This document shows, in pieces, positions 1 to 64,000 of a stretch of DNA of 64,000 nt. The stretch is taken from NCBI GenBank assembly GCA_020722005.1, contig DYLP01000011.1, positions 1 through 64,000 of the forward strand. The letters are read 5' to 3'. The position numbers and the translations under genes are program-made. Each line of letters opens with the position of its first letter. Within the stretch, counting starts at the first letter, position 1. The notes under the pieces were generated by a model. It was given only the letters and a program-made list of their open reading frames with translations. It had not been told where the DNA came from and did no database searches. The DNA is from Melioribacter roseus. Its GTDB lineage: Bacteria > Bacteroidota > Ignavibacteria > Ignavibacteriales > Melioribacteraceae.

Positions 1-277
1 TATCTTTTATCAATTTTTAATAAACTTAATCAATCTCTAATGACAATTTTGGGTTTATCTAAGACCGGAATTTATAGAGATACTTTTATATCCAGTTAAC
101 CGCTCCTAATCAGTTCCCCATTTGTAATCATAATATTTTAATCAGTCCCACTTTAAGAGATTTTATTGTTTAATAATTCTTGTAATATAAAATTACAATT
201 GAGTAAATAGATTACTCAAATCCATTTACAATTACTGGCAGTAAATACAATCAAAAACATAATAATGGAAAAATCTT

Positions 278-615
278 GTGAAACACATTTCTGTAATTCT
301 ACTTGTCGGATACATTTTCTTTTTTTTATCTTTTGAAGGCAAAGCGCAGACTAAACCGGTCAATATCGCTTTATTCAAGCCGGTTCAAATTTTCTCGGGG
401 AATAATTCTATCCAAGACCTTTGGATTAACTTTATATATGGCAATGGCTGGAGAGACTTGACTGGGGACTTGTAAACAGTGCCGGCACTGGCGGTTTTAC
501 AAGCGTACAAATGGGCTTTATCAATATTGATGAAGGAAATGTTGTCGGCTAACAAAGCGACGTAGTAAACCTTAACGATAATAACGTTAAAGGAATTCAA
601 ACTAAGATTGCTTAA
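278..615 (+). pseudogene. Decayed secreted/surface repeat protein (VNIALFKPVQIF... LDWGLVN... VQMGFIN type)
   Basis: ORF 278-475 encodes a signal peptide and VNIALFKPVQIFSGNNSIQDLWINFIYGNGW, then leaves the family pattern. The other frame from about 448 continues as LERLDWGLVNSAGTGGFTSVQMGFINIDEGNVVG, stops at TAA 550-552, then QSDVVNLNDNNVKGIQTKIA up to TAA at about 615. Confidence 0.7.
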
Positions 616-818
616 TCTAAGTGGTGACTCTTTTTAATAATTTCAAATTAGTTTAACTGTTTATGAATAAGAATTGCGTTTTTTTCTCCTGTCCCACAGA
701 TTTAAAAAGAAGGGTAAACAGTCACGACCTTCATTGAGTGAAAATTGGAAAAATTTCGCCTATAAAATAAAATTAGATTATCTTTGTATTGTAATTATCA
801 AAAAAGTAGAGGGGAAAA

Positions 819-1808
819 TTGGATTATTTAGCATCTGAAAAAAGATACGAAACTATGAAATACAACCGCTGTGGCAAGAGCGGATTGAAACTTCCTGCAA
901 TCTCATTAGGGTTATGGCATAACTTTGGCGGGGTTGACGTTTTTGAAAACGGCAGAGCAATTGTGCGCCGCGCATTTGACCTGGGCATTACACATTTTGA
1001 CCTTGCCAATAATTACGGACCGCCCCCTGGTTCCGCCGAAGAAAATTTTGGCACCATTCTGAAGAAAGATTTTAAACCCTATAGAGATGAACTTATTATA
1101 TCAACCAAAGCCGGCTGGGGAATGTGGCCTGGTCCTTACGGCGATTGGGGTTCGAAAAAATATTTAATTGCATCTTTGGACCAGAGCCTGAAAAGAATGG
1201 GTCTCGATTACGTGGACATCTTTTATCACCACCGTCCTGACCCGGAAACTCCTCTTGAAGAAACAATGAGCGCTCTCGACCAAATTCTAAGAAGTGGCAA
1301 AGCTTTATATGTGGGCATTTCCCAGTATAAACCCGAAGAAACTAAAAAGGCAGTCGAAGTTTTGAAACAAATGGGGCATCATCTTCTAATTCACCAACCT
1401 CGTTACAACATGTTCGATAGATGGATTGAAGATGGATTAACCGATGTGCTGGAAAATGAAGGAGCAGGAGCAATTGTCTTTTCGCCTCTGGCACAAGGGC
1501 TGCTTACAGATAAATATTTGAATGGAATCCCGGAAGGCTCGCGCGCTTCGAAACCATGGGGCTTTTTGAAACCGGAGGGTATTACACAGGATAAACTGTC
1601 AAAAGTCAAAAAGTTGAACGAACTTGCTGCACGTAGGAATCAATCGTTAGCTCAGATGGCAATTGCATGGTTGCTTCGTAAACCAGTCATAACTTCAGCT
1701 CTAATTGGTGCCAGCAAGGTCGAACAGATTGAAGACGCAGTTAAAACTCTGGATAATCTTAATTTTAACGATGACGAACTTAAAGAAATAGAATCAATTT
1801 TGTCTTAA
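819..1808 (+). CDS. Aldo/keto reductase, YghZ/Gpr-like
   Basis: MKYNRCGKSGLKLPAISLGLWHNFGG, FDLANNYGPPPGSAEENFG, YVDIFYHHRPDPETPLEETM. TTG start at 819 follows AGAGGGG; an ATG at 855 is the alternative. Confidence 0.92.
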   Translation: MDYLASEKRYETMKYNRCGKSGLKLPAISLGLWHNFGGVDVFENGRAIVRRAFDLGITHFDLANNYGPPPGSAEENFGTILKKDFKPYRDELIISTKAGWGMWPGPYGDWGSKKYLIASLDQSLKRMGLDYVDIFYHHRPDPETPLEETMSALDQILRSGKALYVGISQYKPEETKKAVEVLKQMGHHLLIHQPRYNMFDRWIEDGLTDVLENEGAGAIVFSPLAQGLLTDKYLNGIPEGSRASKPWGFLKPEGITQDKLSKVKKLNELAARRNQSLAQMAIAWLLRKPVITSALIGASKVEQIEDAVKTLDNLNFNDDELKEIESILS

Positions 1809-1839
1809 TAAATTTCACAAAAGAAAAGGAAAAATAATC

Positions 1840-2304
1840 ATGAAAGGAGATCCAAAATTAATCGATGTATTAAACAATTTACTGGCAGACGAGTTAACTG
1901 CCATCAGTCAGTATATGGTTCACTCCGAAATGTGCGAACAATGGGGCTATAGCAAATTACACGAAGCAATTGAAAAACAGGCAATCGACGAAATGCATCA
2001 CGCAGAATGGCTTATTCAAAGAATTCTGTTCCTTGAAGGTACACCGATGGTTGACAAATTAAAAAAAATGAGCATCGGCAAATCGGTACCCGATTTTATC
2101 AACAACGACCAGGAAGCAGAAGCCGATGCAATCAAAGCTTATAACGATGCTATTGCGCTCGCTCGAAAGTTGGGCGACGAATCGACTGCAGAATTGTTGA
2201 CTAAAATTCTCAAGATGGAAGAAGGACACGTCGAATGGGCCGAAAAACAACGCATCCAAATTGAACAAATGGACCTCGACGGCTATCTTTCAAATCAGGT
2301 TTAA
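1840..2304 (+). CDS. bfr: Bacterioferritin
   Basis: LNNLLADELTAISQYMVHSEMCEQWGY, EMHHAEWLIQRILFLEG, EEGHVEW ferritin-like diiron ligands. Confidence 0.92.
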   Translation: MKGDPKLIDVLNNLLADELTAISQYMVHSEMCEQWGYSKLHEAIEKQAIDEMHHAEWLIQRILFLEGTPMVDKLKKMSIGKSVPDFINNDQEAEADAIKAYNDAIALARKLGDESTAELLTKILKMEEGHVEWAEKQRIQIEQMDLDGYLSNQV

Positions 2305-2341
2305 AACTGAAATTATTCGGCAAAATCGGAACGTCTGAAAA

Positions 2342-2411
2342 ATTAACCGCTGAGTTCGCATCGAAATGTATAGAATTTCCTTTATAGTACTTTGCGATCT
2401 TGGCGGTTAAT
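2342..2411. repeat. Imperfect palindromic intergenic element (19 bp arms, 32 nt spacer)
   Basis: ATTAACCGCTGAGTTCGCA (2342-2360) versus the reverse complement of 2393-2411, ATTAACCGCCAAGATCGCA. Confidence 0.6.
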
Positions 2412-2521
2412 AATATTATAATAGATTATGAAGCAAATAAATAATTTGTTTGCTAAATCGTTGAAGATTCACAAAGCATATGCTAAGCAAACACGTAGTA
2501 TTAACCTAAGAAGAGGAACGA

Positions 2522-3058
2522 ATGAATTTCAAAGTAATAAAAAGCAATATGGTCTTTGAAGGGAAAGTATTCAGCGTAAAAGTTGATGATATTAAATATA
2601 ATGGCAGTGGCAATCTGGCCACGCGCCAGGTAGCTGTTCACCCTGGAGGAGCCGTCGTTATTCCTCTGAAATCGGACGGAAAGATAATTTTTGTAAAGCA
2701 ATTCAGATACCCGCACCTAGAATTTGTTATAGAATTGCCCGCCGGAAAACTCGACAAAGGTGAAGACCCGGAAAAGTGCGCCATTAGAGAACTCAAAGAA
2801 GAAACAGGCTTCTCGTCGGAAAAAATAGTTAAGTTAGGTAAGATTTATACAACCCCGGGTTTCTGCAATGAAGTGCTTCATATTTACCTTGCAGAAAAAT
2901 TGACTGAAGGAGAACACGCACGCGAAGAAGGCGAAGAAGACATGGAACTGCTTGAAATGACTCTCGAAGAAGCTGAAGCAAAGATTCGGAATGGTGAAAT
3001 AGTAGACGCTAAAACAATAAGCGGACTGATGATGTTCAAACTTTATTATCGGGATTAG
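2522..3058 (+). CDS. NUDIX hydrolase, ADP-ribose pyrophosphatase-like
   Basis: Nudix box GKLDKGEDPEKCAIRELKEETGF. Confidence 0.92.
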   Translation: MNFKVIKSNMVFEGKVFSVKVDDIKYNGSGNLATRQVAVHPGGAVVIPLKSDGKIIFVKQFRYPHLEFVIELPAGKLDKGEDPEKCAIRELKEETGFSSEKIVKLGKIYTTPGFCNEVLHIYLAEKLTEGEHAREEGEEDMELLEMTLEEAEAKIRNGEIVDAKTISGLMMFKLYYRD

Positions 3059-3522
3059 TAAATTTGTTTTTCCCCTGTCGGTAGGCAGATTCTTCTTTGT
3101 GGTTTTCTGCGTGAGGACGTTATTCATTTACGATAAGAATGTCGAGAAGGGCGGTAAGTATTAAAATCTTAGCGTTCTTTGCGTGCTTTGCGGTTTCAAT
3201 ATAATTTAATCGAAAAGATCGCAGAGAAGAGCGAAGACTTGTGAGAATTATTTGCTAAGACAAAAAAGCAAGAGTTACTTTTTGTATATTTATTAAATTG
3301 GAAGCCATTAAAAGCTTTAATAATTTGTAATTGTCAATCGACTATCAAACCCTCAACCACACAATAACGAACATCCTAACTCCCGCACCAAGAACTACCA
3401 AACCCCAGCACTACGAACCCCAAAACTTCCGCACACAAATCCCTGATCCCTAACTCCTGATCACTAAACATTATTAACAACGAATGCTGAACTTAAAAAC
3501 CTACAACTAAACACCATACCAT

Positions 3523-4350
3523 TCACTCGTTGGTCAATTCTTCCAGTTCAACTTTGTTGATATTCTTAATTTTCTTTCCCAGGAAACGTTCTGCTATCGC
3601 TTTGAACTTTGCAGGAAGGTCGCTAACGTAGTATTCGTGTTGACCTTCGTGCACGGAATTGTTGCGAAGTTGTCTGCCGTTAAGATAGTCTTCTACTATC
3701 TTTACCGCAGGTGTGCCTGAGTCGATTAATCTTACTTTTTTACCTATTACTTTCTGAATAGTATCTCTCAGGAGAGGATAGTGAGTGCATCCCAATATGA
3801 GAGTGTCGATATTTTTTTCTTTTAATTCTGTTAGATATTCTCTGGCAATTAATTCGACTGCTTTATGATTCGTCATACCTTCCTCGACGAGCGGTACGAA
3901 TAGAGGACAGGCTTTCTCATACACTTGAACTTTAGGGTCAAGTTTTTTTAATTGTTTCGAATAAGCTTTGTTGTTAATTGTAGCATATGTGCCGATAACT
4001 CCTATTTTGCGATTTTGGGATTCTGCCAGTGCCATTTGCGAGCCCGGCTCAATCATTCCGATTACAGGAACCGTAAGGACTTTACGTAATTCATTGAGAG
4101 CCACCGACGAAGCAGTATTACAAGCCACAACAAGTAGCTTAATGTTTTTTTTAAGGAGAAAATTTGCCGCCTGAATCGAATATTCAATTATGGTATCATT
4201 GGATTTATTTCCCCAGGGCACTCTAGCAGTATCTCCAAAATAAACTATGTTTTCATTCGGCATCAGATTGGTAACTGCTCTTACAACCGTAAGACCTCCA
4301 ATACCCGAATCGAAAAATCCGATCGGGTTTGTTCTGTTCATAAAATTCAA
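3523..4350 (-). CDS. murI: Glutamate racemase
   Basis: IGFFDSGIGGLTVV, VVACNTASS, LILGCTHYPLL. Confidence 0.97.
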   Translation of the reverse strand: MNFMNRTNPIGFFDSGIGGLTVVRAVTNLMPNENIVYFGDTARVPWGNKSNDTIIEYSIQAANFLLKKNIKLLVVACNTASSVALNELRKVLTVPVIGMIEPGSQMALAESQNRKIGVIGTYATINNKAYSKQLKKLDPKVQVYEKACPLFVPLVEEGMTNHKAVELIAREYLTELKEKNIDTLILGCTHYPLLRDTIQKVIGKKVRLIDSGTPAVKIVEDYLNGRQLRNNSVHEGQHEYYVSDLPAKFKAIAERFLGKKIKNINKVELEELTNE

Positions 4351-4358
4351 TTTACCTC

Positions 4359-6917
4359 CTATAACATTTCTTCGATTGTTTCAGTTAGTTGCTGAATGAT
4401 AAGTTCGTAATCGTTAGTAGATACTTTGCGTTTATGCCTGTCGAGTATATAAAACGAGTCGACTATATCATCAGCCTTTGTGTTAATCTTTGCAAAGTAA
4501 ATCGACAGACCGAGCTCGTTCATTTTACGTGTAATCTGATACAATAGACCAAGCCTGTCGGGCGAAAATACATCTATGATAGTAAATCGGTCGTGCTTTT
4601 CAAAAACAATTTTTACTTTACCTTTGCGTTTGAAAAGTTTGTTTTCGAGACGCCACCATTTGGATTTAATACGACTGAATTCCTTTGTTATCTGGAGTTC
4701 ATTCAAAGCGGCTAAAATCAGGTCCGATTTTATCTTTTCATAGCGTGATTTTTCGACGGCTTCATTTGTTCTGAAATCCGTCACATTAAAATTATCGATT
4801 ACAATTCCATCTTTACGGGTAAATATTTTCGCATCGTGGATATTAAGGTCATTGATCGACAATGCACCGCAAAGTCTCGAAAGGAGGGCATCGGAATCAC
4901 GTGTAATTACGGTAATTGATGTATAACCCGTCTCTTCTTTGAAGAACACTGAAGCCATCGAACCTTTTTCGATCTCTTTAATGTGCTGATTAATTTCTTC
5001 TGCCGAATAAAATTGTAAATAACCCAGATCGTCAATCGATTCGATATGCTCTTTTACTGTCTTGTCTAAAAAGACCTCAGATTGCTCCATTATTTCGAGC
5101 ATACTCGAAGCTAACAATTCTTCGCCTGTAATTCTTTCTTCGAGCATTCGCTTGGTTTTATGGTAAAGTTCATATAACAGTTCGCTTTTCCACTGTGTCC
5201 AAACAACGGGAGAAACCGCTGATAGATCGGCATATGTAAGAAGATATAAAAGATCGAGCAGCTCAGTATCGGGGAATAAATCAGAAAATAAATTCAACGT
5301 TGTCGGGTCGTTTAAATTTCTTCTGAAAGCAACCTGTTCCATAGTAAGATGGTGTCGAACGAGAAACTGAACCTTTTGAATTTCTTCCGTACTATATCCG
5401 AGTCGTTCCATAACAGAACTGGCTATCTCAGCACCGATGATTTCATGTCCTGAAATTGTAATTGGTTTTGCTATGTCGTGAAATAGGACGGACAGATATA
5501 AAATGTCTTTGTTTTTTATACTCAGGAAAAGACGACCGAGTATATTCGATTCGTATTTTAGATTTTCCAGATTTGTCAATGCAATTAATGTATGTTCGTC
5601 TGCGGTATAGCAGTGATATACACCCGGTTGAAAGAAATTCACCAATTCGCCGAATTCAGGCAGGAACGAAGCCAGAACCCCGAGTTCATTCATTACATTC
5701 AGGGTTTTACTTACATTTTTGGGTAACCGGAGAATTTCCCTGAAAAACACAGAAGATTGGTGCTCGGTATCTTTCGATTCCTCCAGATCGATAACCGCTT
5801 CGATAATTTTGGAACGGAGTACATCGTCGAAACGAGCATCGTGTAGACCTCTATAATAAAATGCTCGGAGTATTACAGACATCGTAAGTTCTATGTCGCT
5901 GGCGAGATAAATTATATTGCCCTTCATTGTAAAATCTTCGTCGAGCGGAATGGAAAGATAATCTGAAATCGGTTTGGACATCTCGTCTTCAAAACGCTTG
6001 GACATTGTTATGGTAAAACGTTTGATTATAATAGACGAATTGAAATAGTGGCGCATATACTCTTTCCAGTTGCTTTCGGTGTAACCATGTCGGAGAGCAA
6101 TTTTTTCCTGATCGCTAAATTCAAGCCAGTCGTTTTTATGACCGGAGATTAGATGAAGGTGATTCCTTGTGTTTAATATGAACCTGTAACTTTCAAACAA
6201 TCTCCTGGCTGCTTTTGGAATTATTATTTTATCTTTTTTCAGATGTTCGAGAAAGACCTCTGTGTGTGTAATTTCTTTCTGTGTATCGATTATTATATCA
6301 TTCTTGAGTGAATAAATCCATTGCAAAACCTGCAGGTCCCTCAGACCACCTGCTGTATATTTCACATTCGGTTCGAGTACCTTTGCGGAAGAACCATACT
6401 TTTGATATCTGAGATTTATATCAACGAAATATTCATTTATCAGATTCTTTTTTGTTTCCTGCTTGAGGGAACTCAAGACTTTTTTATTCCATTCTTTATA
6501 TACATCTTCATTGCCGCATATAAAACGAGTCTCGAAAAATTGTGTAAACGCATGGAGATCTTCTTTTAGAAATTTATTTATGTCAGAATAATCCCTGACC
6601 GTATGAGAAACTTCGATGCCGGTATCCCATAGGATTGTTACACACTGTTTTATGGTATTGTCATTGCGGGGTACTTTGTCGTAGATAAACATAATATCGA
6701 TATCGGAATATGGAGAAAGTTCGCGTCTTGCAAAACTACCGACCGATGCAATTGCGCAATCAAGTTTGATGTCTTTCAGCGTTCTAAGAATAAACTCTTC
6801 GACGAGGACGCTCCATCGAATCGAAAATTGAAAAGCATCTTTCAAAAGATCATCATCGTTGAAAAGTAGGTCCCGTTCCGCAATAAATGTTTCTTTTAAT
6901 TTGAGTGCTTTGTTCAT
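4359..6917 (-). CDS. glnD: [Protein-PII] uridylyltransferase / uridylyl-removing enzyme
   Basis: GSFARRELSPYSDIDIMF nucleotidyltransferase motif, HD domain (VLFHDIAKP), C-terminal ACT repeats. Confidence 0.93.
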   Translation of the reverse strand: MNKALKLKETFIAERDLLFNDDDLLKDAFQFSIRWSVLVEEFILRTLKDIKLDCAIASVGSFARRELSPYSDIDIMFIYDKVPRNDNTIKQCVTILWDTGIEVSHTVRDYSDINKFLKEDLHAFTQFFETRFICGNEDVYKEWNKKVLSSLKQETKKNLINEYFVDINLRYQKYGSSAKVLEPNVKYTAGGLRDLQVLQWIYSLKNDIIIDTQKEITHTEVFLEHLKKDKIIIPKAARRLFESYRFILNTRNHLHLISGHKNDWLEFSDQEKIALRHGYTESNWKEYMRHYFNSSIIIKRFTITMSKRFEDEMSKPISDYLSIPLDEDFTMKGNIIYLASDIELTMSVILRAFYYRGLHDARFDDVLRSKIIEAVIDLEESKDTEHQSSVFFREILRLPKNVSKTLNVMNELGVLASFLPEFGELVNFFQPGVYHCYTADEHTLIALTNLENLKYESNILGRLFLSIKNKDILYLSVLFHDIAKPITISGHEIIGAEIASSVMERLGYSTEEIQKVQFLVRHHLTMEQVAFRRNLNDPTTLNLFSDLFPDTELLDLLYLLTYADLSAVSPVVWTQWKSELLYELYHKTKRMLEERITGEELLASSMLEIMEQSEVFLDKTVKEHIESIDDLGYLQFYSAEEINQHIKEIEKGSMASVFFKEETGYTSITVITRDSDALLSRLCGALSINDLNIHDAKIFTRKDGIVIDNFNVTDFRTNEAVEKSRYEKIKSDLILAALNELQITKEFSRIKSKWWRLENKLFKRKGKVKIVFEKHDRFTIIDVFSPDRLGLLYQITRKMNELGLSIYFAKINTKADDIVDSFYILDRHKRKVSTNDYELIIQQLTETIEEML

Positions 6918-6991
6918 ATTTAAATAATCGGGACTGACAGTCCTACGGATTAACTTTTGCCAGTCCCGTAAACACCTTTTGAAAAATGACC

Positions 6992-8380
6992 TTACAATTT
7001 TACAAATTTTGCCTGGAAGAATCTCAAATATTTTGGCTCGTAGACCATTTTTAATCCTTTTATTTTCTTTCTGTCCTGATAAACCTGAGCAATCGATTCA
7101 ACTGTAACGTCGATGTGAGATTGAGTATAGACCCGTCGAGGGAAAGTTAAACGAACCAATTCGAGTTTGGGATAACGGTTCTCGCCTGTTTTGGGATCTC
7201 TGCCTGCAGAAACAATGCCGCGTTCCATTCCTCTTACGCCACTGTCAATATAAATTTCGGCGGCTAAGGATTGTGCGGGGAGTAAATCCTGTTTGAGATG
7301 AGGCAAGAATTTTTTTGCGTCCAGGAAAATTGCATGACCTCCAAAGGGATATACAAGGGGGATTCCATATTTTTCGAGTTGCTTACCGCAGTATTCCACT
7401 TGTCCAACGCGCGAACTTATATTTTCAAATTTTACCATTTCTTCAATTCCTCGTGCCATTGCTTCCATATCCCTGCCTGCCAGTCCCCCGTAAGTATGAA
7501 GACCTTCATAGACTACGACCATATTGCGTGCTTCTTCGTAAACTTTTTTATCGCGTGTGGCTAAAAATCCACCGATGTTTACCATCAAATCTTTTTTTGC
7601 GCTAACCCAGATGCCGTCGAAATAGCTGCACATTTCTTTTAAAATATGTTCGATCGATTTTTTTTCGTAACCCTTCTCTCGCACTTTAATAAAATATGCA
7701 TTCTCGGTAGCGCGGGTTGCATCGAACCATAATTTTATTCCGTGTTTCTTGGCAATCTTGTGCACCTCCTTAAGATTTTGGATCGAGAAAGGTTGACCGC
7801 CTGCCATATTAACCGGTCCTGCCATACTGATATATGGAATTTTTTTTGAGCCGACTTTTTTAATCAAATCCTCGAGTTTGTCTGTATCGATATTGCCTTT
7901 GAAAGGATGTTTGTTTTGCGGTTTGTGGGCTTCGTCGATAATCACATCTACGAAAGTACCGCCGGCAAGTTCCTGATGTAAGCGTGTAGTAGTAAAGTAC
8001 ATATTGCCGGGGATATAGTCGCCGGGCTTAATCATAATTTTTGAAATAATATGTTCGGCAGCTCTGCCCTGGTGAGTAGGAACAAAGTAGGGCATACCAT
8101 AATATTTCTTGATATTGTCCCAGAGGTAGTAAAAATTTCTGCTACCGGCATAAGCTTCGTCGCCCATCATTAATCCCGCCCATTGGTAGTCGCTCATTGC
8201 ATTTGTACCGCTGTCGGTAAGCAGGTCGATGTAAACGTCTTCAGATTTGAGAAGGAAGGTATTGTAACCGGCTTCTTTGGCGCACTTTTCACGGTATTCG
8301 CGCGTAGTCATTTTAATGGGTTCAACCATTTTGATTTTGAATGGTTCAGCCCAGCTTCTTTTAATATTCCGTTTTGCCAT
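6992..8380 (-). CDS. tpl: Tyrosine phenol-lyase / tryptophanase family beta-eliminating lyase, probably tyrosine phenol-lyase
   Basis: YNTFLLKSEDVYIDLLTDSGTNAMSDYQWAGLMMGDEAYAGS, PTHQGRAAE, GVRGMERGIVSAGRDP; the MERG segment matches TPL rather than the VEIG of tryptophanase. Confidence 0.88.
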   Translation of the reverse strand: MAKRNIKRSWAEPFKIKMVEPIKMTTREYREKCAKEAGYNTFLLKSEDVYIDLLTDSGTNAMSDYQWAGLMMGDEAYAGSRNFYYLWDNIKKYYGMPYFVPTHQGRAAEHIISKIMIKPGDYIPGNMYFTTTRLHQELAGGTFVDVIIDEAHKPQNKHPFKGNIDTDKLEDLIKKVGSKKIPYISMAGPVNMAGGQPFSIQNLKEVHKIAKKHGIKLWFDATRATENAYFIKVREKGYEKKSIEHILKEMCSYFDGIWVSAKKDLMVNIGGFLATRDKKVYEEARNMVVVYEGLHTYGGLAGRDMEAMARGIEEMVKFENISSRVGQVEYCGKQLEKYGIPLVYPFGGHAIFLDAKKFLPHLKQDLLPAQSLAAEIYIDSGVRGMERGIVSAGRDPKTGENRYPKLELVRLTFPRRVYTQSHIDVTVESIAQVYQDRKKIKGLKMVYEPKYLRFFQAKFVKL

Positions 8381-8441
8381 TGTGTGACCTCACGTTTTGT
8401 GATCAGATTTGCGATCGGTAATTAATTCTAATAGCTTTTGG

Positions 8442-8798
8442 CTATTGTCCTTTCTGATATTCTGCAATAATATCAGAATGAATTCCGCCGCGTGTATTAA
8501 ACTTTGCCGTTAATTTCATTTTACGGGGTTGAAGTACCTCCACAAGGTCGTTCAAGATTCTGTTTGTGACAGCTTCAAAATAGATGCCATCGTTACGGAA
8601 CGATTGGAGATAGAACTTGTAAGATTTCAACTCAACGCAAAGCTTGTCGGGTATATATTCTAAAATTATAGTCGCAAAATCGGGCTGACCGGTTTTGGGA
8701 CAAAGTGATGTAAATTCAGGGGCTGTATGAATAATTACATAATCTCTTTCCGGATTGGGATTCGGAAATGTCTCGAGTATTTTTTGCTTTTCGTTCAT
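8442..8798 (-). CDS. queF: NADPH-dependent 7-cyano-7-deazaguanine reductase
   Basis: [16 protein letters not shown] and the [14 protein letters not shown] QueF motif. Confidence 0.95.
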
Positions 8799-8875
8799 AA
8801 ATTAATCTCTGCTTTACTTTGCTTAAAATTATTTTTGCCGGTTAAATTTTCTGATTTACAAAATGAATTAGTCAA

Positions 8876-9028
8876 TTATTTTTCGTACAACGATAGAATT
8901 TCAACATCAGTACTTTTTCGACCATTTGCATAAGAAGTCGAAATAAATATAAGAACGATATAATTATCTTTGAAATCTTTAACCGATTTTGTCTCGTCAT
9001 CAGGAAATAAATTTTTGCATTCTTTCAT
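8876..9028 (-). CDS. Small uncharacterised ORF (50 aa) between queC and queF
   Basis: Read by hand: MKECKNLFPDDETKSVKDFKDNYIVLIFISTSYANGRKSTDVEILSLYEK*. Below the ORF track size cutoff; coding status unproven. Confidence 0.25.
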   Translation of the reverse strand: MKECKNLFPDDETKSVKDFKDNYIVLIFISTSYANGRKSTDVEILSLYEK

Positions 9029-9064
9029 TGCCTTATACTGATTTCTTGATCTCAGATACTTAAT

Positions 9065-9751
9065 TTATTTTTTATACACAGGACGAATTTTATATGGAAT
9101 TGGATCTTCAATGCCGGCAATTTGAAAACCACGAAGTCTGAAAGCGCAGCTATCGCAAACGCCACAAGCCTCGTCTTCATTTTGATAGCACGACCAGGTT
9201 AAGTGTAACGGCGCATTGAGTTCGACTCCTTTTTTAATTATCTCCGCTTTGGAAAGATGTATAATCGGAGTGTGAATTTTAATTTTTGTTTCGGGTTTTG
9301 TACCAAGGTCTGCCATCTTTTCAAAAGCCTCGAAAAATTCTGGACGACAATCAGGATAGCCGCTTGCATCTTCGTAAACTGCACCAATAAAAACAGCCTC
9401 GGCTTTTAAAACTTCAGCCCAGCTTACGCAAGCAGCTAGAATATTCGCATTTCTGAATGGGACGTAAGAAGAGGGAATTTCACGGCTTTCTATATTTGCC
9501 CGAGTTACTTCTATTTTTCTATCGGTCAAAGATGAGCCTCCGATTTTCGAAAAGTGTGTGTAGTCAATTACAAGCTTGTACTTTACGTCGTAATATTCCG
9601 CTATATCGTTAAAAGCTTTCAGTTCGCGGTTCTCAGTTCTCTGTCCGTAATTAATGTGCATTAAAGCCAACTCGTATTCCTCATGGGCAATAGCAGCCGT
9701 CACGCAACTATCCATACCTCCGCTTAAAGCAATCACGGCTAATTTTCTCAT
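9065..9751 (-). CDS. queC: 7-cyano-7-deazaguanine synthase
   Basis: ALSGGMDSCVTAAIA PP-loop, WSCYQNEDEACGVCDSCAFR zinc site. Confidence 0.96.
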   Translation of the reverse strand: MRKLAVIALSGGMDSCVTAAIAHEEYELALMHINYGQRTENRELKAFNDIAEYYDVKYKLVIDYTHFSKIGGSSLTDRKIEVTRANIESREIPSSYVPFRNANILAACVSWAEVLKAEAVFIGAVYEDASGYPDCRPEFFEAFEKMADLGTKPETKIKIHTPIIHLSKAEIIKKGVELNAPLHLTWSCYQNEDEACGVCDSCAFRLRGFQIAGIEDPIPYKIRPVYKK

Positions 9752-9925
9752 TTCAACCTTTTATTGTTATACCCAAAAATAACAAAATTCAACTACAATT
9801 ATAGACGAGAAACTAAACGGCATAATCCGATAGGCAATTATCTCAATAGATTGTCTAATAATTTTACGATTCTTGATTAACCAGCCCATTTTTGATAAGT
9901 TTCAATTCAATTTATAACAATTTTT

Positions 9926-12400
9926 GTGTGTAATATGAAATACCCTTTTGAATCAATTGAACTTAAATGGCAAAAATACTGGAAAGACAAAAAAGTATTT
10001 AAAACCGATTTAACAAAAGTTGACAATAAACTCTACGTGCTTGTTATGTTTATCTATCCTTCTGCGGCTAAGATGCACATTGGACACTGGTACAATTACG
10101 GACCAACTGATACGTTTGCGCGCTATAAAAAGTTGAAAGGGTTTAATGTATTTGAACCAATTGGTTACGATGCCTTCGGGCTCCCTGCCGAAAATTATGC
10201 AATTAAAACAGGCATTCATCCGCAGGATAGTACTCTTAAAAATATTAAAGACATTCGCACAATGCTCGAAAGAATGGGCGGGATGTACGATTGGGACGCC
10301 GAGTTGATGACTTGCGTGCCAGAATATTATAAATGGAATCAGTGGCTTTTTTTACAGCTATATAAAAAAGGTTTAGCATACAGGAAAAATGCACCTGTTA
10401 ACTGGTGCCCTTCGTGTCAGACAGTCCTGGCAAGGGAACAGGTGCTCGCCGACGGAGGCTGCGAAAGATGCGGCACTACAGTCATTCAAAAAAATCTGAC
10501 TCAATGGTTCTTCAAGATAACCGAATACGCAGATGAATTACTCGAAGGATTGAATAAAATTGACTGGCCCGAAAAAACCAAAACCATGCAGATCAATTGG
10601 ATCGGTAAGAGCTATGGAACCGAGATCGATTTTGCAATCGAAGGTTCTAATGAAAAAATTAGAGTATTTACGACCAGACCGGATACTCTATTCGGCGTTA
10701 CTTATGTTGTACTTGCTCCTGAAAATGAACTTGTTCAAAAGATTACCAAACCGGAATACAAAGACACCGTCGATAAATATATCGAATCGATTAGGTCCTT
10801 GACAGAAGTGGAAAGGACTTCCACAACAAAAGAAAAAACAGGGGTTCCAACAGGCGCTTATGCTATAAATCCAATCAACGGCGAAAAGGTGCCAATCTGG
10901 ATCGCCGATTATGTACTGGCAACGTACGGTACAGGCTGCGTAATGGCAGTGCCAGGTCACGACGAACGTGATTTCGAATTTGCTAAGAAATTTAATCTCC
11001 CCATTAAAAAAGTTATTCTTCAACCTGGTACAAAAGAAGAAGATGAATTAATAGAAGCTTATACTGATGTTGGAATTATGATTAACTCAGGAAAGTATAA
11101 CGGCCTCAGTTCCGATATGGGTATCGAAAAAATTTCTGATGATATTGAAAAACAGGGACTCGGCAAAAGAACAGTTAATTACAGATTGAGAGACTGGCTT
11201 ATTTCTCGTCAAAGATACTGGGGTACACCCATTCCCATTATTCATTGCGATAAGTGTGGCGAAGTGCCTGTACCCGAAGACCAGCTTCCCGTAGTGCTTC
11301 CGTATGAAGTAAACTTTAAACCGGACGGAGGCTCGCCTCTTGCCAGTTGTGAAGAGTTTATACATACGACTTGTCCTAAGTGCGGTGCGCCTGCAAAAAG
11401 AGATCCCGATACGATGGATACTTTTGTCGATTCGTCTTGGTATTATTTACGTTATCTCAATCCAAATTACAATGATGGAATGTTCGATACAGAACTGGCA
11501 AACAGGTGGGTACCTGTCGACGTTTATGTGGGAGGCGCTGAACATGCTACGATGCACTTGCTCTATGCACGCTTTATACATAAGTTTCTCAGAGACATTG
11601 GCTTGGTTAAAAGCGACGAGCCGTTCCAAAAATTAATTCATCAGGGTACGATCACGAATCAGGGCGCAAAGATGTCGAAATCAAAAGGCAATGTAGTCGA
11701 CCCGAATGAATTCCTTTCAAAATACGGTTCGGATGTTTTCCGTATGTATTTAATGTTTATGGGACCTTATGAACTCGGAGGCGATTGGAGCGATAAAGGT
11801 ATTGTAGGCGTCGATCGTTTTGTTCAAAGAACATATACCCTTTTTGAAAATTACAAAGGGATTGCTTCCGATACACAAGCGAAAAGTAAATATGAAATGA
11901 ATGAACTTTCCCCAGATGAAAAAAAGATTTATCAGAAAGTCAACCAAACCCTGACAAAAGTAGAAACGGAAATCGATAACTTCAGATTCAATACAGCTGT
12001 TGCGGCTTTGATGGAATTACTAAATGAACTCAAAAATATTGATAATTGCAGAAAAGAAATTCAATTATATACACTCGAACGATTAGCATCGATGCTGGCA
12101 CCGCTTGCACCTCATCTCGCAGAAGAATGCTGGAGCTTGCTGGGCAAGAAAAAATCAATTTATGAAGAATCAGTTTGGTTCGAAGCGGATTCTGAAGCAC
12201 TAGTCAACGAAACCGTGACAATTGTTGTGCAGGTTAATGGAAAAGTAAGAACTAAAATCGAATTGCCCGTCGATACACCGGAAAAAGATGTAAGAAATTT
12301 TGTATTTAACGACGACAAAATCAAAAGTTATGTCGACGGAAAACAGATAATAAAAGAAATTTATGTCCCGAATAAAATTTATAATATTGTAGTGAAATAA
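9926..12400 (+). CDS. leuS: Leucyl-tRNA synthetase
   Basis: [46 protein letters not shown]. Confidence 0.97.
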
Positions 12401-12413
12401 TGAGGAATTAAAC

Positions 12414-13691
12414 ATGCTCGATATCAAATTTATAAGAGAAAATCCGGACTTAGTAAGGAAAGGATTACGTGACAAAGGTGCTGTCGATAATGTGGAGAAG
12501 ATTCTTGAACTTGATGAAAAAAGAAGAAAAATAATCGCGCAAAATGACGAGTTAAAAGCGCTCAGGAATAAAGTGTCTTCGCAAATTCCAATCTTGAAAA
12601 AGAAGGGAGAAGATACTGCATCTGTTTTCGAAGAGATGAAAAGAGTGGGAGACGAAATTGCAGAACTCGATAACGAACTTCGTAAAATTGACGATGAACT
12701 AGAAGAAATATTGAGATGGACTCCGAACCTGGCTCACGAGTCGGTTCCTGTAGGCAAAAGCGCAGAAGAAAATGTTGAAGTGAGAAGATGGCTGCCTGAA
12801 GGATTTAGCTTTGAGAATGACTTTGAAATACTCGACCATATTGAACTTGGCAAAAAACTCGATATACTCGATTTTGAAAGAGGAACAAAAATTTCCGGTT
12901 CGGGATTCCCGCTTTATAAAGGAGCGGGAGCCACACTCGAACGTGCTCTCATTAATTTTATGCTCGATTTCCATTTACAGAAACACGGCTATAAAGAAAT
13001 TCTTCCGCCGATTCTCGTAAATAGAGATTCGATGAAAGGCACCGGCCAAATTCCAAAACTTGAAGAAGATATGTATTTCATTGAAAAAGACGGACTTTAT
13101 CCGATACCTACCGCCGAAGTTCCGATTACAAATATACATCGAAACGAAGTGTTGAGTGAGAACGAGTTGACAATAAAATATGTCGGCTATACGCCGTGTT
13201 TCAGGCGCGAAGCCGGCTCGTACGGTAAAGAATCAAAAGGCTTTTTACGCGTTCACCAGTTTAATAAAGTCGAAATGGTTAAGTTTGCAAAACCGGAAGA
13301 TTCTTACGAGGAATTGGAAGGACTGGTTAAAGACGCCGAAGATATTTTGCAAGCACTTAATATTCCTTATAGAATTATTCTTTTGTGTACAGGCGATCTC
13401 AGTTTTTCTGCGGCTAAATGTTACGATATTGAAACATGGTCGCCTGCGGAAAAGAAATGGCTCGAAGCTTCTTCGTGCAGCAATTTTGAAGCTTTTCAAG
13501 CAAGAAGAGCTAACATTCGTTTTAAACGAGAGGGTTCCAAAAAAACAGAGTTCGTCCATACATTGAATGGCAGTGGACTGGCTACCAGCCGACTAATGGT
13601 TTCTTTACTCGAAAATTATCAAACACCCGAAGGAAAAGTTATTGTTCCAAAAGCTCTGCAAAAATATACTGGTTTCGAAATCATCGGTTGA
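12414..13691 (+). CDS. serS: Seryl-tRNA synthetase
   Basis: [62 protein letters not shown]. Confidence 0.97.
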
Positions 13692-13755
13692 TATCGTTTA
13701 AGAAGAATTATTTTTCTGTTGCAGTTGTTTATTATCAGAAAGGACTTTCGAAAAG

Positions 13756-15507
13756 TTGTTCGGAAATTTAACCTATTTAAAAAAATACTTTGTCCGATAT
13801 AAAAGCAGCTATCTGCGTGGAATTCTCTTTATACTGATTTCTAATGTAGCAACTGTCTTAGTACCAATTCTGATAAAAGACAGCATAAACTTGATAGGAA
13901 ACAATCTGGGAACTCACCTCATCTTGAACTATGCCCTTTATACTGTCGGTATCACTTTAATTGCTGGTGTGTTTCAGTTTTTTATTCGCGAAACAATTAT
14001 TGTCGCTTCCAGAAAAATTGAATACGATTTAAGACAGGATTTCTGGGAACACATACAAAAACTTCCCCTACGATTTTTCCAGAACAATTCAACCGGAAAT
14101 ATAATGTCGCACGCTACAAACGATATTAATGCAGTGCGTTCGTTCGTCGGTCCGGCAGTAATGTATTCGATTGACAATGGCACCTTATTCCTGATGATAA
14201 TTCCAATTATGATTTCTTTAAGTCCTCTGCTCACTTTTTATGTGCTTCTGCCGCTGCCTTTTCTTTCGTATCTGGTTTATATCGTTATGAAAAAAGTCCA
14301 CTTAAAATATACACGGATACAGGAAAAATTTTCAGAGTTAACTGAAAAGGCTCAAGAAAATTTTTCGGGAATCAGAGTTATAAAATCATACGTCAGAGAA
14401 GATTATGAGTTAAAAGAATTTACTAAAGAGAGCGAAGAATATCTAAAGAGGAAAATGGACCTGGTAAGGCTTCAGGCACTTTTCCATCCCATCTTTTTCA
14501 TTATTGCAGGCTTTTCTTCCATTATAGTTATCTTTGTCGGTGGCAAGATGGTAATCAACGGAAAAATCTCGCTCGGCATTATAGTTGCTTTTATAGCTTA
14601 TCTTTCAATGTTGATCTGGCCGATGATATCTTTTGGATTTGTTGCCAATTTAGTGCAGCAAGCAGATGCAAGTATGAAGCGTCTATTAAAATTCTTTAAC
14701 GAACCGCATGAAATTATAGACGGTGAACAAACCGATTACTCAATTGAAAATATCGCAGGAGAAATCGAATTCAAAAATGTAAGTTTCAGATATAACGATT
14801 TTCTTCCGCCTGTTCTGAATAACATCAATCTGAAAATAAACAAAGGTGAAACTGTTGCCTTTATCGGAAAAACCGGAAGCGGTAAAACCACTCTCGTAAA
14901 TTTAATACCGAGATTTTACGACGTCACGGAAGGTTCGGTTACTATTGACGGAGTCGACGTACGTGAAATACCTCTTAAAGTGCTAAGAAAGAATATCGGT
15001 TTTGTTCCTCAGGAAACGTTCCTCTTTTCGGATACTCTTGCCAGAAACATTATTTATGGTAACGGCAAAGAAGACGAAGAAGTGATTAAATATGCAGCGC
15101 AAATTTCTCAACTGGTAAAAGACGTTGAATCTTTTCCTAAGGGATACGATACTATTTTAGGTGAACGCGGTATTACGCTTTCAGGAGGGCAGAAACAAAG
15201 AACATCGCTTGCCAGAGCTCTTGCTATCGACCCAAAAATTTTAATACTCGACGATTCTTTTTCGGCAGTCGATACCCATACCGAAGAGGAAATTCTTAAA
15301 CGCTTAAAAGAATTCATGAAAAACAGAACGAGCATAATTATCAGCCACAGAATTTCAACGGTAAAAGATTCGGATAAAATATTCGTGCTTGATAACGGAA
15401 GAATTGTCGAAGAAGGAACTCACGACGAACTGGTCGAACTGGGTGGAATTTATGCCGATCTCCATTTCAAGCAATTGCTCGAAGAAGAGTTAAAGGAATT
15501 AAATTAA
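13756..15507 (+). CDS. ABC exporter half-transporter with non-catalytic Walker B (LILDDS)
   Basis: TM domain plus NBD: GKTGSGKTT, LSGGQKQR, ILILDDSFSAVD; probable TTG start. Confidence 0.93.
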   Translation: MFGNLTYLKKYFVRYKSSYLRGILFILISNVATVLVPILIKDSINLIGNNLGTHLILNYALYTVGITLIAGVFQFFIRETIIVASRKIEYDLRQDFWEHIQKLPLRFFQNNSTGNIMSHATNDINAVRSFVGPAVMYSIDNGTLFLMIIPIMISLSPLLTFYVLLPLPFLSYLVYIVMKKVHLKYTRIQEKFSELTEKAQENFSGIRVIKSYVREDYELKEFTKESEEYLKRKMDLVRLQALFHPIFFIIAGFSSIIVIFVGGKMVINGKISLGIIVAFIAYLSMLIWPMISFGFVANLVQQADASMKRLLKFFNEPHEIIDGEQTDYSIENIAGEIEFKNVSFRYNDFLPPVLNNINLKINKGETVAFIGKTGSGKTTLVNLIPRFYDVTEGSVTIDGVDVREIPLKVLRKNIGFVPQETFLFSDTLARNIIYGNGKEDEEVIKYAAQISQLVKDVESFPKGYDTILGERGITLSGGQKQRTSLARALAIDPKILILDDSFSAVDTHTEEEILKRLKEFMKNRTSIIISHRISTVKDSDKIFVLDNGRIVEEGTHDELVELGGIYADLHFKQLLEEELKELN

Positions 15508-15519
15508 GGGGAAACTAGG

Positions 15520-16530
15520 ATGAAAAAAATAAATGTTGCTTTTTTTTCAATACCGTCTAAAGAAAAAAACTATATAAATAAAAAGTTCAATAAAAATAAG
15601 TATGAACTCTTTTTCTTCAAGGACGAACTCACTCCTGATAATCCAGTTATTAAGGATGCCGATGTTATATCTGTCTTTATTTATGACAAAGTGGACAAGA
15701 AGATCATTGATAGAGCAAAGAAACTTAAACTAATTGCCACAAGGAGTACGGGGTATAATCATATAGACACAGTCTACGCAAAGAAAAAGAAAATAGCTAT
15801 AGCAAATGTGCCTTACTACGGGGAAAATACAGTAGCTGAACATACTTTCGCTCTTATTCTTACATTATCTAGAAACATTCACAAAGCATACTTCAGGGCA
15901 CAGCAAAGTAATTTTTCGCTCGAAGGTTTAAGGGGCTTCGATTTGCGAGACAAAACTCTGGGTGTAATTGGTGCTGGCAGTATTGGCGTGCACGTCATGA
16001 AAATTGCCAGAGGATTCGGTATGAAAGTTCTTGCTTACGATGTTAAACAAAATCATATTCTTGAAGAACTTCTTGATTTCAAATATGTCGACTTAAATAC
16101 CCTTTTGAAATCCTCCGATATAATTACCCTTCATTGCCCTTATAACAAAAGCACTCATCATTTGATCAATATGAACAATATTGAGCTTGTTAAAAAAGGT
16201 GCACTTTTTATCAATACCGCGCGTAGTGGTCTTATTGAATCTCAGGCGCTTTACTATGCGATCGACAAAGGGATTTTTGGAGGAGCAGGATTGGACGTTT
16301 TTGAAGGCGAAGAACTGCTTAAAGAAGAAAATCAAATGCTTACAAAAAACGTCGAGCTGGAAAAAGTCAATGCAATTTTCAAAAGAAATCTTTTGCTAAG
16401 GCACGAAAATGTTATTTTAACTCCACACATGGCTTTCGATTCGCATGAAGCTATCGAACGAATTCTCGAAACAACTGCGGAAAATATCAACGCTTTTTTC
16501 GAAAACAGAAATTACTATAAAGTGATTTAA
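15520..16530 (+). CDS. D-isomer 2-hydroxyacid dehydrogenase, D-lactate dehydrogenase-like
   Basis: GENTVAEHTFALILTLSRNIHKA, GVIGAGSIGVHVMKIARGFGMKVLAYD, LTPHMAFDSHEA. Confidence 0.9.
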   Translation: MKKINVAFFSIPSKEKNYINKKFNKNKYELFFFKDELTPDNPVIKDADVISVFIYDKVDKKIIDRAKKLKLIATRSTGYNHIDTVYAKKKKIAIANVPYYGENTVAEHTFALILTLSRNIHKAYFRAQQSNFSLEGLRGFDLRDKTLGVIGAGSIGVHVMKIARGFGMKVLAYDVKQNHILEELLDFKYVDLNTLLKSSDIITLHCPYNKSTHHLINMNNIELVKKGALFINTARSGLIESQALYYAIDKGIFGGAGLDVFEGEELLKEENQMLTKNVELEKVNAIFKRNLLLRHENVILTPHMAFDSHEAIERILETTAENINAFFENRNYYKVI

Positions 16531-18320
16531 TGACCAACCACAGAAAAGACGATGAAATATTAGGAAAAGCGTACGACGCTAAATTAATGAAACGGCTATT
16601 AACTTACGTTAAGCCGTATAAAGGTTATATATTGCTTGCAATACTTTTGAATATTGTGGTTGCTATTTTGCCTTCCATTAGACCCTACCTCACCAAAATA
16701 GCAGTTGACGATTATATTGCAAATAAAAACTACGAAGGACTGATAACCATCTCAGCACTTTTGCTCGGAACGCTTTTGTTGCAAGCAGTGGTGCAATATT
16801 TCTTGACCTACTTTACAGAATTAATGGGGCAAAAGATAATTTTCGATATCAGGATTCAACTTTTTCGTCATGTGGAAAAATTAGCTTTAAGATTTTTTGA
16901 CAAGACTCCTATCGGACGAATAGTAACGAGAGTAACAAACGACGTAGAATCACTCAACGAAATGTTTTCGTCAGGGATCGTCTCGGTTTTTAGCGATGTC
17001 TTTGTTATTATCTGGATTTTCTTCTTTATGTTTACAATGTCGTGGGATTTATCACTTGTTACTCTTTCGGTAATTCCGATTCTTTTTTATGCCACTTTTT
17101 TATTCAGAAAAAAAGTTAGAGAAGCCTATCGCGATGTTCGGCATCATCTGGCACGACTTAATTCGTACATGCAGGAACATATAACCGGAATGAATGTGGT
17201 TCAGCTCTTCGCGAAGGAGGAAGAGGAACTGAAAAAGTTCTCATTAATCAATAGAGATTACAAACAGGCAAATATTCGTTCTGTTTTTTACTATGCTATC
17301 TTTTTTCCTTTTGTCGAACTTTTAAGCGCTATATCGATTGGGCTAATAATATGGTACGGTGGTGGCGAGGTGGTACAAAACAATCTTACACTCGGCGTGC
17401 TGATTGCATTCCTTCAGTATACGGAAATGTTCTGGCGACCGGTGAGGGACCTTTCGGAAAAATATAATATTCTTCAAACCGCTATGGCTTCGTCGGAAAG
17501 AATATTCAAGTTACTCGACGATAATACTTTTGTTAAAAATCCTGATAATCCGATTAAACTAAATAATGTAAAAGGAGAAATTGAATTTAAAAATGTCTGG
17601 TTTGCTTATAATCCTGGCGAATACGTTTTGAAAGATATTTCATTTAAAATTAATACCGGTGAAACGACGGCAATCGTAGGTGCCACAGGAGCAGGTAAAA
17701 CGAGCATTATCAATACTCTAACGCGCTTTTATGATATCGAAAAAGGAACTATTTGTATCGACGGTATCGACATCAGTAAAGTTGATAAAAGGGACTTAAG
17801 AAGGTATATTTCTGTAGTGTTGCAGGATGTATATCTCTTTTCGGGTACTATAAAATCGAACATTTCACTCGGCAACGAAGAGATAAGCGAAGAACAGATA
17901 GTTAATGCAGCCAGAACAGTGGGTGCTCATGATTTTATAATGAAATTGCCAGCCAAATATAATGAGGCAGTTAAAGAAAAAGGAGCTACACTCAGTGTGG
18001 GACAGAAGCAATTGATCTCATTTGCCCGTGCCCTTGCTTTTGATCCTAAGATATTAATTCTCGACGAAGCAACTTCGAGTATCGATACCGAAACTGAAAT
18101 TCTAATTCAAAAAGCAATTGAAAAATTACTTCGGGGGAGAACCTCAATTGTAATAGCACACCGTCTTTCGACTATTCAGAATGCCGATAAAATTCTCGTT
18201 ATGCATAAAGGAGAATTGAAAGAAGTCGGCACGCATCAGGAATTGCTGGCTCGAAAGGGGATCTATTACAAGCTTTATCAATTACAATATAAAGACCAGG
18301 AAGTAATTAAAACCAACTAA
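16530..18320 (+). CDS. ABC exporter half-transporter with canonical catalytic Glu (LILDEA)
   Basis: GATGAGKTS, variant signature LSVGQKQ, ILILDEATSSID; start overlaps the previous stop (TAATG). Confidence 0.94.
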   Translation: MTNHRKDDEILGKAYDAKLMKRLLTYVKPYKGYILLAILLNIVVAILPSIRPYLTKIAVDDYIANKNYEGLITISALLLGTLLLQAVVQYFLTYFTELMGQKIIFDIRIQLFRHVEKLALRFFDKTPIGRIVTRVTNDVESLNEMFSSGIVSVFSDVFVIIWIFFFMFTMSWDLSLVTLSVIPILFYATFLFRKKVREAYRDVRHHLARLNSYMQEHITGMNVVQLFAKEEEELKKFSLINRDYKQANIRSVFYYAIFFPFVELLSAISIGLIIWYGGGEVVQNNLTLGVLIAFLQYTEMFWRPVRDLSEKYNILQTAMASSERIFKLLDDNTFVKNPDNPIKLNNVKGEIEFKNVWFAYNPGEYVLKDISFKINTGETTAIVGATGAGKTSIINTLTRFYDIEKGTICIDGIDISKVDKRDLRRYISVVLQDVYLFSGTIKSNISLGNEEISEEQIVNAARTVGAHDFIMKLPAKYNEAVKEKGATLSVGQKQLISFARALAFDPKILILDEATSSIDTETEILIQKAIEKLLRGRTSIVIAHRLSTIQNADKILVMHKGELKEVGTHQELLARKGIYYKLYQLQYKDQEVIKTN

Positions 18321-18333
18321 AGCAGGAGGCGTT

Positions 18334-19344
18334 ATGCCCTTGAAGCAATTTATGACGCTCCCCCGTCATATCCTCGAAGGCGAAAAATTGCATCCCGAAG
18401 CTACAGGAGAACTGTCTGCCATTCTACTGCAATTGGGACTTGCCGCCAAAGTAATCTCTCTGGAAGTAAATAAGGCAGGACTTGTTGAAATTCTCGGGTT
18501 TACTGGAAAAACTAACGTACACGGTGAAGACGTCAAAAAACTCGATCTCTTCGCACACGAAATGCTTATTCGAGCAATGGACCACGGTGGCCACTTCTGC
18601 GTTATGGCATCGGAAGAAGAAGAGAACATAATACACCTACCACCTCACCAAAAAATCGGGAAATATGTTCTTTTGTTTGACCCCTTAGACGGCTCGTCGA
18701 ATATCGAAGCAAATGTAAGCATCGGTACAATTTTTTCTATCTACCGACGCATTACTACGGGTAACGGACCTGGTGCACTTGAGGATTGTCTTCAACCTGG
18801 ATACAAGCAAGTGGCTGCGGGTTATGTTGTATACGGTCCCTCAACCATTTTTGTCTACAGTGCAGGACACGGTGTATACGGATTTACTCTGGACCCAGCT
18901 TTTGGCGAATTCCTCCTTTCGCATGATAATATTAAAATTCCAGAACGCGGTAGAATTTACAGTATTAATGAGGGTAATTATAATTCATGGAGCAAGGGAT
19001 TGAAAAAGTATATAAAGCATTTACAAGCAAATAAATTCGGAGGCAAACCTTATCAATTGAGATATGTCGGTTCGATGGTAGCCGATATTCACAGAACACT
19101 GTTGTATGGTGGAACATTCATGTATCCGGGCGACAGGAGGAACCCGAAAGGTAAATTGCGACTCGTCTACGAATGTAATCCCGTTTCGTTTATCATTGAA
19201 GCTGCAGGGGGACTGGCAATTGATGGAGAGAAAAGAATTCTGGAATTGATTCCCTCGACGCTTCACGAGCGAACGCCAATTTTCGCAGGCAGTAAAGAAG
19301 ATATTATTCTTCTGAAAAAATTCCTCGACGAAGAGAAAGAATAG
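18334..19344 (+). CDS. fbp: Fructose-1,6-bisphosphatase class I
   Basis: LLFDPLDGSSNIEANVSIGTIFSIYR, RYVGSMVADIHRTLLYGGTFMYP. Confidence 0.97.
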   Translation: MPLKQFMTLPRHILEGEKLHPEATGELSAILLQLGLAAKVISLEVNKAGLVEILGFTGKTNVHGEDVKKLDLFAHEMLIRAMDHGGHFCVMASEEEENIIHLPPHQKIGKYVLLFDPLDGSSNIEANVSIGTIFSIYRRITTGNGPGALEDCLQPGYKQVAAGYVVYGPSTIFVYSAGHGVYGFTLDPAFGEFLLSHDNIKIPERGRIYSINEGNYNSWSKGLKKYIKHLQANKFGGKPYQLRYVGSMVADIHRTLLYGGTFMYPGDRRNPKGKLRLVYECNPVSFIIEAAGGLAIDGEKRILELIPSTLHERTPIFAGSKEDIILLKKFLDEEKE

Positions 19345-19370
19345 AAAGGATTTTTTTCTGGCGAGCGATT

Positions 19371-19407
19371 AAATAATAAGGCTGGAAGAAATCCAGCCTT
19401 ATTATTT
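19371..19407. terminator. Bidirectional intrinsic terminator between convergent fbp and 19410-19670
   Basis: Perfect 16 bp stem AAATAATAAGGCTGGA / TCCAGCCTTATTATTT with a 5 nt loop. Confidence 0.85.
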
Positions 19408-19409
19408 AA

Positions 19410-19670
19410 TCAGAAATTTTTGATACCTTCGTCGATCAAAGCGGCAAGTTCTTGATAGCTAATATTTTCAAACTTGATTTTTGCCGACCTCAAAATGACT
19501 GCTGGTGGATCTCCCTCACCTTTTTTAAAACGATATAAATTGAATGCTAATCTGTACCTCTCATTTGGAATTGGTATATACTTTGCCAGCGTTTCAACAA
19601 AATTATAGCATTTTTTTTCTAATGAGTCTTCGGGAAATGTCTTTGTTTCAGGCGATGGTAATGTAGTCAT
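19410..19670 (-). CDS. Small conserved-looking hypothetical protein (86 aa)
   Basis: Complete ORF with its own shared terminator; no recognised family. Confidence 0.6.
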   Translation of the reverse strand: MTTLPSPETKTFPEDSLEKKCYNFVETLAKYIPIPNERYRLAFNLYRFKKGEGDPPAVILRSAKIKFENISYQELAALIDEGIKNF

Positions 19671-19736
19671 AATTTAACTCGCATTTCATAATTTGTTTGT
19701 CAAAAATAATGAAGATTAAGCTTAGTTGCCAACGAT

Positions 19737-20789
19737 ATGGTTACTGGTTTTGAATCGTGCGACGAAATATCTAAATTTGCAATAAAAAATGGTATTCACG
19801 TTGTGAATGAAAATCGTCCCCTCAAAATTCTCGTAATACGACTCAGCTCCCTGGGAGACGTAATACTGACCACACCTGTTATCCGCGCATTGAAATCAAA
19901 ATATAACAATTCGGAAATCGATTTTGTGGTTAAACCCCAGTATGTTGATGCACTGAAATACAATAAATATTTAAACAGAGTGCTACGGTACGAAATAAAT
20001 AATAAAAAAGGATTATTAAAATACATAGCCTCTCGAAATTATGATATCGTCGTCGATTTACAGAATAATTTGAGGAGTAACAGAATCAATATCGCAGCAG
20101 GAGGTCAAATATACCGTTTCAGAAAACCGACAGCAAAAAAAATTTTTTTATCTAAATTTCGTATTAATTTATACAAGAATGTCGTATCGATACCGGAACT
20201 TTATGTTACCGCAGTTCCCGGTTTAGAACTGGACGAATACGGGTCCGAAGTGTTCTTACCGAATAATATTGAAGCCGATTTGAGAGAAGGTAATTACGTC
20301 GGATTTTGTCCAGGGTCAAGGCATTATACGAAAATGTGGCCGTCGGAATATTTTGTTGAACTGGGTAATAAAATTTACGAAAGAGGAATTAAAACGCTCC
20401 TTTTCGGAGGCAGAGACGACAGGGAATTATGCAGAACAATTGCCGGTAGTATTCCAGAGGCAGTAGATTTGAGTACAGATGACGACCTCCTAAAACTGGC
20501 GGCTCACATGAAAATGTGTAAAATTGTTGTTAGCAACGACACTGGTTTAATGCATTTGGCAGCTTCCCAGAATATTCCGCTCATTGTAATTTTCGGCTCC
20601 AGTGTAAAAGAGTTCGGATTCCTGCCGTATAAAGTTAAATATAGACTGGTAGAAAATGTAGGATTGAAGTGCCGCCCCTGCAGTCATGTCGGGCGGGAAA
20701 ATTGTCCCAAAGGTCATTTTAAATGTATGAAAGAATTAACCCCGGAAATTGTTTTCAATAATATTATAAAATTATTCGAAGATATATGA
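19737..20789 (+). CDS. Glycosyltransferase family 9, lipopolysaccharide heptosyltransferase-like
   Basis: KILVIRLSSLGDVILTTPVIRALK, VGFCPGSRHYTKMWP, VSNDTGLMHLAASQNIPLIVIFG; true start may be internal. Confidence 0.9.
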   Translation: MVTGFESCDEISKFAIKNGIHVVNENRPLKILVIRLSSLGDVILTTPVIRALKSKYNNSEIDFVVKPQYVDALKYNKYLNRVLRYEINNKKGLLKYIASRNYDIVVDLQNNLRSNRINIAAGGQIYRFRKPTAKKIFLSKFRINLYKNVVSIPELYVTAVPGLELDEYGSEVFLPNNIEADLREGNYVGFCPGSRHYTKMWPSEYFVELGNKIYERGIKTLLFGGRDDRELCRTIAGSIPEAVDLSTDDDLLKLAAHMKMCKIVVSNDTGLMHLAASQNIPLIVIFGSSVKEFGFLPYKVKYRLVENVGLKCRPCSHVGRENCPKGHFKCMKELTPEIVFNNIIKLFEDI

Positions 20790-22060
20790 AAATATTCTGG
20801 CAAATTTTATATAATGTAATCTTTTATCCGCTCTTTGAATTAATAAAAATTGTATCACCATTGGCAGGTGATAAGATAAGAGCAAGTATTACGGATAGGG
20901 AACACCTGTTTGAAAATCTAATTACTACTATTTCGGGTATTAACCGTACAAAAAAATTGGTCTGGTTTCACGCATCTTCGATGGGCGAATTCGAACAGGC
21001 AAAACCAATTATTGAAAAACTAAAAGAAGAAAATGAGTTAATAATTCTTGTTACATTCTTTTCTCCTTCTGGTTATCGAAATTCAATTAAATATTCTCAC
21101 GCGGATATTATTTCCTATATGCCTTTCGACAAGATAAAGGATGTTAGGCGTTTTCTGGACATAACACAGCCTGACCTTGTCGTATTTATGAGATACGATA
21201 TCTGGCCGAATACAATCTGGCAACTCGAAAAAAGAGGCATCCCTTATATAATAGCAGATGCTACTATGCGCTCAAGCAGCAAACGTTTATTACCCATTAT
21301 TAATTCTTTTCATAAGCATGTATTTAAAAGCGCTGCAAAAATTCTAACCGTATCTGAAAACGACGCTATTAATTTCCTCAAGTTCGGATTAGCTCCAGAA
21401 AAAGTTGTTCCTGTTGGCGATACACGTTTTGACAGAGTTTATATTAAAAGTTTGACGGCAAAGGAGAAAAAAATCATTCGGGAAGATGTTCTGCGAAATA
21501 AAAAAACTCTTGTACTTGGCAGTCTTTGGGAAGCCGATGAGGAGATAATTTTTCCCGCCCTTATTAAGTTAATGAAATATGTGCCGGAACTTGTGCTTAT
21601 TGTCGTACCACACGAACCCGATCTAATACATCTCGAAAAAATCGAAAGCGATTTCCATAATAAATTTTCCACAATCAGATTTTCGCTTATGAATCATTAC
21701 AGAAACGAACGAGTGATTATTGTTGATTCGATTGGTATTTTGCTAACACTCTATAGTTATGCGGATGTTGCCTATGTTGGCGGAAGTTTTCGTCAAATTC
21801 ATAATGTACTTGAACCAGCAGTATATGGAATTCCGGTGGTCTACGGTCCCAAAATTGAAACAAGTCAGGAAGCCATTCAAATGCATAAACTGGGCGGCGG
21901 AATTATAATTAAAAATAAAAAGGAAGCTTACAAAACATTTCGGCGATTGTTTTCTGACGATAAGTATCGGTCTGAAATAGGGAAAATAGGAGGCAACTTC
22001 GTCAAATCCAGTACAGGTGCTACAGATAAGATCATTAAAGAAATTTATAAATATTTATAA
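20786..22060 (+). CDS. waaA: 3-deoxy-D-manno-octulosonic acid transferase
   Basis: WFHASSMGEFEQAKPII, DTRFDRV, ADVAYVGGSFRQIHNVLEPAVYGIPVVYGP. Confidence 0.93.
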   Translation: MKIFWQILYNVIFYPLFELIKIVSPLAGDKIRASITDREHLFENLITTISGINRTKKLVWFHASSMGEFEQAKPIIEKLKEENELIILVTFFSPSGYRNSIKYSHADIISYMPFDKIKDVRRFLDITQPDLVVFMRYDIWPNTIWQLEKRGIPYIIADATMRSSSKRLLPIINSFHKHVFKSAAKILTVSENDAINFLKFGLAPEKVVPVGDTRFDRVYIKSLTAKEKKIIREDVLRNKKTLVLGSLWEADEEIIFPALIKLMKYVPELVLIVVPHEPDLIHLEKIESDFHNKFSTIRFSLMNHYRNERVIIVDSIGILLTLYSYADVAYVGGSFRQIHNVLEPAVYGIPVVYGPKIETSQEAIQMHKLGGGIIIKNKKEAYKTFRRLFSDDKYRSEIGKIGGNFVKSSTGATDKIIKEIYKYL

Positions 22061-22101
22061 ATAACCGTAATAAGTAAACCAACCGATTTAAAATACCTAA
22101 G

Positions 22102-22132
22102 TTGATAAAGTAATTCCAATTCTATACCTTTG
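22102..22132 (+). promoter_or_regulatory. Bacteroidetes-type promoter upstream of pckA
   Basis: TTG (22102-22104) - 20 nt - TACCTTTG (22125-22132), matching the TTG-N17-23-TAnnTTTG pattern, 30 nt before the pckA ATG. Confidence 0.6.
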
Positions 22133-22162
22133 TATCATATTATATAATCAAATGGAGTTTTC

Positions 22163-23758
22163 ATGAAGTCCAAATTAGAAATCTGGCAGCAATTGAACGA
22201 CATGGGAATAAAGAATATTAATAATCTTTTCTACAATCTTACAACACCCGCCCTTTATGAACAGGCGACAAGACGTCGCGAGGCGATGATTGCTCACATG
22301 GGACCTCTTGTCGTAAGAACAGGGCAACATACCGGCAGAAGCCCGAACGATAAATTTTTGGTGAAAGAACCTTCGAGCCAGGAACAAATTTGGTGGGGCA
22401 AAGTCAATAAACCGATTGAAGAAAAATATTTCGATAGAATATTTATGCATATGTGTTCTTATATGCAAAACAAAGATTTATACGTACAGGATTGTTATGC
22501 AGGAGCAGACAGGGAATATCGATTGCCGATAAGAGTAATTACTGAAACAGCATGGCATAGTTTGTTTGCAAGAAATATGTTTATCAAGGCTAAAGGAGAC
22601 GACCTTATAAATCATAAGCCAGAATTTACAGTGATCAATCTGCCGTATTTTCAAGCTGACCCAGAAACTGACGGTACAAACTCAGGCGTATTTATTATCA
22701 TTAACTTCGGTAAAAAGCTCGTTTTAATAGGAGGAACGAGTTATGCCGGTGAAATTAAAAAATCGATTTTCACGGTAATGAACTATCTCATGCCTCTCAA
22801 AGGCGTAATGTCGATGCACTGTTCGGCTAATATCGGGAAGGATGGCGATGTAGCTGTTATGTTCGGTTTGTCGGGAACGGGGAAAACAACCCTGTCAGCT
22901 GATCCGGAAAGAAGATTAATCGGAGACGACGAACACGGTTGGAGCGAGAAGGGAGTATTTAATTATGAAGGCGGTTGCTATGCAAAGGTAATAAGATTGT
23001 CAGCCGAATCTGAACCTTTTATCTACGAAACTACACGGAAGTTCGGAACGGTTCTCGAAAATGTGGCTATGGACGTTAATACGCGAATGCTCGATCTGAA
23101 CGACGATTCTCTAACTGAAAACACACGGGCGGCGTATCCGATTAATTACATTCCGAATATAGTGCCAGAAGGAAAGGGAGGACATCCCAAAAATATTGTA
23201 ATGTTGACCGCAGATGCATTCGGAGTTATGCCACCAATTGCTAAACTTACTCCTGAACAAGCAATGTATCATTTCCTCTCGGGTTATACGGCAAAAGTGG
23301 CTGGAACAGAAAAAGGCGTTAACGAACCGAAAGCAACTTTCAGTACCTGTTTCGGAGCTCCTTTTATGGTCCATAAGCCTTCGGTATATGCAAAATTACT
23401 CGGCGAAAAAATTCAAAAATACAATGTAAATTGCTGGCTTGTAAATACTGGTTGGACAGGCGGTCCTTATGGTATTGGCAACAGAATGAAAATCGAATAT
23501 ACTCGCAGAATGCTCAACGCTGCGCTTGCAGGCGAACTCGATGAAGTTGAAACTTATAAAGACAATTACTTCGGACTCGAAGTGCCGACTAAAATCAAAG
23601 GCATTCCGGATGAAATTCTCTATCCTCAGAATACATGGACGAACAAAACGAAATACGACGAAACAGCCCGTAAACTGGCGGCTATGTTCAAAGAGAATTT
23701 TAAGAATTTCGAAGCAAACGTCTCCGAGGATGTGAAAAAAGTAGGTCCGATAGTTTAA
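22163..23758 (+). CDS. pckA: Phosphoenolpyruvate carboxykinase (ATP)
   Basis: TGRSPNDKFLVKEP, FGLSGTGKTTLSADPERRLIGDDEHGW, NTGWTGGPYGIGNRM. Confidence 0.97.
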   Translation: MKSKLEIWQQLNDMGIKNINNLFYNLTTPALYEQATRRREAMIAHMGPLVVRTGQHTGRSPNDKFLVKEPSSQEQIWWGKVNKPIEEKYFDRIFMHMCSYMQNKDLYVQDCYAGADREYRLPIRVITETAWHSLFARNMFIKAKGDDLINHKPEFTVINLPYFQADPETDGTNSGVFIIINFGKKLVLIGGTSYAGEIKKSIFTVMNYLMPLKGVMSMHCSANIGKDGDVAVMFGLSGTGKTTLSADPERRLIGDDEHGWSEKGVFNYEGGCYAKVIRLSAESEPFIYETTRKFGTVLENVAMDVNTRMLDLNDDSLTENTRAAYPINYIPNIVPEGKGGHPKNIVMLTADAFGVMPPIAKLTPEQAMYHFLSGYTAKVAGTEKGVNEPKATFSTCFGAPFMVHKPSVYAKLLGEKIQKYNVNCWLVNTGWTGGPYGIGNRMKIEYTRRMLNAALAGELDEVETYKDNYFGLEVPTKIKGIPDEILYPQNTWTNKTKYDETARKLAAMFKENFKNFEANVSEDVKKVGPIV

Positions 23759-23765
23759 TCATTAT

Positions 23766-23853
23766 GAGGTTGACTAAAAAGTAATTGTTCAATTAAATAA
23801 TTCGTGAAATTCATGTCTCCTTTCTTAAAAAAGATTATTTTTTAGACAACCTC
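23766..23853. repeat. 88 bp element bounded by near-perfect inverted repeats GAGGTTG(A/T)CTAAAAA
   Basis: Left 23766-23780 GAGGTTGACTAAAAA; right 23838-23853, reverse complement GAGGTTGTCTAAAAAA. The right arm encodes the end of pdxB. Confidence 0.65.
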
Positions 23854-24993
23854 TTTTTGTATGATATCAAAGCGCAAGGTTTTTAGCATCCTTCCTTGGT
23901 CGACGGTTAAAGACGAAGCATCAATTTTATAATTGAAAAACTCCCGCCGTATTCTGTAATTCTTTCTAAGGTTGTCAAAGAACCGCGGAAATTGATCGTC
24001 ACCTAATTTTAAGCCTTCCTTCAATTTATTGCTGTCTTCAGTGATATCGTAAATATTATTTAAAATGTATTTCATTAATTCAACGTTGTTTTCTGTTCGC
24101 GGTGGTCTAATTAAATTATTTGGAATGGGTAAATAATCGGGTTCCCAGGTTTTCTCAATGCCGACATATTCGCAAAATTTATTGTATACAAAGAGTGTAC
24201 TGTTGAGTTTTCCTTCGTATGAATATCCTGCAATGTGCGGTGTGGCTATATCGGTAATTCTCAATAGTTCTTTATCCAAAGAAGGCTCGTTTTCCCATAC
24301 ATCGAGAATAACGTTAAATCTTTTGTTTTTCTTTAATTCATTTTTCAGTGCCTCATTGTCGACAACAGGTCCACGCGAAGAATTGATTAACAACACACCG
24401 TCTTTTATAATTTTTATGTTGTTTTCATTAAGAAGATGAACAGTGTTATCCACTCCGCCTTTATTCAGAGGCACGTGGTATGTAATAATATCGCAATTGA
24501 GTGCTTCCTGGAGACTCTTAAATTTATCGTCTCCGGTTTTCCTTTCAAGTGGCGGATCGTTAATCACAGTATCGATTCCAAGCGACCTGGCAAAAGCATC
24601 TACTTTGGTACCAATGTTACCGTAACCTATAATACCGAGTGTTCTGCCTTGAAACTTTTGTCGATTGAATAAAAGAATTTCAGTAATAGCGCTGATTACA
24701 TATTCTGCTACCGAATAAGCATTGCATCCAGCAGCATCTGCGAATTGAATACCGGCATTATTAAGATAGTCTTTATCAATGTGGTCGGTGCCGATTGTGG
24801 CAGTGGCTACAAATTTGACTTTCGTTCCTTCGAGCAGATTTTTATCGACTTTGGTAATTGATCTTACCAAAAGGACATCCGCATCGGTAAGGTCTTTATT
24901 TGTAATTGACCTGCCGTGAAATAATCTAACATCGCCAAATTGTCCGAATGCATTTTTGACCTGGGGTATGTTTTCGTCTGCAACTATCAGCAT
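23842..24993 (-). CDS. pdxB: 4-phosphoerythronate dehydrogenase
   Basis: MLIVADENIPQVKNAFGQFGDVRLFHGRSI, TIGTDHIDKDYLNNAGIQFADAAGCNAYSVAEYV, TPHIAGYSYEGK. Confidence 0.93.
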   Translation of the reverse strand: MLIVADENIPQVKNAFGQFGDVRLFHGRSITNKDLTDADVLLVRSITKVDKNLLEGTKVKFVATATIGTDHIDKDYLNNAGIQFADAAGCNAYSVAEYVISAITEILLFNRQKFQGRTLGIIGYGNIGTKVDAFARSLGIDTVINDPPLERKTGDDKFKSLQEALNCDIITYHVPLNKGGVDNTVHLLNENNIKIIKDGVLLINSSRGPVVDNEALKNELKKNKRFNVILDVWENEPSLDKELLRITDIATPHIAGYSYEGKLNSTLFVYNKFCEYVGIEKTWEPDYLPIPNNLIRPPRTENNVELMKYILNNIYDITEDSNKLKEGLKLGDDQFPRFFDNLRKNYRIRREFFNYKIDASSLTVDQGRMLKTLRFDIIQKEVV

Positions 24994-25061
24994 TATATTA
25001 ACCTCTAAAAATTTTTAATGACAAAAATAACCAATTTTCGAAACAGTAAGGATAATAAAAA

Positions 25062-25085
25062 AGCCGGCTTTTTTGAGAGCCGGCT
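25062..25085 (-). terminator. Rho-independent terminator of the cytochrome operon
   Basis: AGCCGGCT stem with an 8 nt loop, followed on the minus strand by TTTTTTATT. Confidence 0.85.
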
Positions 25086-25105
25086 AAAATGAACGATAAT
25101 AATAT

Positions 25106-26107
25106 TTAGAATAAATCGATTTTGCCGTTGATATGCTTTGATTTGTCGATAATGTTGCCGTATTTGTCAACAACTCCTTCATGACAAATACCGCAAGCGC
25201 GTATCTCGTAACTTTCATGACCTGTAGGAGGCAAACCGTGGCATGTCCCGCATGCTGCCTGGCTTCCGTCCACCTGATTCCATTTCGGTGAAAAATTGTT
25301 TCCTGTTATTTTATCTGCTGTATAGACGAACTGATATTCCGAATTTTCTTTTTTGAATTCGAAATTGCCATGACAATAAGTGTTACTACAGGTGTTGTTT
25401 ACAAAATCATACGACGGATTTGAGGGTCCGGAAGAAGAAAGTGCACCAAAGATAACTTCTGCGTGTGGTGTGTTGTCGATGTGTCCCGGAGCTTCGAAGG
25501 TGGTCGGCAGTATATGGCATTCCGTACAGGATACTTGATTAGAAAGCAGGGAAGCATTCAAATGAGCTTGATGTGCCCCGACTGCCGGGTCTGTAGTTTT
25601 TTTTGCATTATTGGTAGCCTGTGGTGGGGCAATATTTCCACCTTTGTAAAAATCGCCGTGACAGGTGTTGCAAGCTTCAGGACCTCCTGCCTTATTATGA
25701 CAATTGATACATTGAGGGCTTGAATATCCTCCGGAATAATCTTCCCCGTGACATTGAGCGCATTGCGATAGATTCCAATTTGTTGCTGCAATAAATCTTC
25801 CGTGAAAATTTTCCGAATTGGGAAGTAAAATTCCATCTACGTGTACATTAATTGCCGGGTGACAATTTACACAGCTGACGCCCGCAGTACCACCCGAATA
25901 ATTCGAAGCATGGCATTGTTTACAGCTCTCCATACTATTATCTGTTAGCTTCTTGCCGTGGAAATTATCGGAGGATGGCGACAAAAATCCCGTACCGTGA
26001 ACACTCAGTTGAGCTGGTGGAGTAATTTCCTCCTGAACGTCGCTGCAGGAAGTTAAGACGATTAGTAGCGATAAAACCAAATAATATTTAATATATTTCA
26101 TAATCAA
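25106..26107 (-). CDS. Outer-membrane-type lipoprotein multiheme cytochrome c (8 CxxCH plus one CX4CH)
   Basis: Lipobox LTSCS; CKQCH, CVNCH, CAQCH, CINCH, CNTCH, CTECH, CSNTYCH, CGTCH, CGICH. Confidence 0.93.
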   Translation of the reverse strand: MIMKYIKYYLVLSLLIVLTSCSDVQEEITPPAQLSVHGTGFLSPSSDNFHGKKLTDNSMESCKQCHASNYSGGTAGVSCVNCHPAINVHVDGILLPNSENFHGRFIAATNWNLSQCAQCHGEDYSGGYSSPQCINCHNKAGGPEACNTCHGDFYKGGNIAPPQATNNAKKTTDPAVGAHQAHLNASLLSNQVSCTECHILPTTFEAPGHIDNTPHAEVIFGALSSSGPSNPSYDFVNNTCSNTYCHGNFEFKKENSEYQFVYTADKITGNNFSPKWNQVDGSQAACGTCHGLPPTGHESYEIRACGICHEGVVDKYGNIIDKSKHINGKIDLF

Positions 26108-26116
26108 CCCAAAAAT

Positions 26117-27322
26117 TTAATTGTGACAATAACTGCAGAAACCAACGCCTTTAATGCCGTCGGGACGAGCATTGGCATCCGTATGACACGAGTAGCATAC
26201 AGAATTAAAGTCGGAATGCCAATCGCCTTCGGAACTGTTCATGAATCCACTCACGTGGGTTTTCGGGTTAGTTCCTTTAACACCGTCGTTATCGACATGG
26301 CATAGAACGCAATTCGGGTCGGCGCCCTGAAGGTCGTGGCATGCAGAACACGATTCAATATCTCTCCTGGCAAGAATTGCGTGTTGTCCACCGCCTGTTC
26401 CAACTCCGATTGTAACAAAGTTCGGCTTTGAATGCGAAGCCGGCATGGTCCCTTCAAGCGCATAATCGCCGCCGCCGTTATTATGGCACTCGGCACAGAA
26501 AGTCTCTACCTGATGGCATGTCTGGCATTCTGTTGACTTGGTGTTTGCGTCGATACCGTGCGAAAAACGATAATTCAAATCATGAACTCGCGTTATCTGT
26601 TGCATCTTTGTGTTGTCTGTAAACTTATGCGGAGAATATGGAACATAAAAATCGGATTCGGAATTTGTCTCTGTCATCATGGTAGTCGAAACGTGACAAT
26701 CCTCGCAGAAACTGTTGTCGTGACACATTTCACAATTATTATCCATTGCCGTTGCTTTGAATTTGTGCGCTTTGAAGAACCCTACCTGCTGATGGTCCTC
26801 CGGAATGAGATTTACAGTTGAAATGTGGCAGACTTCGCAGTCGTTTACAGCTACCGATTTGTTGTTGTGGCATGTAATGCAACTACTCATCGGTGGATTG
26901 ACGCTTTTGGATTCAAAGCCATAATCTACACCGTCTAATCCTTTGTGGCATGTTGTACATTCTATCTTCTGCTCGTTGATATGAAAACTGTGGTTGAATA
27001 TCAACGAACTTTTTGTTTGAATCAGAGGCTCGAAAACTTCTTCATAATGACACATCTGACAATTATCCGTATCCTCAACGTCGTGACAAGTTGCACAAAC
27101 ACTTTTTTCAGGTAATAATCGGTCGTCGAGCTTTGTGCTGCTTGTAACATTGGTATGACACGACGCACAATCTGTTACTTCACTATGAAGCTCGTGAGAA
27201 AATTTAATTATATCTTTGTTGGTTTTACGGGGCTCATTGCCTTTATTCGCATCAATGGCTGCTACAGTAAGAAATACGAATATTAAAAGGCTGAGCGGCA
27301 GATAAATAAATTTAATTTTCAT
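26117..27322 (-). CDS. Multiheme c-type cytochrome, 14 CxxCH, predicted periplasmic
   Basis: Signal peptide and 14 counted CxxCH motifs. Confidence 0.93.
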   Translation of the reverse strand: MKIKFIYLPLSLLIFVFLTVAAIDANKGNEPRKTNKDIIKFSHELHSEVTDCASCHTNVTSSTKLDDRLLPEKSVCATCHDVEDTDNCQMCHYEEVFEPLIQTKSSLIFNHSFHINEQKIECTTCHKGLDGVDYGFESKSVNPPMSSCITCHNNKSVAVNDCEVCHISTVNLIPEDHQQVGFFKAHKFKATAMDNNCEMCHDNSFCEDCHVSTTMMTETNSESDFYVPYSPHKFTDNTKMQQITRVHDLNYRFSHGIDANTKSTECQTCHQVETFCAECHNNGGGDYALEGTMPASHSKPNFVTIGVGTGGGQHAILARRDIESCSACHDLQGADPNCVLCHVDNDGVKGTNPKTHVSGFMNSSEGDWHSDFNSVCYSCHTDANARPDGIKGVGFCSYCHN

Positions 27323-27328
27323 AATGGT

Positions 27329-28594
27329 CTACAAGTTTGTATTAAACAAGTAATTAACTTTGAATAAAACTCTGAAATCGTTTTTGTAAATCTTGTTGTT
27401 GAAATACTGAGTCTGGAAATCGAAGGACAAAATTCTCCATGGTCTGAAATTAATTCCAGCTAGAAGAGCGGTAATTGAATTGGTTTCGTCGTCGCTCGAA
27501 AGTTTATAGCTTGTGTATGTAACTCCGACCGAAGGAGTAATTAATCCTTCGACAAATGACTTTGCTAAATAGAGAGATACGGCGTCGAGTTCTCCTGCGT
27601 CGCCGAAAGTCTTTCTGAACGAAACCGAACCGTACTGAGTAGTAACACCGAGACTCAATCTCGAAGAATTTTCAGAATCGAATTTTACATTTCCATATTT
27701 TACAAAGAGGCGATAGAGACCAGATAATTTATAGTCAAGACCGCCTTCGATTTCCTGCGAATTACCGTAATCAAATACGGAGAATATCGAGTTGTAACGT
27801 ATTCTGGGCTCTCTGTAATTATAATAAAAGTTAAGACCCAGTTTGTCGGTTGCGTTTACTCTTCCGTCAAGTTCGAATTTTGAAGTCACTTCGTAATTCA
27901 AGTCGTATTCGTAACGCGTGCTTACATCGACGAGATTGTTGTACGAATAATAAGCATCGGCAGCTAATAATTTAAATTGATTTGATTTCGATTGAATCAG
28001 GATTGTAATGGGGTCGAGATTCTCGTCGAGGCGTTCAGCATAGTAATCGACCGATTTGAAATTTTTGTCGAAATACGAAATGCCGAGATGAAAATTTTTT
28101 AGTGCAACAGTTTCAAAACGTCCGCCCAAGATATAATCGTTGCTGAGGTCGTCGGTTAATTCGAGCTTTTGATAAGCCGGCAGGTTACCGCCGTAGAAAC
28201 CTGTCAGCGAGAATCCGGCATATTTTAATTTAAGATTAATACCGTCGAAAAGACCACCAGCCACAGGTGTAAACAGAGGCTGCCGTCCAAGTTTAACGGT
28301 GGCAATGCCGAAAAGGTCGCGCGCTTCGAGATAAAGATTGTAAAACCGAACGCGCGGGTCGGCATCGAGAGCATTGCCTAAATTACTTTCAAAATTAAAA
28401 CGAGTACGTAAAGAGAATTTAGAATAATTAGCGTTAAGGTTTAATGCTTGATACGTTCTGAAAAATGTTTCAGATGAACTGGCGGTATTAAATCTTTCAA
28501 ACGAATAAAACGAAGACGTAATTCTGCCGTTGATATTTTGAGCTTCTAATATGAACGGCAAGAATAGAAAAAATATTATTAATAACCTTTTCAT
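27329..28594 (-). CDS. Outer-membrane beta-barrel (porin-like)
   Basis: Signal peptide; alternating amphipathic strands throughout (for example LNANYSKFSLRTRFNFES, GLNFYYNYREPRIRYNSIFS); ends in FRVLFKVNYLFNTNL. Confidence 0.85.
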   Translation of the reverse strand: MKRLLIIFFLFLPFILEAQNINGRITSSFYSFERFNTASSSETFFRTYQALNLNANYSKFSLRTRFNFESNLGNALDADPRVRFYNLYLEARDLFGIATVKLGRQPLFTPVAGGLFDGINLKLKYAGFSLTGFYGGNLPAYQKLELTDDLSNDYILGGRFETVALKNFHLGISYFDKNFKSVDYYAERLDENLDPITILIQSKSNQFKLLAADAYYSYNNLVDVSTRYEYDLNYEVTSKFELDGRVNATDKLGLNFYYNYREPRIRYNSIFSVFDYGNSQEIEGGLDYKLSGLYRLFVKYGNVKFDSENSSRLSLGVTTQYGSVSFRKTFGDAGELDAVSLYLAKSFVEGLITPSVGVTYTSYKLSSDDETNSITALLAGINFRPWRILSFDFQTQYFNNKIYKNDFRVLFKVNYLFNTNL

Positions 28595-28603
28595 GTTCTG
28601 CCT

Positions 28604-29149
28604 TTATTTTTTAGGAACAGGGTGAGCAATTTGAGTCCACATTTTCGCAAAATTGAATTCTTTGTAAGTTGGGCTTTCTTCGTTGTGGCAAGTTTTGCAA
28701 TATTTTTCGATTTCGGTTTCGTCTTTCCAGATTCTCAAACCGTTTTTAATGGCTTCTTCACGATTTTTCATTACTTTCATCGATTTATAATCTTCTCCTG
28801 GACCATGGCATGTTTCGCATTGAACGCCGTCTGCAACAGAGAATTTCTTGCCGAGCAATTTAGGGTCGGCGTCATAACCGCTTGCGTGGCATTTTAGACA
28901 TTTGGGATTTTCAACAGCTTTTACGTCGCCAGAAAGTTTATTTGCTTCTTCTGTCATAAGTGTTTTGTAAGCACTGGCATGTTTACTATTCTGCCATATT
29001 TTTAATTGTTCGCCTTGCTTTTCAGTCTTGTGACACATTCCGCATGATTCTGCTCCAATATAACCGTGACCCTGTGCCTTCGATGTACCGGCAAATAAAA
29101 AGAAACATAATACCACCACCATGGTAATATTGATACCATTTCTAAACAT
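28604..29149 (-). CDS. Tetraheme c-type cytochrome, cytochrome c554-like
   Basis: Signal peptide; CGMCH, CLKCH, CETCH, CKTCH; YIGAESCGMCHKTEKQGEQLKIWQNSKHASAYKTL. Confidence 0.9.
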   Translation of the reverse strand: MFRNGINITMVVVLCFFLFAGTSKAQGHGYIGAESCGMCHKTEKQGEQLKIWQNSKHASAYKTLMTEEANKLSGDVKAVENPKCLKCHASGYDADPKLLGKKFSVADGVQCETCHGPGEDYKSMKVMKNREEAIKNGLRIWKDETEIEKYCKTCHNEESPTYKEFNFAKMWTQIAHPVPKK

Positions 29150-29232
29150 ATTTCCTCCATTTTTTATTTGTTGTTGACCATTAATTTATAATGAATATAG
29201 CTCTATCAATATTAAGAGGCAAGTGTCTTTTT

Positions 29233-31638
29233 TTATCTTTGTTTCTCTCCTTTTACTTCTGTATTTAATTTATTGTCGAGCCATAGTCTAAGTTCGGGGT
29301 CGTTTTCGAGTTCTTTGTCGAAAACAATGTCAGGGTCAAGATTATTTTCTCGTAGCGTTTTAGTAAATAGAAGGGTAGAGTTGCTTAGTCTTTTTTCTTC
29401 TCTTTTGCCAGCTTTATATACTTTCCATTCCAGAAGAACTTTTCTGAAATGTTTTTCGTGATGATGTCTGTAATTCTGGAGTGTCATTTTGCCGTCAATC
29501 CAGGTCAAGCTCATCGGGTATTCATGTGGATGGAAAATAACAAAGAACCAGTGCCATACTAATATTGCAAGAGTAGCAAGAATAGCTTCGTAGAAATGAA
29601 TCAATTCGCTAACTTTAATCAACCATATCGGAGCCCAATCGCCTACAACTGTTGGAAACCAGAGAATAAATCCTGTCGTTCCCATTATTAGAGTGCCCCA
29701 AATTAAAGCCCAGTATTCAGCTTTTTCGGTATAATCGTATTTATCGTAAATCGGTTTTTCTTTATTAACTCTCAAGTAATAAAGTATGGTATCTCTCGCC
29801 TCGATTATGTCGGTATGTTTGGGCAATAAATTTTTGAGAACTTCTCTTCCTCGTGGTGTAAAAAGAAGATAAAAGATGTGATATATGCCTACGCCAATCA
29901 TAACAACGGCAGCACCACGGTGAATATATTGACGAACGGTTTCGGTCATTCCAAAGTACATTAAGAGTTCTGCCCACCAGCTTGTGGAGTATTTAAGTGC
30001 AAAGCCTGTAATTGCCAGAACGATGAACGATATGAACAGTAGAAAATGTTGAACAACTTCGTTCTTTGTAAAGCGAGGTATCGTAATTTCTTTTTCGGTT
30101 CTTTTTTTCTTCTTTTTAATTTCATATAAAAAGATGAGCAGATTGTGCAGAATCATGCCGCCTATAACAGAAATGATCAACCAGAAATAGATATCGGTTA
30201 CAATTTGTTCAACTTTGGCAGCTTTTTCATTTATTGTAACGTGTGAATAACTTTGTGAGAAGACTGGAGTAGCATCAGGATGACATTTTTTACATGTTTC
30301 CGTAACGTTTGATATATTGACAGTGGATTCGGGATGTTCTTTGGGTAAAATCTTATGTACGCCATGGCAATCGACGCACATTGCTGCATCCTTATCGCCG
30401 CGCATAACGGCGAGCCCGTGATAGCTATCCAGGTACGATTTAGCCTTATTCCCGTTTATACCGAAACGTTCGGCAATGAGCGGATTCTCGTGGCAAACCA
30501 TACAAGTTTTTTGCTGTATTTTCCGGGCTTCGAGCCTTTTGTCTTTACCGGAAATTGGATTAATATCGTGTTCGTTATGGCAATCGTTGCAAACGGGTGA
30601 TTCACGGTAGCCTTTTTTTGCTCGAATCCAGTGAATCGATTCCATATATTCTCTGGCTTCTTTTTCGTGGCATTGACCGCATGTTTCAGGCAGATTAAAA
30701 GCTGAAATTTTCGAACCCTGCTGAACTTTATTCTTTATATCGTGAACTCCGTGACATGTTATGCAAGAAGGTCCTTTTTTCCCTTCTTTTATAATCATTC
30801 CGTGAATTGATTGATTATATTTTTTACCCGGGGTAACTAAACCGATGTCGTATTTCTTTGCAAGTTCAGGGTTGTCATGACATTTGCTACACGTAATGCT
30901 GATGTTTACTTGATTTACAGGACTGGATGGGTGATCAATTTTCTTAATATTATGCGAACCGTGGCAATCCCAGCATTTGGCAGCGTCGTCGATACCTTGG
31001 CTGAGTGCAATTCCGTGGATGCTTTCTTTATGCTCCGCTGCAATTTCTACATGGCATACATCGCAATTAGCAATTTCCTTTATTTTTAAATTTTTCGGAT
31101 GTTCCGAAATATTTTGAGCAATGAAACTATGACAATCTGAACATTCGAGTTTGCTATGGACAGAAGTGGGAAGTGTTAATTTCACGTCTTCCTTTTTATG
31201 GCAGCTCAGGCAATTGTCTTTGCTGACATTCTTAGCATGATAACTCGTAAGCAGAGGCTTGGCTTCGTGGCATTTCGAGCAGTAATTTCTTGAATTGACA
31301 GAGAGGGAAGTCGATGGTTTTTTGACATTATGCGAGCCGTGACATGAAACGCATCCAGGAGCGTTCTTAATTTTCAATCTGTGATGGATATCTGTTTCAA
31401 CTGAGGTAATCTTGTCGTCGTGGCAAATTGTACAGTCAACTTTTTTAGCACCTTTGTCTATATGTTCTTCATCAACCACATCCTGGTGACAATCCTGACA
31501 TTCGATAGCTTCGAAATGAACGGATTTTTCGATACTTACTTCATGACAGTCGAGGCAATTAAAATCTTGAGCATTTAATTCATGATTAAATAATATAAAT
31601 AGAGAAAACGCACAAAAAAGAATGGTATTACGAATCAT
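29233..31638 (-). CDS. Fusion of a 16-heme c-type cytochrome with a C-terminal membrane cytochrome b domain (CbcL-like quinone oxidoreductase architecture)
   Basis: 16 CxxCH motifs, then TM helices with conserved His (FTKNEVVQHFLLFISFIVLAITGFALKY, YIHRGAAVVMIGVGIYHIFYLLF, LIHFYEAILATLAILVWHWFFVIFHPHEYP). Confidence 0.9.
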   Translation of the reverse strand: MIRNTILFCAFSLFILFNHELNAQDFNCLDCHEVSIEKSVHFEAIECQDCHQDVVDEEHIDKGAKKVDCTICHDDKITSVETDIHHRLKIKNAPGCVSCHGSHNVKKPSTSLSVNSRNYCSKCHEAKPLLTSYHAKNVSKDNCLSCHKKEDVKLTLPTSVHSKLECSDCHSFIAQNISEHPKNLKIKEIANCDVCHVEIAAEHKESIHGIALSQGIDDAAKCWDCHGSHNIKKIDHPSSPVNQVNISITCSKCHDNPELAKKYDIGLVTPGKKYNQSIHGMIIKEGKKGPSCITCHGVHDIKNKVQQGSKISAFNLPETCGQCHEKEAREYMESIHWIRAKKGYRESPVCNDCHNEHDINPISGKDKRLEARKIQQKTCMVCHENPLIAERFGINGNKAKSYLDSYHGLAVMRGDKDAAMCVDCHGVHKILPKEHPESTVNISNVTETCKKCHPDATPVFSQSYSHVTINEKAAKVEQIVTDIYFWLIISVIGGMILHNLLIFLYEIKKKKKRTEKEITIPRFTKNEVVQHFLLFISFIVLAITGFALKYSTSWWAELLMYFGMTETVRQYIHRGAAVVMIGVGIYHIFYLLFTPRGREVLKNLLPKHTDIIEARDTILYYLRVNKEKPIYDKYDYTEKAEYWALIWGTLIMGTTGFILWFPTVVGDWAPIWLIKVSELIHFYEAILATLAILVWHWFFVIFHPHEYPMSLTWIDGKMTLQNYRHHHEKHFRKVLLEWKVYKAGKREEKRLSNSTLLFTKTLRENNLDPDIVFDKELENDPELRLWLDNKLNTEVKGEKQR

Positions 31639-31780
31639 TTAGTCTCCGGATAAAATATACGAAAGTAATAGTCCGCAAATATTGTGCTGAAAAATGAACG
31701 GCTGAAAATTTGAAATTCTATCCGACAATCCGTTCTCTTTATTAATAATGAGAATGTCCTTTCGTATTAATAAGATAATG

Positions 31781-31826
31781 GACTTAAATATCCTATCTAA
31801 AAATATTTACTGAAAAGGATTAAGTC
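31781..31826. promoter_or_regulatory. Imperfect dyad upstream of the cytochrome operon, possible operator
   Basis: GACTTAAATATCC ... GGATTAAGTC in the 31639-31847 intergenic region. Confidence 0.25.
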
Positions 31827-31847
31827 AATAAAAATTTTGATTAAAAA

Positions 31848-31871
31848 ATCCCGCAGTTTTTGATGCGGGAT
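31848..31871 (-). terminator. Rho-independent terminator downstream of the response regulator gene
   Basis: ATCCCGCA / TGCGGGAT stem, 8 nt loop, T-run on the minus strand. Confidence 0.8.
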
Positions 31872-31879
31872 AAATCAAT

Positions 31880-33022
31880 TTATTTTTCAAAAAACGAGCC
31901 CGTAACCAAATACCAGTCTTTATCTTCGAGGTTTTCAATACCGCTGAATGCACCCTCTGAACCGTTTGCTCTTTTGACTTTATCTTTAAAATTTTCAATA
32001 TATCGATCGATTTCTTCCTGATAAAATGCAACGGCGCTTTTTCCGATTTTGAGTTCTGCAAGTTCAGACTCGAGATTTTCAGCATCGAGCACACAAATCC
32101 AATTTTTTCCGTAAGGAGTTATATCGAGCAGGTCGATATTTTCTCTTAGTTCATTATTGATTGCTTTAACCTGCCCGCTTAAAGGTGATGCAAATTTGAT
32201 TACCCGATTTTTTTGAGTTAGACTAAATAATGTTTGTCCTTTTTTAATATTCATACCGAGGTTTGGAAATTCGACATTATCGATTTTACCGACAATTTTT
32301 TTAGTAAAGTCGTCGATTCCAATTCGAGCTGAACCGTCTTCGGTAATTGCAGCCCAACAGTGATTATCCGAAATAAAAACCCCGCCGGGAATCGAGAATT
32401 CACCCTGCCCGATTTTTTCAGTCTCAGGTAAATGAGAAATATGAACTCGTGGCTTGAGTTGCTTTTTAATTTGCTCCTGTCGTTTGATGAGGCATTTTTT
32501 TGTGAAATCGAGGAGTTCATCTTCTGTAAACGGTTTTTGAACGTAATCCATCGCTCCGTATTTCATACATTCAACGGCTGATTCAACGGTGGCATATCCG
32601 GTTATGATTATTACGTCGATATCGGGTCTTAGGTGTTTTATCGTTTTGGTTACTTCTACGCCGTCCATTTCGGGCATTTTCAGATCGGTAAATACGAAAT
32701 CGTAATGATGACTCTGTACAAGAGTAATGGCTTCGGGTCCAGAATTAACAGTGTCAACCGAGTAGCCATCCAGTACCAGTATTTTCCGAAAACTGTCTAA
32801 AACCACGTCTTCATCATCAACACAAAGAATACGAGCCTTCGGGTTTGGAACTTCAGCTCTTTTTAATGTTTTGACTTCTTTGCCGTAGTCGACCTTAATG
32901 ACTTCAGCAAGCACCGCTTCTCTTTCTTTGCGGAGTTTTGCCTCTTCATATTTTTTGATAAATAATCTGATTATTACATCCACAATTATCAAAATGATTA
33001 AAAGTAAAACAAATAATGACAT
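31880..33022 (-). CDS. Membrane-anchored response regulator (TM + REC) fused to a GcvH-like domain
   Basis: N-terminal TM MSLFVLLLIILIIVDVIIRLFI; REC ILCVDDEDVVLDSFRKIL...FTDLKMPEMDG...QKPF; GcvH-like NHCWAAITEDGSARIGIDDFTKKIVGKIDNVEFPNLGMNIKKGQ...SPLSGQVKAIN. Confidence 0.85.
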   Translation of the reverse strand: MSLFVLLLIILIIVDVIIRLFIKKYEEAKLRKEREAVLAEVIKVDYGKEVKTLKRAEVPNPKARILCVDDEDVVLDSFRKILVLDGYSVDTVNSGPEAITLVQSHHYDFVFTDLKMPEMDGVEVTKTIKHLRPDIDVIIITGYATVESAVECMKYGAMDYVQKPFTEDELLDFTKKCLIKRQEQIKKQLKPRVHISHLPETEKIGQGEFSIPGGVFISDNHCWAAITEDGSARIGIDDFTKKIVGKIDNVEFPNLGMNIKKGQTLFSLTQKNRVIKFASPLSGQVKAINNELRENIDLLDITPYGKNWICVLDAENLESELAELKIGKSAVAFYQEEIDRYIENFKDKVKRANGSEGAFSGIENLEDKDWYLVTGSFFEK

Positions 33023-33046
33023 CTCTATTTCTCCTCTTGTTAAAAA

Positions 33047-33865
33047 TTATCTGTCGGAACTACACTGGATTAAATTTTCCATTTCATCTTTTATGTTCGT
33101 TGGAATCACTTTATAAAACCATCCTTCGAAATACGGGTCTTTTTCGATCAATTCAGGATTTTCAATGAGCTTTTCGTTGCGGTCGATTATTCGACAGCTA
33201 AGCGGCATGATAAAAGAATGGGTTAAACCGTCGTTGTCTGTAATATAAGCCGAGAATGCCGCCTGTGAAATTTTATCGTTTATTTGAAGCAGCTCAATTT
33301 TTCTAACCCCTTCAGTTAGTTTTACAAACAAGTCCGTCACTCCTGTAACAAAACTTCCATAGCTAAATCCTTCGCTGATGATATTAACTTGCAAATCTTG
33401 CTTTATCCACGAATTATACCCGAATCGATAGTACTTAGAAGGACAGGACACATAGAGCAAATTGTTTTGGTCTTGAACTTTTTTACGATTCAGATTGCTG
33501 TAGGTTATGCCTCTTTTGATAATGGCAGAAAGTTCGTCGATTGTAAAAGGTTTGGGAAGAAAATCGAACGCCCCGAGCTTTATCGATTTAACCGCCATCT
33601 CCGGTGTTGTATAACCGGTAATCATTATTACGGGAGATTCATATCCGATAGAGCCGAGCGATTTTAAGATTTCAAAACCGTCTTTGTCGGGCAGCATAAT
33701 ATCGCAGATAACCAGTCTGTATTTATTTTGTTTTATTTTTTGTATTGCAATATCATAAGTCTCAGCAGAATCAGCCGTCAGATTATTGAGTTTACAAATT
33801 TTCATAATCGAGTCTATAATGACCGATTCGTCGTCGATAATCAATATATCGAAATCGTTATTCAT
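33047..33865 (-). CDS. Response regulator (REC) fused to a divergent GcvH-like domain
   Basis: REC ILIIDDESVIIDSI...CDIMLPDKDG...PKPF; C-terminal NEKLIENPELIEKDPYFEGWFYKVIPTN resembles the GcvH segment [24 protein letters not shown]. Start chosen at MNNDFDILIID. Confidence 0.8.
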   Translation of the reverse strand: MNNDFDILIIDDESVIIDSIMKICKLNNLTADSAETYDIAIQKIKQNKYRLVICDIMLPDKDGFEILKSLGSIGYESPVIMITGYTTPEMAVKSIKLGAFDFLPKPFTIDELSAIIKRGITYSNLNRKKVQDQNNLLYVSCPSKYYRFGYNSWIKQDLQVNIISEGFSYGSFVTGVTDLFVKLTEGVRKIELLQINDKISQAAFSAYITDNDGLTHSFIMPLSCRIIDRNEKLIENPELIEKDPYFEGWFYKVIPTNIKDEMENLIQCSSDR

Positions 33866-35750
33866 AATTTTCAGCCGGAAGTTTAATTGAAAAAGTAGTT
33901 CCTTTGCCAGGTTCACTCTTAACTGAAATTGTACCATCGTGATTGTCGATTATTCCCCAAACTACGGATAATCCAAGTCCTGTTCCTTTTTGTCCTTTGG
34001 TAGTAAAGAAGGGTTCGAATATGTGAGTTAAATGTTCCTGCGGAATACCACATCCGTCGTCTGAAATTTCAATCTCGACAAATTTTCTGACTCCGGAATT
34101 GTCAATTCTTTCCCACCTCTGCCAGTCGTCGTTAAATGAAGCACACATTTCTACATAGCCTTTGCCAGGTACTTCGAATTTGAAGACGGGTCCGCCACAA
34201 ACCGGACACTTTAGATTCCGGTCAATCAACGATATGTCGCATACCGGACAGTGAATACTTATGCGAGAATTTTTTTCAATAGGTATTCCGAAGTAATGTT
34301 GTGCTCTGCCGTAAATCGGGTCGATGAATACGTTCCCTTCGTTTTCGCCCGATTTTATTTTTACTCGAATGGAAGACATTCCGGCTATTTTATTTTCGTT
34401 GTCGATCAAATTGTGATTCTTTGGACAAAGTGCCGCTTTGATATGCGTATATCCTTTAGGAGGCAACGAAAGTTGTTTTGTCTTGATTACAATTTCTCCT
34501 CCTTTTTTGCCGATTGCGTCGATTGCATTTAAAATAAGGTTTAACAGTACCTGCTGAGTTTGATTCTGATCGGCTGCAATTTGCGGTAAATTATTGTCGA
34601 ATATTTTTGTCAGTTTTATATTATTGAGAGACAGCTGGTTATGTACGACCGATTCGGTCCTTTTGATAATTTCGTTGATATTAATTAGATTTTTTTTAGG
34701 TGACGATTGTCTGGAAAAATCGAGAAGGCTTCTTACGATATCTCGGCAGCGGATAGTTTCCCTAACAATTACCTGTAGGTCTTCCTGCAATTCTGGATTG
34801 TCCTTAGCTCGTTTCATTAAATAGCTGCTGTATGTTAGTACTCCTGTTAAAGGATTGTTTATTTCATGTGCCACGCCGGCAGCCAGCTTGCCCAGAGAAG
34901 CCATTTTATCCGATTGGAATAATTGCTGTTGAGTTTCGTAAAGTTTTTTTGTCATGTTATTGAAGGATTTTGCAAGGTATCCCAATTCATCTTTACCTAT
35001 CTCTTTAATTTCATAAGTTAAATTTCCGGCGGCAATCTGATTGGTTGCTTTAACTAATTCTTTAACAGGATGGTCGACCCATCTTTTGACAAAAATGCTT
35101 ATGATTATCCCAATTGAAAGAATCGATACGATTGTAAAAATCAATTCCTGTATCTCGTTTTGTTTAATAGTTTCGTCGATTTCTTCGAGAGATATTGTAA
35201 TATCGAGGACACCCAGAACCGAGGCATTCTTGGGGTGTGCATGGCATTCGGCTTCGTAACACGATTTCTCATTGAAAATTGGATTTATTATTCCCATAAT
35301 TCTCGGACTCTTGTCGCCGAGTTTGAAAATTCGCGTTCTCTGTTTTATCGGAAGACGTTCAAGCGGCTTATTCTCGGCATGGCAGGCGTAACAACTTTCG
35401 GCTTTTTTATCGAGCATTTTGCCGAGGTCTTTCGAATTGCTTGAATAAATTATTCTGCCTTCTTTATTGTAAATTCTGATATTGTCGATCGTTTTGTCCT
35501 GCCCGATAGTCTTTACAATTTCGTCTACATATTCTCTTTGATTGAGCAACATTCCGTAACGTGTGCTGTTTTTAATAGTTTCACTGAGCTGATTGGCATG
35601 ACGTTCAACCTCGGCAAGGAGGCAATTAGTTTGATAATTAATTTTGATATAGGCATAAATTCCTATTATCGAAACGACAGTAAGACTAACAATCAGAATT
35701 AATTTCAATCCGATCTTTCTGAAAAACTGAATTTCATTAAGTCCGTTCAT
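33858..35750 (-). CDS. Sensor histidine kinase with periplasmic heme-c-motif sensor domain, HAMP, HisKA and an interrupted HATPase
   Basis: ESCYACHAENK and CYEAECHAHP in the extracytoplasmic region; HAMP; GVAHEINNPLTGVLTY H-box; NLILNAIDAI N-box; DDGCGIP; KGTGLGLSVV. Confidence 0.93.
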   Translation of the reverse strand: MNGLNEIQFFRKIGLKLILIVSLTVVSIIGIYAYIKINYQTNCLLAEVERHANQLSETIKNSTRYGMLLNQREYVDEIVKTIGQDKTIDNIRIYNKEGRIIYSSNSKDLGKMLDKKAESCYACHAENKPLERLPIKQRTRIFKLGDKSPRIMGIINPIFNEKSCYEAECHAHPKNASVLGVLDITISLEEIDETIKQNEIQELIFTIVSILSIGIIISIFVKRWVDHPVKELVKATNQIAAGNLTYEIKEIGKDELGYLAKSFNNMTKKLYETQQQLFQSDKMASLGKLAAGVAHEINNPLTGVLTYSSYLMKRAKDNPELQEDLQVIVRETIRCRDIVRSLLDFSRQSSPKKNLININEIIKRTESVVHNQLSLNNIKLTKIFDNNLPQIAADQNQTQQVLLNLILNAIDAIGKKGGEIVIKTKQLSLPPKGYTHIKAALCPKNHNLIDNENKIAGMSSIRVKIKSGENEGNVFIDPIYGRAQHYFGIPIEKNSRISIHCPVCDISLIDRNLKCPVCGGPVFKFEVPGKGYVEMCASFNDDWQRWERIDNSGVRKFVEIEISDDGCGIPQEHLTHIFEPFFTTKGQKGTGLGLSVVWGIIDNHDGTISVKSEPGKGTTFSIKLPAENYE

Positions 35751-36841
35751 CGTTTAACTACCTTTCCGGGTTTATTTTGCGGATACGATTTATCGTCGTG
35801 ACAATTATTACAGCTCCTTTCCTGATAAGTCGGCTCGGTATGGCAATTTTCACATTCGAATTCAACGTGAGTTTCGTCGAGAATTAATCCGGTTACCTTG
35901 TGATCGAAATTATCTGTAGTCCAGATGCCGTGACAGTTTTTACATTCTTTTTTGAGTCCTGTATATTTACCTTTGGTTACGTGGCATCTGGAACATTTTA
36001 ATTCGGAATGGAATTTAGAAATATCGAATCCGGTGCGTTGTTTATGATTGAACACCGGTTTTTCGACATTCGAATGACATAAGTTGCAAGATTTTTTATC
36101 CTCCGTGTCGTGGCATTTATTGCACTTCGAATGAAGTATTGCTGGAGATTGTTTAAGCGCAGATTTATTCGTTGCATGGCATTTTACACAGCTCTCGTTT
36201 TTATGGCAGTCGCTACACTCGAATCCAAAAATTTTATTGTGTTCTTCGTGATAAAATGTTACCAGTTTGCCGCCGGTAAAATTTGTATTATATACTTTCT
36301 TTATCGGTGCCTTAATTTCAGGATGTATTGATTTTTTGTTAATTGATTTAAGTGTCAAATCTTCTTGCATGCCGGCGGGTTTATGGCAGCTTATACATTC
36401 AATTTCGCCGCTCCATTCTCGATGGCATGAAATACAAAGACGATGGTATGCGGCTTTGAGGTCGGGTTTGCTGATATCGATTCGCTTACGTTGAGGGCTG
36501 TGACATTTTGAGCAACTAATTATATTCCCAGGCGGATTGTAATGATGGCAAATTCTGCAGTCGCCTGACATAATCGACATATCCGAATGTGCATAATGGT
36601 CGAATATCGACGGTCCATACAAATTAGTTTCTTTTATCCTGTCGATTTTAATTATTCGTGGCGCTTCCTCCGGTTTTTGATTTATTCGAATTAACTCTTC
36701 TCTTGGACACTCTCCTAAGCACGGATTCTCCTTCGTTGGAATATCGCATGAATGGCACGTTTTACATTCTAAGTTTAATTTAGAATGTTGTGCATACAGA
36801 ATTAGAGGCGTCAGCAATAAAACTAATATTATTTTTTTCAT
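35747..36841 (-). CDS. Multiheme c-type cytochrome, 13 CxxCH (Hmc/Cbc-like)
   Basis: Signal peptide and 13 counted CxxCH motifs; adjacent to NrfD and ferredoxin genes. Confidence 0.93.
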   Translation of the reverse strand: MKKIILVLLLTPLILYAQHSKLNLECKTCHSCDIPTKENPCLGECPREELIRINQKPEEAPRIIKIDRIKETNLYGPSIFDHYAHSDMSIMSGDCRICHHYNPPGNIISCSKCHSPQRKRIDISKPDLKAAYHRLCISCHREWSGEIECISCHKPAGMQEDLTLKSINKKSIHPEIKAPIKKVYNTNFTGGKLVTFYHEEHNKIFGFECSDCHKNESCVKCHATNKSALKQSPAILHSKCNKCHDTEDKKSCNLCHSNVEKPVFNHKQRTGFDISKFHSELKCSRCHVTKGKYTGLKKECKNCHGIWTTDNFDHKVTGLILDETHVEFECENCHTEPTYQERSCNNCHDDKSYPQNKPGKVVKR

Positions 36842-38076
36842 TATTTACCTCTGATAAAAAATTTAGTTTTAGAAGTCAAAGGCTGCGGTACAGAGACAAT
36901 CGGGAATATCATAACAAAAGTACGGAACAGAAGTATTTCAAGTGCTACAAAACCGAGAGTTACAAGTATCTCTCCGATTGAGGGGAAGTATGGTGTGAAT
37001 TTATACGGTGGATTGTAGGCTATTATAAAATTATTTATTCTGTTCAAGAGTACACCAAGTATAACAAGAGCCGAGCCAATAAAAAGTCCTGCACGGGTTT
37101 TGGTAAGTTTGGGTGAAATAAATATTCTTAGCGGAACTATAATGCCAAAGATAATTTCGATTAGGAAAAGAATACTTGCGGTGTTTAGTTCATTCAGATA
37201 AACAAAAGTTTGGCGAATTACCATGTCTCCGAGTTTAAATGCCAGATAAATGCCCAATAAAGGAGCAATCATAGTACCGAGATTTGAAAGGACTTTCATC
37301 TCAGGTTTTAGTCCGAAAGATTTGGAAGTAATCAGAGACTCGAAAATTACCATTGGAAAACCAACCGAGATTGCCGAGAGGAGAAAGAGAAGAGGTAGTA
37401 TTGGAGTTTGCCAGAGGGGGTGCATTTTCGGACCGGCAATTACCATTAATGTGCCGAGTGACGATTGATGCAAACACGAAAGAACCACTCCTGCAATTAT
37501 AAATATGAACATAGTTTTGTCGAGAGTTTTATCGAGTATTCTTAGCAGAGAATCGACTGGTTTGTTTAATACAGAAAGGAAACCCGGCAAACTTACTCTG
37601 CCGATAAATCTTTCGGTAACTATCGGTATAAATTCAATATAGAGAACTGTCAAATATGCCATAACGCACATACCGACTTCGAATAATACGGAGTTTCCGT
37701 TCCACATAATGAGAGGATGCCATATATAATACCAGCGACCGAGATCCATAGCAACGCTGAGCGCCACAAAAGTATATCCCAGCAAGGCAGTAAGCAGAGC
37801 GGGTCGAACAATGGCGTGATATTCCTCTTTGTGCATTATATGACCCAAAGCGGCAGTAGTAAATCCACCTGCAGCCAGTGCAACTCCGGCTGCAACGTCA
37901 ATTCCAATCCAGATTCCCCACGGATACTGATTACTTAAATTGGTCACAGCTCCAAGCCCGAAGAATAATCTTGCCAGTAAAAACAAAATTCCTATTGTGG
38001 CAAATACAAAAATGACAATTACTCCGGGAGTAAAATATTTAGTCTTAAGCGGAGTCGGTTTCATAAAATCTTCCAT
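36841..38076 (-). CDS. NrfD/PsrC-family membrane subunit (quinone-interacting)
   Basis: Polytopic; NQYPWGIWIGIDVAAGVALAAGGFTTAALGHIM, MDLGRWYYIWHPLIMWNGNSVLFEVGMCVMAYLTVLYIEF. Confidence 0.92.
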   Translation of the reverse strand: MEDFMKPTPLKTKYFTPGVIVIFVFATIGILFLLARLFFGLGAVTNLSNQYPWGIWIGIDVAAGVALAAGGFTTAALGHIMHKEEYHAIVRPALLTALLGYTFVALSVAMDLGRWYYIWHPLIMWNGNSVLFEVGMCVMAYLTVLYIEFIPIVTERFIGRVSLPGFLSVLNKPVDSLLRILDKTLDKTMFIFIIAGVVLSCLHQSSLGTLMVIAGPKMHPLWQTPILPLLFLLSAISVGFPMVIFESLITSKSFGLKPEMKVLSNLGTMIAPLLGIYLAFKLGDMVIRQTFVYLNELNTASILFLIEIIFGIIVPLRIFISPKLTKTRAGLFIGSALVILGVLLNRINNFIIAYNPPYKFTPYFPSIGEILVTLGFVALEILLFRTFVMIFPIVSVPQPLTSKTKFFIRGK

Positions 38077-38978
38077 TATTCTTCCCCCTCTTCTGATTTT
38101 TTACGATTTTTATTTATCCACATTACGCCACCAAGTAAAGCATAGAGCGCAATTGGAGGCAGAAAATAGGCGAATACCCCGTGTTGAATTGCTTCTGTAA
38201 CGCCTGGTGCGGGACTGTTCCCCAGTTTAGGAAATTGTAAATCCTCAAATTTTCTGCTTGCAAGATAAAGCCAGGCTGTGCCTCCTACTTCTGTTTCACC
38301 GTAAATATGATTAATGTATCTGTCGGGATAAAGTTCGATTTTACGCCGCGCAATGTCAATCAAATCTTTTCGTCTGCCGTAGGTGAGTGCTTCCATTGGA
38401 CAAATTTCGACACAAGCGGGGAGTTTTCCTTCTTTAGTTCGACTGAAACAAAAGTCGCATTTTTTTATTTCGGGTTGAATTGCTTTATGAAATTCAAAAG
38501 ACGGAATTTGGAATGGGCAGGCAACCATGCAATATCGGCAGCCGATGCATTTACTCGAGTCCCAGATTACGCTCCCGTTTTCCTCTTTCGAAAAGGCGCC
38601 AACAATACATGCCGATACGCAAGCGGGATGGTCGCAATGCATACATTGTACTTTTACGTCGATTGGGAATTCGGGATAGTCATCGAATTCATATTCATTT
38701 ACAACGGTCAAAGAAGTATGATCGGGCCGACGCATTTTTTTCATGACTTCTCTATTGTCGTAAGATTCAAGTGGAGTAGTAGGCATATTGTGAGCTGTTT
38801 TGCAAGCCCATTCACATTTCCGGCATCCTACACATACAGTTGTATCAACCAGTACACCCATCCTGTCTTCAGATAAAATGTTTTTAGGAGCAGCATCCGT
38901 CTTTTTAGGTAGTCCTGCAATTACAGAACCTGCGACAGCTGCCGTTTTAATGAAGTTTCTTCTTGTTTGCTTCGACAT
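38076..38978 (-). CDS. TAT-exported 4Fe-4S ferredoxin subunit with C-terminal TM anchor (HybA/HmcB-like)
   Basis: TAT signal QTRRNFIKTAAVAGSVIAG; CVGCRKCEWAC, CMHCDHPACVSAC, CIGCRYCMVAC; C-terminal TM helix. Confidence 0.93.
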   Translation of the reverse strand: MSKQTRRNFIKTAAVAGSVIAGLPKKTDAAPKNILSEDRMGVLVDTTVCVGCRKCEWACKTAHNMPTTPLESYDNREVMKKMRRPDHTSLTVVNEYEFDDYPEFPIDVKVQCMHCDHPACVSACIVGAFSKEENGSVIWDSSKCIGCRYCMVACPFQIPSFEFHKAIQPEIKKCDFCFSRTKEGKLPACVEICPMEALTYGRRKDLIDIARRKIELYPDRYINHIYGETEVGGTAWLYLASRKFEDLQFPKLGNSPAPGVTEAIQHGVFAYFLPPIALYALLGGVMWINKNRKKSEEGEE

Positions 38979-39229
38979 TTTTCCTCCTTTTGAGTCAAAG
39001 CCGTATGGAACGACTTCTAAAATTACTAAATGGAGTTTATTATCTTATTCTAAATTAGATTTTTAATAAAAATAAGTCAATAAAAAAATAATATTAAGGA
39101 TATTATTGTATCTTTATTCTCTTTGATTAACTGGAAAATAACTTGTTTTTTGAACAATTCTGTTAAAATATCTTTTTTTAGCCCTGAATTTTTTTTAGAT
39201 TCGCATTCAATAATTTACCGGTCAAAGAA

Positions 39230-41278
39230 ATGCCTGCAAAAATAAAATATGATCTTAATGAAATCAGAGAGAAAATCAACAAGATTGACGAAAATATTAT
39301 TACTTTGCTTGCTGAAAGGAGGCAGCTGAGTAAGGATGTAATTCTTGCCAAAGAAAATAACAAAGCACCAATCAGGGACCAAAAGAGAGAGGAAGAACTT
39401 TTAAAAAGACTCGTCAAGCTGGGTAAAAAAGCCGGGCTCGACGCTAATTACGTGACAAAAGTTTATTACGAAATAATAGAAGATTCTGTACGGCTGCAGC
39501 AATCTTATATCCAAAAACTCCTAAATAAAGAAGAGGGCAAAAAGAAACAGATAACAATTTCAATTCAAGGAATCGAAGGTTCATACAGCTATTTAGCAAC
39601 CCATAAATATTTCGCAGGCAGTGGATATAAACTTAACTTTTTGTTTAAACGCAGGTTCGACGAAGTAATTGAAGCAGCAGAAAAAGGGGAAGCCGATTTT
39701 GCCGTGCTTCCGATTGAGAACACAACATCTGGCGGTATTAACGAAGTCTACGACCTTCTGCTCCACACAACACTTTCGATAGTTGGTGAAGAAAAATTTC
39801 AGGTCAAGCATTGTTTCGTTGTACTGGAAGACGTTCCGCTACAGAAAATAAAAAAAGTTTATGCACATTATCAGGCTGTAACGCAATGCAGCAAATTCCT
39901 CGAACAAATTCCTAATGCTGCTCTGGAATATTTTGACGATACAGCAATGTCGGTACAAAAAATTAAAGAAGAAGGAAATATATATCACGCTGCCATCGCA
40001 AGCGAAGAAGCTGCCCGATATTTCAAGCTGAAAATCTTGAGAAAAGATATTGCCAATCAACCCGGGAATTATACAAGATTTTTGGTCGCTTCTCGAAAAC
40101 CTCTTATGGTTGACGAAAGAATACCGTGCAAAACTTCAATTGTGATGGCTACGTCGCATTCTCCCGGTTCGCTCGTCGACGCTCTGAACGTATTTAGAAA
40201 ATATAATATCAATTTGACAAAACTCGAGTCCCGTCCCATTATTGGTAACCCGTGGGAAGAAATGTTCTATCTCGATTTCGAAGGAAATACGGCTAATGAA
40301 ACCGTTCAGAAAGTACTTGACGGATTGGGGCAATACACACGGTTTATGAAAATATTGGGCACTTATCCTTCCCAGGAGCTACAAAAAACACAACTTAATT
40401 TTGCCTTTGTTGACAAAGATGAAATAAAGGAGACTGGTGTCACTCCATCTGAAAAAAAGAGTGCTCCGGTTATAAAAAAATCTTCTAGAAGTTATCGCTT
40501 TGCAAGCCGTGAATACAAAAATGAAGATACTATTATAAAAGTAAAAGATGTTGTAATCGGTGGTGATAATTTTGTTGTGATTGCCGGTCCCTGCTCGGTC
40601 GAGGGCGAAGAGATGATAATGAAATGTGCACTCGAAGTAAAAGAATACGGGGGCAATATTTTACGCGGTGGATGTTTCAAACCTCGTACTTCACCCTACA
40701 GTTTTCAGGGGCTCGGATACGAAGGACTGAAACTTCTTGAAGAAGCGGGTAAATATTATGGACTTCCGATTATTACGGAAGTAATGGACACCGAACAGGT
40801 AGAAGAAGTTGCTAAACGTTCTGATATACTTCAAATTGGCGCCAGGAATATGCAGAACTTTGCCCTGCTAAAAGAAGTGGGCAAAACTCATAAACCGATT
40901 ATGCTCAAAAGGGGATTGAGCGCTTCAATCGACGAATGGCTCAATGCGGCAGAATATATTCTTTCGCAGGGAAACAGACAGGTAATTTTATGCGAACGCG
41001 GTATAAGAACTTTTGAAACCGCTACCCGCAATACTCTTGATTTAAGTGCTATTCCAGTTTTGAAGGAATTGACGCATTTACCTGTTATAGTCGATCCGTC
41101 GCATGCAATAGGTGAAAGAAATAAAGTCATCCCTTTAGCCAAAGCTGCCAAAGTTGTGGGAGCGCACGGCATTATGGTCGAATTTCATCCGGATCCGCCG
41201 AATGCTTTGAGCGACCCCGATCAGGCGCTCTATTTCGAACAGTTCGAATTGCTTATGAAAGAGCTTTATAAACTTTGA
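39230..41278 (+). CDS. Fusion: chorismate mutase - prephenate dehydratase (ACT) - DAHP synthase
   Basis: [118 protein letters not shown]. Confidence 0.93.
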
Positions 41279-41279
41279 T

Positions 41280-41807
41280 TCAGAATTGATAAATATATAA
41301 AAGCAGTAAAGAAATATAGACTGCATTTGTGCGGGTTAGTCCCAATCCATAATCAATACCGACAGATAAACGTGAACGAGTTGTTGCTTTAACTCCAGCG
41401 CTTATACTAAATGTAATTCCGGGTTCCCAGAAATTGACATCCGAAAAAGTGTGGTCGTTAATTGCTGCTAACCCAATTCCTTCTTCAATATATGTTAGTT
41501 CATAAAGACTCTGTTCCATTATTGCCTTCAAGTAAAAAGATTTAATAAATGGATAATACCGACCTTTACGATTTTCGGGCAGAAAGAATTCGACTTTTTT
41601 TGAAAATAATATCCCACCACGTATGTTTATGTAATCGGGAAATAAAATATCGGTATCGACAAATAATACTCCGCTAAAAGAACCGACCGAGGCCGAATTC
41701 CCTTTGATTGTGCCACCTCCAGCACCGACGCCTATTTTCGTAATTTGAGCATAAATTGTTGTTGTACTTAGAATGATGCATATTAAGTAAAGTTTAATTA
41801 TTTTCAT
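41280..41807 (-). CDS. Secreted/outer-membrane hypothetical protein (175 aa)
   Basis: Signal peptide, beta-rich, ends LGLTRTNAVYISLLLLYIYQF. Confidence 0.6.
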   Translation of the reverse strand: MKIIKLYLICIILSTTTIYAQITKIGVGAGGGTIKGNSASVGSFSGVLFVDTDILFPDYINIRGGILFSKKVEFFLPENRKGRYYPFIKSFYLKAIMEQSLYELTYIEEGIGLAAINDHTFSDVNFWEPGITFSISAGVKATTRSRLSVGIDYGLGLTRTNAVYISLLLLYIYQF

Positions 41808-41886
41808 TCTGTCTTCCTGTGTATTACTTAATCGATACCATCGCCGACTAAAAATCTTATTGTAAATTAATAAGAAAGGAACTGAT

Positions 41887-43047
41887 ATGAAAAATTGGAT
41901 TTATATATTTACCATCGTGCTGTTTCTTTTCGGATGCGAACAGAATAAAGCACAGCTTAAAATTGAACTTGCGTTTCCGTATATCGAAGTGGATTATCCT
42001 GTAGACATTCAAAATTCAGACGATGGAAGCAACAGGATATTTGTTGTATCTCAGCCTGGCATCATCTATGTATTTGAAAATAAAAGAAATGTAAATTCAA
42101 AAAAAATTTTTCTCGATATAAGCGATAAAGTTTTATTTGGAGGCGAGCAGGGATTATTGGGACTTGCATTTCATCCCGATTTTAAGAACAACGGAGAATT
42201 TTTTGTGAATTATACTACGGATAAGCCGAGAAGAACCGTTGTGTCGAGATTTAAAACGAACGACACGCATACGGAAGCAATAATTTCAAGCGAAGAAATT
42301 CTTTTAGAAATTCAGCAGCCGTATTCAAATCATAATGGCGGGCAAATTTTATTTTGCCTGGATGGTTATCTTTATATCTCGACGGGCGACGGAGGTTCGG
42401 CTGGCGATCCTCAAAATAATGCCCAGAATTTAAATTCGCTTCTCGGAAAAATACTCCGTATTGACATCGACAGGAAAGACTATGGGAAAAATTATTCGAT
42501 ACCTGAAAACAATCCTTTTGTGAATAATCCTGATGCTTGCGGGGAAATTTATGCATACGGTTTACGCAACGTTTGGAGATTCAGTTACGATTCTCTGACC
42601 GGTTTGCTCTGGGCTGCGGATGTAGGACAAAACCAATGGGAAGAGATTGATTTGATAGAAAAAGGAAAAAATTATGGCTGGCGTATTATGGAAGGTTTTC
42701 ATTGTTATAATCCTTCGAGCAATTGCGACACCTCCGGCTTGACAATGCCAATATGGGAGTATGGTCACAATGAAAAAGGTGGATGGTCAATAACTGGAGG
42801 GTTTGTTTATCGTGGAGGTGACGCTGCTGAATTGGTAGGAAAATATATCTATGCCGATTTTGTGTCGGGAAATATCTGGTCGCTTGAATTAAATGATGGT
42901 TCTGCAATTAATAATTTATTGTTCAATACCGACTATACCGTTTCTACTTTTGGAATAGATGAGAAAAATGAACTTTATTTTGCCAATTATTCAAATGGTA
43001 TAATTTATAAATTCGAAGGTATGCCTGCTTCGGTGGGCAAAAGATAA
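41887..43047 (+). CDS. PQQ-dependent aldose sugar dehydrogenase-like beta-propeller, putative lipoprotein
   Basis: GEQGLLGLAFHPDF, YSNHNGGQILFCLDGYLYISTGDGGSAGDPQNNAQN, IYAYGLRNVWRFSYDSLTG, YGWRIMEG; LFGC lipobox. Confidence 0.9.
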   Translation: MKNWIYIFTIVLFLFGCEQNKAQLKIELAFPYIEVDYPVDIQNSDDGSNRIFVVSQPGIIYVFENKRNVNSKKIFLDISDKVLFGGEQGLLGLAFHPDFKNNGEFFVNYTTDKPRRTVVSRFKTNDTHTEAIISSEEILLEIQQPYSNHNGGQILFCLDGYLYISTGDGGSAGDPQNNAQNLNSLLGKILRIDIDRKDYGKNYSIPENNPFVNNPDACGEIYAYGLRNVWRFSYDSLTGLLWAADVGQNQWEEIDLIEKGKNYGWRIMEGFHCYNPSSNCDTSGLTMPIWEYGHNEKGGWSITGGFVYRGGDAAELVGKYIYADFVSGNIWSLELNDGSAINNLLFNTDYTVSTFGIDEKNELYFANYSNGIIYKFEGMPASVGKR

Positions 43048-43048
43048 A

Positions 43049-43260
43049 ATGCTTTCTGAAATTCAGCTCTATCATTGTTAACTTAATAGAATAAGCGGCA
43101 GTTCAATTATTGATTATTATTTGGATAGAGGAAGTTATGTTTCCTTAAAATATTCGGGAAAGAGGTCTCTTATCTTGTTGACGAATACAAATCTGAAGGT
43201 TGGCATAGATATCATTTCGATATTCGTGACGTGAAAATTAGATTAGGAAATGGTGTTTAA
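43049..43260 (+). pseudogene. Decayed type IX secretion C-terminal sorting domain
   Basis: LSEIQLYHC*LNRISGSSIIDYYLDRGSYVSLKYSGK (frame 2), then KEVSYLVDEYKSEGWHRYHFDIRDVKIRLGNGV* (frame 1). Confidence 0.65.
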
Positions 43261-43512
43261 TTTTACAGTCATCACTTCTCAATTATCAAACGGCATTGTT
43301 AGGAAAATGATTCTTTTGAAATGACACTCTATGTAAGCTAATATTTTTTATTATAAAAATAACCCATCATTTGTTTGATACTAATCTGAAAACACAAATG
43401 ACCAATAAGTAAATTTTATTTGCTATTTAAGGAATTAAAGCCTAATTTTACAATTGGTTTTTTTTAATAAAAAAAATACTAATTATGTTACTTTCTTTTT
43501 GGGAGTTTCGAA

Positions 43513-45909
43513 ATGAATTATGGTAGTTTTTCCGAGGACGGTAAAGAGTATATTATCACCAATGTTAAAACCCCTACTCCATGGTTAAATTATATTTATA
43601 ACGGCGAATATTTTTCTACTGTGTCAAACAATGCAGGAGGGATCAGTTATATTAAGAGCCCGTTGCACGGTAGAATTACGAGATACAGAATTAATGACGT
43701 GCCTCCCGACAGACCTGGGAAATATATATATGTAAAAGACGAAGAAACCGGAAAATTTTGGACCTTGAGCTGGCAACCTGCTGGCGCTGATCCCGAAGCT
43801 TATAAGGTTATCCATGGTTTAGGGTACACTATAATCGAATCGTTTGTGGAAGGTATTCATGCAAGAGTTACTTATTTTGTGCCTTTGAATAATAATCATG
43901 AAATCTGGAATATTGTTCTTACTAATAAATCCGGGAAAAAACGTCGTTTATCCTTAACGGGCTATGTTGAGTTTGCCCTGGGGCATGGACTTATTGACCT
44001 TATCAATCAGTGTGACGACCAGCATTTTAATAGGGCATATTTTGATAATAATTTAAATTCCATTTTTGCCACCAAGACCTACTGGGTTACAGAGACTAAC
44101 GGTACTCAGCAACAGGAAAATAAAGAGTGGAATCAATGGGCTTTCTTTACATCTAATCTGCCGATTGAAAATTATGAAACCTTGCGTGAAAGATTCCTTG
44201 GCTTCTATAATAATGAATCGAATCCAATAGCTATTACTGATGACAAATTTTCTAACTCGAATACAGATTTTGGGAATGTTGTGGGTGCCATTAATGTAAA
44301 AGTAGTTATGGGAGCGGAAACTCAGCAGGACGTAATTTTTTCATTAGGTGTTATTCCTAAAGAAATATTTAATGAACGGAAAAAAGATATCCCCAAAATT
44401 ATACAAAAAGATTATATCGAAAATGCTTTCCACGAAATTCAAAATTATTGGTCAAAATTCCTCGAGCACACTCATGTCGAAACCCCGGATCATAATGTAA
44501 ATATATTTATGAATAATTGGGTGCCGTACCAGGCTAAAGTAGCTTTTGATGTGGGTAGAGTAGCTAGCTATTATTATTGGGGAATTAGCAGAGGATACGG
44601 TTTTCGGGATACTTCCCAGGATATAATAGCAGTTACAATTGCGCATCCAGAAAAAGCAAAGGAGCGTATTTTTCTCTTGTCACGACAAATGTTTTCTGAT
44701 GGTCGGGTATATCATCATTTTTATGACGACGGGAAAGGAGAATTGACCCGTCATTGCGATGACCCCGGTTGGTACATTCTCGTTGTAACCGAATATATTA
44801 AAGAAACAGGCGACAATTCAATTTTGCAGGAAAAAGTTCCTTTCGTAGATAAAAAAGACGGTACAGTTCTGGAGCATTTACTCTCGGTGGTTAATTTTAT
44901 GAAAAATAATCTGGGACGTCACAGTTTACCTGTTTTCGGACGTGGTGACTGGAACGATACACTGGATTATATTGGTGGCGAAGACGGAGGAGAAAGTGTA
45001 TGGGGTGCTATGTTCTATGTCGCAATGCTCAATCAATTAATTGAACTTTTTCAATTTCTTAAAATTAATAACATAACAGAAATTGTTAAATTACGTGATG
45101 TGATAAGGAAAAATATTGACCAATATTGCTGGGACGGTGAATGGTTTATTAGAGCTTTTGGAAACGGCGGAATGGTCATCGGCTCCAGTAGGTCAGATGA
45201 AGGAAAAATATTTATAAATACTCAAAGCTGGGCAGCAATCTCCAATCTACCTGATAAAGAAAAAGTGAAAAAATCGCTTGACAGCGTTAAGAAACATCTC
45301 GATAGCGAGTATGGACCGAAAATTTGTGCCCCTGCTTTTAAAGAAATCAATCCAAATATCGGTTTAGTTACCAGATGTGTACCTGGCAAAAAAGAAAACG
45401 GAGCCGTTTTTTGTCATCCTGTAACTTGGTTAATACAAGCAGAATGTATTATGAGAAATGGGAATAGAGCCTATGATTATTTCAGTAAACTACTACCGAA
45501 CCGCATTGACTCGGATATTTATCAAGCAGAACCGTATGTCTATTCTCAATATATAACCAGCAATGAACATTCTTCTCCCGGGAAAGCAAGCCATTCCTGG
45601 CAAACCGGTACGGCTGCCTGGATGTACAGAATCTTTTATGATTATATTACCGGGATAAGACCTGATTACGACGGCTTAATTATCGATCCCGTAATACCTA
45701 GCTGGTGGGATTTCATCCGCGTTGAACGAGTATTCAGAGGAACTAAATATATTATCGAAGTGGAAAATCCTGATTGTGTTCAATCGGGTATCTCTTGCAT
45801 TATGATTGACGGTAAAGAAATTGAAGGAAATAAATTGCCTTTGACAGATAAAAAAATCTGCCATGTAAAAGTATTAATGAGCAAAACTATAGAAGCTACC
45901 AATAAATAG
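43513..45909 (+). CDS. GH94 family glycoside phosphorylase (cellobiose/chitobiose phosphorylase-like)
   Basis: YFSTVSNNAGGISYIKSPLHGRITRYR, YYWGISRGYGFRDTSQDI, GRGDWNDTLD, SHSWQTGTAAWMYR; no signal peptide. Confidence 0.87.
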   Translation: MNYGSFSEDGKEYIITNVKTPTPWLNYIYNGEYFSTVSNNAGGISYIKSPLHGRITRYRINDVPPDRPGKYIYVKDEETGKFWTLSWQPAGADPEAYKVIHGLGYTIIESFVEGIHARVTYFVPLNNNHEIWNIVLTNKSGKKRRLSLTGYVEFALGHGLIDLINQCDDQHFNRAYFDNNLNSIFATKTYWVTETNGTQQQENKEWNQWAFFTSNLPIENYETLRERFLGFYNNESNPIAITDDKFSNSNTDFGNVVGAINVKVVMGAETQQDVIFSLGVIPKEIFNERKKDIPKIIQKDYIENAFHEIQNYWSKFLEHTHVETPDHNVNIFMNNWVPYQAKVAFDVGRVASYYYWGISRGYGFRDTSQDIIAVTIAHPEKAKERIFLLSRQMFSDGRVYHHFYDDGKGELTRHCDDPGWYILVVTEYIKETGDNSILQEKVPFVDKKDGTVLEHLLSVVNFMKNNLGRHSLPVFGRGDWNDTLDYIGGEDGGESVWGAMFYVAMLNQLIELFQFLKINNITEIVKLRDVIRKNIDQYCWDGEWFIRAFGNGGMVIGSSRSDEGKIFINTQSWAAISNLPDKEKVKKSLDSVKKHLDSEYGPKICAPAFKEINPNIGLVTRCVPGKKENGAVFCHPVTWLIQAECIMRNGNRAYDYFSKLLPNRIDSDIYQAEPYVYSQYITSNEHSSPGKASHSWQTGTAAWMYRIFYDYITGIRPDYDGLIIDPVIPSWWDFIRVERVFRGTKYIIEVENPDCVQSGISCIMIDGKEIEGNKLPLTDKKICHVKVLMSKTIEATNK

Positions 45910-45917
45910 AGCTATAT

Positions 45918-46877
45918 ATGCTAGTCAAATATGAACAGAATCCTATTATAACGAGGAAAAACATCCCCGTTGTCAATCCACATTTGAGGGATGTCTCTTC
46001 GGTTTTTAATCCAGGCGCAATTAAATTTAATGATAAATATCTGCTTATCCTCAGAGTCCAATCCAGGGGCAGGGAAACTTTTCTTATGAAAGCTGTAAGC
46101 GATAATGGAGCTAATTTTGAAGTTGATAATTCTGTCATTAAATTTGATGGAATAGAGAAAATTAAAGATAAGATATATCATACCTATGATGCCAGAATTA
46201 CTAAAATAGAGACCTATTATTATCTAATGTTTGCAATGGATATGGATAGTGGTTGCCGACTCGGACTGGCAAGAACAGAAGACTTTGATAAGTATGAATT
46301 TCTGGGCATCGTTTCACAAGACGATTCCAGGAATGGAGTTCTTTTCCCTGAAAAAATTAACGGCAAGTTTTTACGTTTTGAACGACCTAACAGTGTAAAA
46401 CTTAAAGGAGGGCCATCAACAGGAAATACAATTTATTTATCTGAATCCGACGACCTCATTAATTGGAAATATGTAGAACCAGTTATGTCGGGAAGATTTC
46501 ATTATTGGGACGAAAATATCGGTTCAGGTCCCCCGCCTATTAAAACAAAAGAAGGCTGGATCCATATTTATCATGGCGTGGCAACTCATTTTTCCAGCTC
46601 GAATATATATCAAGCCGGAGTTTCGTTGCACGAGCTCAACAATCCTGCAAAGGTAATTGCACGCAGCAGTTTAAATATTCTGGAGCCTCGAGAAATATAC
46701 GAAACGGTCGGACAGGTTCAGAATGTTTGTTTCCCTTCGGGTATGATTGTCGAAAAATATGAGAACGGATTTGCCGCGCTCGACAGCAAAGTGTTTGTCT
46801 ATTATGGCGCTGCCGATACAGTCGTGGCGCTTGCCTTTACGACAATAAAGGAGCTTATTGATGCTGCGAAGATTTAA
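45918..46877 (+). CDS. GH130 family beta-mannoside phosphorylase/hydrolase
   Basis: VFNPGAIKFNDKYLLILRVQSRGRETF, TYDARITKI, FERPNSV, HYWDENIGSGPPPIKTKEGWIHIYHG; no signal peptide. Confidence 0.88.
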   Translation: MLVKYEQNPIITRKNIPVVNPHLRDVSSVFNPGAIKFNDKYLLILRVQSRGRETFLMKAVSDNGANFEVDNSVIKFDGIEKIKDKIYHTYDARITKIETYYYLMFAMDMDSGCRLGLARTEDFDKYEFLGIVSQDDSRNGVLFPEKINGKFLRFERPNSVKLKGGPSTGNTIYLSESDDLINWKYVEPVMSGRFHYWDENIGSGPPPIKTKEGWIHIYHGVATHFSSSNIYQAGVSLHELNNPAKVIARSSLNILEPREIYETVGQVQNVCFPSGMIVEKYENGFAALDSKVFVYYGAADTVVALAFTTIKELIDAAKI

Positions 46878-47958
46878 ACAATGTGCTTCTCTTTTTTCTC
46901 TTTTGGTTTTTAATACGCTGGTTTTCAATCAATCTATACCTCGTCCGCAGTTGGAATTTAATCCCCGCAATTATATTGTCTATCGTACCGAAGAAAAGAT
47001 CAATATCGACGGTGAATTAAACGAAAAATCGTGGGAAACGGTAAATTGGACTGAAGATTTTGTTGATATTGAAGGAGATATTCGTCCTGTACCGAGGTCC
47101 AGAACACGCGCAAAAATGTTGTGGGATGACGAATATTTTTATATAGCGGCAGAACTCCAAGAACCCGATATCTGGGCGACATTAAAAAATCGCGACGATA
47201 TAATTTTTTATGACAATGATTTTGAAATTTTTATAGACCCGGATGGCGATACTCACCGTTATTTGGAATTCGAAATGAATGCGTTCAATACGGTTTGGGA
47301 CCTGCTACTTATTAAACCTTACAGGGATACCGAAAATGCAGCATTGCACGCATATGATATTAGAGGGCTCAAATCGGGAGTAAGAATTTACGGCACGATT
47401 AATGTACCGGCTGATATTGACACAGGTTGGACTGTAGAAGTTGCTTTCCCGTGGAGCGCTTTTGAAGAAATTACGGATATGAATTTACCACCCCATGACG
47501 GTGATAAGTGGAGAGTTAATTTTTCGCGCGTAGAATGGAAAACAAAAATAAAAGACAACACATATGTTAAGATAATTGATCCTGAAACCAGCAAACCGTA
47601 TCCAGAAGACAATTGGGTCTGGAGTCCACAGGGCGTCGTCAACATGCACTATCCGGAAATGTGGGGTTTTGTTCAATTCTCGGTCAACACCTCAAATACC
47701 AGAAATATCGACTTCGTATTTGACGAAATCGAAAAAATTAAATGGTTCCTAAGACGAGTCTATTATGCACAGAGGGAATATTATGAAAAAAACAAAAAGT
47801 ATTGTGACGATTTCTCGCTTCTCCAAATATCTGATATAAATCAGTATGAAGTGAATCTCGAGGCTACTGCCAATTTTTATGAAGTCTCTGTTAAACTTAA
47901 CGAAAATTCTTTTGTGCGAATTGCTCAGGATGGACTAATAAAAATTATTAGTAGATAA
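46858..47958 (+). CDS. Secreted carbohydrate-binding family 9-like protein
   Basis: INIDGELNEKSWETVNWTEDFVDIEG, AKMLWDDEYFYIAAELQEPDIWATL, NDFEIFIDPDGDTHRYLEFEMNAFNTVWDLLL. Confidence 0.85.
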   Translation: MMLRRFKQCASLFSLLVFNTLVFNQSIPRPQLEFNPRNYIVYRTEEKINIDGELNEKSWETVNWTEDFVDIEGDIRPVPRSRTRAKMLWDDEYFYIAAELQEPDIWATLKNRDDIIFYDNDFEIFIDPDGDTHRYLEFEMNAFNTVWDLLLIKPYRDTENAALHAYDIRGLKSGVRIYGTINVPADIDTGWTVEVAFPWSAFEEITDMNLPPHDGDKWRVNFSRVEWKTKIKDNTYVKIIDPETSKPYPEDNWVWSPQGVVNMHYPEMWGFVQFSVNTSNTRNIDFVFDEIEKIKWFLRRVYYAQREYYEKNKKYCDDFSLLQISDINQYEVNLEATANFYEVSVKLNENSFVRIAQDGLIKIISR

Positions 47959-47962
47959 AATT

Positions 47963-49294
47963 ATGATTCGTCGTCCGACCTATAATAACAGATGTTTTCA
48001 CAGTTCGGCCGTGGATGAATTTATAAAGGATCTTAGCAGCAGAATAGCCGATAAGGAAATATCTGATTTGTTTGTCAATTGTTTTCCGAATACTTTGGAT
48101 ACTACCGTCAAGTTCAATGATAAAGATGGTATACCCGATACTTTTATTATTACCGGCGACATAGATGCAATGTGGCTGAGAGATTCTACTTCGCAGGTAT
48201 GGCATTATTTAGCTCTCGTTAGTCAAGATTCGAAGTTGGAACAATTAATTCTAGGACTCTTAAACAGGCAGTTAAAATCTATTCAAATAGACCCTTATGC
48301 TAATGCTTTTAATGATACCGCTAAAGAAAGTATTTGGAGCGGTGACCTAACAGATATGAAACCCGAAGTTTATGAGCGTAAATGGGAAGTTGATTCTCTT
48401 TGTTATGTTATTCGACTTGCATACAGATTTTATAAAACAACAAATAACAAACATTATTTTTCGAATGATTGGAAAAAATCGTTCGATTTAATTGTTAGAA
48501 CCTTCAAGGAGCAACAACGTAAAGATGGAAGAGGTTCATATAAATTCGGGAGGATCACTTCCTGGAGTACGGATACTGTTCCGGGTGACGGGTACGGAAA
48601 CCCTGTTAAACCTAATGGGATGATTGTTTCCATATTCAGACCGTCGGACGATGCAACGATATTCACGTTTCTTGTCCCGTCCAATTTATTTGCTGTAAAA
48701 TCGTTACGGCAGTTATCCGAAATCTATGAAGAAATTTATGGAGACAAAGCTGCGGCAGTTGAGGCTACGAATTTGGCAGATGAAATTGAAAGAGCTGTTT
48801 ATAAATATGCCATTACAGAACACCTTGGCAATGGGAAAATTTTCTCTTACGAAATAGACGGATTCGGCAATCGTTTATTTATGGACGACGCCAATATTCC
48901 GAGCCTTCTTTCTTTACCTTATTTAGGAATTATCGATAATCAAGACGAACTTTACTTGAACACACGGAAATTTGTTCTGAGCGAAAATAATCCATACTAT
49001 TTTAAAGGGAAAGCGGGAAACGGAGTGGGCAGTCCTCACACTTTAATTGACAGAATATGGCACCTTTCGATTATTATGAGGGCGTTGACGAGCAATAACG
49101 AAGACGAAATAGTTCATTGCCTTAAACTCCTAAAAAACACGCATGCAAAAACATGGTTTATGCATGAATCTTTTGACAAGAATAATCCTTATAACTATAC
49201 CAGGTCCTGGTTTGCCTGGGCTAATTCGCTCTTCGGAGAATTAATAGTAAAGATTAATAACGAATATCCTGAATTGTTAAAAAAGATATATTGA
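47963..49294 (+). CDS. GH125 family exo-alpha-1,6-mannosidase (DUF1237)
   Basis: PDTFIITGDIDAMWLRDSTSQVWHYL, PYANAFNDT, KWEVDSLCYVIRLAYRFYK, LFMDDANIPSLLSLPYLG, ARSWFAWANSLFGE-like C-terminus (TRSWFAWANSLFGE). Confidence 0.9.
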   Translation: MIRRPTYNNRCFHSSAVDEFIKDLSSRIADKEISDLFVNCFPNTLDTTVKFNDKDGIPDTFIITGDIDAMWLRDSTSQVWHYLALVSQDSKLEQLILGLLNRQLKSIQIDPYANAFNDTAKESIWSGDLTDMKPEVYERKWEVDSLCYVIRLAYRFYKTTNNKHYFSNDWKKSFDLIVRTFKEQQRKDGRGSYKFGRITSWSTDTVPGDGYGNPVKPNGMIVSIFRPSDDATIFTFLVPSNLFAVKSLRQLSEIYEEIYGDKAAAVEATNLADEIERAVYKYAITEHLGNGKIFSYEIDGFGNRLFMDDANIPSLLSLPYLGIIDNQDELYLNTRKFVLSENNPYYFKGKAGNGVGSPHTLIDRIWHLSIIMRALTSNNEDEIVHCLKLLKNTHAKTWFMHESFDKNNPYNYTRSWFAWANSLFGELIVKINNEYPELLKKIY

Positions 49295-49297
49295 TAC

Positions 49298-51883
49298 ATG
49301 ACAAAATATTTATTCATACTCGTTTTTATTTCAGTAATTATATTTGCTCAGAATGTTGAGGGTTATTTAAACGTAAGTCTTCCTTTTGAAGAGAGGGTGA
49401 ATGACCTTTTGAAACGGTTGACTCTGGACGAGAAAATTTCATTGATGGTACATCAGTCCCCCGCAATAGAAAGGCTTGGGATTCCTGAATATAACTGGTG
49501 GAACGAAGCGCTGCACGGAGTTGCAAGAAACGGAAGAGCTACCGTTTTCCCGATGCCGATCGGACTTGCCGCAACATGGGACAGGGATTTGATTTATCGA
49601 ATTGCAGATGTAATCTCAAATGAAGCACGCGCAAAGTATAACTCTGCAATAAAAAAAAATCAAAGAGGGATTTATCAGGGGATTACTTTGTGGGCGCCCA
49701 ATATTAATATTTTTAGAGATCCGCGCTGGGGAAGAGGAATGGAGACCTACGGTGAAGACCCTTACCTTACAGGAGAACTTGCTGTAAGTTTTATCAAGGG
49801 ACTTCAGGGACAGGACAAAAAATATTTGAAAACAATTGCCACACCCAAACATCTTGCAGTTCATAGCGGACCTGAACCCGAGAGACATCATTTTAATGCG
49901 TTGGTAAATGACTTCGACCTTTACGAGACTTACCTTCCGCATTTTAAAAAAGCAATTGTGGTAGGTGGTGCTTATTCCGTTATGTGCGCGTACAATCGTC
50001 TCAGAGGAAAAGCCTGTTGCGGGCACGATACTCTTTTAACGGATATCTTGAGGAAAAAGTGGGGCTTTGAAGGAATCGTTGTTTCGGACTGTTGGGCTGT
50101 CTACGATATTTTTAATTCGCATAAAATTGTTAATTCACCCGAGAAAGCTGCAGCTCTGTCGGTTTCGTCCGGTACAGACCTCGAATGTGGAAACACTTTC
50201 TTATCGTTAAAAAATGCATACAAGAAGGGAGGGATATCAGAGAACCAAATAGACACAGCTGTACGAAGAGTACTCCTCGCTCGTTTCAAATTGGGGATGT
50301 TCGACCCTCCAGAAATAGTCCCCTATTCCAGGATTGACGAGTCCTATCTCGATAACAGTTACAATAAAGAAGTTGCACTGGAAGCCGCTCGAAAGTCGAT
50401 CGTGTTGCTTAAGAACGAGAATAAGCTGTTGCCTCTGGATTCGAGTATAAATAGTATTGCTGTGATTGGTCCGAATGCAGATAATCTGGAATCATTGCTG
50501 GGCAATTATCACGGGTTCCCCTCGGAATATATTACTCCTCTTCAAGCTATAAAGAGAGTGTTAAAAAATGGTCAAGTATTATATGAAAAAGGATGCGACT
50601 TTGCACCTGGAGTACCAGCGTTTGAGTTGATCGATGTAGCTTATCTTTTTACGGATAGTAATAAAACTGCCGATGGTCTTAAAGCAGAGTATTTTGATAA
50701 TTCCGAACTGAATGGGACACCAGTATTAATAAGAACAGATAAAAGTATTGATTTCCGTTGGCTGGATGAATCGCCCTGCACAGGTATAAATCCGGACAGC
50801 TTCAGCGTCAGGTGGACAGGATATATTGCGCCTCAGATAACAGGGGAATATAAAATAGGAGGATATGGTTACAATGATTTTAAAATTTTCATTGAAGATT
50901 CTTTGATTGCGAGTTTCAAAGGAGAATTTGACCCCGAAATTACATATGGAAATTATTTTTTTAAAAAGAAAAAAGTTTATAAAATAAGGATAGAGTTTGT
51001 CAGGAGAGAAAGATACGGTTATATGCAATTACTCTGGGCGGTACCTTCTAATGGTCTTGAAGATAAAGCGCTGAATGCTGCTATGAAATCTGATGTGGTT
51101 ATAATGTTTATGGGGTTGTCTCCAAGAATGGAGGGAGAAGCATTAAAAATCGAAGTCGACGGTTTCAAAGGAGGAGACAGACTAAAATTATCCTTGCCCG
51201 ATAACCAGCTGAATTTAATAAAAAGAATTCATTCAACAGGAAAACCTGTAATATTGGTTTTACTTAATGGAGGTCCAATATCTACTGTATGGGAGAGCGA
51301 GAATATTCCTGCGATATTGGAGGCTTGGTATCCCGGACAAGCTGGAGGAATGGCAATTGCGGACGTAATTTGGGGAAAGTATAATCCTTCGGGTAAGTTA
51401 CCTGTTACTATTTATAAATCAGAAAATGATCTGCCTCCTTTTGAAAACTACAATATGCAAGGCAGGACTTACCGTTATTTCAAAGGGGAAGTTCTCTTTC
51501 CATTCGGTTGGGGACTGAATTATTCCGAAATCATGATTTCAGAAGTAAAATTATCTGCAAATGAAATTAATAACGACAAAGACTCCATCAAAGTAGTTGT
51601 GTGGCTTCATAATAAAAGCAAGCTTGCAGGCGAAGAAACCATTCAGCTCTACACAAAAGCAAAAAATGACAGTCGTTCGATAAAAACTCTAAAGGGATTT
51701 GAAAAAATTATGTTGAGGCCCGAGAGTGAGGGAAAAGTGGAATTTAATTTGTGTAAAGATGATCTGTCCCGTTGGATAGAAGGTCTGGGTAATGAAACAA
51801 TACCGGGAATTTATGAAATTATTGTCGGTTTGTCTTCCAATGAAAATGAATTTAGCAAAGAGGTAAAAGTAAGTTTGAAATAA
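49298..51883 (+). CDS. GH3 family glycosidase with inserted PA14 domain
   Basis: WWNEALHGVARNG, GRGMETYGEDPYLTGEL, KHLAVHSGPEPERH, GIVVSDCWAV; PA14-like LKAEYFDNSELNGTPVL...RWTGYIAPQITGEYKIGGYGYNDFKIFIED. Confidence 0.95.
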   Translation: MTKYLFILVFISVIIFAQNVEGYLNVSLPFEERVNDLLKRLTLDEKISLMVHQSPAIERLGIPEYNWWNEALHGVARNGRATVFPMPIGLAATWDRDLIYRIADVISNEARAKYNSAIKKNQRGIYQGITLWAPNINIFRDPRWGRGMETYGEDPYLTGELAVSFIKGLQGQDKKYLKTIATPKHLAVHSGPEPERHHFNALVNDFDLYETYLPHFKKAIVVGGAYSVMCAYNRLRGKACCGHDTLLTDILRKKWGFEGIVVSDCWAVYDIFNSHKIVNSPEKAAALSVSSGTDLECGNTFLSLKNAYKKGGISENQIDTAVRRVLLARFKLGMFDPPEIVPYSRIDESYLDNSYNKEVALEAARKSIVLLKNENKLLPLDSSINSIAVIGPNADNLESLLGNYHGFPSEYITPLQAIKRVLKNGQVLYEKGCDFAPGVPAFELIDVAYLFTDSNKTADGLKAEYFDNSELNGTPVLIRTDKSIDFRWLDESPCTGINPDSFSVRWTGYIAPQITGEYKIGGYGYNDFKIFIEDSLIASFKGEFDPEITYGNYFFKKKKVYKIRIEFVRRERYGYMQLLWAVPSNGLEDKALNAAMKSDVVIMFMGLSPRMEGEALKIEVDGFKGGDRLKLSLPDNQLNLIKRIHSTGKPVILVLLNGGPISTVWESENIPAILEAWYPGQAGGMAIADVIWGKYNPSGKLPVTIYKSENDLPPFENYNMQGRTYRYFKGEVLFPFGWGLNYSEIMISEVKLSANEINNDKDSIKVVVWLHNKSKLAGEETIQLYTKAKNDSRSIKTLKGFEKIMLRPESEGKVEFNLCKDDLSRWIEGLGNETIPGIYEIIVGLSSNENEFSKEVKVSLK

Positions 51884-52058
51884 TAAAAATGCTTAAGTTT
51901 ATTCATAAGTAAAATTAATTGATTCGATTAGAATCGTATAAACAAAAAAATATGCACATTATTATTTTTATTGCAAGTTATTTTTATTAAGTTTATTTTT
52001 ATCACGAAAAAACAAAGAGATATTAACAGGCTGCGTTCTTAATAAGTGAGAGGTAAAA

Positions 52059-55019
52059 ATGAAGATTAAAACACATCTAAGTGGGGGACTGCTAATCTTA
52101 ATAATACTTGCCTTTTCAGAACTCTCTTTTGCGGCAGGACGGGTAAAAGGCAAAGTACAGGATGCGCAAACTAAAGAACCGCTTCCCTTCTGTAATGTGA
52201 TTCTGGTAGGTACAAGTTTTGGAAGTGCTACCGATTTTGATGGGCTGTACCTGATAAATGCTGTGCCGCCTGGTAAATACATTCTAAGAGCATCATTCAT
52301 TGGATATAAGCAGGAGGAAGTATCCATTGAAGTTAGAGAAGGAAAGACTACCGAGTATAATTTTAATCTGTTGCCCGAGTCTGTCTACGGCGATACTATA
52401 GTAATTACAGCTCAGGCGGAAGGACAGGCAAAAGCAATTAATGAACAGCTCACCTCAACTACTATTAAAAATGTAGTTTCTTTTGCAAAAATACGTGAGC
52501 TTCCGGACGCAAACGCAGCCGAGTCGGTAGCACGCTTACCCGGTGTGTCCTTGATTAGAACTGGAGGCGAAGGCTCACGAGTCGTCGTAAGAGGCCTTTC
52601 TCCTCAATATAACAGAGTAACTATAGACGGAGTCGAATTACCTGCAAATGTTGCTTCAAATGACCCGAATGAACATCGGTCTGAATTCAAAGCCGGCGAC
52701 GAACTTTCCCTCAGCGGTGACAGAGCAACTGACTTAAGTATGATTTCGTCGAATATGCTAGGAGGAATTGAAGTAATTAAAGCCATTACTCCCGATATGG
52801 ATGCAACGCTGCTTGGAGGCGTTATCAATTTCTCTATGAGAAAAGCTCTGAAAACTACAACAGGCAAACCCACATTTGAGTTTTTTTCTCAAGGATCGCA
52901 CAACAATCTGAAAAACACCAATGACGACTATAAGTTCGTCGCCTCCTACGAACAAAGATTCTGGGATAATAGCGTCGGAGTTTTCGCACAGGGTTCCGTA
53001 GAAGACAGAAATCTCAGCTCTAATGAACTTACTACCGATTATAATTTTGCCGGTAAACTGAATGTTACCGACGAAGGAGATCCTGAATTCCGGTCGATGA
53101 CTTTGAAAGATGTACTCAGAGATCGTAAGCGTTATGGTGCTACTATCGTTCTCGATTACAAGTATAGCAACGGCAGCATCGGTTTTATGAATTTCTTTAG
53201 CAGAAGCAATACGAGTACTATTTCAAGAGAGGAGTCGTATTATTTATTGGACGACGATCTTTTTAATTCTGCAACGAGTTCCGAAAATACTCTCGATATT
53301 TTGAGCAATCTGTTAAGCATATCCCACTCACTGGCTGGATTTGGAATTGAACTGCGACTTTCTCATTCGTATTCCAAAACTACTTATCCTAAAGATGTAA
53401 GATTTAATTTCTGGCAAAATGGAGCTGGGTTCGAAAATAAATTTACTCTTCTAAGATATCAACGCCCTGAAGTTATCGCTTCTAATGTGATTTATGACCC
53501 TGAAGATGCTGTTTTCTTTGATATCTATAATATTGATAATATTTCTAAGGACAGAACATACAATGGAACGCTCGATATTATTAGAGATATTACGATTAGT
53601 AAATTACTCAATGCAAAGGTTAAATTCGGTGGTGCGTACCAGTATCGCAAAAGGTCGTATGACTATAATCAGAGCAGTGGCTCTGTATTTTATGATGATG
53701 GAGGACAGGTTGCCTCTGCAGTAATGAAGGCCTTTCCTCAATTCGGTACAAGTATTACTTTCGCCGATTTTATTGACTCGTCTTACAGTTACGGAGAATT
53801 CCTAAACGGAGATTACCAATTGTGTCCACCCTTGAATGTTGACCTGATGATGCAGGTAATCGAAGTTGCAAAGAATAATCCTGGTGCTGGAAACGGAGGG
53901 GGATACAAACCTCATAAATTATCTTCGATACTCTATGACTATTCCGGACATGAAGTTAAAAGCGCAGCCTATTTCTTGATATCGATTAATCTCGGACAAG
54001 AAATTACGTTTATACCCGGCGTGCGTTATCAGAACTTAACCACTACATATAGCGGCACTCGTGGCGAACAAATACCCGGGGATATCCAATATACAATAGC
54101 TGAAGAAACTCAATCTCATGGTTATTGGTTGCCAATGGTTCATTTGAGATACAAACCGACAGACTGGCTTCAATTCCATTTTGCTTACACAAATACTTTG
54201 AATTATCCAGATTATAATTCGATAATACCGAGATACTATATCGGAACTAATTACATCCTTTATAACAATTACAGATTAAAACCAGCGCGCTCCGAAAACT
54301 TCGATGCTATCATGTCGATTTATACTAACGAAATAGGACTCTTTTCAGTAGGTGGATTTAAGAAACGAATTGAAGACCTAGTCTTCCCGACAAAAACCTA
54401 TCCGCAAGATTTCAGCGCTTACCCTGAGTTGCAAGAAAAACTGAAGAACAGAACCGAAAGTTTTGCGCTTTACACATATATAAACAATCCGATACCGATT
54501 AATGTTGTGGGGATTGAAGGAGAATGGCAGGCACACTTCTGGTACTTGCCTGGACCTTTAACCGGATTAGTATTCAATATTAATTACACGCATATCTTTT
54601 CTGAAGCCGATTACCCGAAGACTTATCTGGTAACGATTATTGACGAGAATTATATCCAACACACAGTAGGAGTTGATACATTTTATACAGACCGTCTTCT
54701 CTATCAACCGAATGATATTATTAACGTTGCGCTTGGCTACGACTACAAAGGATTTTCTTTCAGAGTCTCTATGCTATATCAGGACAATATTTTCAAGCGT
54801 CCTGATTTCTGGTATCAAAACCGCGTTCATTCTGATAAATATGTGAGATTCGATCTGTCGTTAAAACAAGAGTTGCCGTGGTACGGTATTCAATTATACC
54901 TGAACATAAACAACCTGACGGGCGAAGACGACGTCGATATCAATCAAAAAACCAAATATGTAACAAATCAACAAAGATACGGTATGACTGCTGATTTTGG
55001 AATGCGTGTAAGACTATAG
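52059..55019 (+). CDS. TonB-dependent receptor with carboxypeptidase-regulatory-like N-terminal domain
   Basis: GRVKGKVQDAQTKEPLPFCNVILVGTSFGSATDFDGLYLI; plug LPDANAAESVARLPGVSLIRTGGEGSRVVVRGLSPQYNRVTIDG; beta-barrel C-terminus. Confidence 0.94.
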   Translation: MKIKTHLSGGLLILIILAFSELSFAAGRVKGKVQDAQTKEPLPFCNVILVGTSFGSATDFDGLYLINAVPPGKYILRASFIGYKQEEVSIEVREGKTTEYNFNLLPESVYGDTIVITAQAEGQAKAINEQLTSTTIKNVVSFAKIRELPDANAAESVARLPGVSLIRTGGEGSRVVVRGLSPQYNRVTIDGVELPANVASNDPNEHRSEFKAGDELSLSGDRATDLSMISSNMLGGIEVIKAITPDMDATLLGGVINFSMRKALKTTTGKPTFEFFSQGSHNNLKNTNDDYKFVASYEQRFWDNSVGVFAQGSVEDRNLSSNELTTDYNFAGKLNVTDEGDPEFRSMTLKDVLRDRKRYGATIVLDYKYSNGSIGFMNFFSRSNTSTISREESYYLLDDDLFNSATSSENTLDILSNLLSISHSLAGFGIELRLSHSYSKTTYPKDVRFNFWQNGAGFENKFTLLRYQRPEVIASNVIYDPEDAVFFDIYNIDNISKDRTYNGTLDIIRDITISKLLNAKVKFGGAYQYRKRSYDYNQSSGSVFYDDGGQVASAVMKAFPQFGTSITFADFIDSSYSYGEFLNGDYQLCPPLNVDLMMQVIEVAKNNPGAGNGGGYKPHKLSSILYDYSGHEVKSAAYFLISINLGQEITFIPGVRYQNLTTTYSGTRGEQIPGDIQYTIAEETQSHGYWLPMVHLRYKPTDWLQFHFAYTNTLNYPDYNSIIPRYYIGTNYILYNNYRLKPARSENFDAIMSIYTNEIGLFSVGGFKKRIEDLVFPTKTYPQDFSAYPELQEKLKNRTESFALYTYINNPIPINVVGIEGEWQAHFWYLPGPLTGLVFNINYTHIFSEADYPKTYLVTIIDENYIQHTVGVDTFYTDRLLYQPNDIINVALGYDYKGFSFRVSMLYQDNIFKRPDFWYQNRVHSDKYVRFDLSLKQELPWYGIQLYLNINNLTGEDDVDINQKTKYVTNQQRYGMTADFGMRVRL

Positions 55020-55074
55020 AAAATTTTTGCCCATTAAGCGGCTTAAACTATATCACAATAATAGGAGGTATGAT

Positions 55075-56853
55075 ATGAAAAAGCTGTACGCTTTCCTGAT
55101 TGCCATCGGGATAATGTCTCTATTGGCTTTCCCTGCTGAAACTGTGGCGCAATCCACTACCGATACTGTTTATATTCCGGGTTCCCAGTCTTTGGAGATC
55201 AGCAACATAATTAATGCGGATACCGCTGTATCAGACTATCGGGTATACGTTCTCGATAGAGGCGCAATCTATTACATCGAAAAAGCTTTCGAAATTAACC
55301 GTTCCTGTAAGTTTATTGCTAAGGGGGATGTAACAAAAAGACCGCCAGTGCTCGCTCCTGCGATCCGTGCCGACGGAACTTCTGAGGAGTGGTTTTTCAA
55401 ATTCATTAAGAAGGGGATAAAAGTAGAATTAAACGACTTATATCTTCTTTCGATGAGGTCGGATGGCAAAACTTTAGGCTGGAGCCGTGCCATTCATGTA
55501 GGCGCTGATAGCATATGGTTTAGGCTTCGTCGCGTTGTATTCGACGCCTTTACAGAAGCAGGTATACGCGTTGACGGTGCTAAATTCGTTAAACTAGATG
55601 TACAGGATTGTCATTTTAGAAACTTTATCCATTCCACTTCCTATTTCGGTGGACAACCTTTCCTATCGGGCGGGCTCGATCATCCTGACAGCACAATCTT
55701 TGTTAATAATACTTTTTTTGCTTGCAACTCATACCTGTTTTCTATTCGCGGTTACGACCCATATTCTGTATTTGAACACAATAGAGTGGTCTATACTGTT
55801 GTTAATCCGTTCTTGATCAGACAGGCTTCGAATTTGTATATGAAGAACAATCTTTTCTATGCAGCGCATGCTTGGGGTGGCGACCCGGAACAAGTAATTC
55901 AGGGTTGGTTCTTTAATTATCCGGATACTATATCTTCGAGTATTTATAGAATAAGAAAAAAAGGCGTTTATAACGGTCACGAAATTACAGGACCGGAAGC
56001 ATATGTCGATTCAGCGAGAGGTATTTACATTGACTTGTTCGATCCCAGTAAACGTGTTCATGTAGCACAAAACAATGCTTACTTCAATCCAAATAAATTG
56101 GTTAAATTCTATAACGACTGGAATGATACGGTTACTGTAGCCGACAGTGTTGTTATGTTAGACGATTCAAAGCAATATTTGGTAAGAAAACTATCAATGG
56201 CAAGATGGATAAACGACTTGAGCCTCTGGTGTCTCGATTCTCTTACTAATCCAGCTTCATGGGATTATTCGCCATATATCGATGTAAACAACAATTTGGA
56301 AGCCGACCCCGGCCTTACAGATCAGGGAGTTGTAAATCATATTGACAGTTTAGTTGCTTATGTACGCAGAATAGCTTCGAGGAAACTTGATAATCCGTGG
56401 CATTATGAATTGAATTTCCCGCCGAAATGGCCCCTGCCCGAAAATTTAGCTTATTCGAATACAATGCTGCAAAATGCAGGGACCGACGGCTTTGCAGTAG
56501 GCGATTTGAATTGGTTCCCTGAACAGAAAAATCTGTGGTTGACGGGTGTCGAAGAAGTTAATCCCCAAATACCAAATGAATTTACACTTTCGGAAGCTTA
56601 TCCGAATCCGTTTAACCCGACGACTAAAATCAATTTCAGCCTAACCAAATCTTCGAATGTTACGTTAAATATATATAATATTCTCGGTCAAAAAATCAGA
56701 ACCCTTATTGACCAGAAAATGTCACCGGGAACATATTCGACAACATGGAATGGAAGAGACGATTTTGGTAGACAGGTAGCGAGCGGAGTTTATTTCATCG
56801 GGTTGGAATCCGAGTCGTTCCAGGCATTCAGAAAAATTGTTTTAATGAAGTAG
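55075..56853 (+). CDS. Secreted protein with T9SS type A C-terminal sorting domain, probable right-handed beta-helix
   Basis: Signal peptide at ATG 55075 after AGGAGG; C-terminus AYPNPFNPTTKINFSLTKSSNVTLNIYNILGQKIRTLID...GVYFIGLESESFQAFRKIVLMK. Confidence 0.88.
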   Translation: MKKLYAFLIAIGIMSLLAFPAETVAQSTTDTVYIPGSQSLEISNIINADTAVSDYRVYVLDRGAIYYIEKAFEINRSCKFIAKGDVTKRPPVLAPAIRADGTSEEWFFKFIKKGIKVELNDLYLLSMRSDGKTLGWSRAIHVGADSIWFRLRRVVFDAFTEAGIRVDGAKFVKLDVQDCHFRNFIHSTSYFGGQPFLSGGLDHPDSTIFVNNTFFACNSYLFSIRGYDPYSVFEHNRVVYTVVNPFLIRQASNLYMKNNLFYAAHAWGGDPEQVIQGWFFNYPDTISSSIYRIRKKGVYNGHEITGPEAYVDSARGIYIDLFDPSKRVHVAQNNAYFNPNKLVKFYNDWNDTVTVADSVVMLDDSKQYLVRKLSMARWINDLSLWCLDSLTNPASWDYSPYIDVNNNLEADPGLTDQGVVNHIDSLVAYVRRIASRKLDNPWHYELNFPPKWPLPENLAYSNTMLQNAGTDGFAVGDLNWFPEQKNLWLTGVEEVNPQIPNEFTLSEAYPNPFNPTTKINFSLTKSSNVTLNIYNILGQKIRTLIDQKMSPGTYSTTWNGRDDFGRQVASGVYFIGLESESFQAFRKIVLMK

Positions 56854-56874
56854 CCTCCTTCAGATGCAAAAATA

Positions 56875-56903
56875 AGCCAGCCGCAAAGAATTGACGGCTG
56901 GCT
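56875..56903 (+). terminator. Hairpin terminator downstream of the T9SS cargo gene
   Basis: AGCCAGCCG ... CGGCTGGCT stem, 11 nt loop, followed by GATTATTATATTT. Confidence 0.7.
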
Positions 56904-56938
56904 GATTATTATATTTACAAATCGATTAAATAAATAAT

Positions 56939-58141
56939 TTGGACATTGCAATGAAAATGAGAGCGCTACCAGTTTATTTGGCATTCTTGTGTATGGGATT
57001 TGGCGATGTTGTAGGTCCTTTGGTCGGATTGGTTAAGGACAGTTTTAGCCTATCTTACACAATGGCTCAATTAATCCCGTTTACAGGTTTTATTATGTTT
57101 GGAATTTTATCTATACCAATTGGAATATACCAGGATCGAAAGGGGAGAAAGTTCGTGCTATTACTTGGTCTTACGATAGCTTTAATAGGATTATTACTCC
57201 CGATATTAAACGGAATGTACGGCTTACCTTTCGATTTATCTTTGGTCGGAATATTTGACTATTTAGTTGTGTTGGCTTCCATATTATTATTATGTGCTGG
57301 AGCGACAATTCTACAGGTGGTTGGGAATCCGATAATGAGGGATGTTTCACCAGAAGGGGCATATTCCAGAAATTTATCTCTGGCTCAATCACTGAAAGCC
57401 GTTGGTTCTTCAATGGGATTTTTAGTTCCACCCTTTGTAGCTTATGCTTTCAAATTAGAGTGGACAATTCTGTTCCCTCTTTTCGCTTCCTTGATTTTGA
57501 TTACAATGTTATTAACAGTAAAAACCGACATACACGAAAAAGAACAAAAAGATGCATCGGCTTCTATTAAATCCTGTCTTGAATTATTGAAAAAACCCTA
57601 TGTCTTGATGATGGTGCTTGCAATTTTCTTTTACGTTGGAGCTGAAGTATCGATGAGTTCGGGTGTGCCGATTTTATTAAAGGAAAACTTCGGCATAGTG
57701 GGATTTAGTCTGTGGGTCAGCTGGTCATTATTTTTTCTGCCTATTATGGCGGGAAGATTTTTGGGGTCTCTAATGCTCAGGAAAATTGAGGCGCAAAAGT
57801 TTCTTAAATTAACTGTTGTAATTTCTTTTCTCGGAATAGCATTAATGTTTACAAACAGTACTCTTATAACATTTGCCGGGATTATTTTAACTGGATTGGG
57901 TTTCTCGAATATCTTCCCGCTGATTTTCTCGATAACGATTGATAAGATACCGGAAAGATCTAATGAATTGTCTGGATTAATGGTTACGGCAATTTCCGGT
58001 GGTGGAATTGTGCCGCTAATTATGGGAGCGGTAAACGATTTAAGCGATGTACTTACCGGGTTTATAATTCCATTGTTGTGCGTTATCTATATCGGAGCTG
58101 TATCCGTATACTCAGATAATATTAAATTTGCTGCCAAATAA
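56939..58141 (+). CDS. MFS transporter (sugar type)
   Basis: 12-TM pattern; GIYQDRKGRKFVLLLGL MFS loop; sugar-gene neighbourhood. Confidence 0.87.
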   Translation: MDIAMKMRALPVYLAFLCMGFGDVVGPLVGLVKDSFSLSYTMAQLIPFTGFIMFGILSIPIGIYQDRKGRKFVLLLGLTIALIGLLLPILNGMYGLPFDLSLVGIFDYLVVLASILLLCAGATILQVVGNPIMRDVSPEGAYSRNLSLAQSLKAVGSSMGFLVPPFVAYAFKLEWTILFPLFASLILITMLLTVKTDIHEKEQKDASASIKSCLELLKKPYVLMMVLAIFFYVGAEVSMSSGVPILLKENFGIVGFSLWVSWSLFFLPIMAGRFLGSLMLRKIEAQKFLKLTVVISFLGIALMFTNSTLITFAGIILTGLGFSNIFPLIFSITIDKIPERSNELSGLMVTAISGGGIVPLIMGAVNDLSDVLTGFIIPLLCVIYIGAVSVYSDNIKFAAK

Positions 58142-58167
58142 TACTAAGAATAAACAAAGAGAAAATC

Positions 58168-59277
58168 ATGGCTTTTGAAAAAGATAACAGAATTATAATG
58201 ACATTGGACGGAGGAGGTACGAATTTCGTATTCTCTGCTTTTAAGTCCGGAAGACAGATTGTCGACGAATACCGTCTCGACGCATGCGGAGACGATCTTG
58301 ATAAATCGATGAAAAATATAGTAGAAGGATTTAATTATGTCTTAAAGTGTCTAGATAATGCTCCCTCGGCGATAAGTATTGCATTTCCCGGACCGGCAGA
58401 CTATCCAAACGGTATTCTCGGGGATCTTGGCAACCTTACTGCATATAGAGGTGGAGTGGCATTGGGACCATTTCTAAAAATCAAGTTCGGTTTGCCTGTC
58501 TATATTAACAATGATGGTGACCTTTATGCTTATGGAGAAGGTCTTGCCGGTTTCCTTCCATATATAAATAAATTATTAAGCGACTCGGGCAATCCCAAAC
58601 GATATAATAATCTGATCGGCATTACTTTAGGAACTGGTCTGGGGTGCGGCTTATTCATTAACGGAGAACTCTACAGAGGAGATAATTCGATGGCAGGAGA
58701 AATATGGCTTATACGCAATCGTATCTCGCCGGATGAATTTGCCGAAGAACACGCGAGTATAAGAGGAATAAAAAGGCTCTATGGCGAAGCTGCTGGTATC
58801 GAATTTTCTGAAACTCCTTCACCAAAAGAAATTTATGAAATTGCCATCGGAAAGCTCGAGGGAAATAAAAGTGCCGCAGTCGAAGCTTATAAAAAAATGG
58901 CACAGGTAGTGGGTGATGCCATTGCAAATGTGATTACTATTATGGATTGTCCTGTAGTAATAGGAGGAGGATTGGCAGGCGCATCGCCACTTTTTATGCC
59001 TTTCTTGCTTGACGAAATGAGGAGTTATTATAAAAAGACATCCGACGGAGCTCAAGTAAAACGGTTGATGGCTCAAATATATAATCTTACAGATAATAAC
59101 GAATTAAAAGAATTTTTGAGCAATGAAACCGTAGAGATAAATGTTTATGGAACAAACAAAAAAGTTAAATATGACTCTTCGAAAAAAATCGGAATCGGTA
59201 TTTCGCAATTAGGAACAAGTAAAGCGATTGCGTTGGGCGCTTATGCCTTCGCATTAAACATGCTCGATAAACAGTGA
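58168..59277 (+). CDS. ROK family sugar kinase
   Basis: MTLDGGGTNFVFSAF, NDGDLYAYGEGLAG, ITLGTGLGCGLFINGELYRG. Confidence 0.9.
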   Translation: MAFEKDNRIIMTLDGGGTNFVFSAFKSGRQIVDEYRLDACGDDLDKSMKNIVEGFNYVLKCLDNAPSAISIAFPGPADYPNGILGDLGNLTAYRGGVALGPFLKIKFGLPVYINNDGDLYAYGEGLAGFLPYINKLLSDSGNPKRYNNLIGITLGTGLGCGLFINGELYRGDNSMAGEIWLIRNRISPDEFAEEHASIRGIKRLYGEAAGIEFSETPSPKEIYEIAIGKLEGNKSAAVEAYKKMAQVVGDAIANVITIMDCPVVIGGGLAGASPLFMPFLLDEMRSYYKKTSDGAQVKRLMAQIYNLTDNNELKEFLSNETVEINVYGTNKKVKYDSSKKIGIGISQLGTSKAIALGAYAFALNMLDKQ

Positions 59278-59295
59278 AATAAATGCAGGAGAATC

Positions 59296-61638
59296 ATGGG
59301 ACCAAGTTCTAAAGTTGAAAGCTTTTTTTTGAAAAAATCTGGTAAGAAATTTATATATAAGCCAACTGAAAAAATTCCTGTTATTCAGGTTGGAAATATT
59401 CCTGAATTGGGTGAATTAACCGCCTTCCGTTTTGTAGAATGGCTGCAAGCAAATCCAGAAGGAGTTGTTTCACTGCCTACTGGTAAAACACCAGAGTATT
59501 TTATCTATTGGTTTACTCATATCATGAAGGATTGGGATAAATCAGAAATAAAACAAAAGTTGAAAAAGTATGAACTGGATCCTCAAAATAAACCCGATAT
59601 GAAAAAAATAAAGTTCGTCCAGATAGACGAATTTTATCCTATTGATTCTACACAGCAGAATAGTTTTTATTATTACATAAAAAAATTTTATATAAAAACA
59701 TTTGGAATCGATCCCATTAATGCGCTTTTAATAAATGTTAATAAAATTGGTACCGCAGAAAATCTGCCATTATCCGTCATCTTTCCCGATAATAAAGTAG
59801 ATTTAAGCTTACGTACAAAATTACCCGGTAGTCGTATTGAAAGATTACAGAAAGAGACGATTGAAATTGTCGACGAATTTTGCACTCAATACGAGAATAA
59901 AATAAGAGAAATGGGAGGAATTGGATTTTTCCTGGGCGGTATAGGTCCGGATGGGCATATCGGATTTAACGTTCAGGGTAGCGATCACTTCTCCACTACA
60001 AGATTGACAGCCACTAATTATCAAACGCAAGCAGCTGCTTCTACCGATCTGGGGGGAATCGAAGTTGCTTCAAACAGGCTTGTGATTACTATTGGTCTTA
60101 ATACAATTACATATAATAAAAATGCTACGGCTATTATTATTGCTGCAGGAGAAGCAAAGGCGAAGATCGTAAAAGATTCGATTGAAAATAACGCTTCGAA
60201 TAAATATCCAGCCACAGTACTGCAAAAGCTCAGGGATTCGCGCTTTTATCTTACTAACGGAGCAGCTTCCCTATTATCTGAAAGAATTTATGACGATGTG
60301 GAAAAAGAATCGAAATTATCGAGAATATCTCTTGAAAAAGCTGTGATTAATCTATCGATTAATACCGGCAAAGAATTACTTTCATTAAATAAAGACGACT
60401 ATGCAAGAGATAAACTAGCGAATCTAGTACTAAAAAAATCCGGGAAATTGGTAAAAGAAATCAATGAGCTTATATATAATGATATTGTCGAACGTTTTAG
60501 TAAAGGAATGGATACTCCGCTTAATCAAACTATCTTACACACTGCTCCACACCATGACGATATAATGCTGGGCTACCTTGCCTTTATTAATCATCTTGTA
60601 AGAACTCATTTGAATAAACACCATTTTGCTGTATTTACCAGCGGTTTTACTGCGGTTACTAATTCTTATATGCTCCAGCTGATGAATAAACTGAAAGAAT
60701 TTTTAACCGACGGTTCGTTCGACGAAAGATATAAAACCGGATACTTTGAACCGGACAATATTGAAGCTAAAGACAACGATATAAGTCTTTATCTTGACGG
60801 TATTGCTGAAAACAATATTTCCAAAAGAACAGAAGCTACTTCAAGAAGGATGCTCAGAAATATAATAGAAATTTATGAAGAAACAAGTTTAAGATATATA
60901 AACGACAGAGTGGACGAACTGATTAATTATTTTGGCACCCAATACCCCGGGAAAAAAGATATTCCTCATGTCCAAAAATTAAAGGGAATGTTAAGAGAAT
61001 GGGAAGAAGAATTAACATGGGCTTATTACGGCTTCAAATCGAAAGATGTAACACACCTTCGACTGGGTTTTTATCAAGGAAACATATTTACAGAAAATCC
61101 CGAATTGCAGAGAGATGTGATGCCGATACTTAATTTAATAAGACAAATAAAACCAACTATTATAACAGTAGCCTTTGACCCGGAAGGTAGTGGACCTGAT
61201 ACTCATTACAAAGTATTGCAAGCTGTAAGTGAGGCTCTTAAACTTTACGAAAAAGAGGAAGATATTTCAAGAATCAAAATATGGGGGTATAGAAATGTAT
61301 GGTACAGATTTCATCCAGCCGAAGCCAATATCTATGTACCCGTTAGTCTGAATTCAATGGCTATACTCGACAATGTTTTTATGAATTGCTATGGTTCTCA
61401 AAAAGATGCAAGTTTTCCCAGCTGGGAATATGATGGATCTTTTTCTCAGCTGGCAAGACAAATATATGTCGAACAATATCAGAAGATCAGGAACTGCTTA
61501 GGAAAAAAATATTTTCTGAACAATCCAATACCAAGAGCACGTGCAGCTCACGGCATGCTCTTCCTTAAAGAAATGAACGTGAAAGAGTTCTACCAGTATT
61601 CAATGGAATTAAAAAAATCGATTGAATACATAAAATAA
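59296..61638 (+). CDS. Glucosamine-6-phosphate deaminase-like domain fused to a PIG-L/LmbE-like deacetylase domain
   Basis: NagB-like: VVSLPTGKTPEYF, FVQIDEFYP, FFLGGIGPDGHIGFNVQGS; C-terminal TAPHHDDIMLGYLAFI (PIG-L HxDD motif). Confidence 0.88.
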   Translation: MGPSSKVESFFLKKSGKKFIYKPTEKIPVIQVGNIPELGELTAFRFVEWLQANPEGVVSLPTGKTPEYFIYWFTHIMKDWDKSEIKQKLKKYELDPQNKPDMKKIKFVQIDEFYPIDSTQQNSFYYYIKKFYIKTFGIDPINALLINVNKIGTAENLPLSVIFPDNKVDLSLRTKLPGSRIERLQKETIEIVDEFCTQYENKIREMGGIGFFLGGIGPDGHIGFNVQGSDHFSTTRLTATNYQTQAAASTDLGGIEVASNRLVITIGLNTITYNKNATAIIIAAGEAKAKIVKDSIENNASNKYPATVLQKLRDSRFYLTNGAASLLSERIYDDVEKESKLSRISLEKAVINLSINTGKELLSLNKDDYARDKLANLVLKKSGKLVKEINELIYNDIVERFSKGMDTPLNQTILHTAPHHDDIMLGYLAFINHLVRTHLNKHHFAVFTSGFTAVTNSYMLQLMNKLKEFLTDGSFDERYKTGYFEPDNIEAKDNDISLYLDGIAENNISKRTEATSRRMLRNIIEIYEETSLRYINDRVDELINYFGTQYPGKKDIPHVQKLKGMLREWEEELTWAYYGFKSKDVTHLRLGFYQGNIFTENPELQRDVMPILNLIRQIKPTIITVAFDPEGSGPDTHYKVLQAVSEALKLYEKEEDISRIKIWGYRNVWYRFHPAEANIYVPVSLNSMAILDNVFMNCYGSQKDASFPSWEYDGSFSQLARQIYVEQYQKIRNCLGKKYFLNNPIPRARAAHGMLFLKEMNVKEFYQYSMELKKSIEYIK

Positions 61639-61872
61639 ATAAATTGAAAAAAATACATTGGATAACTTCCGTTATAAATATTTATGAAATTTATTAACAA
61701 ATTCTTGTAATAAAATTAAAAATTGAAAATTTGCTTAAACAATTGAATATATTCCAAGTCTACCTGGGAAGTTGAAAAAATATACATAGCAATAATCGAA
61801 GGATTGATTATAAGGAGTACCTGTTTGGCATATAGAAAGAAATAGGATTAAATTAAATACAACGGAGTATTT

Positions 61873-63666
61873 ATGAATTCCAATAATCATCCAGTATTTA
61901 AATTGCATAAAAAACATGTCAAAGTTGGAATTAGACCTGTAATAGACGGCAGGCGAAAGGGGGTAAGAGAATCATTAGAAAACCAAACAATGTCGATGGC
62001 CAGGAGGACTGCCGAACTGATACAGAGTACGTTGCGTTATTCCGACGGTATGCCGGTCGAGTGTGTTATTGCCGATACATGCATCGGTGGAGCTGCGGAA
62101 GCCGCTGCGTGCATGGAACAATTTAAGGCAAATAACGTAGGTGTTTCGATTACAGTTACTCCATGTTGGTGCTATGGAACTGAGGTAATGGATATTACAC
62201 CTATTATTCCCAAAGCAATTTGGGGCTTCAATGGAACTGAAAGACCCGGTGCCGTTTATCTTGCCGCTGCTCTTGCAGGTTATAATCAAATGGGTATTCC
62301 GGTTTTCGGAATCTACGGAAAAGATGTTCAGGAAAGCGATGATTCGACGATACCGGATGACGTTAAAGAAAAATTACTACTTTTTACAAAAGCAGCTCTG
62401 GCTGCTATGGAAATGCAGGGCAAATCTTATCTCTCTGTCGGAGCGGTTTCGATGGGAATTGCAGGTTCGATTGTCGATACTCATTTTATTTATCACTATC
62501 TCGGCATGAAAACCGAATTTGTCGATATGACAGAAATAATTCGCAGGATTAACGGGAATATATTTGATAATAATGAATTTCAAAAGGCTATTGAATGGGT
62601 CGAAAATAACTGCTGGGAAGGTGACGATCCTAATAATCCTCCAGTTTCGAAAGAACAACGCAAAAGTGAATGGGAAACTGTGGTAAAAATGACTCTGATA
62701 TTTAGAGATCTTATGGTTGGCAATCCCAAACTTGCCGAACTCGGCTTTGAAGAGGAAGCATTAGGACACAATGCTATTGTCGCGGGATTTCAGGGACAGA
62801 GGCAATGGACTGACTTTATGCCTAACGGAGATTTTCTCGAAGCGATATTAAACTCGTCCTTCGACTGGAATGGTATTCGTAAACCATACATGGTAGCTAC
62901 CGAAAATGATAGTCTTAACGGTATTAGTATGTTGTTTGGACATTTATTAACAGATACAGCTCAAATTTTCTCAGACGTACGTACATACTGGAGTCCAGAA
63001 GCAGTTAAAAGGGTGACGGGTAAAAAACTTACAGGAAAAGCTGAGGGCGGCATCATTCATTTAATAAATTCGGGTTCATCGGCACTCGACGGTACAGGAA
63101 AACAACGTTTTAATGGTAAACCGGCAATTAAACCGTTCTGGGAAATTACCCAACAGGAAGTTAAGGACTGTCTTAATGCCACAAAATGGTGCCCGGCAAT
63201 AAGAGAGTATTTTAGAGGCGGAGGCTTTTCATCTCACTTCTTGACGGAAGGCGGAATGCCCATAACAATGAGCAGAATAAATATAATCCAGGGCTTAGGT
63301 CCGGCTCTTCAAATTACTGAGGGTTATACGGTTGAACTTGAACCTGAAATAGATACTATTCTGCAAAAAAGAACCAATCCTACATGGCCTACAACTTGGT
63401 TTGTACCAAAATTATCGGCTAAAGGAGCTTTCAAGGACGTATATTCGGTTATGTTAAACTGGGGAGCTAATCATGCCGCTGTTTCATACGGTCATATTGG
63501 CGATAAACTGATTACACTAGCATCAATATTAAGGATCCCTGTTTATATGCATAATGTAGAAGATAATCGAATTTATAGACCGTCTGCCTGGAATGCATTC
63601 GGGACTTCGGATAAAGAGAGCGCTGATTTTGCTGCGTGTAAAAATTTCGGACCATTATATAGATAA
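61873..63666 (+). CDS. fucI: L-fucose isomerase
   Basis: [45 protein letters not shown], GNYGAxx-type core and C-terminal [33 protein letters not shown]. Confidence 0.95.
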
Positions 63667-63671
63667 TTATT

Positions 63672-64000
63672 ATGAAAAGTAATGGTGATAAAGCAACCTG
63701 CTCTCCTCTTGTGGAGCGTAAACTTTTAATCCCTTTTCTTCTTATAACCAGTTGCTTTGCATGGTGGGGACTTGCCCATAATATGACCGACACTTTGTTG
63801 GCAGCATTTAAGAGAATAATGAGTCTGTCGGATTTCCAGACTTCATGGATTCAGATTGCTTTCTACGGTTCGTATTTTTGTCTGGCATTACCTGCTGCAC
63901 TTTTCATAAGAAGATTCACTTATAAGGCTGGTGTATTACTCGGGTTGGGATTGTTCATAGCCGGTGCTTTACTCTTTTATCCTGCAAGTAAGACGATGAA
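63672..64000 (+). CDS. fucP: L-fucose:H+ symporter-like MFS permease (truncated by window end)
   Basis: Translated by hand: MKSNGDKATCSPLVERKLLIPFLLITSCFAWWGLAHNMTDTLLAAFKRIMSLSDFQTSWIQIAFYGSYFCLALPAALFIRRFTYKAG... Confidence 0.8.
   Translation, partial: MKSNGDKATCSPLVERKLLIPFLLITSCFAWWGLAHNMTDTLLAAFKRIMSLSDFQTSWIQIAFYGSYFCLALPAALFIRRFTYKAGVLLGLGLFIAGALLFYPASKTM

What the first reader, a model, noticed from the sequence alone, without database searches (positions are those of the whole stretch)
25106..29149. Candidate porin-cytochrome outer-membrane conduit
Consecutive genes encode a tetraheme cytochrome, an OM beta-barrel, a 14-heme signal-peptide cytochrome and a heme lipoprotein with lipobox LTSCS. 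This matches the logic of known porin plus periplasmic cytochrome plus surface lipoprotein cytochrome conduits, while heme numbers and sequences do not obviously match the Shewanella Mtr or Geobacter Pcc proteins I can recall.
Basis: partly seen in the sequence, partly recalled or inferred. Interest (0 to 1): 0.72.

Follow-up and report, generated by a model that had tools for sequence, protein, structure and literature searches.

The report
Known Ignavibacteria porin-cytochrome electron conduit
Four adjacent genes encode the parts of an electrical wire through a bacterium's outer membrane (an outer-membrane barrel, a 14-heme cytochrome, a surface-type heme lipoprotein and a small tetraheme carrier); the same gene set was described in this bacterial group in 2014, so it is real but not new.

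Summary
On the minus strand, in transcription order, lie a tetraheme c554-type cytochrome, a 421-aa outer-membrane beta-barrel (model pLDDT 82.7, about 22-24 strands), a 401-aa 14-heme cytochrome, and a lipoprotein with 8 CxxCH plus one invariant CX4CH. They are 6-9 bases apart and end at a strong terminator-like hairpin. The interpretation, a porin-cytochrome (Pcc) conduit, is well supported but not novel. Shi et al. 2014 (PMC4245776) described the same cluster in Ignavibacterium album: IALB_1838 (400 aa, 14 hemes), IALB_1839 (porin), IALB_1837 (outer-membrane cytochrome with an atypical heme motif), IALB_1840 (periplasmic cytochrome). Later papers state that Melioribacter roseus has a Geobacter-like pcc cluster. 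By its relatives the window is from Melioribacteraceae, probably Melioribacter. The barrel gene is in 66 of 80 genomes of its family and 187 of 296 of its class, essentially always followed by the 11-14-heme cytochrome and the lipoprotein. It is not Mtr: no MtrB, MtrA or MtrC match reaches a cut-off. Function and sidedness are inferred, not shown.

The parts
28604..29149 (-). Tetraheme c554-type periplasmic cytochrome (181 aa, signal peptide, 4 CxxCH); probable periplasmic shuttle; counterpart of IALB_1840 by gene order
   Evidence: (PF13435, 73.8 bits, cut-off 20.8)
27329..28594 (-). Outer-membrane beta-barrel (421 aa, signal peptide, no heme motif), porin-like sleeve; counterpart of IALB_1839
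   Evidence: pLDDT 82.7, about 22-24 strands; AlgE, ushers and other OM barrels; no Pfam, NCBIfam or PDB sequence match
26117..27322 (-). 14-heme periplasmic c7-type cytochrome (401 aa, signal peptide); counterpart of IALB_1838 (400 aa, 14 hemes)
   Evidence: heme cysteines and histidines largely invariant in 26 orthologues; best PDB profile match 3ov0, E 1e-20
25106..26101 (-). Lipoprotein multiheme cytochrome (lipobox LTSCS, 8 CxxCH + 1 CX4CH; two copies of a diheme unit in front of a conserved core); presumed surface terminus; counterpart of IALB_1837
   Evidence: PF09698; TIGR01904, 54.8 bits, cut-off 27
25062..25085 (-). Terminator-like hairpin (8 pairs, then T run) just after the lipoprotein gene
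29233..31638 (-). CbcL/MtrH/MtoC-like inner-membrane protein: 16 CxxCH domain fused to a b-type cytochrome (Ni_hydr_CYTB); probable quinol oxidase, first gene of the same likely transcription unit
   Evidence: (PF01292, 53.3 bits, cut-off 30.1); family described in PMC6295460
31848..31871 (-). Terminator-like hairpin separating the upstream unit from the cbcL-like unit
31880..33022 (-). Receiver domain fused to a GcvH-like domain (380 aa)
   Evidence: PF00072, PF01597
33047..33937 (-). Second receiver + GcvH-like protein; listed ORF of 296 aa, true start probably further in
   Evidence: PF00072 91.6 bits, PF01597 44.3 bits
33858..35750 (-). Sensor histidine kinase with a CYACH motif and a CX4CH motif in its predicted periplasmic region
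   Evidence: two membrane segments, 9-39 and 199-227, enclose the motifs
35747..36841 (-). 13-heme class III (c3-type) periplasmic cytochrome
   Evidence: PF02085, 57.4 bits, cut-off 22.9
36841..38076 (-). NrfD-type membrane subunit, HybB/HmcC-like
   Evidence: PF03916; PRK10881 365 bits against cut-off 450; HmcC 267.6 against 550
38076..38978 (-). Tat-type Fe-S subunit, HmcB/HybA-like
   Evidence: (HmcB 331 bits against cut-off 420)

Best explanation
This is the Ignavibacteria-type porin-cytochrome (Pcc) conduit. The CbcL-like inner-membrane protein takes electrons from quinol into its 16-heme periplasmic domain. The tetraheme cytochrome, and perhaps the 13-heme one, carries them across the periplasm. 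The 14-heme cytochrome plugs the 421-aa barrel and conducts them through the outer membrane. The 9-heme lipoprotein on the outer face hands them to an extracellular acceptor such as Fe(III) or a partner. Shown by sequence: the genes, motifs, signal peptides, barrel fold and conserved linkage. Inferred: complex formation, the route of electrons, orientation of the lipoprotein, direction of flow and acceptor.
For: Heme motifs far above chance. The barrel model is confident and matches outer-membrane barrels. The 14-heme cytochrome and lipoprotein follow the barrel in essentially every genome examined, over many families of the class. Genes are 6-9 bp apart and end at a terminator-like hairpin. 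A CbcL-like quinol-oxidase candidate heads the same likely unit. The cluster matches IALB_1837-1840 in order, size and heme number, described as pcc. Melioribacter roseus is reported to have a pcc system and to reduce Fe(III).
Against: No biochemical data for any Ignavibacteria cluster was found. The barrel has no sequence match in Pfam, NCBIfam or the PDB. The model of the 14-heme cytochrome failed (pLDDT 43), so insertion into the barrel could not be checked. Lipoprotein sidedness is unknown. I. album carries the cluster but, per Shi et al., does not reduce solid Fe(III)/Mn(IV) oxides.
Confidence: 0.87

Rival explanations
1. The conduit is real but works mainly with soluble or partner-cell acceptors, or inward as an electron-uptake path, rather than in mineral Fe(III) reduction.
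For: Shi et al. note that I. [quoted passage not shown] CbcL/MtrH/MtoC proteins occur in both reducers and Fe(II) oxidisers; the cluster's barrel is in 187 of 296 genomes of the class, very common for a specialised mineral respiration.
Against: Melioribacter roseus, of the probable same genus, is reported to reduce Fe(III).
Confidence: 0.3
2. The barrel is an ordinary porin or exporter and the cytochromes form a purely periplasmic redox chain, with the lipoprotein on the inner leaflet of the outer membrane.
For: Best structural neighbours include the alginate exporter AlgE and substrate-specific porins; lipoprotein sidedness is unproven.
Against: Invariant adjacency of barrel, 11-14-heme cytochrome and lipoprotein over the class, and the same arrangement as characterised Pcc clusters. 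Neighbours by fold are general OM barrels with TM-scores of only about 0.3-0.5.
Confidence: 0.08
3. A member of the Shewanella-type MtrCAB family.
For: Same logic; the 14-heme cytochrome gives weak profile similarity to MtrC/OmcA-type domains (Pfam PF22113; 6r2q_C E 1e-4).
Against: No match to MtrB in Pfam or among PDB sequences; no DmsE/MtrA-family match for the 14-heme protein; OmcA/MtrC family score 17.5 against a cut-off of 209.
Confidence: 0.02

Closest known systems
Ignavibacterium album pcc cluster IALB_1837-1840 (Shi et al. 2014, PMC4245776)
   Same: Same gene types in the same order: periplasmic cytochrome, porin, 400-aa 14-heme cytochrome, OM cytochrome with an atypical heme motif
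   Different: None found beyond sequence divergence. The I. album record itself was not identified by name here; same-order genomes (L130, L131) and Ignavibacterium sp. records (L088, L097, L100) show the same cluster, with the tetraheme protein at 51-54% blastp identity.
Melioribacter roseus pcc system (stated in PMC7399161 and PMC6137239)
   Same: Probably the same genus; the complete same-genus genome G051 has a 94% identical barrel and the whole gene series
   Different: Few percent sequence differences only; G051 carries no name, so its identity with M. roseus is inferred from family and genome size
Geobacter sulfurreducens OmbB-OmaB-OmcB (Pcc)
   Same: Porin + periplasmic multiheme cytochrome + outer-membrane multiheme cytochrome, adjacent genes
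   Different: Heme numbers 14 and 9 here against 8 and 12; Shi et al. place the I. album porin and periplasmic cytochrome outside their five phylogenetic groups
Shewanella MtrCAB
   Same: Functional logic only
   Different: No homologous barrel detected; MtrB is described with 28 strands and MtrA with 10 hemes
CbcL/MtrH/MtoC quinol oxidase family (PMC6295460)
   Same: N-terminal multiheme domain plus b-type cytochrome membrane domain; 16 hemes lie within the published range of 3-23
   Different: My hydropathy scan shows four clear membrane segments against six usually predicted

Membership tests
Pcc (porin-cytochrome) cluster | Adjacent genes for a porin-like OM protein, a periplasmic multiheme cytochrome and usually an OM multiheme cytochrome | tested here: met
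   conserved over the class
Pcc (porin-cytochrome) cluster | Barrel smaller than MtrB, 18-22 predicted strands (Shi et al. 2014) | tested here: met
   421 aa; model shows about 22 long strands, 24 if a short hairpin is counted
Pcc (porin-cytochrome) cluster | Periplasmic cytochrome with 5-14 hemes | tested here: met
   14 CxxCH, signal peptide, no lipobox
Pcc (porin-cytochrome) cluster | Detectable sequence homology of the porin to OmbB | not testable with these tools
   No OmbB sequence could be fetched. The literature reports BLAST or HMM similarity for Ignavibacteria porins.
Pcc (porin-cytochrome) cluster | Complex reconstituted in liposomes moves electrons across a bilayer | not testable with these tools
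   Needs biochemistry
Mtr (MtrCAB) | MtrB/PioB-family barrel | tested here: not met
   No Pfam match; a profile of 26 orthologues matches no MtrB chain in the PDB
Mtr (MtrCAB) | MtrA/DmsE-family decaheme cytochrome | tested here: not met
   The 14-heme protein has no TIGR03508 match up to E 0.1
Mtr (MtrCAB) | OmcA/MtrC-family surface cytochrome | tested here: not met
   The lipoprotein has no TIGR03507 match; it is a CxxxxCH/CxxCH (TIGR01904) protein
CbcL/MtrH/MtoC | N-terminal multiheme c domain fused to a b-type cytochrome of formate dehydrogenase/hydrogenase type | tested here: met
   16 CxxCH; PF01292 over 526-704 above cut-off
CbcL/MtrH/MtoC | Six transmembrane helices | tested here: inconclusive
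   Four clear hydrophobic segments in a simple scan
Hmc complex | HmcA/B/C above NCBIfam cut-offs | tested here: not met
   HmcB 331 against 420, HmcC 268 against 550, HmcA 38 against 400 bits: Hmc-like only

The most novel reading that the evidence does not exclude
The Ignavibacteria conduit is a lineage-specific Pcc family whose surface lipoprotein is an extendable heme ladder. A fixed core of 7 heme sites (5 behind one diheme unit) is preceded by a variable number of further roughly 54-residue diheme units, giving 7, 9, 11, 13, 15, 17 and up to 29 sites in different genomes, so cells would tune the reach of the wire by tandem duplication. The conduit would be wired to, and controlled by, an Hmc-like complex with unusual receiver-GcvH proteins.
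Probability: 0.25. Interest if true: 0.45.

Novelty: already known. Interest (0 to 1): 0.2.

Why it matters
Extracellular electron transfer in Ignavibacteria bears on iron cycling in hot springs, aquifers and bioanodes. The result shows that the conduit is a near-core trait of Melioribacteraceae (66 of 80 genomes of the family) and widespread in the class (187 of 296), and it gives its full genomic context. It does not open a new kind of system.

Tried and rejected
Mtr membership was rejected by profile. A direct OmbB comparison was not possible: no Geobacter sequence was reachable, and the plasmid collection gave no match. The structure model of the 14-heme cytochrome failed (pLDDT 43) and was not used. 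The PDB profile search with the barrel gave only chance matches. The lipoprotein profile matched PDB chains only weakly, E 0.016 or worse. A paper search for receiver-GcvH fusions found nothing relevant.

Full report
What is there. Four minus-strand genes at 29149-25106 encode a 181-aa tetraheme cytochrome, a 421-aa protein without heme motifs, a 401-aa 14-heme cytochrome and a lipoprotein with 8 CxxCH plus one CX4CH. Shuffled sequences of the same composition give 0.02-0.14 CxxCH on average and never more than two. The genes are 6-9 bases apart. A terminator-like hairpin lies at 25085-25062, just after the lipoprotein gene. The lipoprotein probably starts at the ATG at 26101, as in its orthologues.

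The barrel. It has no match in Pfam, NCBIfam or PDB sequences. AlphaFold2 on 26 orthologues gives mean pLDDT 82.7 and a continuous series of about 22 long strands, 24 if a short hairpin counts. Foldseek matches it to outer-membrane barrels, led by AlgE and usher pores, at TM-scores of about 0.3-0.5. That fixes the class of fold but no specific family.

The cytochromes. The 14-heme protein is built of cytochrome c7-type domains. Its best PDB profile match is 3ov0 (E 1e-20), listed there as 'Cytochrome c family protein', which I recall as a Geobacter dodecaheme c7 protein. Its heme motifs are almost all invariant in 26 orthologues. The lipoprotein belongs to the CxxxxCH/CxxCH group (TIGR01904, PF09698). 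Its lipobox cysteine and its CX4CH motif are invariant in 25 orthologues. The tetraheme protein is of the cytochrome c554 family.

Surroundings. The gene upstream, at 31638, encodes a 16-heme domain fused to a b-type cytochrome, like the CbcL/MtrH/MtoC quinol oxidases. A second terminator-like hairpin at 31871-31848 separates it from an upstream unit. That unit encodes HmcB/HybA-like and HmcC/HybB-like subunits, a 13-heme cytochrome, a histidine kinase with heme motifs in its predicted periplasmic region, and two receiver-GcvH proteins. The likely unit for the conduit is therefore cbcL-like, tetraheme, barrel, 14-heme, lipoprotein.

Distribution. The barrel is in 66 of 80 genomes of the family and, by profile, in 187 of 296 genomes of the class, 95 of 151 genera. 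Named relatives are Melioribacter, Melioribacteraceae, Stygiobacter and Ignavibacterium records. In 133 of 137 barrel copies in the fetched loci (some genomes were fetched twice) the multiheme cytochrome follows directly. Two exceptions end at the contig edge and one within about 400 bases of it; the fourth, L156, shows it in the gene map. Heme number of the cytochrome is 14 in 115 of 131 intact copies and 11-13 in the rest.

Lipoprotein variation. Total heme sites are mostly odd: 7 in 65 copies, 9 in 32, 11 in 12, then 13, 15, 17 and 29. This fits a 7-site basic form plus added diheme units. In L032 the protein has 28 CxxCH plus one CX4CH and a 54-residue repeat period. The window's copy has two units. 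The extension is seen directly in sequence; its function is unknown.

Comparison with what is known. Shi et al. 2014 describe in I. album the porin IALB_1839, the 400-aa 14-heme periplasmic cytochrome IALB_1838, the outer-membrane cytochrome IALB_1837 with an atypical heme motif and the associated periplasmic cytochrome IALB_1840. Order, lengths and heme numbers fit the window. Two later papers say that M. roseus has a Geobacter-like pcc system, and one adds that it reduces Fe(III). Mtr membership fails at the level of each family tested. Whether the porin descends from the same ancestor as OmbB could not be tested here.

Mechanism. I commit to quinol, CbcL-like protein, tetraheme shuttle, 14-heme wire in the barrel, surface lipoprotein, external acceptor, at 0.87 for the conduit as such. 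Direction, acceptor and sidedness are inferred. I. album is said not to reduce solid Fe(III)/Mn(IV) oxides despite having the cluster, so the acceptor may differ between species.

Verdict.

Noticed in passing
window 31880-33937 (minus strand): Two consecutive response regulators carry a receiver domain fused to a GcvH-like (glycine cleavage H) domain instead of a DNA-binding output; both are conserved with the Hmc-like module in the family. By eye no lysine is strictly conserved at the expected lipoylation position. One paper search found nothing on such fusions.
   Followed up: partly
window 25106-26101; L032:1145-3769; L099, L115, L031: The lipoprotein cytochrome varies by whole diheme units of about 54 residues; heme sites run 7, 9, 11, 13, 15, 17 and up to 29 across genomes.
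   Followed up: yes
window 33858-35750: Histidine kinase with CYACH and CX4CH motifs between its two membrane segments, suggesting a heme-based periplasmic redox sensor next to the electron-transfer genes; conserved in the family.
   Followed up: partly
L024, L026-L031, L035, L037, L042: Many relatives have an extra pair between the regulators and the cbcL-like gene: a 19-23-heme cytochrome and a separate b-type cytochrome. The window and its same-genus relative L021 lack it.
   Followed up: partly
L025 340-2474; L024 17496-19266: In several relatives the conduit is followed by a CcsA-like membrane protein and a HemA-like glutamyl-tRNA reductase (read by eye from the sequences), fitting heme supply; absent downstream in the window.
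   Followed up: partly
window 43513-61638 (plus strand): A run of genes that looks like a glycan-use locus: glycoside phosphorylase and glycosidases, a TonB-dependent receptor, a transporter and a sugar kinase. Read by eye only.
   Followed up: no

Follow-up and report, generated by a model that had tools for sequence, protein, structure and literature searches.

What might a response regulator control when its receiver domain is followed by neither a DNA-binding nor an enzymatic domain? Response regulators mostly act on DNA or are enzymes. The question is raised by one gene of the window (i.e., the whole stretch of 64,000 nucleotides that was analyzed, from a contig assigned to Melioribacter roseus), the product of which is here referred to as RRG1. 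The original prediction, made from the DNA letters, described RRG1 as an N-terminal transmembrane (TM) helix and a receiver (REC) domain ending in a GcvH-like region with Asn in place of the lipoyl lysine, and suggested direct protein-protein control of a membrane complex. In the genome collection, the nearest relatives of the 2.66 Mb source genome are Melioribacteraceae/Ignavibacteria.

The architecture expected for RRG1 was confirmed in all its parts (Table 1). Residues 1-26 form the sole strongly hydrophobic segment of the protein (maximum Kyte-Doolittle value 3.19), and a similar N-terminal segment is found in 72 of the 73 long relatives. The REC domain holds the acidic pocket, the phosphoacceptor Asp, the Thr/Ser, and the Lys (D69, D70, D113, T141, and K163, invariant in 52 relatives); RRG1 is in these respects a predicted two-component response regulator, expected to be phosphorylated by a kinase. 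The GcvH-like region, placed beforehand at about 32000-32392, lies within that interval and scores 67.3 bits against the Pfam cut-off of 22.2. In agreement with the expectation that helix-turn-helix (HTH) and enzymatic outputs are lacking, the domain profile search found no HTH, enzymatic, or other output domain in RRG1, and only GCV_H follows REC, with none of the DNA-binding outputs of the NtrC, OmpR, or NarL types. Structure prediction could have pointed to a different fold. An AlphaFold model built from 52 relatives (mean pLDDT 89.5, and >90 over most of the C-terminal domain) had as its best PDB matches in Foldseek the glycine-cleavage H-proteins 1onl and 3a8j (TM by target length 0.90-0.92, rmsd 1.4-1.7). 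Since Pfam and AlphaFold/Foldseek agree, the assignment of the C-terminal domain to GcvH is far beyond chance; the fold residues common to the RRG1 family and GcvH are H221, W223, D237, P280, G283, and N289.

Table 1. Features of the RRG1 operon, in window positions
Feature	Position	Strand	Remarks
Intrinsic-terminator-like hairpin + T5	31848-31871	-	directly 3' of RRG1
RRG1, membrane-anchored REC-GcvH-like protein	31880-33022	-	380 aa ORF
RRG1 C-terminal helical tail, aa 337-380	31883-32014	-	homologous to tail of REC-less TM-GcvH
RRG1 GcvH-like domain, aa 219-336	32015-32368	-	Pfam GCV_H 1.5e-18
RRG1 Cys310 codon	32093-32095	-	Cys in 73/76 RRG1 relatives
RRG1 Asn272 codon, lipoyl lysine position	32207-32209	-	not kept as Lys in family
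RRG1 REC domain, aa 65-172	32507-32830	-	Pfam 7.6e-32
RRG1 N-terminal TM segment, aa 1-22	32957-33022	-	F/D15/R19 pattern kept in relatives
RRG2, soluble REC-GcvH-like protein, about 272 aa	33047-33865	-	GCV_H 2e-11; lipoyl position not Lys
Membrane histidine kinase	33858-35750	-	two periplasmic c-haem motifs, HAMP, HisKA, HATPase interrupted by insert
Kinase Cys-rich zinc-ribbon-like insert in HATPase, aa about 430-552	34095-34463	-	conserved Cys/His
Kinase sensor c-haem motifs CYACH (aa 120-124), CYEAECH (aa 164-170)	35241-35393	-	in 63/63 full-length relatives
Multihaem cytochrome c (class III-like)	35747-36841	-	domain profile match
NrfD/HybB/HmcC-like integral membrane subunit	36841-38076	-	domain profile match
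HmcB/HybA-like 4Fe-4S subunit	38076-38978	-	RRNF Tat-type leader, C-terminal TM

The lipoyl site itself was assessed next to canonical GcvH proteins. Asn272 falls on the lipoyl lysine both in a profile alignment to the genome's own GcvH and in a MAFFT alignment that included 11 canonical GcvH of related genomes, each of the 11 with Lys in this column, and the ungapped alignment again gave Asn at this position with Lys (Lys271) one residue earlier, as had been noticed. Across 77 RRG1 relatives, the column reads N14 T11 S11 K10 G6 and others, i.e., Lys in 10/77; the residue after it is basic in 65/77 (R37 K16 H12). Lys is as good as absent from this column in the RRG2 family (1/59), which has a nearly invariant His just past it (57/59), and in REC-less, membrane-anchored GcvH-like proteins (here referred to as TM-GcvH; 1/17). 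Lys271 was considered as a shifted lipoyl site and rejected, the column being mostly Gly/Asn (G44 N15 K9). The predicted hairpin tip of the RRG1 GcvH domain retains charge, not a lipoyl acceptor. The genome holds only three GCV_H genes, namely, RRG1, RRG2, and a true GcvH (C11:71385-71738) that keeps the lipoyl Lys.

A still lipoylated RRG1, modified by a variant ligase or at Lys271 and serving as a redox-active arm that REC controls, is very improbable. The retained GcvH fold, Lys271, and the ten relatives with Lys at the exact column would allow it, and the LbpA proteins, which are GcvH-like and lipoylated, do act in a different redox system (PMC6067878); however, none of the positions -1, 0, and +1 has a conserved lysine, and the lysine of LbpA is strictly conserved (PMC6067878), unlike in RRG1. 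That the domain is a degenerate GcvH without a specific role, carried along in a decaying fusion, is hardly credible. The lipoyl site has been lost and the hairpin is variable, as decay would have it, but full-length identity is 44-75% over several phyla, the fold residues listed above are invariant, Cys310 is nearly so, and REC-GcvH proteins form two separate clades. Cys310 occupies a site without Cys in the aligned GcvH or TM-GcvH. The alignments suggest strong purifying selection on the GcvH-like domain.

The genomic setting gives the GcvH-like domain a putative partner. On one strand, the operon runs in the order Fe-S subunit, NrfD subunit, cytochrome, kinase, RRG2, and RRG1; from Fe-S through RRG2, neighboring genes either touch or share a few bases, and the hairpin behind RRG1 is likely the end of the transcription unit. 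It divides the operon from a CbcL-like gene, which is not kept adjacent in all lineages. The partner of RRG1 is best read as the predicted HmcB/HmcC-like Fe-S/NrfD module together with its cytochrome. Downstream, positions 25106-31638 encode multihaem cytochromes, a CbcL-like cytochrome b fusion, a c554-like protein, and a porin-like protein, in an order that is kept in Melioribacteraceae-type loci; this looks like an extracellular electron-transfer cluster.

Two neighbors had been overlooked in the original prediction: the gene adjoining RRG1 also encodes a REC-GcvH protein, and the upstream kinase is a dihaem sensor. RRG2, the next gene upstream of RRG1, combines REC and GcvH without a TM segment (its ORF is open to 33937, with the start inferred at Met25, 33865). 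The periplasmic part of the kinase carries a CXXCH and a CX4CH motif, and the dihaem sensor is also found in the kinases of REC-less GcvH systems. Within the HATPase insert, C442, H446, C501, C504, C518, and C536 (residues of metal-ligand type) are kept in 57/67 relatives; the insert is missing from KSB1/Acidobacteria-type loci. In the structure model of the kinase, the insert forms a beta-rich unit of good confidence, and a structure search with the kinase model returned only histidine-kinase-type matches among the best 50, with none for the insert. Metal or redox input within the catalytic domain of a kinase would be unusual.

A scan of species genomes gave 79 RRG1 relatives, the majority full length, in Ignavibacteria, Calditrichota, KSB1, Betaproteobacteria, Gammaproteobacteria, Acidobacteria, Elusimicrobia, Gemmatimonadetes, and Krumholzibacteria (organism names as in the records, mostly metagenome-assembled genomes). 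RRG1 was present in 21 of 297 genomes sampled from the phylum, and a class-wide search around one Burkholderiales relative found it in 1/274 genomes, namely the genome at the center of the search, so RRG1 is rare in that class. Linkage was tallied over 59 loci flanked on one side by at least 7 kb of sequence: both Fe-S and NrfD matches occur in 51/59 and a kinase match in 56/59. The chance of finding NrfD within 10 kb is about 1.5%, given two NrfD genes in the 2.66 Mb genome. In L008, L046, and L049, NrfD is present and the Fe-S match was not detected, and in L013, L041, L051, and L072 the contig ends too early on one side. A true exception is the Elusimicrobia locus L040 (7281-12567), with the order kinase-RRG2-RRG1-RRG1 and no Fe-S/NrfD gene detected within 10 kb.

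Other GCV_H genes were then sought in the genomes of relatives, which led to the TM-GcvH proteins. These have about 215-290 aa, with an N-terminal TM segment, a lipoate-free GcvH domain, and a conserved tail, and contain no REC. (One family search at 1e-15 was too loose, in that canonical GcvH also matched; its tallies were excluded.) TM-GcvH proteins flank Fe-S/NrfD genes, often together with a second GcvH protein carrying a Cys-rich N-terminal motif. The latter is soluble, follows NrfD, and has the N-terminal motif C(I/V)WM...YKLCD...F(D/E)C(E/D)NC (e.g., L083, L087, L090, L104, L120, and L126); its lipoyl position is Trp in four aligned cases. The original idea that RRG1 controls a membrane complex through direct protein-protein contact may now be regarded as much better motivated, because RRG1 relatives adjoin Fe-S/NrfD in almost every intact locus and because REC-less, membrane-anchored, lipoate-free GcvH proteins flank Fe-S/NrfD genes elsewhere.

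Once the REC columns are removed, RRG1 aligns end to end with the TM-GcvH family. The RRG1 tail alone matches TM-GcvH at 97.8% (E 6.6e-13), and the TM segment alone at 82% (E 1e-5, modest by itself), vs 0.1% for a mismatched control. In a tree of GcvH domains, the order of whose clades depends on about 140 columns, RRG1 forms one clade (98/90) that is joined to a TM-GcvH clade (99/94), and RRG2 (98/91) and canonical GcvH (100/100) stand apart. Based on this collinearity, the tail homology, and the nesting in the tree, the simplest origin of RRG1 would be a TM-GcvH protein that received an inserted REC; RRG2 may go back to a REC-GcvH fusion of its own. In L031 and L033, a REC-less TM-GcvH beside Fe-S/NrfD genes adjoins an RRG1 operon. 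Two RRG1 paralogues per locus occur in L014, L024, L065, L069, and L109. In these loci, one RRG1 heads the cytochrome-Fe-S-NrfD genes, which is the slot of TM-GcvH in the REC-less system, and the other follows kinase-RRG2.

That TM-GcvH proteins with an RRG1-type tail stand beside Fe-S/NrfD genes indicates that a GcvH protein lacking REC can be part of the complex. The GcvH-like domain might then be a constitutive structural subunit of the Fe-S/NrfD complex, with REC governing assembly or turnover and not activity. This is rated as quite improbable, in that many loci have a soluble RRG2 or two RRG1 copies, which fits signalling better than a fixed stoichiometry.

The REC-less systems also bear on a second alternative, in which the output is still transcription: RRG1 and RRG2 would be docking or phosphate-sink proteins that tune how the dihaem kinase signals to a distinct NtrC-type regulator, with GcvH merely keeping them near the complex. 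It is regarded as the main rival because NtrC-type regulators partner the REC-less systems and occur near some RRG1 loci: apart from truncated loci, nearly all of the TM-GcvH loci examined have an NtrC-type regulator and a dihaem kinase beside TM-GcvH, and such regulators lie close to RRG1 in L043, L045, L052, and L069. Nevertheless, there is no NtrC-type gene in the RRG1 operon in the window or in most loci, two REC-GcvH proteins with intact phosphorylation sites come right after the kinase, and the TM-GcvH body is kept end to end, which would be needless for a pure sink. A transcriptional output is, on balance, unlikely.

The reading preferred here, with a probability of roughly 0.5, is that the Fe-S/NrfD/cytochrome c complex of the operon has its own dedicated redox-sensing two-component system, in which RRG1 and RRG2 are the two response regulators and a lipoate-free GcvH docking module takes the place of a transcription factor as output. 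It builds on what can be read from the sequences, i.e., the architecture, fold, lipoyl-site loss, REC residues, family, linkage, and collinearity. Electrons from the periplasmic haem chain would set the state of the dihaem kinase, which would phosphorylate the REC aspartates of RRG1 and RRG2. The GcvH domain of RRG1 would be tethered on the cytoplasmic side of the membrane, acting as a scaffold and not as a swinging arm, and phosphorylation would alter its docking on the NrfD subunit, thereby tuning quinone/cytochrome electron flow or the assembly of the complex. RRG2, which is soluble, may act as competitor, partner, or sink for phosphate. Several observations speak against this reading: the NtrC-type regulators near some RRG1 loci could give a transcriptional output via cross-talk, Lys occupies the lipoyl column in ten RRG1 relatives, and L040 is without an Fe-S/NrfD gene. 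A more far-reaching proposal, offered tentatively and at somewhat less than even odds, is that membrane-anchored, lipoate-free GcvH proteins are regular subunits of widespread Fe-S/NrfD quinone-cytochrome complexes, and that in the present lineage such a subunit has gained REC, so that a haem redox sensor can switch a respiratory complex through phosphorylation, with transcription playing no part.

The RRG1/RRG2 system is a variant of two-component signalling and not a new category, and the mechanism outlined for it is plausible. Its output would be a former cofactor carrier that now acts as a scaffold and is linked to a respiratory membrane module. If true, this would give bacteria with multihaem electron-transfer chains a direct and fast route to adjust electron flow, provide a role for many 'glycine cleavage H protein' annotations unable to carry lipoate, and supply a partner signalling system for a previously unassigned Fe-S/HybB/cytochrome module. 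Among the open-access papers covered, no description of REC-GcvH, of GcvH with NrfD, or of GCV_H combined with Response_reg was found, which is weak evidence of absence; REC-GcvH is apparently an undescribed conserved family and system.

Several known systems share parts of this arrangement. RRG1 has the same fold as GcvH (PF01597), with the H-x-W, G-x-D-x-F/Y, P-x-x-G, and N core, but it is without the conserved lipoyl lysine, is fused to TM and REC, and does not lie beside gcv genes, canonical GcvH being encoded separately. The LbpA proteins of the sHdr sulfur-oxidation system are lipoate-carrying GcvH homologues in a redox gene cluster, in which the lysine is strictly conserved (PMC6067878). 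LbpA and RRG1 have in common that a GcvH homologue has been taken into the service of a redox enzyme system, its gene lying in the cluster of that system; LbpA proteins differ from RRG1 in the strict lipoyl lysine and in that no REC or TM is described for them (PMC6067878). The partner of LbpA is Hdr-like, whereas RRG1 has Fe-S, NrfD, cytochrome, and kinase neighbors and no Hdr-like genes. With respect to the kinase, PAS-like periplasmic sensor domains with c-haem motifs, some with two, are reported for Adeh_2011 and Adeh_3383; no GcvH-type output is described, and in the portion of that source consulted a zinc-ribbon-like HATPase insert is not mentioned (PMC3831638). The Hmc system of Desulfovibrio comprises HmcA-F with rrf1/rrf2, which are described as regulators of hmc expression (PMC10924467). 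It resembles the present operon in having an HmcB-like tail-anchored Fe-S protein, an HmcC/HybB-like membrane subunit, a multihaem cytochrome, and regulator genes in the cluster. The predicted Fe-S and NrfD subunits of the window are homologous to HmcB and HmcC below the equivalog level, scoring 331 vs an NCBIfam cut-off of 420 and 268 vs 550, respectively. No 16-haem HmcA was seen, and the upstream cytochrome matches the HmcA model weakly (38 bits vs 400). Lastly, for modules of a tail-anchored Fe-S protein, a HybB-like quinol oxidase, and cytochrome c, 'no pattern of conservation' was reported in the flanking genes (PMC10924467); the core of Fe-S, NrfD/HybB, and cytochrome c is alike in these modules and in the RRG1 operon, where it is joined by a dihaem kinase and GcvH-like proteins.
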